This document shows positions 1 through 20,531 of a DNA stretch of 20,531 nucleotides, piece after piece. Where the stretch lies: positions 1 through 20,531 of the IMG/VR virus record IMGVR_UViG_3300048549_001018. One strand, written 5' to 3'. The stretch comes from a virus. Made by a program: the position numbers and the translations under genes. How positions within the stretch are numbered: position 1 is the stretch's first letter; the number at the start of each line of letters is the position of its first letter. The notes under the pieces were generated by a model, which was given only the letters and a program-made list of their open reading frames with translations, ran no database searches and had not been told where the DNA came from.

Positions 1-3000
1 CCGATAGATTCCCTATCAAGTCTCGCAACAACTTGTGTTCTAATACCAGTTCTGGTCTGATTTTGTGATGTTGTAATCGTTGTATTTTGGTCAATTGCAC
101 GACCCCATCCTCCAGGAAGTGAATTTCTTCTTCCAGAGCGGAATGCAGGACCGGTGGTGGTAGTTTGAACAGGTTGACCACTATTCGTCCATGAACCCCA
201 TACAGTAGGAGCAAATCCATTTTGATCTGCATTCATCTCGCTAAGGGTAGATTGGAAATCGCCCTCCATACTAATAACATTATCTGCTGCCTGCTCTGTT
301 TCTACCCAATCATCGGAAGATGGAGACAAATCAATACGACCAATATAAGCAAACACATTGAATGGGTTGACATTCTCTAATCTAGATGCATAAGTTTGCT
401 CAATAATCAACTCCTCAGTATAAGGAAGTGTGATGATATCACCTGTCTTTTGATATCCAGTAGAAAGAGTTTCGTTTAAAACAAGAGGAACGTTAGTTGT
501 ATAGTGAGATGGTCTACACTCACCAGTAACTAAATCAATCGATACTCTATAATCTTGACTGTTAACAGCACTCTTACTATGATCGGTAAAGTCATCAACC
601 ATAAATCCATTTTTGAATCTATTTTTACCACTAGAATCTGTGATTTGAGTATTGAATGTATCAGACTCAAGCATATTGAGTGAAGTGTAATACTCAACAT
701 TAGAAAGACGCTTTTCAATAGCACCAATATCGCGCATAGTATAACGCTTATTGGTTGATTTTCTAATTACGGTATCCGCATGAGGTTCAAATCCGTAGGG
801 TCTATGGGTCAATGTTGCAAGCAACATACCATCAACAATATCGTCAGGAATATCCGGTCTCTCTGCTGGTTTACCTGTAATTACTTGGAATTCTCCGGTG
901 GGAAGCATGAAAACTTTATCAATTCTGGAGAGATACCAGTTAAAGTCACATCTGAATACACTGTTTAGTTTAGGAATATCTAAGATAGTTGCTGGTGGTG
1001 TTCCTGCTGTTGGGAAACTTCTTGCCTTGAAATCAAAAGATCTTTGATTAACAAATGCTGGAGAAGAAACAGTACCAGAACCGCTATACAGTTTTTTCGA
1101 TCCTGGTCTAAAATCAAGATAATCACCTAAGAATTTCTCACCAAAGAAAGAAACATCAGCGTAGTCAGTTTCAAGATAAGACTGACCACTAAAATAATCA
1201 CCTGTGGCAGAATGATTATAGAAGTCAAGAACAACTTTTATTTTTCTGGTAGGTGTTGCAACACCATTCTTCCTCACGAGAGAGGAAGTTCCATACATGA
1301 AACCTGTTTGACCATTATCTAAATTATACCTATCGGTGATTACTTTAGATCCAAGAACAACTGAACCTTCAGCATCATTGATAATTGCACTAATATCAGA
1401 ACCATTACTATCTTTACCATCGAGAGTCTCACCAAGTTGCAATGTACCGGAGAGGTAAATCAATGTGAGTTTTAAGGTGCTTGAGTTAAAATCAACAACT
1501 CTTGCTCTAGCTTTAGATGTTCTTCCAACAACAATTTCTCCGGTCGCAAAGAAGACAGGTTCAACCAAAGTTACTGATGGAATTACAGGATCATCATCAT
1601 CCAAAGATTCATATACAGCATGAACACCATAGGCATCGATAGTTCCAAGAGAAAGTTTCTGGTCTTCGATTCTAGTTCCATATAAGTTGGAATATGTTAA
1701 ATTATAATTTTGTTTCGCTTTGTTTTCAACTGTCTTATTAACCTTCATGACAAACATTTTTGCAGGAGATTTAGTTTTTCTCTGCGTAGTGTCTTTAGAT
1801 AAGGTAGCAGTAACCTTTACTGAAGTAATCTGTGTCAGATTATCAATCTGAAGCGTTGTGCGATCTGCAGATGTGAATGAAGTATACCCAAATGCACCTG
1901 AGTTAATAGTATCAATAGGAATTTGATCTCCAACTGGGTAAGTGCTGTTGGTACTACCCATTACAGTAAACGTATAGTTGGCATCTGTAATTGAAGAGAA
2001 ACTCTCTCCTTCCGGAAGAGTAATTGAAATTGAGTTGGAAGCAACAGTCTGAGAATCAAACGTTCTTCTAACGACCATAGACTCGTCCGAAATACTCTTA
2101 ACGAAACTTCTTGGCATTTCGGTAAGAAGGTTAGCATCTTTAACATCAGTTAATTTACCTCTATATCTCAAGAGAGCAGTATAAGTTCCTGCAGCGGGTG
2201 ATTCAGCACCACCTGGCGGCGTAACATTTACACTCTGGTTTGCATAGTCAAACACAGTATTCATGTTTGATGTATTCAAACTAGCGGGATTGATAGAATC
2301 TACAGTAACATATTGAGTCTCATTAAAGAAGATTCTATCACCGGGTCTTAAATCTGTGGCAAAGTTTGATTGGAGACCAACAATAGTCTCGGAACCTCCA
2401 GTAGCATCGTAGGTAAAAGAAATACCTTTGACAATAGAAATATTATCTAAAACAATATCAGAAGTGAATTCGATATTAGTAGTTGCTTCATCTCTAGAAA
2501 TATAAGACCTAACATCAGAATACAAATACTGATGCATGAAATCAACGGTATTGATATTCAAACCATCTACGGTGAGCATCTCTCCTGCTTGGAATGCACC
2601 TTCAATTTGATAAACGGATACATTCTGACTAGCAATTACATTATCAATGATGTATGCTCTGGCACCAGAAGATTTACCAACGATCAAAGAACCTGCTGAA
2701 AGACTTGCCGCACCACCAAGTCTCATGACGGTGATCATCTGCACATCAAACAGATTCAGTTTATATCTATCATCGGTATTACCAAAAGTTGCATCGGGTG
2801 TAGCTACAAATTCGCAAGAAGCTACCCTAGCATAACCAATAATATTACCATTGGCATCACCAGGTGTAGCGGTAAAATCATCATAAAGTTCTACAACTTG
2901 ATAATTGTTAGTGATAGTAGAACCAGAAACATTTGGAAATCCGTAAATGTTACTAACATGAGAATAATTCCCCAATTCAAAACCAACAACAGCATTTTGC

Positions 3001-4151
3001 TGTGAATTTACATTTCTAGACTTCGGAATGTCAATATATGCTGGAGATAGATTTCTAACACGATACCCCTTGACATATGCAGTACCCGGACTTAACTCCA
3101 AAGCATACATATCAGAACTTGCAACATTACCTTGTGCTGTTGTCACTCCATCTTCATATACACCATTATTATATCCGTTATTCACAGAATCTCTCATCGT
3201 GAACTGGAATTCGTCTAAAACGTAGTTACCAGATTCTTCATATGTTCTGAGAGCAATAGATTTCTCAAGTTCATCATAAGCACTACGATCTACCAGTTTC
3301 TCAATTTTATTACCATTGATTCTCAGTAGTTCAATAAAATCTTTATCTGCATCATCCGTTAGCAGTTTTTTAATCAGTTTTGTTGTGATTCTAAATCTAT
3401 GAGAACCAGGAGCAGCATAGTTAGATGTTCCAGCAGCGTTATCGTTAAGACTAAGGTCGTCTTCTGGTGTAACAATAGACTCAAGAATTTCAAGTCCAAC
3501 TCTGTACTTCGGATTGGTTCCATACTGATCCAACAGGATATACTGATATGGTACGTCTACAAAGAATCCTCTAATGAAATATACACCATCTTGGACATAT
3601 GCAACAGATCCAGTTTGAAGTGCATCAGTAGGAAGCAACTGAGCAAAGGGAGAACCAACTTCAATTAGAGTAGTTCCAAAAGTGATTTCATTATCAGTGA
3701 TTAATTGTTCGTTATTTCTAAAGGTATCTTGATTATTATCATCACCACCAGATTCAATATACTTAACATATAATGTAATATAACCCTTATCAGACTCTGT
3801 GGCAGATACACTAAATAAAACTTTTGCTTTTACACCAGATGTCAATCCAGTGATAATTTTATCATTTAACTGCGATCTATATTCTTCTACGTTGGCACCA
3901 AGAAACGATTCTTGCAACATAATTGCCTGAACACTAATGTCATATCCGATTTGACCCGGAATGACCATAGAACCATCCTTAAACAGGTGAGAACCCATAT
4001 TTTCAATCTGATTCTGCAGAATACTCTGCATCGTCGTTAGTTCTCTAGCCTGAATAGGATAACCAGGACGATAAAGCACTCGATAAAAGTTTTTATCCTT
4101 ATCGAAATCGTCGTAATAGGGGGTTACATTGAGATTGGTGTTCTGTGCCAT
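1..4151 (-). CDS. DUF4815-type virion structural (baseplate/fibre) protein, 3' end beyond the window
   Basis: Read directly on the minus strand from ATG at 4151-4149, the frame stays open to base 1, giving 1,383 complete codons and no stop; the C-terminus lies outside. The N-terminus starts MAQNTNLNVTPYYDDFD and continues with a PGYPIQARELTTMQSILQNQ segment and LFKDGSMVIPG. From memory this is the signature of the DUF4815 family of large T4-like cyanophage virion proteins. Two G-x-F/L-x2-GE beta modules lie at about 2560-2700 and 1415-1570. Near the left edge (about 309-375) is an NPFNVFAYIGRIDLSPSSDDW-like stretch, followed by a Gln/Thr-rich segment. The start overlaps the gp8 stop codon (TAATG), so translation is probably coupled to gp8. 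Known: the family is virion-associated. Inferred: by position it fills the T4 gp9/gp10 slot, linking the baseplate wedge to fibres. No enzymatic motif is recognised. Confidence 0.86.
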   Translation of the reverse strand, partial: MAQNTNLNVTPYYDDFDKDKNFYRVLYRPGYPIQARELTTMQSILQNQIENMGSHLFKDGSMVIPGQIGYDISVQAIMLQESFLGANVEEYRSQLNDKIITGLTSGVKAKVLFSVSATESDKGYITLYVKYIESGGDDNNQDTFRNNEQLITDNEITFGTTLIEVGSPFAQLLPTDALQTGSVAYVQDGVYFIRGFFVDVPYQYILLDQYGTNPKYRVGLEILESIVTPEDDLSLNDNAAGTSNYAAPGSHRFRITTKLIKKLLTDDADKDFIELLRINGNKIEKLVDRSAYDELEKSIALRTYEESGNYVLDEFQFTMRDSVNNGYNNGVYEDGVTTAQGNVASSDMYALELSPGTAYVKGYRVRNLSPAYIDIPKSRNVNSQQNAVVGFELGNYSHVSNIYGFPNVSGSTITNNYQVVELYDDFTATPGDANGNIIGYARVASCEFVATPDATFGNTDDRYKLNLFDVQMITVMRLGGAASLSAGSLIVGKSSGARAYIIDNVIASQNVSVYQIEGAFQAGEMLTVDGLNINTVDFMHQYLYSDVRSYISRDEATTNIEFTSDIVLDNISIVKGISFTYDATGGSETIVGLQSNFATDLRPGDRIFFNETQYVTVDSINPASLNTSNMNTVFDYANQSVNVTPPGGAESPAAGTYTALLRYRGKLTDVKDANLLTEMPRSFVKSISDESMVVRRTFDSQTVASNSISITLPEGESFSSITDANYTFTVMGSTNSTYPVGDQIPIDTINSGAFGYTSFTSADRTTLQIDNLTQITSVKVTATLSKDTTQRKTKSPAKMFVMKVNKTVENKAKQNYNLTYSNLYGTRIEDQKLSLGTIDAYGVHAVYESLDDDDPVIPSVTLVEPVFFATGEIVVGRTSKARARVVDFNSSTLKLTLIYLSGTLQLGETLDGKDSNGSDISAIINDAEGSVVLGSKVITDRYNLDNGQTGFMYGTSSLVRKNGVATPTRKIKVVLDFYNHSATGDYFSGQSYLETDYADVSFFGEKFLGDYLDFRPGSKKLYSGSGTVSSPAFVNQRSFDFKARSFPTAGTPPATILDIPKLNSVFRCDFNWYLSRIDKVFMLPTGEFQVITGKPAERPDIPDDIVDGMLLATLTHRPYGFEPHADTVIRKSTNKRYTMRDIGAIEKRLSNVEYYTSLNMLESDTFNTQITDSSGKNRFKNGFMVDDFTDHSKSAVNSQDYRVSIDLVTGECRPSHYTTNVPLVLNETLSTGYQKTGDIITLPYTEELIIEQTYASRLENVNPFNVFAYIGRIDLSPSSDDWVETEQAADNVISMEGDFQSTLSEMNADQNGFAPTVWGSWTNSGQPVQTTTTGPAFRSGRRNSLPGGWGRAIDQNTTITTSQNQTRTGIRTQVVARLDRESI

Positions 4152-5683
4152 TAGAATTCGATTACGATTTTAATATCTTCGATTTGGTCATTTGCACGAC
4201 CGATTGCTCTTCTATTATCTATGTAAATAATCTGACCATCATTTGACTTAATCTCAGGTTTTGCATAACCATTATTAAACTTCATACCCAAGTCATATTC
4301 AGTATTATTAATAGTTCTAGAAGAAGAGTTTGGTACAGCGGGAAAATTAACATCTGGTTGACCAGCGGCACCAGAAGTTGCGCCATTAATTACATTAGAA
4401 CCATCAAACTCATTAAGAGTACCAGTAACTTCTGGAAAAATACCATCAATAGCATTCTGATAATATTTCAGAACTTTAGTTGTGGCATTCCAAGAAACTA
4501 CGCGGGCACGAGCAGTAACGTTTACACCACCAACAACTCTACTTTGAGTGATAATTTCATCGGGAGTATAGTTACCTTGAAAAGAAGGTGGGAAAATAAC
4601 TGCCTTTGCAGCAGAAACAGTAAGGTCGGAAATCAATTCTTCAGTACCAAACTTTTTAGGATTGGTAATTAAACCAATACGACGGTAGTCATTATCAACG
4701 GGGAAGTCACCAGCACCTTCAGCATAAGACAACTTAGCATTGATCATGACACGGAAAGCACCCAATTCCATGATAGGATCATAACCATGACCACTTGGGG
4801 GTGGGATAATAACATCAACCTGACCACTAGTACCAGTACCAATACCAGTAATATTATCAACACTGATTTTACCGAAGGTATAACCAGTACCACCAGAAGT
4901 CACAGTAGCGGAAATAATTTTACCACCATCAACTACGATGGAAACACGACCACCAGTACCATCACCGTTAATTGCGACATTATCATATGTGCCATTATTG
5001 TAACCAGATCCAGCGGCAGTAATTACAACAGTGTCTACTTCGCCAGCAACAGCATTTGTTCTAACAGCGTCGTTCTCAAGAACGGGCATGTAATCATTAG
5101 AAAAGAATTTCAGAACAGAAGCAACAGGGATGGTGTAAAGATATTTCCAGCGATAACCATCAGAAGTAGTGATAATAGAAGTAGAAGTACCAGTCGGTTC
5201 AACTGTTGACGGTTTACCGTTCGGATCAGACGGAGAAGTGCCATTAAAAATACACTTATAAACTTGATACTGTGAGTTTACAACATAAAAGTCAGAATCA
5301 TATAACTTAGTAGCACCTGAAGAAGCAGTTTTACTAGGAGAATAGTCATGCCTATACATGTCATAGGTAAAACCTAGACCGCCCGTAGTTTGTTCGGGTG
5401 AAACCCAGTCAATCCTACGACAAACCTGAACTGTATCTGAAGCGAGAACTCGCTTCAAAGAGATCATGTCGTCGTAAGAACCGGAAAATTCTGAGAAGGA
5501 ATCTACCGCTTGTGGTGGAGCGTTTTCATTATCCCATGATTGGGGACGGCCGATGAAGATGTACAGACGATCTCTCGTTGTACCCGCTGCCGTATCGCTT
5601 TGTGTCGCGATAGGACCTTCAAGAGCTTTAATAAATTTCCTCGCAGAAAAAATTCTAAATTGATCAGTTAATAGAGCTGCCAT
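4151..5683 (-). CDS. 8: Baseplate wedge subunit gp8, enlarged by inserted beta modules
   Basis: 510 aa. Several blocks match T4 gp8 (334 aa) as recalled: RLYIFIGRPQSW near residue 39 (T4 TIFITFGRSEPW), VCRRIDW at 87-93 (T4 VIPRRDW), DGYRWKYLYTIP at 175-186 (T4 DGYVWEYLFEIP), NDYMPV near 197, RRIGLITNP at 334-342 (T4 RQISIITNP), and the C-terminus GQIIYIDNRRAIG...DQIEDIKIVIEF (T4 GEMIYMENRPPII...DQTEEINILFTF). In T4, gp8 is a wedge protein of the hexagonal baseplate that joins gp10 and gp7 to gp6. The extra length is concentrated at about residues 205-300, where Gly-rich G-x-GY repeats occur, and 355-445, where an RARVVSWNATT module occurs. The start at 5683 gives the conserved N-terminus and is preceded by AAGG. 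The stop overlaps the start of the DUF4815 gene by one base. Family call is very secure; the function of the insertions is unknown. Confidence 0.94.
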   Translation of the reverse strand: MAALLTDQFRIFSARKFIKALEGPIATQSDTAAGTTRDRLYIFIGRPQSWDNENAPPQAVDSFSEFSGSYDDMISLKRVLASDTVQVCRRIDWVSPEQTTGGLGFTYDMYRHDYSPSKTASSGATKLYDSDFYVVNSQYQVYKCIFNGTSPSDPNGKPSTVEPTGTSTSIITTSDGYRWKYLYTIPVASVLKFFSNDYMPVLENDAVRTNAVAGEVDTVVITAAGSGYNNGTYDNVAINGDGTGGRVSIVVDGGKIISATVTSGGTGYTFGKISVDNITGIGTGTSGQVDVIIPPPSGHGYDPIMELGAFRVMINAKLSYAEGAGDFPVDNDYRRIGLITNPKKFGTEELISDLTVSAAKAVIFPPSFQGNYTPDEIITQSRVVGGVNVTARARVVSWNATTKVLKYYQNAIDGIFPEVTGTLNEFDGSNVINGATSGAAGQPDVNFPAVPNSSSRTINNTEYDLGMKFNNGYAKPEIKSNDGQIIYIDNRRAIGRANDQIEDIKIVIEF

Positions 5684-5723
5684 TTACCTTGTAGGAGTGT
5701 TTCCTCTTGTTTATTTATTCAGG
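5684..5723 (-). promoter_or_regulatory. gp8 leader: SD-like AAGG and an imperfect late-promoter-like AATAAATA
   Basis: This 40-nt gap separates the 1,386-aa gene from gp8. On the minus strand it holds AATAAATA (5719-5712), one base from the T4 late core TATAAATA, about 28 nt before the gp8 ATG, and AAGG (5690-5687), which leaves only 3 nt to the ATG. No hairpin or T-run terminator is seen. The promoter reading is tentative because the region is AT-rich; the AAGG is a plausible but closely spaced ribosome binding site. Confidence 0.35.
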
Positions 5724-8700
5724 TTACTCGGATCTAATTTCAGTATTGAATTCAAGACGCTTGATTCTGTAACTTGCGCCATTAGATCCGTTGAGCAATT
5801 CTCCCCCAAGAATTGCTTGAATCACTGCACCATTACCAGTAGAATCCCCAGAATCATTAGTAACCGTAATGGTTGGGCGCGAATTATATGTACCATCAGT
5901 ATACTGCTGATAACCATATCCGCCATTATTTACGGTGACCGATGCAATCTGATCACCTGCAGTTGTCATTACAGCAGTTGCTGTTGCTTGGATATCTCCT
6001 GCATTCTCAACAGAAATTGATGGGGTTGCAGAATAATCATTGCCGGGATTTTGAACAATAAAATCAATGATAGTTCCACCATCGGAGAATTTATATAAGA
6101 CGCCATTAACACCAACATTGAGATTGGTAGTGTCAAACGGAATAATTCCTCTAACAAGAAGAACTCCACTAGAAGGATTCCAACTAGTTACGGTTCCCCT
6201 TACACCAGAAACATCTCCAGTAACAACTTCTTCTGGGAAATAGTTTGATCCATTTCCACTAGCCAAATCCAGAACTACAGAAATAGTTACTTCATGAGGA
6301 ATACCTTCATTTAATCCGCCAGCCGCAGTAATGGTGGCATATCTAAACGGAATTGATGCATCTTTTACCTGATCACCAACTTGGAATAAGGTTGTGTTTT
6401 GTCCGCCAATGGTTTCTTCAATACCATATAATGAATTATAAAGACCACCATCAAGTCTAATCTGATTTTCATAATCAGTTCCAGTATTTACCAAATCAGC
6501 AATACCATCACCTACACCATCAAGTTCATCATCGTCTTCAAATTTACGATCCTCAAGAAATCCAATGGGTTCTGACAAGGTAATAATATTATCACCTACA
6601 GATTCCAATATAACATGGGGATCAAATCCTCCAGTAGCAGAAGTAGATACTCCAGCGTCAAACTGAACAATAGCATCTTCTGTAGTTGGAATACCAGCAT
6701 CAATGAATGCTAATTCATCAACCTCAAAAGTAACCAGAAGTTCTCTAGTAGTGGCATTCCAATCATATACTTTGGCAATTTTATTATTTTCATTTTCAAT
6801 TCTTCTAATTACCCTATCATTTACATTGAACTGATAAGTAGAATCTCCATCATTATTATTTTGATTAGCATCTAAGATAACCCTTTGATCATACTTAAAG
6901 TTTTTACCTCTAGTAACATTAAAGAATCTTTCTCTAGATTTGGACGTATATGAGACAGTTTCTCTACCAATAATCAAATTACCAGATCCAGGATATGCAT
7001 CTGTACTATCAACATATAATGTCGTATCACTACTACTTGCATCTCTCAGCAGTCCAGTCAAATAATTTGGCGTAGAATTATAAGATTGTCTATTACTGAT
7101 AGTTCTCTTTAAGTTAACAAGTTTAGTGAAGATGATATTAGGAGGATTGACATACCCTTCACCTGGATCTGTAACATCAATTCCAACAATCACACCCTGA
7201 TCAATTCTAGCGACTGCTTTAGCACCAATGCCCCCACCACCAGTGATTAAGATGTAAGGTGCTTGCTGATAAAATTCACCTTCATCAACTATATTAATAC
7301 TAGTAACCTTTCCGTTTGAATTAACTTGTGCCCTACCTCTAGCACCTTGTCCACCACCACCACCTTCAAAAATAAGAGTTGGGGGGGTTGCAAACTCCCG
7401 ACCCTCCTGTAAAAGAGTTAGACCGGTAATTGTTTGTACTGTCGGAACTGCTGTTGCACCAGATCCCTCACCACCAATAATTTTTGCTTTTGCTGGACCA
7501 AAATACCCATCTCCACTTCTAACCATTTTGACATATCCAACAGATCCATCTGGATTTAAGACAACTTCACCCTTTGCACCGTCAGGAAACACATTTGTAA
7601 TTGCGGGTAATTCTCCATCGGAATGATACGGTTCTCCATAAAATTCAGGACCAATTACATACGGATAAACCGGATTATCGCTAGAATCAGTAGACATAAA
7701 ATATGCATAAGTTCCGTTTGGATAATCTGGAGTGACTGCAAATCTACCGTTATGTCTATCTAAAGTACCTAATCCATCCTCAAAAATATAATCTTGAACA
7801 AAAGATCCCAAAGGATATCCATCCTGAACACATCTAAATCCATATTCAGGATTAGTATAGGATATGACATATAAAAGTCTGGGAGAATTTATCTTTGGAG
7901 TAAATTCAAGTCTTTTATTAGTCGCTCCAGCAAATCCTTGAACATATGCAAGATAGGTAGTCTCAACATTATCGATAAAATATCTAATTCCATCTTGGAA
8001 TAAGTATTGGGTATTTCCGATATCGGGAGGATTGCCAATATGCCATCCATCTTCCTGTAAAGCAAACAAGACGGGACTTGCAAGAGCATCTTGATTAAAA
8101 ATGTAAGTCTTTCCCCTGTCCAGTTGCAAGAATGGAGGAACGGATCCATCTATTGCAAACTTACCATTTGATACTGTAACAGTGTAGTTTACTGTCCCTG
8201 TTGTAGTTATAGAAGCTCTTTGACCATCAACTTCATTCGTATTTTTTAATCTATATGAGGATGTTTCTCTGCGAACTTGACCGGTAGAATCATATCCCCA
8301 TTGACCATAAATCGGATATCCATCATAAGATACACCAAGAATTCTAGAGTGTCCGGTTACATGCCTAGAGTAATCAAAACTAGATCCATCGAGATAATAA
8401 TCCGTAATGTAATAATTATTCGGTAAAGGTTCGTCATCAATCTCAGGACTGAGGATCATATATCCCTCATCCCCATCATATCCAGACATGTGTCTGTGAT
8501 ATCCGCAATAATAATAAATTATATTAGTCTCATCAGCGTTCATAATAAACACCGGCCGGAACTCATTCTCATAGTCCGCTGCTGGTGCTCCAGACGCTCC
8601 TGTCGAATCGTAGTATAAAGTACCAGGAGTTGGGTTTAAAGCACCGTCAGGGGTCGTACTGAAGCGCATAGGATGCCCTTGAGTATGATGTGCTGATGGT

Positions 8701-9884
8701 TGATTAGATGAGTCTGACTGATCCCAAATAATTTGATAATTTCTCTGAACTCTGATGTCTGTTGGTGCCAGATAATAAGTATTTGGGATGAAATTTCCAA
8801 ACTCATGAGAATCTGGTCCAAATTCAATATAAAACAATCCGTTAGGGAAAGTAATCGGATCTTGTCTGACCGTAGCACTGAAACCTGTAGATCCCAATAA
8901 TTGATCTCCGTCAGCAAATTCTCCAACTACAGATCTTAAATATAACCTATCAATAACACCATTAACACGAATAATTTTAGCGATTTGTCCCCTAACAACT
9001 CCTTCGCCAACTCTCTCTACTAATCTACCTTCTTCTATTGGATTTAAAGTTTCATCAATATTATTGATATGAACAAGAATATTATCATGCTCAGTTTTTA
9101 CTGTCCATGTGAATTGCTGTTTAAATCCGTTTTCAAAAACACCTCCAGCATCATCAAATTGATTAATTAATTTGTTAGTATGATAATAGTATTGATTATT
9201 TCTAACTACAGCATCATAAGTGTCAGTATTCAGAAGAAAATCGTGAGGGATGATATCAAAATTAAATGCAGCAGGTGGTCCTCCAACAGAACCCCAATCG
9301 GGTGTATGTAAAAGAACACCATTGGACATAACACCAATAGGTTTATTTAATTCAATAGGTCTATCTCCACTGTAAGGAACATCCTTACCTCCTCTATAAA
9401 CAAATTGTCTACTAAAGGTCTGATCTACTAATGGTCCTCCACCCGGTTCTCTTTCCGTTCCGTAATTTACCGGTTTAGGATGATTGTCGGAAGTAATTGT
9501 TAATCTATCAGTAACATCACCATTATTGATTAAAAATACACCGGAAGTTGCAGAGTTTGGATTTGACTGCCAAATTCTATTAATATTGAAAGTAGATACT
9601 ACGTTTGGTGTATCCTGTTCTGGAATAATTGAAAGTCTTAATGGGTCATACCCTTTACCAGATTCTAATACCCTAACATGAGTGATTCTTCCAGAAACAT
9701 CGTCAATGATGGGATATAAAAGTGACTCTGCAACGGGTGTACCACAACCAGTCACCGTAAGTCTGGGAGGATCAGAACTATCGTATTCTGAACCCCCATT
9801 GATTACTTTTACTGCTCTAACGCCGAACTCATCATTGAAAATCGGTTCAATGACTGCACCAGATCCAGGAACTGTTCTTGCCAT
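5724..9884 (-). CDS. 1,386-aa modular virion protein with cupredoxin/YHYH region and Gly-rich beta repeats
   Basis: Not recognised as a T4 protein. Order of parts: residues 1-100, G-x-GY-type beta repeats (INGGSEY, LESGKGY); 285-340, a G-x-F-x2-GD module (VVGEFADGDQLLG); 352-480, cupredoxin-like with GHPMRF (His404) and YYYCGYHRHMSG (Cys460, His463, Met466); 511-527, GHSRILGVSYDGYPIYG, which matches the second half of YHYH-domain proteins; 565-685, a second cupredoxin-like copy without ligands; 780-920, four Gly-rich repeats (e.g. DPGEGYVNPPNIIF); 950-1000, a fibre-like SSSDTTLYVDSTDAY / LIIGRETVSY segment; two WN-type beta modules near 1037 and 1228; and G-x-GY repeats again at 1270-1365. 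No signal peptide or membrane segment. The ATG at 9884 follows the previous gene after tandem in-frame TAA TAA and AAA, with no clear Shine-Dalgarno, so coupled translation is likely. Its place directly before gp8 suggests a baseplate or fibre component. Confidence 0.88.
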   Translation of the reverse strand: MARTVPGSGAVIEPIFNDEFGVRAVKVINGGSEYDSSDPPRLTVTGCGTPVAESLLYPIIDDVSGRITHVRVLESGKGYDPLRLSIIPEQDTPNVVSTFNINRIWQSNPNSATSGVFLINNGDVTDRLTITSDNHPKPVNYGTEREPGGGPLVDQTFSRQFVYRGGKDVPYSGDRPIELNKPIGVMSNGVLLHTPDWGSVGGPPAAFNFDIIPHDFLLNTDTYDAVVRNNQYYYHTNKLINQFDDAGGVFENGFKQQFTWTVKTEHDNILVHINNIDETLNPIEEGRLVERVGEGVVRGQIAKIIRVNGVIDRLYLRSVVGEFADGDQLLGSTGFSATVRQDPITFPNGLFYIEFGPDSHEFGNFIPNTYYLAPTDIRVQRNYQIIWDQSDSSNQPSAHHTQGHPMRFSTTPDGALNPTPGTLYYDSTGASGAPAADYENEFRPVFIMNADETNIIYYYCGYHRHMSGYDGDEGYMILSPEIDDEPLPNNYYITDYYLDGSSFDYSRHVTGHSRILGVSYDGYPIYGQWGYDSTGQVRRETSSYRLKNTNEVDGQRASITTTGTVNYTVTVSNGKFAIDGSVPPFLQLDRGKTYIFNQDALASPVLFALQEDGWHIGNPPDIGNTQYLFQDGIRYFIDNVETTYLAYVQGFAGATNKRLEFTPKINSPRLLYVISYTNPEYGFRCVQDGYPLGSFVQDYIFEDGLGTLDRHNGRFAVTPDYPNGTYAYFMSTDSSDNPVYPYVIGPEFYGEPYHSDGELPAITNVFPDGAKGEVVLNPDGSVGYVKMVRSGDGYFGPAKAKIIGGEGSGATAVPTVQTITGLTLLQEGREFATPPTLIFEGGGGGQGARGRAQVNSNGKVTSINIVDEGEFYQQAPYILITGGGGIGAKAVARIDQGVIVGIDVTDPGEGYVNPPNIIFTKLVNLKRTISNRQSYNSTPNYLTGLLRDASSSDTTLYVDSTDAYPGSGNLIIGRETVSYTSKSRERFFNVTRGKNFKYDQRVILDANQNNNDGDSTYQFNVNDRVIRRIENENNKIAKVYDWNATTRELLVTFEVDELAFIDAGIPTTEDAIVQFDAGVSTSATGGFDPHVILESVGDNIITLSEPIGFLEDRKFEDDDELDGVGDGIADLVNTGTDYENQIRLDGGLYNSLYGIEETIGGQNTTLFQVGDQVKDASIPFRYATITAAGGLNEGIPHEVTISVVLDLASGNGSNYFPEEVVTGDVSGVRGTVTSWNPSSGVLLVRGIIPFDTTNLNVGVNGVLYKFSDGGTIIDFIVQNPGNDYSATPSISVENAGDIQATATAVMTTAGDQIASVTVNNGGYGYQQYTDGTYNSRPTITVTNDSGDSTGNGAVIQAILGGELLNGSNGASYRIKRLEFNTEIRSE
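7124..7545 (-). repeat. Gly-rich beta repeats (residues ~780-920 of the 1,386-aa protein)
   Basis: Four degenerate units of about 35 aa follow the plan hydrophobic strand, x-G-x-G-Y/F, x2-P-x-I/V-x-I/F, Gly run, G-A-x-A-x-A/V. Examples are RSGDGYFGPAKAKIIGG, EGREFATPPTLIF, DEGEFYQQAPYILITGG and DPGEGYVNPPNIIF. The same unit recurs at the C-terminus of this protein, in gp8 (residues ~213-300) and near the C-terminus of the giant protein (TAGGSGYTSRPNVRI at ~11340). It is probably a stacked beta structure. Confidence 0.7.
7830..8192 (-). other. Second cupredoxin-like copy that has lost all four ligand positions (residues ~565-685)
   Basis: Aligned by eye with the copy at residues 352-479 and with the C-terminus of the 406-aa protein. 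LDRGKTYIFNQD corresponds to the strand before the first ligand. ASPVLFALQEDG matches GHPMRFSTTPDG with Ser603 at the His position and the next Pro kept. RLLYVISYTNPEYG matches IIYYYCGYHRHMSG with Ile674, Thr677 and Glu680 at the Cys, His and Met positions. The fold is probably kept while metal binding is lost. Confidence 0.45.
8304..8354 (-). other. YHYH-family signature (residues 511-527)
   Basis: GHSRILGVSYDGYPIYG, followed by QWGY, fits the conserved His-Ser-x3-G-x3-DG-x-P-x-YG core that I associate with the YHYH domain. Proteins of that family are found in bacteria and as parts of cyanophage virion proteins. The upstream YHRH at 462-465 would be the variant of the name-giving tetrad. Confidence 0.65.
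8448..8831 (-). other. Cupredoxin-like domain with candidate type-1 copper ligands (residues ~352-479)
   Basis: The region has a conserved His followed by Pro (GHPMRF, His404), then after about 55 residues a Tyr-rich strand ending in Cys460-x2-His463-x2-Met466-x-Gly. This order (His, then Cys-His-Met in one C-terminal loop) is that of type-1 blue-copper proteins, and the C-x2-H-x2-M spacing is that of amicyanin. The same stretch can also be read as YHRH, a variant of the YHYH motif, because a YHYH-family GVSYDGYPIYG segment follows about 50 residues later. Metal binding is inferred, not shown. Confidence 0.55.
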
Positions 9885-9890
9885 TTTTTA

Positions 9891-11111
9891 TTAACTTACA
9901 ACGGTGATTGTGCCATTCATTAAAGTGTGAAGCGTACACTGATAATATAAGGTAGTAGGAGCATCCATTGGAACAGTCCAATATAAAACATTAGAACCTG
10001 TTCCAGTTTGACCATCCGTATATGGGGTTCCAGTCAGACCGCTAGTCGATTGAATTCTAAATGGATGAGCACCACCATTAACGGAATTATCAAATGCATA
10101 TGTCATTCCACGCATAACATAAAGTGTGGGGTCGGAAGCTGTACCTGTAAATCCAGGTCCACTAAAAGTATAAGATGAAATACCATCAGCATTCAGTTCC
10201 CACCATGTCATTGGACTGCGAGTAACTACCCAATTAGCGCCACTCCAATACAAAGAGTCGCCCTGAGTAATACCAGAAACATCAGTATCTGTAAGTGCCG
10301 CTAAAGTAGTAGTTAATGTTCCTGTAAATGCAACAGTTACTGTGTCACCAGCAATTGTAGTTGAGATATTCGTACCACCTGCAATAGTAAGGGCATCCGT
10401 TTCGCTAGATGCTGTTGTAGTGCCCGTATCAGCATTTATAGTAGCAAAACTAGTGATACTAGATACACCAGCATTATCATCGCCAGGAACCCAATTGGTG
10501 CCATCCCATTTTAATACTTGGTTATTTGTGGGAGGAGTTGTTGCAATATCAATGTCGGTAAGATCACCAACACTAGTATATTGAGTTAACAAACCAACCC
10601 TAGTATCACCAACACCACCTGCTGTGATGTTCATATTTACATAAGGTGTGTCGTCTCCGTCAACAGTAAAGAAATAACCAGGATAGGCTGCTGCAGATGG
10701 AGCAACACCTAATGTCGTATATTCATTTTTATATTTTACTTTAGTTGGTAAATCAATATCACCAGTTGCGCCATCAAAAGTATTCGTAATACTACCATTA
10801 CTAATTGTTACGTCACCAGTGCCATTTGGGGCAATTGTTATATTTCCATCACTAGAAGAAATAATGGAGTTTCCATTAACATCCAATGCTGCGGTAAGTG
10901 CAGTATAGTCAGATGCAATAAAAGAAGTACCAGTATACTTCAATACCTGACCAACACCAGCGTTAGTTACATCAATTTGAATGTCTGCTCCATTACCTAA
11001 AGCAGCATAGATTTCAGTAAAGTTGTCATTGATTTTATCGCCACCAGCACGGAGGGTATCCCCCGTGTTGTCGTTTGGCGCAGAACCAATATTAAGTGCT
11101 TGCTTGGACAT
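9891..11111 (-). CDS. 406-aa fibre-like virion protein with C-terminal cupredoxin-like domain
   Basis: The N-terminus (LNIGSAPNDNTGDTLRAGG followed by KINDNFTEIYAAL) is a motif seen at the start of many phage tail-fibre and virion-decoration proteins, probably a mounting domain. Three fibre-type repeats follow: NAGVGQVLKYTGTSF (about 50-64), a DLTDID...NQVLKWDGTNWVPG stretch (183-210) and TDTDVSG...GDSLYWSGANWV (274-297), with Ser/Thr/Gly-rich beta sequence between them. Residues 300-406 form a cupredoxin-like domain with GGAHPFRIQSTSG (His349) and LYYQCTLHTLMNG (Cys392, His395, Met398), ending three beta residues later. The start is preceded by an exact late-promoter core but no obvious Shine-Dalgarno; the next gene begins 6 nt after the stop. 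Role inferred: a small fibre, whisker or decoration protein. No T4 counterpart is recognised. Confidence 0.87.
   Translation of the reverse strand: MSKQALNIGSAPNDNTGDTLRAGGDKINDNFTEIYAALGNGADIQIDVTNAGVGQVLKYTGTSFIASDYTALTAALDVNGNSIISSSDGNITIAPNGTGDVTISNGSITNTFDGATGDIDLPTKVKYKNEYTTLGVAPSAAAYPGYFFTVDGDDTPYVNMNITAGGVGDTRVGLLTQYTSVGDLTDIDIATTPPTNNQVLKWDGTNWVPGDDNAGVSSITSFATINADTGTTTASSETDALTIAGGTNISTTIAGDTVTVAFTGTLTTTLAALTDTDVSGITQGDSLYWSGANWVVTRSPMTWWELNADGISSYTFSGPGFTGTASDPTLYVMRGMTYAFDNSVNGGAHPFRIQSTSGLTGTPYTDGQTGTGSNVLYWTVPMDAPTTLYYQCTLHTLMNGTITVVS
9894..10214 (-). other. C-terminal cupredoxin-like domain with complete amicyanin-type ligand set (residues ~300-406)
   Basis: His349 (AHPFR) is followed 43 residues later by Cys392-T-L-His395-T-L-Met398-N-G-T-I-T-V-V. 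As recalled, amicyanin ends with Tyr-x-x-Cys-x2-His-x2-Met-x-Gly and a final beta strand, with the other His about 40 residues upstream, so order, spacing and distance to the C-terminus all agree. The strand GMTYAFDNS before His349 matches the equivalent strand in the two copies of the neighbouring protein. Copper binding is inferred. Confidence 0.6.
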
Positions 11112-11130
11112 TACTATCTACTTTTTTAGT

Positions 11131-11138
11131 TATTTATA
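11131..11138 (-). promoter_or_regulatory. T4-type late promoter core TATAAATA
   Basis: The minus-strand octamer TATAAATA matches the T4 late promoter core exactly. It lies 20 nt before the ATG of the 406-aa gene and overlaps the TAA stop of the giant gene (11136-11134). In T4 this element is read by RNA polymerase with gp55 and the gp45 sliding clamp; start about 6-7 nt downstream would leave a leader of roughly 13 nt. It would give the 406-aa gene and those downstream their own late transcription. Confidence 0.65.
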
Positions 11139-14100
11139 GGATCTCTGGATCAATGATTTCTTCACCATACAGACTTAAGTCAGGTGCTGTCCAATCATCA
11201 GGAACTGATGATTCAACATTAACCGAAGGATCCAGATATCCAGTTCCAGCGGATGAAACAACTACACCACCAACACCAACCAATGCTTTAATTTGAGCAT
11301 CAAATCCGCTGATAGAGTCAATTCTAACATTTGGTCTGCTAGTATATCCAGAACCTCCAGCAGTAACAGAAACTTTATCGATAGTTCCGGAAGTTAGAAC
11401 CGCTGATGCTTGAGCACCTTTACCGAAAGTAGATCCAAGATAATCGAATGTGATCAAAGAATTGGAAGATTCAATAACAGCAACTTCACGATCTTCAGTC
11501 TCACCTTCGATTCTAATATTATCGCCAGGTTCGATAGGAGGTATAATATCTGCTGCTTCAACGTCCTGATCAGATCCAACATAAGAGAATGCTACAAATG
11601 TAGATCCGAATCTAGGAATTTCAGAGAAGATAATTCTAGAACCAACAATCTCGAAACCAACACCTGGTTCTTGAATAACACCGTTAAGAGAAACAATAAT
11701 ATTATTTTCGGGTTTGATCACAGAGGACTGAACACCTTCAGTTAGAGTGAGTGAGTAGAAAGTACCCTCACGTTTGAGGTTGAAGGATTGTCTTAAGGAA
11801 TCAAAGTCGAATGAGATATCATCCAATTGTCTAAGTTTACCAACATAGAATCCAGTGAAGGACGATCCAATCTCAGGTGCCTCTTGGAATTGAATTGAAT
11901 CTGAGAATGCGGTATATGCATTTGTTGCTCCTGGCGGTTGTAAAATACCATTAACAAAGATCAACATATGACCTGCGGGATCTGGGAAGTAAGGATCACC
12001 ATTGTTCGTAGTGAGTTTGAAGGCGGTTTGTGTACCATCAAATCCTCTGAAGAATCTTCTAACGCGAGCGCGTAATTCTTTACGAACAATAACTGCTGCC
12101 TTGTAATCATCAACAGAAATAATCGTATCTCTATTGCTAAATGTTCCAACAACATCTGTGAGATATAATCTCTTATACAAACCAGAAGTTTTGATGTCAC
12201 TTACCAGAGCAGCACCAGCACCAGCAATGTCAACTTTTGCGCTAATAGTAGCAAAACCAACCGGAGTATCACCATCAGAATAATCACCAATATAATCACC
12301 ATTTGAGAACGATCCAGTAACCATAGAAACGTAAATGTAATTGTTGTCAAGATCTAAATCGGTGATAATACCGTAGTTATTTGCATCTTTCAGAACACCT
12401 TGAATTACGTTATAAAGATAGTTACCTACTTGGAAATTATTCTTACTGTCAATCACAGAGATGAGTAATCTACTATGTCCATCAGAGGCAATTCTATCAC
12501 CAACTTGAACATCAAGACCTGCAAATTTGTTAACCTCAAGGTATTCACTAATACTTTGAGGATAAACTACAGAGGTAACCTCAAACTGACCCGTGAGAGA
12601 TTCAGTATCTACAGTTAATTTACCGCCAGTATTTGTCAATACAGCAGATTCTGCGATACGCATTTCCTCAACATTTGCAGTTGCACCAGAAGTGAACCCT
12701 TTGAATTCAATTCCTTGATCAAATTGCCCTTGTCTACCGATGACTTGTAATCTATCTTCGATAGCACCGATTTCAGCGGTACTGGAATTGTTTGCTCCAG
12801 TGATAATATTCAATACAGCGAATGTTCCAGCAGTAACGGCAACATCAAAGTAAGTGTTATTTTCATCCGAATACTTAGCATAGATTGTACCGGAAGCACC
12901 TCCAGAAGTGACAACTTCACCCAATTCAAGTGCCTCACCCGTTACCTCACCATTAATTCTAAATCTTTGATAAACTTTAACAATCTTCGCTTCATTCTCT
13001 CGAATGTTTGCAATCTCACCATATGCTCCACTAGCAAGACCAATAATATTATCGGCAGGTTGAACACGACCGGTAACACCAATAGGGATGTTACGAGTTC
13101 CATATGTCTTAGTGGGAACTACGATGCCACTACGAGTATCAATTGTGGTGATAAAGGAATCATTTAGTAATTGATTTCTAATGATATCAAAGTTACGACG
13201 GATAACACTCATCCAACTATCAGTGTCATAAAGAGACTGCAAACCAGTATCTGTATATGTAAGGAATCCAGCAAGAGGTGAAGGTGTAGTTAGAGTTTGA
13301 TCCAATGCCTGTTCATAGTATGCTTCAATTGCATCGATAATGTAGTTCTTAATGTTGAAATCATTGTCCGCATAGAAGGTTTCGCCGGATACAGATACAT
13401 AAGGATCCAAACCGCCTTTAGCAAGTTTCCATCCCCAATATGCTTGTGATTGTGGACTAACTCCAGCAAATTGAATCGCACCAGCATTATTTTTCTGATA
13501 AACTTCAGTCCTAAGTAATCCAATACCAAAGGAGAATGTAAGAGTAATATATGCTCTATACCAACCATTACCATAAGGAATAGATCCATATGCTTCAACG
13601 GTTGCTCCAGTGTCAGCAAAGACGCTACCAAATGTACCATCAGAAAGATCCAAATCAAACTTAACTTCTTTTGCTGTAACACCAGGATCAAGAGTAACTT
13701 GGAATCTACACTTGTCTAAAGGTGTACCGGAAGGAGTAACATCTTTAATGAAAGTAGAGAATGTATAGGTTTGCGTTTCTTGCACAGAACCCGTATCAAA
13801 TGTCTCGTTAGAGGAGTCAAATTTATTACCTTCAGCATCAAATGTAGTGAAAGAAGTTAAAACATAATCTCTAGAGACTAAATGGTATGCAGTTGTACCA
13901 TCGGGTGCAACCGAATCTGCGGTTAAGGTGTCATCAGGAGCGAGGTAGGCATCAGATGCTACTGATGCCATTGCAGTTTTAGTGAAACCAGATACACTCA
14001 AATCTTCAGGATATGTGAAGAGATTATTCAATACAACTTGACCTTGAACGTTGGATTGAATTAATCTTGCACTCTCAATCGTTTCTACATTACCAATGGT

Positions 14101-17100
14101 CTTGTAGTAGTTGAATGCAGTAGAAATAGCACCAGAAGTAGATTTGATTGTTCCGTAATTAGAACCCTGCTGAATTCTATATCCAGCGGTTAAACTGGAA
14201 CCCCTGATTATCTGAACAACTAATTTGCTGGTTTTGGGATACCATTCAAGAACTTCAACCTCAAGGGTGCTAGTGCGACCAGTATCAAGTCCAAGATTAT
14301 TAGATCCGCTATATGCGGGTTGGCCAACAGTAAAGGTTCCAGTAATATTTTCAAGTTCTACAGTTCTAGCAGTAACATAACTGCTGCTATCTGTAGTTAC
14401 CATATCATGAATGGTGTTGTTAAGCATCTCCGTAAGGAAATCATTGTAAGTCCAATAAGAAGAACCCCACTGAGCATTAACTTCATTCGTAATCTCTTCT
14501 CTATAATAGTTCGCATTGAAGAGAAGCATTCTTCCCGCTGCGCGAGAAGCAGTATCACCTGGTGTAAGAGTGTCGATAATAAGATCTATAAGATTATCGA
14601 ACGCATTGATAACATCCGCACAATCATCATCACTGTAAGTTGAGTTACCGGACTCATCAGTAATTGTTAGATCAGTATATGGAGTTACTGGTGTGTATTG
14701 TGCTCTATATTGATCTCCCGAAGCACCATCTCCAATTCCAACAAGTAAGTTGCGAATCGCTTTCTTACCAAGGAATCTAACCTGTTGATAGGCATACATG
14801 GCAGGAAGAATTTGATCTTCAAACTGTTTTAAACCATTAGAAGAGGTGATGTAGTATTCAATCGCTTTAACTGTATTGGAGTTACCTCCAGTAAGTAAGT
14901 CAGCAATTACACTATCAATAATATCTTTAATATCATCCTTACAATTTTCTCTACCTACAGAAATACCGCCCGGATAAGAGAATGCATTGTAAGATGCCAC
15001 ACCCAACTGATAAGCAAACGCTGCATCCAAAAGAAGTGTTGCTTCATCCGCAATAAATTCCTTATTGAAGAGAAGCAAATCACCAGCATCTCGGTAACGA
15101 TCCCCAGTGGGAGCGAGAGAGATATTTGCAAGATCGATCAGAGCATCAATTGCACTCGTTACATTTGCACAATTTCCAGGATCATTTGTGATTCCCCAAT
15201 CACCAACAATAACAGCATCAGTGTTAGTGGAATCGATATCACCTGTTACTGCTTGTTTAGCGTAGAATGCGAGTCTTTCGTGTGCGTAGCAACCCTCTAC
15301 CAACTGAAGTCTTACATGTAAGATTTCATCATTAGCACCAAAATAAAGACCTAAACCAGTAAGAAGATTAAGATTTCCACCTTCTTCAATGTCATTAGCG
15401 ACAGCATCCAAGATAAGACCTAAGTCGGTCTTACAACGTAAAGTACCAGCTCCACTACCATCTTGGTTTCTAGGCATACTCAAACCAAGATGAGGATACC
15501 TGCTGATCATATCAACAGCTGCCTTGTCTACAATTGCCTTTCTATTGAGACGAATTAGATTTGCAGCATCTCTAAATCGATATTGAGCATTTACATTAAA
15601 CTTATTGGCATATACAATGTCATCATTATTAAAGACATCAGTCAATTCAATAGGAACTTCACTAAACGAATCTACATAAGATCCTAAGAATTCGTAGACT
15701 GGGAACAGTTTAGTTACGGTGCCAAGATAATCTACCGGAGATGGAAGATTAGCATTAGTTAAGGTATCAACAACAATATCCATGAGATTTTGGATTGTCT
15801 GCTTAACATCAGCGCAATCTGCTGATGTGTAATCCAATACAGTGACTGCATTTGTTGCTGCACTGACAAACACATGAGTATATTGACGATCAGCAGGAGA
15901 TACGCCCACATTTACTGTGAAGGTATTTGTAGAAACTGCCGTTACAGAAAGAACTCTTCTATATGCAGGGTCAGTTGAACGAGGATAAGTGTGCTGTGAC
16001 GCATTATCATCTTGACTGCAAGTAAATGTAAAGGAGTCATCAGCAAAACTTACCTTACTAGAAGTGCTTAAGTTATGACCAGCAGAGGTGATTACCATTT
16101 CTCCAGTAACAGGATCATATGTTGCTCCACTAGGAGTTAACTGCGTCAGACTTCCATAGTTATTGGAATCATAGATTGTAGTATCCGTATACTGAGTTAA
16201 ACTATGATCACCTTGAATTGTAATTAATTCGTTATTAATAATCTTATTGACAAGTTCAACGTGTTTATTGAGAACCCAAAGTGTTTGTGGAATCTCAGTT
16301 TCAACATGATTTAATTGTACAGGATTTGCTTCCCTGTTTACATATAGAGCAGATGCATCCCAAAGATGAGTATTAGAACCATTTCTAAGATCATCGACCA
16401 GTGCATCTGTAAGATCAAGAACATCATCTTCACAGTTCACCTTCTGATCAGCGACTACACCGCCAGCAATAGCAGACTTGAATGTGTGTACATATGCACC
16501 ACCAGTAATAACAGCATTTGCAACATTACTTACCCATGCATAGGTATATTGCTGACCTGAAGGAGAAGCACCGACATTGATCGTAACCGCACCGGTTTGC
16601 TTGATTAAAGCACCAGTTGTAGCAGACACGAAATTGTGAGTTGTTGTGTCAGTAGATGTACCAATATCTAAAGTAAATGTGTTGCCATCAACAACCGTAA
16701 CTGGTTGCCATAATCCCCAAATGGGATCAGATTGTCTGGGATATGTGTGATTTGTAGCATTAGAATCATAGGCACATGTGAATGTTAAGGATTCACTTGC
16801 GATTTGAATGTGATCTCCTGTGCTGAGATTATGTCCATTAGAAGTAATGGTCAGGATTCCGGTGGTGGGAACATAAGTCGCACCAGTAATATCCGCAGTA
16901 GTAGTTCCTACCGAAGTAACATTCAATGTTGTATTGTATGCAGGATCAGTGGAACGAGGATACTGATGCTGAGAACCATTAGCGTCTTGACTGCAAGTGA
17001 ATGTAAATCCAAGATTAGCAAGTCTTAATTTAGTTCCAGCATTAATTGTATGATTTGGAATGGTCATTACAAAATCACCAGTTGCAGAATCATACGTTGC

Positions 17101-20100
17101 ACCAGTAGGTGTCCAGTAAACAAACGGAGATGTACCTACATTAACTGTAATTGACGTAGAAGATGCATCAACAACAGGCAGTGCATTAAACTTAGTAGCA
17201 GGATCTCTTGGACGGGGATATGTTACCTCAGTCTGATTATTATCACTAGAACATGTAAATGTCAATGCATTAGGATTGATCTTAATGCGATCTCTTTCTA
17301 CTGTAATAGCACCAGTTTCAGCGGAAACAAAATTGTGAGTGTATTGCTGACCTGAAGGAGATGCACTAACATTAATTACAAATTCATGGTCATTTGGCAC
17401 ACTAGTAATAGTAATCCAATCTCCAGCAGCAGGATCTGTAGGACGAGGATATTCATGTTCTGATCCATTGCTATCTTGATCACAAGTAAATGTTATAGAG
17501 TTGACTTTAATATTAACTCTTTGACCAACACTCAATCCATGATTAGTTACTGCAATAGTCATATCACCAGTTGCAGCATCATATGTTGCATTTCTAGGTG
17601 TAATCTTACCACCGTTAGTCAGTGTATTTGCACTAACTGCCATTGTTAACAATCCAGTAGTTGCATCATACGTTGCATCTGTTGGTGTGAATCTATCGCC
17701 AGGAATGACAAGATTTGGATATCTCTGTCTCATCAGATAAACGGATTCTTTAGCAATAAGCGATCTGTTTTCGGAGATTAATCTGGAAGCATCAATATAT
17801 CTGTGTGTCTTTCCAACAAATCCGGATGTAGGAACACCAACATTAACTGTAAGTGTAGTGCCTGTAACCGCAGAAATAGTAAGAGTAGAACCATATGCAG
17901 GATCGGTTAATCTAGGATATGTGTGATTGGTTGCATGATTATCTTTAGAGCAAGTAAATGTAAGAGCATTTGCTGCAATGACAACTGTATTTGAAGTTGT
18001 ATAACTATGAGAACCAATAGTCAGAACAAGATCACCCGTCACTTGGTTATAAGTTGCTGCGGTAACTTGTTCGTTAGTACCATTTACAGCAATAGCATCC
18101 GCAGAAGATTCAACAAAGATGTGCTTACCACCTGTGTTTCTTTGAGTTTCTCTCAGAGCATCATTACAGAAATCATCACCTTCAGTCCAAGATGCTGTAC
18201 CAGACCAATCATCAGTGTGAACCTGTCCATCAACACCATCAAAGTGTAAAAGAAGTTTAGTATCAGCATCGCCTTGGAATAATCCAGTAGGAGCAGTGAA
18301 ATCGGCAGTATAACGAGCAACCGAAGATACTCTCAATTCATCCAAATGACCAGAGAACGTGTTAGCACCTGCATAATCACCAGCAAATTTAATTGGTTTG
18401 GTAGTTCCAAAATCACTACCATCAGAATATGTGCTACCCTCTTGAACACCGTTTAAGAATAACTTAGTGCTGTTCCCACTTCTAGAAAGAGCAACATGAT
18501 ACCAAGTGGAGTGTCCAAGATTTGTAGCGCCAGTGATAACAACACTACCATTATTGTAATACTTCAAATTCATACCATCAAGATACAAATAAGGAGCAAG
18601 TTCTGTAGCAGTAGATCTAAAATCAACCAATGCTTTAGTACCAGAGATATTACCAGCACGCATCCAGAATTCAATAGTGAAGTTTCCAGTGCCGAATCCA
18701 AACTCAGTAGAGGTTGGAATACTTAAGAAGTCGGAAGTGCCATTAGCGGCACCTACATTGACTGTAATAGTAGTAGCACTAGTAGCAGAAATTGCAATAG
18801 TTGAACCAGAAGCAGGATCTGTGGAACGGGGATATGGGTGATTTGATCCGTGAGCATCAGCGCCACATGTAAATACTAATCCATTATCAGCAATTGTAAT
18901 TGTTTCTGAGGTCGAAAGACCATGAGCACCAATCTCAAGAACCAATACACCAGTTACTGGATCATATGTTGTTCCAGTTGCTGCAGTATATGTGACATTA
19001 GTATTAGAGGTAATAGCATCTGCAACACCACTAACGAAAGTATGTTGATGATATGCACGCGCTAAGAGTAGTGAAGATAGACCATATCTCTTTGTGGACG
19101 TATCAAGTTGTGCTTCTTCATTAAAAGTAGAAACATGATAATCCTCTCCAGTATATTGAGATCTTGCTACTTTACCCAAGTAAACAGTTTTTCTTGCTTG
19201 ATTATAACCAATAACTTCTGCCTTAGATGTAGTATTTCTAATAACCTGACCGGCAGTGAAGAATCCAGATCCAAGAGTATTTTTCTCGTGAGTAAGTTTT
19301 CTAACGGAAGTATTTTCATCGGTAATAAAATCACCAACAGTATTTGAAAGTTCGACTCTCTTATTTCTAATTTTTTCACCTTCTTGGAAAGTTCCATTAA
19401 CATTAACAACATCAATTACAATATTGTTGATAATTTCATTTGCTGGGAAGTTGGAATCAAACGGAGTCGTATTATCATCAAAATCAACAATACTAATTTG
19501 AGATGCAGAAATATCATCAAGAACAACGTTTTGATAGTTAATACTAGTAATTCTGTTGAACAGAAGACCGGAGAAACTTGCTCCAGGTGAAATATTAACC
19601 TGACTAATAAACTGTTGAGTTGCTGGATCTTGATAAGGACTTGTAGCAGTAACCGTAGCAACAACTCCAGATTTAGCACCAATAATAATGTCATTTAATG
19701 CAATATCAAACAATCCTGGTGTAGATTGATATGTTCCAGCGGTTTTACTAAGAATCAGATTATTACCAATCTCAATATCAGTACCATATAAAGGAGCAGC
19801 CTGTAAGTGGGAAACAGCGGCAGTTCCAAGTTGTGCTCTACTTACCTGAAGATTAATAATTCCAGATTCACTGCCAGCAGTAACTGCACTAATGGTCATA
19901 ATTTCAGACGCAATCTGAATGTTATCACTAACAGCAAACTGAGAAGCATCAGAAGTCAGAACTTCAAATGATGTTGTGGAAGTACCGATGCCATATCTTA
20001 AAGTACCCAAAGGTTCTTGCTGACCACCTTCAAGATTAATTTCCTCAACCTTTGCAGTATCACCATCCAAATTGGAAATGGTTTCATTGAAAGCAAATAA

Positions 20101-20531
20101 ACCATTATTGGTTACAGGGGTGATAGTAGCAAAATCACCATTAAATCCAGTAGCATTACCAGTAATCAACTCTCCAACCTGGAATGTCCCTTCGGTCATA
20201 AAACCTTGAAGATTGCTACCTTCAACTTTAGTTATTGTTGCTTTAGCCGAACTTACAATACCTTGTATAGTATCTCCAATATTCGGGAAAATGCCGCTAA
20301 TATCAGTAAAGTTAAAGATTGATTGTGGAAGTTGTGAGATAGTAATCTCAGCATACTTAACACTAGCAGGGGGTTTGGGAGGTTCTGAGAATACAATGGA
20401 ATCATTCTCCACCTTAAACGCAGTTTCTGGAGTCTGAACAACACCATTAAGAACGATCATTAACTGATTTGATGCAGCAATAATGTTCTCACCATTGACT
20501 TGTAAGGGGAAAGAGATTCTTTCTCCATCAA
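11134..20531 (-). CDS. Giant modular virion protein (putative fibre/adhesin), 5' end beyond the window
   Basis: The frame is open from the right edge to TAA at 11136-11134: 3,131 visible codons. The ATG at 20460 is not a credible start, because the codons before it read ISFPLQVNGENIIAASNQL and complete a repeat that recurs near the C-terminus. Modules from N to C by DNA position: an LNGVVQTP repeat (about 20531-20340); G-x-F-x2-GE beta modules (20290-19330); seven FTC...YPR repeats (18980-15840) with a LamG domain after the first; Cys-containing helical repeats (17810-17695 and 16450-14450); a WY-type beta module (~14275-14210); an NLFTYPED carbohydrate-binding-like domain (14035-13375); more beta modules (13100-12240); two LNGV-type repeats (12080-11560); and G-x-GY repeats at the end. 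No protease, lysozyme or hydrolase motif is seen. Size, modularity and position upstream of gp8 suggest a baseplate-attached adhesin or fibre network protein. T4 gp7 has a similar map position, but no sequence match is recognised. Confidence 0.9.
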   Translation of the reverse strand, partial: DGERISFPLQVNGENIIAASNQLMIVLNGVVQTPETAFKVENDSIVFSEPPKPPASVKYAEITISQLPQSIFNFTDISGIFPNIGDTIQGIVSSAKATITKVEGSNLQGFMTEGTFQVGELITGNATGFNGDFATITPVTNNGLFAFNETISNLDGDTAKVEEINLEGGQQEPLGTLRYGIGTSTTSFEVLTSDASQFAVSDNIQIASEIMTISAVTAGSESGIINLQVSRAQLGTAAVSHLQAAPLYGTDIEIGNNLILSKTAGTYQSTPGLFDIALNDIIIGAKSGVVATVTATSPYQDPATQQFISQVNISPGASFSGLLFNRITSINYQNVVLDDISASQISIVDFDDNTTPFDSNFPANEIINNIVIDVVNVNGTFQEGEKIRNKRVELSNTVGDFITDENTSVRKLTHEKNTLGSGFFTAGQVIRNTTSKAEVIGYNQARKTVYLGKVARSQYTGEDYHVSTFNEEAQLDTSTKRYGLSSLLLARAYHQHTFVSGVADAITSNTNVTYTAATGTTYDPVTGVLVLEIGAHGLSTSETITIADNGLVFTCGADAHGSNHPYPRSTDPASGSTIAISATSATTITVNVGAANGTSDFLSIPTSTEFGFGTGNFTIEFWMRAGNISGTKALVDFRSTATELAPYLYLDGMNLKYYNNGSVVITGATNLGHSTWYHVALSRSGNSTKLFLNGVQEGSTYSDGSDFGTTKPIKFAGDYAGANTFSGHLDELRVSSVARYTADFTAPTGLFQGDADTKLLLHFDGVDGQVHTDDWSGTASWTEGDDFCNDALRETQRNTGGKHIFVESSADAIAVNGTNEQVTAATYNQVTGDLVLTIGSHSYTTSNTVVIAANALTFTCSKDNHATNHTYPRLTDPAYGSTLTISAVTGTTLTVNVGVPTSGFVGKTHRYIDASRLISENRSLIAKESVYLMRQRYPNLVIPGDRFTPTDATYDATTGLLTMAVSANTLTNGGKITPRNATYDAATGDMTIAVTNHGLSVGQRVNIKVNSITFTCDQDSNGSEHEYPRPTDPAAGDWITITSVPNDHEFVINVSASPSGQQYTHNFVSAETGAITVERDRIKINPNALTFTCSSDNNQTEVTYPRPRDPATKFNALPVVDASSTSITVNVGTSPFVYWTPTGATYDSATGDFVMTIPNHTINAGTKLRLANLGFTFTCSQDANGSQHQYPRSTDPAYNTTLNVTSVGTTTADITGATYVPTTGILTITSNGHNLSTGDHIQIASESLTFTCAYDSNATNHTYPRQSDPIWGLWQPVTVVDGNTFTLDIGTSTDTTTHNFVSATTGALIKQTGAVTINVGASPSGQQYTYAWVSNVANAVITGGAYVHTFKSAIAGGVVADQKVNCEDDVLDLTDALVDDLRNGSNTHLWDASALYVNREANPVQLNHVETEIPQTLWVLNKHVELVNKIINNELITIQGDHSLTQYTDTTIYDSNNYGSLTQLTPSGATYDPVTGEMVITSAGHNLSTSSKVSFADDSFTFTCSQDDNASQHTYPRSTDPAYRRVLSVTAVSTNTFTVNVGVSPADRQYTHVFVSAATNAVTVLDYTSADCADVKQTIQNLMDIVVDTLTNANLPSPVDYLGTVTKLFPVYEFLGSYVDSFSEVPIELTDVFNNDDIVYANKFNVNAQYRFRDAANLIRLNRKAIVDKAAVDMISRYPHLGLSMPRNQDGSGAGTLRCKTDLGLILDAVANDIEEGGNLNLLTGLGLYFGANDEILHVRLQLVEGCYAHERLAFYAKQAVTGDIDSTNTDAVIVGDWGITNDPGNCANVTSAIDALIDLANISLAPTGDRYRDAGDLLLFNKEFIADEATLLLDAAFAYQLGVASYNAFSYPGGISVGRENCKDDIKDIIDSVIADLLTGGNSNTVKAIEYYITSSNGLKQFEDQILPAMYAYQQVRFLGKKAIRNLLVGIGDGASGDQYRAQYTPVTPYTDLTITDESGNSTYSDDDCADVINAFDNLIDLIIDTLTPGDTASRAAGRMLLFNANYYREEITNEVNAQWGSSYWTYNDFLTEMLNNTIHDMVTTDSSSYVTARTVELENITGTFTVGQPAYSGSNNLGLDTGRTSTLEVEVLEWYPKTSKLVVQIIRGSSLTAGYRIQQGSNYGTIKSTSGAISTAFNYYKTIGNVETIESARLIQSNVQGQVVLNNLFTYPEDLSVSGFTKTAMASVASDAYLAPDDTLTADSVAPDGTTAYHLVSRDYVLTSFTTFDAEGNKFDSSNETFDTGSVQETQTYTFSTFIKDVTPSGTPLDKCRFQVTLDPGVTAKEVKFDLDLSDGTFGSVFADTGATVEAYGSIPYGNGWYRAYITLTFSFGIGLLRTEVYQKNNAGAIQFAGVSPQSQAYWGWKLAKGGLDPYVSVSGETFYADNDFNIKNYIIDAIEAYYEQALDQTLTTPSPLAGFLTYTDTGLQSLYDTDSWMSVIRRNFDIIRNQLLNDSFITTIDTRSGIVVPTKTYGTRNIPIGVTGRVQPADNIIGLASGAYGEIANIRENEAKIVKVYQRFRINGEVTGEALELGEVVTSGGASGTIYAKYSDENNTYFDVAVTAGTFAVLNIITGANNSSTAEIGAIEDRLQVIGRQGQFDQGIEFKGFTSGATANVEEMRIAESAVLTNTGGKLTVDTESLTGQFEVTSVVYPQSISEYLEVNKFAGLDVQVGDRIASDGHSRLLISVIDSKNNFQVGNYLYNVIQGVLKDANNYGIITDLDLDNNYIYVSMVTGSFSNGDYIGDYSDGDTPVGFATISAKVDIAGAGAALVSDIKTSGLYKRLYLTDVVGTFSNRDTIISVDDYKAAVIVRKELRARVRRFFRGFDGTQTAFKLTTNNGDPYFPDPAGHMLIFVNGILQPPGATNAYTAFSDSIQFQEAPEIGSSFTGFYVGKLRQLDDISFDFDSLRQSFNLKREGTFYSLTLTEGVQSSVIKPENNIIVSLNGVIQEPGVGFEIVGSRIIFSEIPRFGSTFVAFSYVGSDQDVEAADIIPPIEPGDNIRIEGETEDREVAVIESSNSLITFDYLGSTFGKGAQASAVLTSGTIDKVSVTAGGSGYTSRPNVRIDSISGFDAQIKALVGVGGVVVSSAGTGYLDPSVNVESSVPDDWTAPDLSLYGEEIIDPEIL
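11560..12080 (-). repeat. Two LNGV-type beta repeats near the C-terminus of the giant protein
   Basis: Two units in tandem share the plan F-x-L ... L-I-F/V-S-V/L-NG-I/V-x-Q-x-PG ... I-x-F-x-E-x-P-x2-G-S-x-F-x2-F-Y-V-G. Key segments are MLIFVNGILQPPG and IIVSLNGVIQEPGVGFEI. A third unit (MIVLNGVVQTPETAFKV) lies at the right edge of the window (about 20340-20531), more than 2,700 residues upstream in the same protein. Confidence 0.7.
13375..14035 (-). other. NLFTYPED-type carbohydrate-binding-like domain
   Basis: The domain begins NNLFTYPEDLSVSGFTKT, continues with TADSVAPDGTTAYHL, YTFSTFIKDV, FDLDLSDGTFG and GNGWYRAYITLTF, and ends AYWGWKLAKGGLDPYV. This resembles a domain common in phage tail proteins that starts NLL-x-YSE-x-F, contains YTFSVFVK and GNGWYR, and ends WGaQLE-x-G-x-PY. 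It is likely a jelly-roll sugar-binding fold. Ligand unknown. Confidence 0.55.
14450..16450 (-). repeat. Cys-containing helical repeats of the giant protein
   Basis: Two segment types alternate. One is (D/N)C-A-(D/N)-V-x5-I/F-x-N/A-L-x-D then R-x-AA-x2-L-x2-N, seen at about 15835, 15175 and 14630 (ADCADVKQTIQNLMDIVVDTL, NCANVTSAIDALIDL, DDCADVINAFDNLIDLIID). The other is C-x2-D-x3-I-x-D-A/S-x3-DL-x2-GGN, seen at about 16436, 15445 and 14955 (VNCEDDVLDLTDALVDDL, LRCKTDLGLILDAVANDI, ENCKDDIKDIIDSVIADL). A partial unit (RYIDASRLISENRSLIAKE) sits at about 17802-17740 among the beta repeats. Predicted mainly alpha-helical; function unknown. Confidence 0.7.
16547..16566 (+). repeat. 20-bp exact direct repeat, copy A
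   Basis: tattgctgacctgaaggaga; an identical copy lies at 17342-17361 in the same orientation, 795 bp away. Both encode SPSGQQY on the minus strand within FTC-type units, so it marks recent duplication or conversion inside the array. Confidence 0.85.
17342..17361 (+). repeat. 20-bp exact direct repeat, copy B
   Basis: Identical to the 20 bases at 16547-16566. The flanks diverge at once at nucleotide level but still encode related residues (ASPSGQQYTH here, ASPSGQQYTY in the other copy). Confidence 0.85.
18225..18745 (-). other. LamG / concanavalin-A-like domain
   Basis: The segment opens DFLSIPTSTEFGFGTGNFTI, followed by EFWMRA, has the hallmark TWYHVALSRSGNSTKLFLNG and closes with GHLDELRVSSVARYTADFTA and LLLHFDG. 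This is the Laminin_G_3-type jelly roll often found in phage fibres and bacterial surface proteins, where it usually binds sugars or proteins. It sits directly after the first FTC repeat, so it looks like an insertion in the array. Confidence 0.88.

Follow-up and report, generated by a model that had tools for sequence, protein, structure and literature searches.

A conserved cupredoxin-type candidate copper site in a predicted baseplate wedge protein with cyanophage gene order is distinct from the YHYH domain around it

What makes this analysis interesting is above all a candidate copper site that is conserved in the tail of a virus. A 1386-aa protein annotated as a baseplate wedge subunit contains a cupredoxin domain (aa 340-485, 8430-8867) that, from conservation, AlphaFold2 and profile matches, appears to have a complete type-1 ligand set: His404, Cys460, His463 and Met466. 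These residues are kept without exception in its homologues, the domain is related to copper cupredoxins, and it is nested in a separate YHYH domain that holds a second cupredoxin fold; loss of the site in one of the two copies accompanies its presence in the other. The first-pass annotation had noticed the four residues in this one sequence. That observation was right, and the conservation is greater than one sequence would lead one to expect.

The wedge protein and its ligand set

The window, by which we mean the whole stretch of 20,531 nucleotides that was analysed, is a 20.5-kb IMG/VR virus record whose gene order is that of cyanophage syn9 gp101-104. The four genes of this order lie on the minus strand, as do all window features located below. 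From the high end, gene order gives a very large structural protein of 3108 aa (11134-20460), a 406-aa gp9/gp10-like connector (9891-11111) with T4_gp9_10_N at its N-terminus, the 1386-aa wedge protein (5724-9884) and gp8 (4151-5683). A further large open reading frame, of which the window has the start, runs off the low end and, because of the order in other cyanophages, should be VrlC. The 3108-aa protein has a concanavalin/laminin-G domain at aa 573-716 and repeated 'tltfTCsqDxxxxxHxYPRxtDP' units. PHROG 708, 'baseplate wedge subunit', covers aa 1-1386 of the wedge protein with 2202 bits, and synteny makes the protein the orthologue of syn9 gp103; family profile and gene neighbourhood together annotate it as a gp7-like baseplate wedge subunit. 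Its likeness to T4 gp7, the baseplate wedge initiator, and to the gp7-like proteins of cyanophages consists of the gene order beside gp9/gp10-like and gp8 genes and of PHROG 708, and is a likeness to T4 gp7 without shown sequence similarity. According to one study, VrlC takes the place of gp7 in these phages (PMC7029224).

The candidate ligands are at the places where they had first been reported, within aa 352-479 (8448-8831). His404 (8673-8675) is the upstream ligand, and the loop Cys460-x2-His463-x2-Met466 (8487-8507) supplies the other three (Cys460, 8505-8507; His463, 8496-8498; Met466, 8487-8489); sequence, an alignment of 89 domains and a profile of 13 domains all place them so. The loop does not look like a product of chance. 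C..H..M.G is expected 3e-5 times in the 1386-aa protein and 1e-5 times in the 406-aa protein, and it arose in none of 20,000 shuffles of either. All four residues are kept in 89 of 89 distinct homologous domains from IMG/VR, so that the order His...Cys-x2-4-His-x2-4-Met of type-1 copper cupredoxins is present and invariant throughout, and they are likewise invariant in 58 distinct homologues of aa 330-771. Their neighbours vary. The column of Tyr462 has Y in 30 and N in 33 of the 89 domains (residues seen: Y, N, F and H), and that of His465 has Y in 63 and H in 18 (Y, H, D and N). A second candidate copper site, as the annotation had called it, is thus borne out as a conserved site that appears to be of the cupredoxin type.

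The adjacent connector carries its own C-terminal cupredoxin domain (9894-10205), in which none of the 74 distinct homologues of the 406-aa protein departs from His349, Cys392, His395 and Met398. As had been claimed, the wedge loop has the C-x2-H-x2-M-x-G spacing of Cys392, His395, Met398 and Gly400. The two proteins had also been described as otherwise unlike, which holds in part: their domains do align, profile to profile, with the four ligands in register, although the alignment is weak. A ligand set of the type-1 kind is therefore conserved in two adjacent putative baseplate proteins.

AlphaFold2 predicts the first domain of the wedge protein with a pLDDT of 85 and a pTM of 0.81 (five models, 66 sequences). 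In the predicted model, His404 stands immediately before strand 67-70, and Cys460, His463 and Met466 lie in the loop joining the last two strands, 117-121 and 135-139, a placement that is the cupredoxin arrangement as modelled. The matches of this model to solved structures are weak. The N-domain of copper nitrite reductase (Z 4.9) is followed closely by immunoglobulin domains, and the purple cupredoxin of Nitrosopumilus (4.2) and rusticyanin (3.9) are mixed with immunoglobulin domains too. Foldseek with the isolated domain gave no significant match among solved structures, none falling below 0.02; among viral models its best matches were a YHYH protein of ACG-2014g and fibre proteins of cyanophages, the same motif being present in some of these.

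The sequence route to the copper cupredoxins is stronger than the comparison of models, and it is an indirect one. No Pfam or NCBIfam cupredoxin model scored above cut-off on the first domain, the NCBIfam search gave no match for it, and the window protein sequence, searched directly, matched no solved structure. A profile of the close family only found antibody chance matches and nothing else among solved structures, and Pfam run on each member of that family returned one multicopper-oxidase match, at 0.016, amid chance matches. The window domain does resemble one domain of the MED4-213 protein CPMG_00018 (38% over 80 residues, E 4e-4, ligands in register), and another domain of CPMG_00018 matches plastocyanin unaided (E 9e-4). 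We combined 13 divergent cyanophage domains, 15-45% identical to the first domain, into one profile, whose only invariant columns are His, Tyr-Tyr, Cys, His and Met; agreement at Cys, His and Met is partly built in for three of the 13, because these were gathered by a C..H..M search, of which the upstream His was not part. Among solved structures this profile finds copper nitrite reductase 9cck (E 2.7e-4) and fern plastocyanin 1kdi (E 3.2e-4), as well as other plastocyanins, amicyanins, azurin, pseudoazurin and copper nitrite reductases, with the ligands aligned for plastocyanin and amicyanin. When its two most plastocyanin-like members are removed, copper nitrite reductase is still first (E 0.0036). 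Since the window domain unaided finds none of these proteins, its link to them is transitive, and by this link we take the domain to be homologous to the copper cupredoxins. It shares with the type-1 domains of plastocyanin, amicyanin and copper nitrite reductase (PF00127) the order His + Cys-x2-His-x2-Met, a Tyr-rich strand before the Cys and ligands in the last loop. It differs from them in having Pro, not Asn, after the His (HP) and in being embedded in a phage baseplate protein.

The YHYH domain and its two insertions

The first-pass annotation had read residues 462-465, YHRH, together with GVSYDGYPIYG (~517-527) as one YHYH-family motif, and had suggested that one structural element may serve as both the YHYH region and the cupredoxin loop. 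The letters are there, but 50 residues and a domain boundary separate the two strings. Pfam YHYH (PF14240, a model of 193 positions) scores 77.7 bits on the wedge protein against a cut-off of 25, with two stretches above the cut-off. One aligns to aa 508-569 (profile 88-151), not to 460-466, and the other to aa ~689-733 (profile 139-183). From these alignments and those to orthologues given below, the YHYH domain appears to extend over ~aa 105-755 and to be interrupted twice by cupredoxin modules. Its N-terminal part, placed by the canonical YHYH profile and the S-ShM2 alignment, covers ~aa 108-253 (9126-9563), its middle part, GHSRILGVSYDGYPIYG, aa 503-570 (8175-8378), and its C-terminal part aa 689-755 (7620-7820). 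The C-terminal part is 61% identical, over 64 columns, to cellular YHYH proteins, which we took from 80 bacterial loci. In a predicted model of 419 aa, the YHYH parts have a pLDDT below 50.

Orthologues of the wedge protein locate the true motif. A profile made from the canonical YHYH domains aligns to S-ShM2_097, ACG-2014d_75 and their relatives over 267 columns (E 1.5e-50), and the alignment pairs GRYHYH with GRYYYT of these S-ShM2-type orthologues. They in turn align to window aa 1-250 and 458-1386 with 45-48% identity and miss the ~240-residue block between; window aa 1-250 correspond to S-ShM2 1-248. The window counterpart of the YHYH motif is therefore YYYH at aa 232-235 (9180-9191), a degenerate form that is poorly kept in the column make-up of the 89 sequences. 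We rejected SRHVTGH (aa 508-512) as a displaced YHYH motif, since the paralogue has FRHPDGH there plus a separate upstream RYHYH.

Cellular YHYH proteins have the signature CxGHP, then YHHH or YHYH, then HSPIxGxAxDGYPIYG, and phage paralogues of 573-587 aa carry the complete motif (DACGGHPEQNGRYHYH). In the wedge protein the whole domain is recognisable, with SNGV, HSxxxGxxxDGYPIYG and NGRFxVTPEYPNGTYAYF in common with PF14240 members from Bacteroidota, Planctomycetota and the phage paralogues. It differs from them in its two interruptions and in missing CxGHP (both the Cys and GHP are absent) and most of the motif histidines, the position of the motif being variable. YHYH domains have been proposed to be zinc-dependent, tail-associated hydrolases (PMC7824862); this is probably inapplicable to the wedge copy because most motif histidines are missing. 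The wedge domain looks diverged and is probably non-catalytic. The 573-587-aa paralogues, unlike it, keep the motif histidines. Two of them, S-ShM2_094 (L250, 466-2187) and ACG-2014d_73 (L251, 511-2274), have a complete canonical YHYH domain and are encoded a few genes upstream of the wedge protein, where the window gene order is without a counterpart; S-ShM2_094 is annotated as gp7 despite carrying a YHYH domain.

Little of this is compatible with YHRH being the YHYH motif and YHYH proteins being copper proteins. Both settings do contain C-G-x-H, as CGYH in the wedge protein and as the CGGH that precedes YHYH in the 573-aa paralogue, and by eye the YHYH segment follows at a similar distance. 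However, the shared C-G-x-H is not homologous: module-free orthologues show the YHYH part continuing from aa 253 to ~500, and in them the complete YHYH domain exists with the whole N-terminal cupredoxin module absent, which refutes the identity of the two. Tyr462 and His465 vary while Cys, His and Met are kept in the 89 domains, the predicted covariation of Cys and Met with the YHYH histidines is absent, and there are YHYH proteins without any C-x2-H-x2-M (S-CAM7, Bellamy, cellular proteins and the 573-587-aa phage paralogues). The profile of cellular YHYH proteins matches that of the cupredoxins with a probability of 0.2%, and a YHYH profile had no match among solved structures. In ten relatives, moreover, the cupredoxin is separated from the YHYH continuation by inserted domains of 150-260 aa (an extra domain of ~150 aa in nine, and 262 aa in L078). 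We regard this reading as very improbable.

The first insertion, a module of ~240 aa (~aa 254-495, 8400-9125), holds the first cupredoxin; its place is after the YHYH motif and before DGYPIYG, and it is a clean gap in the S-ShM2 and ACG-2014d orthologues. The second (aa 571-688, 7821-8174), recognised by structure match, homology and alignment, is a nested cupredoxin fold whose ligands have been lost. Auracyanin A matches its model with Z 8.6 across 97 residues, and P-HM2 gp7 and locus L080 have intact domains homologous to it. Ser675, Asn678 and Tyr681 stand in the window where S-ShM2 has Cys, His and Met, and the upstream His is also gone. S-ShM2 and ACG-2014d show the opposite arrangement, with insertion one absent and the nested site intact (LYYFCYNHANM and FSYFCRYHGLM).

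Among 106 distinct proteins with the nested domain, the site is N-terminal only in 87, nested only in 15 and present in both places in three (L292-L294); the remaining one (L061) is cut by a contig end, and no complete protein among the 106 is without either site. The loss of one site thus accompanies the presence of the other, although the sequences are related, so that 87 and 15 stand for a few lineage events and not for 102 independent ones. Because the nested site is lost here and kept where module one is absent, selection seems to require that each subunit have one metal site or more, in whichever copy.

Spread of the domain among tail proteins

Tail proteins of cyanopodoviruses and of other myoviruses also carry the cupredoxin domain. 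In annotated phage records, nearly all of them from cyanophages, the wedge-type domain occurs in 220 and the connector type in 335. The connector-type domain occurs twice in the proximal tail fibre protein of P-SSM2 and opens fibre-like proteins of the cyanopodoviruses P-GSP1 (L246, PRQG_00035) and P-SCSP2 (L247, P-SCSP2_00033), which means that it has crossed between myoviruses and podoviruses. In locus L080 an intact cupredoxin (about 4459-4890) is inserted into the first cupredoxin, in the loop just before the counterpart of His404. The proteins L292-L294 (2750-2782 aa) have four C-x2-H-x2-M sites, two in tandem, one before the YHYH domain and one inside it.

Outside the cyanophages, a relative of the S-ShM2 YHYH/cupredoxin region occurs in the Actinomycetia phage DSL-LC01 (OQ999401.1, 103869-104585). 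A wedge gene is also present on a contig of 22,908 bases from a Rhodopirellula MAG (L087, NZVD01000020.1); this contig is exactly as long as the viral contig of L003, so it is probably a mis-binned cyanophage contig.

Metal and role

We think it probable that the cupredoxin module of the wedge protein is mobile, binds one copper of a type-1-like kind in each subunit and has a structural or attachment role. The ligands would be those of a cupredoxin with mononuclear type-1 (blue) copper, and their spacing in the loop is short, as in amicyanin. The domain would bind one copper ion tightly, probably taking it up after lysis. A peripheral baseplate domain that faces the host would have its C-terminal loop locked by the bound metal and, so stabilised, could take part in attachment or in the docking of fibres; iron has a comparable stabilising effect where it is bound in the tips of some tail fibres. 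The cytoplasm, where virions are assembled, holds little free copper, and this counts against copper.

It also favours another metal. The site might hold zinc in the virion, or Cu(I) in a structural capacity only, as a clip that stabilises the fold. Type-1 sites can take zinc in heterologous expression, and structural metals are frequent in baseplates and fibre tips. A report on an Alteromonas phage proposes that its tail fibre has six potential iron-binding domains (PMC11705849). In the wedge domain, however, Met and Cys are strictly kept, a combination that copper sites typically have and zinc sites seldom do, and we consider a clip of this kind unlikely.

Less likely still is a redox-active type-1 site through which attachment is triggered, the baseplate either sensing or exchanging electrons at the surface of the host or engaging a receptor for copper uptake or one that is a copper protein. 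The ligand set, complete and redox-competent, is found in two adjacent baseplate proteins and also in host-contact proteins of unrelated phages. A phage particle is, on the other hand, without an obvious electron chain, the argument here is one from sequence, and we know of no electron partner or receptor for a phage cupredoxin site. We hold such a role to be possible, and less likely than a structural or attachment role.

To the same low degree we would credit a relic cupredoxin whose residues are kept for folding only, with no metal. Many cupredoxin-fold adhesion domains have lost their copper. The nested copy, with all four ligands lost, is still predicted to fold as a cupredoxin, so the fold does not need metal. 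That loss, however, is what relaxed constraint looks like, and the intact copies show none of it in 89 and 74 distinct sequences; where the first site is missing, moreover, the intact site is in the other copy.

To return to the copper module, the virus particle may carry bound copper. A more far-reaching proposal is that marine cyanophage virions are metalloparticles whose baseplates each bear an array of type-1 copper centres, one in each gp7-like wedge subunit and each gp9/gp10-like connector, the sites being selected, movable between two nested positions in the YHYH domain and engaged in attachment or its triggering. We offer this combination tentatively, as falling somewhat short of an even chance. 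The copper reading is directly testable, because the cultured phages syn9 and S-ShM2 carry complementary arrangements.

The domain map of these proteins is hereby corrected, with YHYH distinct from the cupredoxin loop. As YHYH is a separate domain, interrupted twice, the copper motif is no guide to its function. Electron carriers and enzymes are the roles in which copper cupredoxins are known. The literature searched, outside subscription journals, yielded no account of cupredoxins in phage baseplates. If our reading is true, copper cupredoxins would gain a new setting, with a conserved set of copper ligands in the baseplate of abundant marine viruses, and the attachment of these phages would be tied to a scarce and toxic trace metal.

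Follow-up and report, generated by a model that had tools for sequence, protein, structure and literature searches.

A predicted copper-binding cupredoxin domain at the C-terminus of a gp9-like baseplate protein in marine cyanophages

The 20,531-base virus record analysed here, called the window below, contains part of a T4-like cyanophage baseplate cluster; the cluster lies on the - strand and is syntenic with Syn10, P-SSM4 and S-SM1 (Table 1). A sequence-only reading had proposed that a fibre-like protein of this record ends in a cupredoxin-like domain with an amicyanin-type set of copper ligands. Does a protein of the phage baseplate carry a mononuclear copper site, and what could such a site do in the virion?

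The protein that was described as fibre-like is, more exactly, a baseplate wedge or tail-fibre connector of the T4 gp9/gp10 type. It matches phrog_677 over its full length (E = 1.8e-188), and residues 3-108 pass Pfam PF07880 (T4_gp9_10_N) with 36.8 bits for a cut-off of 25. This N-terminal region was aligned with T4 gp9 by BLASTP (2e-7) and with T4 gp10 (2.2e-6) and T4 gp9 (0.006) by phmmer; both programs aligned the N-terminal region only, and no homology to T4 gp9 was found in the C-terminal half. Its gene has gp8 and other baseplate genes as neighbours, an arrangement shared with annotated relatives. The window gp9 thus shares its N-terminal region with T4 gp9 and gp10, whereas its chain ends in a cupredoxin and nothing in the T4 record matches the cupredoxin profile. 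The 3108-residue structural protein contains a motif like FTCSQDANGSQHQYPRSTDP six times within 15967-18867 (-), with a seventh variant lacking the His; this Cys/His-bearing repeat could bind metal too.

Table 1. Features of the window and of the cupredoxin-like domains that it encodes
Feature	Position	Strand	Basis
Structural protein, 3108 aa	11134-20460	-	
gp9-like gene, 406 aa: baseplate wedge / tail-fibre connector	9891..11111	-	phrog_677, Pfam T4_gp9_10_N, BLASTP
gp9 N-terminal T4 gp9/gp10-type baseplate-attachment region, residues 3-108	10788..11105	-	Pfam PF07880, phmmer
gp9 C-terminal cupredoxin domain (predicted), residues about 306-406	9894..10196	-	AlphaFold2, Foldseek, profile matches
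His349 codon, first putative ligand, HPF motif	10065..10067	-	invariant in 29 diverse relatives
Cys392 codon, putative ligand	9936..9938	-	invariant in 29 diverse relatives
His395 codon, putative ligand	9927..9929	-	invariant in 29 diverse relatives
Met398 codon, putative axial ligand	9918..9920	-	invariant in 29 diverse relatives
gp9 stop codon	9891-9893	-	
Baseplate wedge subunit with YHYH domain and two more cupredoxin-like domains, 1386 aa	5724..9884	-	YHYH 1.5e-21, phrog_708
Second cupredoxin domain, ligands intact: His404, Cys460, His463, Met466 (GHPM ... YYYCGYHRHMSG)	8481..8780	-	profile, alignment A4
Third cupredoxin-like domain inside YHYH domain, ligands lost (SPVLF ... LLYVISYTNPEYG)	7830..8210	-	profile, model, A4
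YHYH domain (interrupted), DYSRHVTGHS to PVYPYVIGPEF	7641..8375	-	Pfam PF14240 in three stretches, motif positions
gp8	4151-5683	-	
Large partial ORF	3-4151	-	Syn10, P-SSM4 and S-SM1 have VrlC or an unnamed structural protein at the equivalent place

The positions of the proposed ligands were checked by direct indexing. His349, Cys392, His395, Met398 and Gly400 are indeed found where the sequence-only reading had placed them (AHPFRIQ ... LYYQCTLHTLMNGTITVVS), with the C-x2-H-x2-M spacing typical of amicyanin, and the interval 9894-10214 that it had assigned to the ligand-bearing C-terminus corresponds to residues 300-406 of gp9. Of the five large proteins of the window, two contain the pattern H-x(30-60)-C-x2-H-x2-M-x-G, namely gp9 and the adjacent 1386-residue protein, with one occurrence each; it was not observed in any of 2000 residue shuffles of these five proteins. 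A chance motif in gp9 is ruled out by the shuffles (0/2000) together with the conservation described below.

We then modelled the gp9 domain with AlphaFold2, using a 17-sequence alignment (A1) as input. The model contains eight strands and has a mean pLDDT of 91.8 and a pTM of 0.85; His349 immediately precedes a strand, Cys392 closes another one, and His395 and Met398 are in the loop preceding the last strand, so that the order of strands and ligands in the model is consistent with a type-1 site. In a Foldseek search of the PDB, rusticyanin, copper nitrite reductase, pseudoazurin, amicyanin and plastocyanin were retrieved with probabilities of 0.9-1.0 and a best E-value of 2.9e-4, the superpositions being loose (TM up to 0.59, rmsd 4-5 Å for the best). 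The single domain sequence gave no significant match to PDB sequences; the relation appears with a profile of 29 relatives, which matched copper nitrite reductase 6hbe (2.5e-7), amicyanin (9e-5) and plastocyanin (0.004). The predicted model and the PDB fold matches agree on the Greek-key beta-sandwich of the cupredoxins, as had been proposed, and the ligands follow in the order His, Cys, His, Met, with the Cys-His-Met loop preceding the last strand.

The domain reaches no Pfam or NCBIfam cut-off. It is not listed by PF00127 (Copper-bind), for which the related domain of the proximal tail fibre of P-SSM2 scores 23.3 bits against a cut-off of 21.2, and it scores 14.6 bits with the amicyanin family TIGR02657 of NCBIfam, below the equivalog cut-off of 110.2. 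Weak matches to the At5g54830-like domain PF25489, which we take to be a plant membrane-protein domain, came from 18 of the 29 members (best 0.0041), the window copy scoring 15.8 bits, below the curated cut-off of 27.

Amicyanin is a type-1 copper cupredoxin and a partner of methylamine dehydrogenase. The gp9 domain resembles it by its Greek-key beta-sandwich and by a His ... Cys-x2-His-x2-Met loop of equal length; its His-to-Cys spacing is 43 residues, against 39 in amicyanin, and its first-ligand motif is HPF, as in multicopper oxidases, instead of the PHN of amicyanin. Moreover, amicyanin is a free periplasmic carrier while the gp9 domain closes the chain of a structural protein of the virion. 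Copper nitrite reductases and rusticyanin, which gave the best profile match (6hbe) and the best fold matches, have the same ligand order as the gp9 domain; they are enzymes or electron carriers, whereas neither a type-2 copper site nor a partner is seen for the gp9 domain.

Most of the domain varies among the 29 relatives, which extend to about 32% identity. Only seven columns are invariant (G36, F41, H50, Y91, C93, H96 and M99 in domain numbering), and four of them are the His, Cys, His and Met ligands. Every one of the 81 unique gp9-type copies that extend over the site also has all four ligands, two further copies being cut short, in samples partly gathered with peptide patterns that span the Cys/His stretch and can favour intact copies. 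A tblastn search of named phages does not involve such patterns, and the distant matches fetched in this way were likewise intact. The ligands are thus conserved in close and in distant homologues.

The adjacent 1386-residue protein carries two further copies of the domain, which brings the total in the window to three: the gp9 copy and the one preceding the YHYH domain are intact, and the one inside the YHYH domain is ligandless. Neither of these neighbouring copies, nor the wide spread of the domain, figured in the sequence-only reading. The second copy matched the domain profile with E-values of 2.7e-24 and 1e-24, from a profile that had already taken in such copies, and the third with 2.8e-20 and 3e-20. 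The third copy is modelled with pLDDT values mostly of 81-95. Taken as a whole, the model computed for 406 residues of the neighbouring protein is of poor quality (pLDDT 62, and below 50 in the YHYH part), and its laccase-like fold matches (TM 0.17) are too weak to be given weight beyond their agreement.

In alignment A4, the ligands of the second copy are conserved and the third copy is ligandless throughout. Among 65 distinct YHYH proteins, the second copy is intact in 60, and 59 show the pattern of an intact copy before the YHYH domain and a ligandless copy inside it. Three proteins (S-SSM4, ACG-2014d and S-RIM14) are devoid of the first copy, and their inner copy keeps the four ligands. 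One has three cupredoxin copies, the extra intact one lying elsewhere in the YHYH domain (L033, ORF at 3330, 996 aa, incomplete). Two lack a complete set, of which one (L019) keeps the His, Cys and His and has lost the Met. In all, 63 of the 65 proteins have one or more intact sites, either ahead of the YHYH domain or within it. In ligandless copies, the His, Cys and Met mostly vanish together. That every cupredoxin copy binds metal is ruled out, as most phages lack the ligands in the copy that interrupts the YHYH domain. Since ligandless and intact copies occur in one protein family, the fold can persist without the ligands, and the retention of all four ligands elsewhere is thus a sign that a metal site has been selected for.

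With tblastn, as many as 347 phage records match the domain at E <= 1, the weakest of these matches being marginal; in 336 of them the match spans 80% or more of the query, and nearly all the records are from Synechococcus or Prochlorococcus phages. It is carried by gp9, by the proximal tail fibre of P-SSM2, by an unannotated protein of the podovirus P-SCSP2, by other structural proteins and by phage S8 proteases. Nothing in T4 or P-SSP7 matched the domain profile. The domain is a widespread mobile virion module common to marine cyanophages, without a name so far. A library of predicted viral structures adds uncultured phages and giant-virus "beta-sandwich" proteins; the latter, small proteins of Pithovirus LCPAC302, Marseillevirus LCMAC201 and LCMAC202 (BFVD A0A481Z6J5, A0A481YWX9 and A0A481YY19), match the model with E-values of 3e-6 to 2e-5. 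A scan of 84,980 genomes, carried out with a narrower sequence set than the diverse profile A2, returned eight loci only. One of them, an S8 subtilase enclosing a cupredoxin domain with intact ligands, lies on a contig from a gammaproteobacterial bin (L151:3569-5977), called phage-like from an upstream gene whose product resembles a major capsid protein. Three others are very large secreted-type proteins of marine alphaproteobacteria with the cupredoxin domain (L154, L155 and L156, with two copies in L155); Pfam identifies an M64 peptidase and RTX repeats in L154, and M64 and/or RTX-type regions were read by eye in L155 and L156.

The fold, the ligand set, the conservation of the four ligands amid a variable domain and the recurrence of the domain are established by computation. 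From sequence and model, we consider it likely that the last ~100 residues of gp9 form a cupredoxin domain with a type-1-like mononuclear copper site of the amicyanin-loop kind, used as a mobile virion module. We are quite confident that the C-terminal domain carries the predicted copper site, and its copper binding appears very likely because of the fold, the ligand conservation and the pattern of ligand loss and retention across copies. Occupancy by Zn, Ag or no metal is possible. The virion would pick up copper outside the host cytosol, probably after lysis, since the cyanobacterial cytosol keeps copper scarce. By analogy with T4, the gp9 cupredoxin would sit at the junction between gp9 and the long tail fibre, on the outer side of the baseplate. 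Any specific role is much less certain than the copper site itself; our best guess is a module for host contact or for the fibre joint, in which copper would keep the site rigid. Such a site could also be sensitive to redox conditions on the surface of the cell, and we find it doubtful that the gp9 site is so.

The same fold could serve in the virion without copper, as a beta-sandwich for adhesion or packing whose Cys, His and Met contribute to folding or hold another metal, e.g. zinc. Phage fibre domains are often metal-free beta-sandwiches, copper is scarce and complexed in seawater, and the copy inside the YHYH domain retains the fold without ligands, which indicates that the fold needs no metal. 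We nevertheless judge this explanation rather unlikely, since only seven columns are invariant and these include the four ligands, since the axial Met, for which zinc would have no use, is kept as well, and since the His, Cys and Met are mostly lost together in ligandless copies. If copper is bound, it might also be a trigger: an illuminated host surface would reduce or oxidise the copper, shift the joint between gp9 and the tail fibre and license firm attachment or sheath contraction, which would explain the light-dependent adsorption of some cyanophages. T4 gp9 is annotated in its record as tail fibre connector and trigger of sheath contraction, and phage Milano offers a precedent of a contractile tail that is redox-gated, through disulfides (PMC10811340). 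P-HM2, whose adsorption is light-dependent (PMC7112961), has five profile matches, at least three of them intact, and P-SSP7, which is not light-dependent, has none; with S-PM2 this is a comparison of three phages, confounded with myovirus versus podovirus, that cannot decide. For S-PM2 we found a partial profile match without C-x2-H-x2-M and no intact copy. Light-dependent adsorption was reportedly described for this phage too, by Jia et al. in 2010, and its lack of the motif argues against a general light or redox trigger, which we hold to be clearly unlikely.

A metal Trojan horse of the kind suggested for iron in the fibres of T4-like and Alteromonas phages, in which the tail copper would be a bait or ligand for a receptor that serves metal uptake by the host, seems to us very unlikely. 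The presence of the domain in a proximal tail fibre speaks for it, but a type-1 site is buried, and its very strong grip on copper makes it poorly suited to delivery; we know of no cyanobacterial copper receptor for such phages. The precedent on its side is published: HxH-bound iron in phage tail fibres, with the Trojan Horse hypothesis (PMC11705849). T4 gp37 and other phage fibres share with the window gp9 the idea of metal on a virion tail protein (PMC11705849), although their HxH motifs form octahedral iron sites along the fibre and the gp9 site would belong to a cupredoxin fold with a Cys. The intact sites close to the YHYH domain (63 of 65 proteins) could also suggest an electron relay, feeding an oxidative or metal-dependent reaction of that domain on the cell envelope, and YHYH has been predicted to be a metal-dependent hydrolase (PMC7824862). 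This relay is the least probable of these explanations and highly improbable, as the gp9 copy has no YHYH domain in the same chain and the YHYH model is poor here. We know of no proven activity for YHYH.

Cupredoxins and type-1 copper sites are classical knowledge. In the open-licence literature on cupredoxins or copper with phage tails or virions, on YHYH, and on cyanophage baseplates, proteomes and light-dependent adsorption, we did not find a prior account of a cupredoxin or of a copper site in any phage virion. Since the P-SSM2 tail-fibre copy passes the Copper-bind cut-off, a database user could already have come across the module. Virion mass spectrometry of S-SM1 has been published (PMC3037559), and the nearest published idea is iron at the HxH motifs of phage fibres (PMC11705849).

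The predicted copper site gives a functional handle on a module labelled merely "structural" or "hypothetical" in many of the records examined. T4-like cyanophages are among the most abundant viruses of the ocean, and if their baseplates hold conserved type-1 copper sites, the phage particles would be copper proteins. On a bolder reading of the sequences and models, to which we give a small chance, marine cyanophage baseplates would be redox-active copper assemblies in which the sites of gp9 and of the YHYH protein gate attachment or contraction by means of electrons from the host surface; if true, this would provide a molecular basis for the light-dependent adsorption of some cyanophages. A copper-bearing baseplate, if confirmed, would thus bear on marine copper chemistry, on the triggering of attachment and on why some cyanophages adsorb only in the light.
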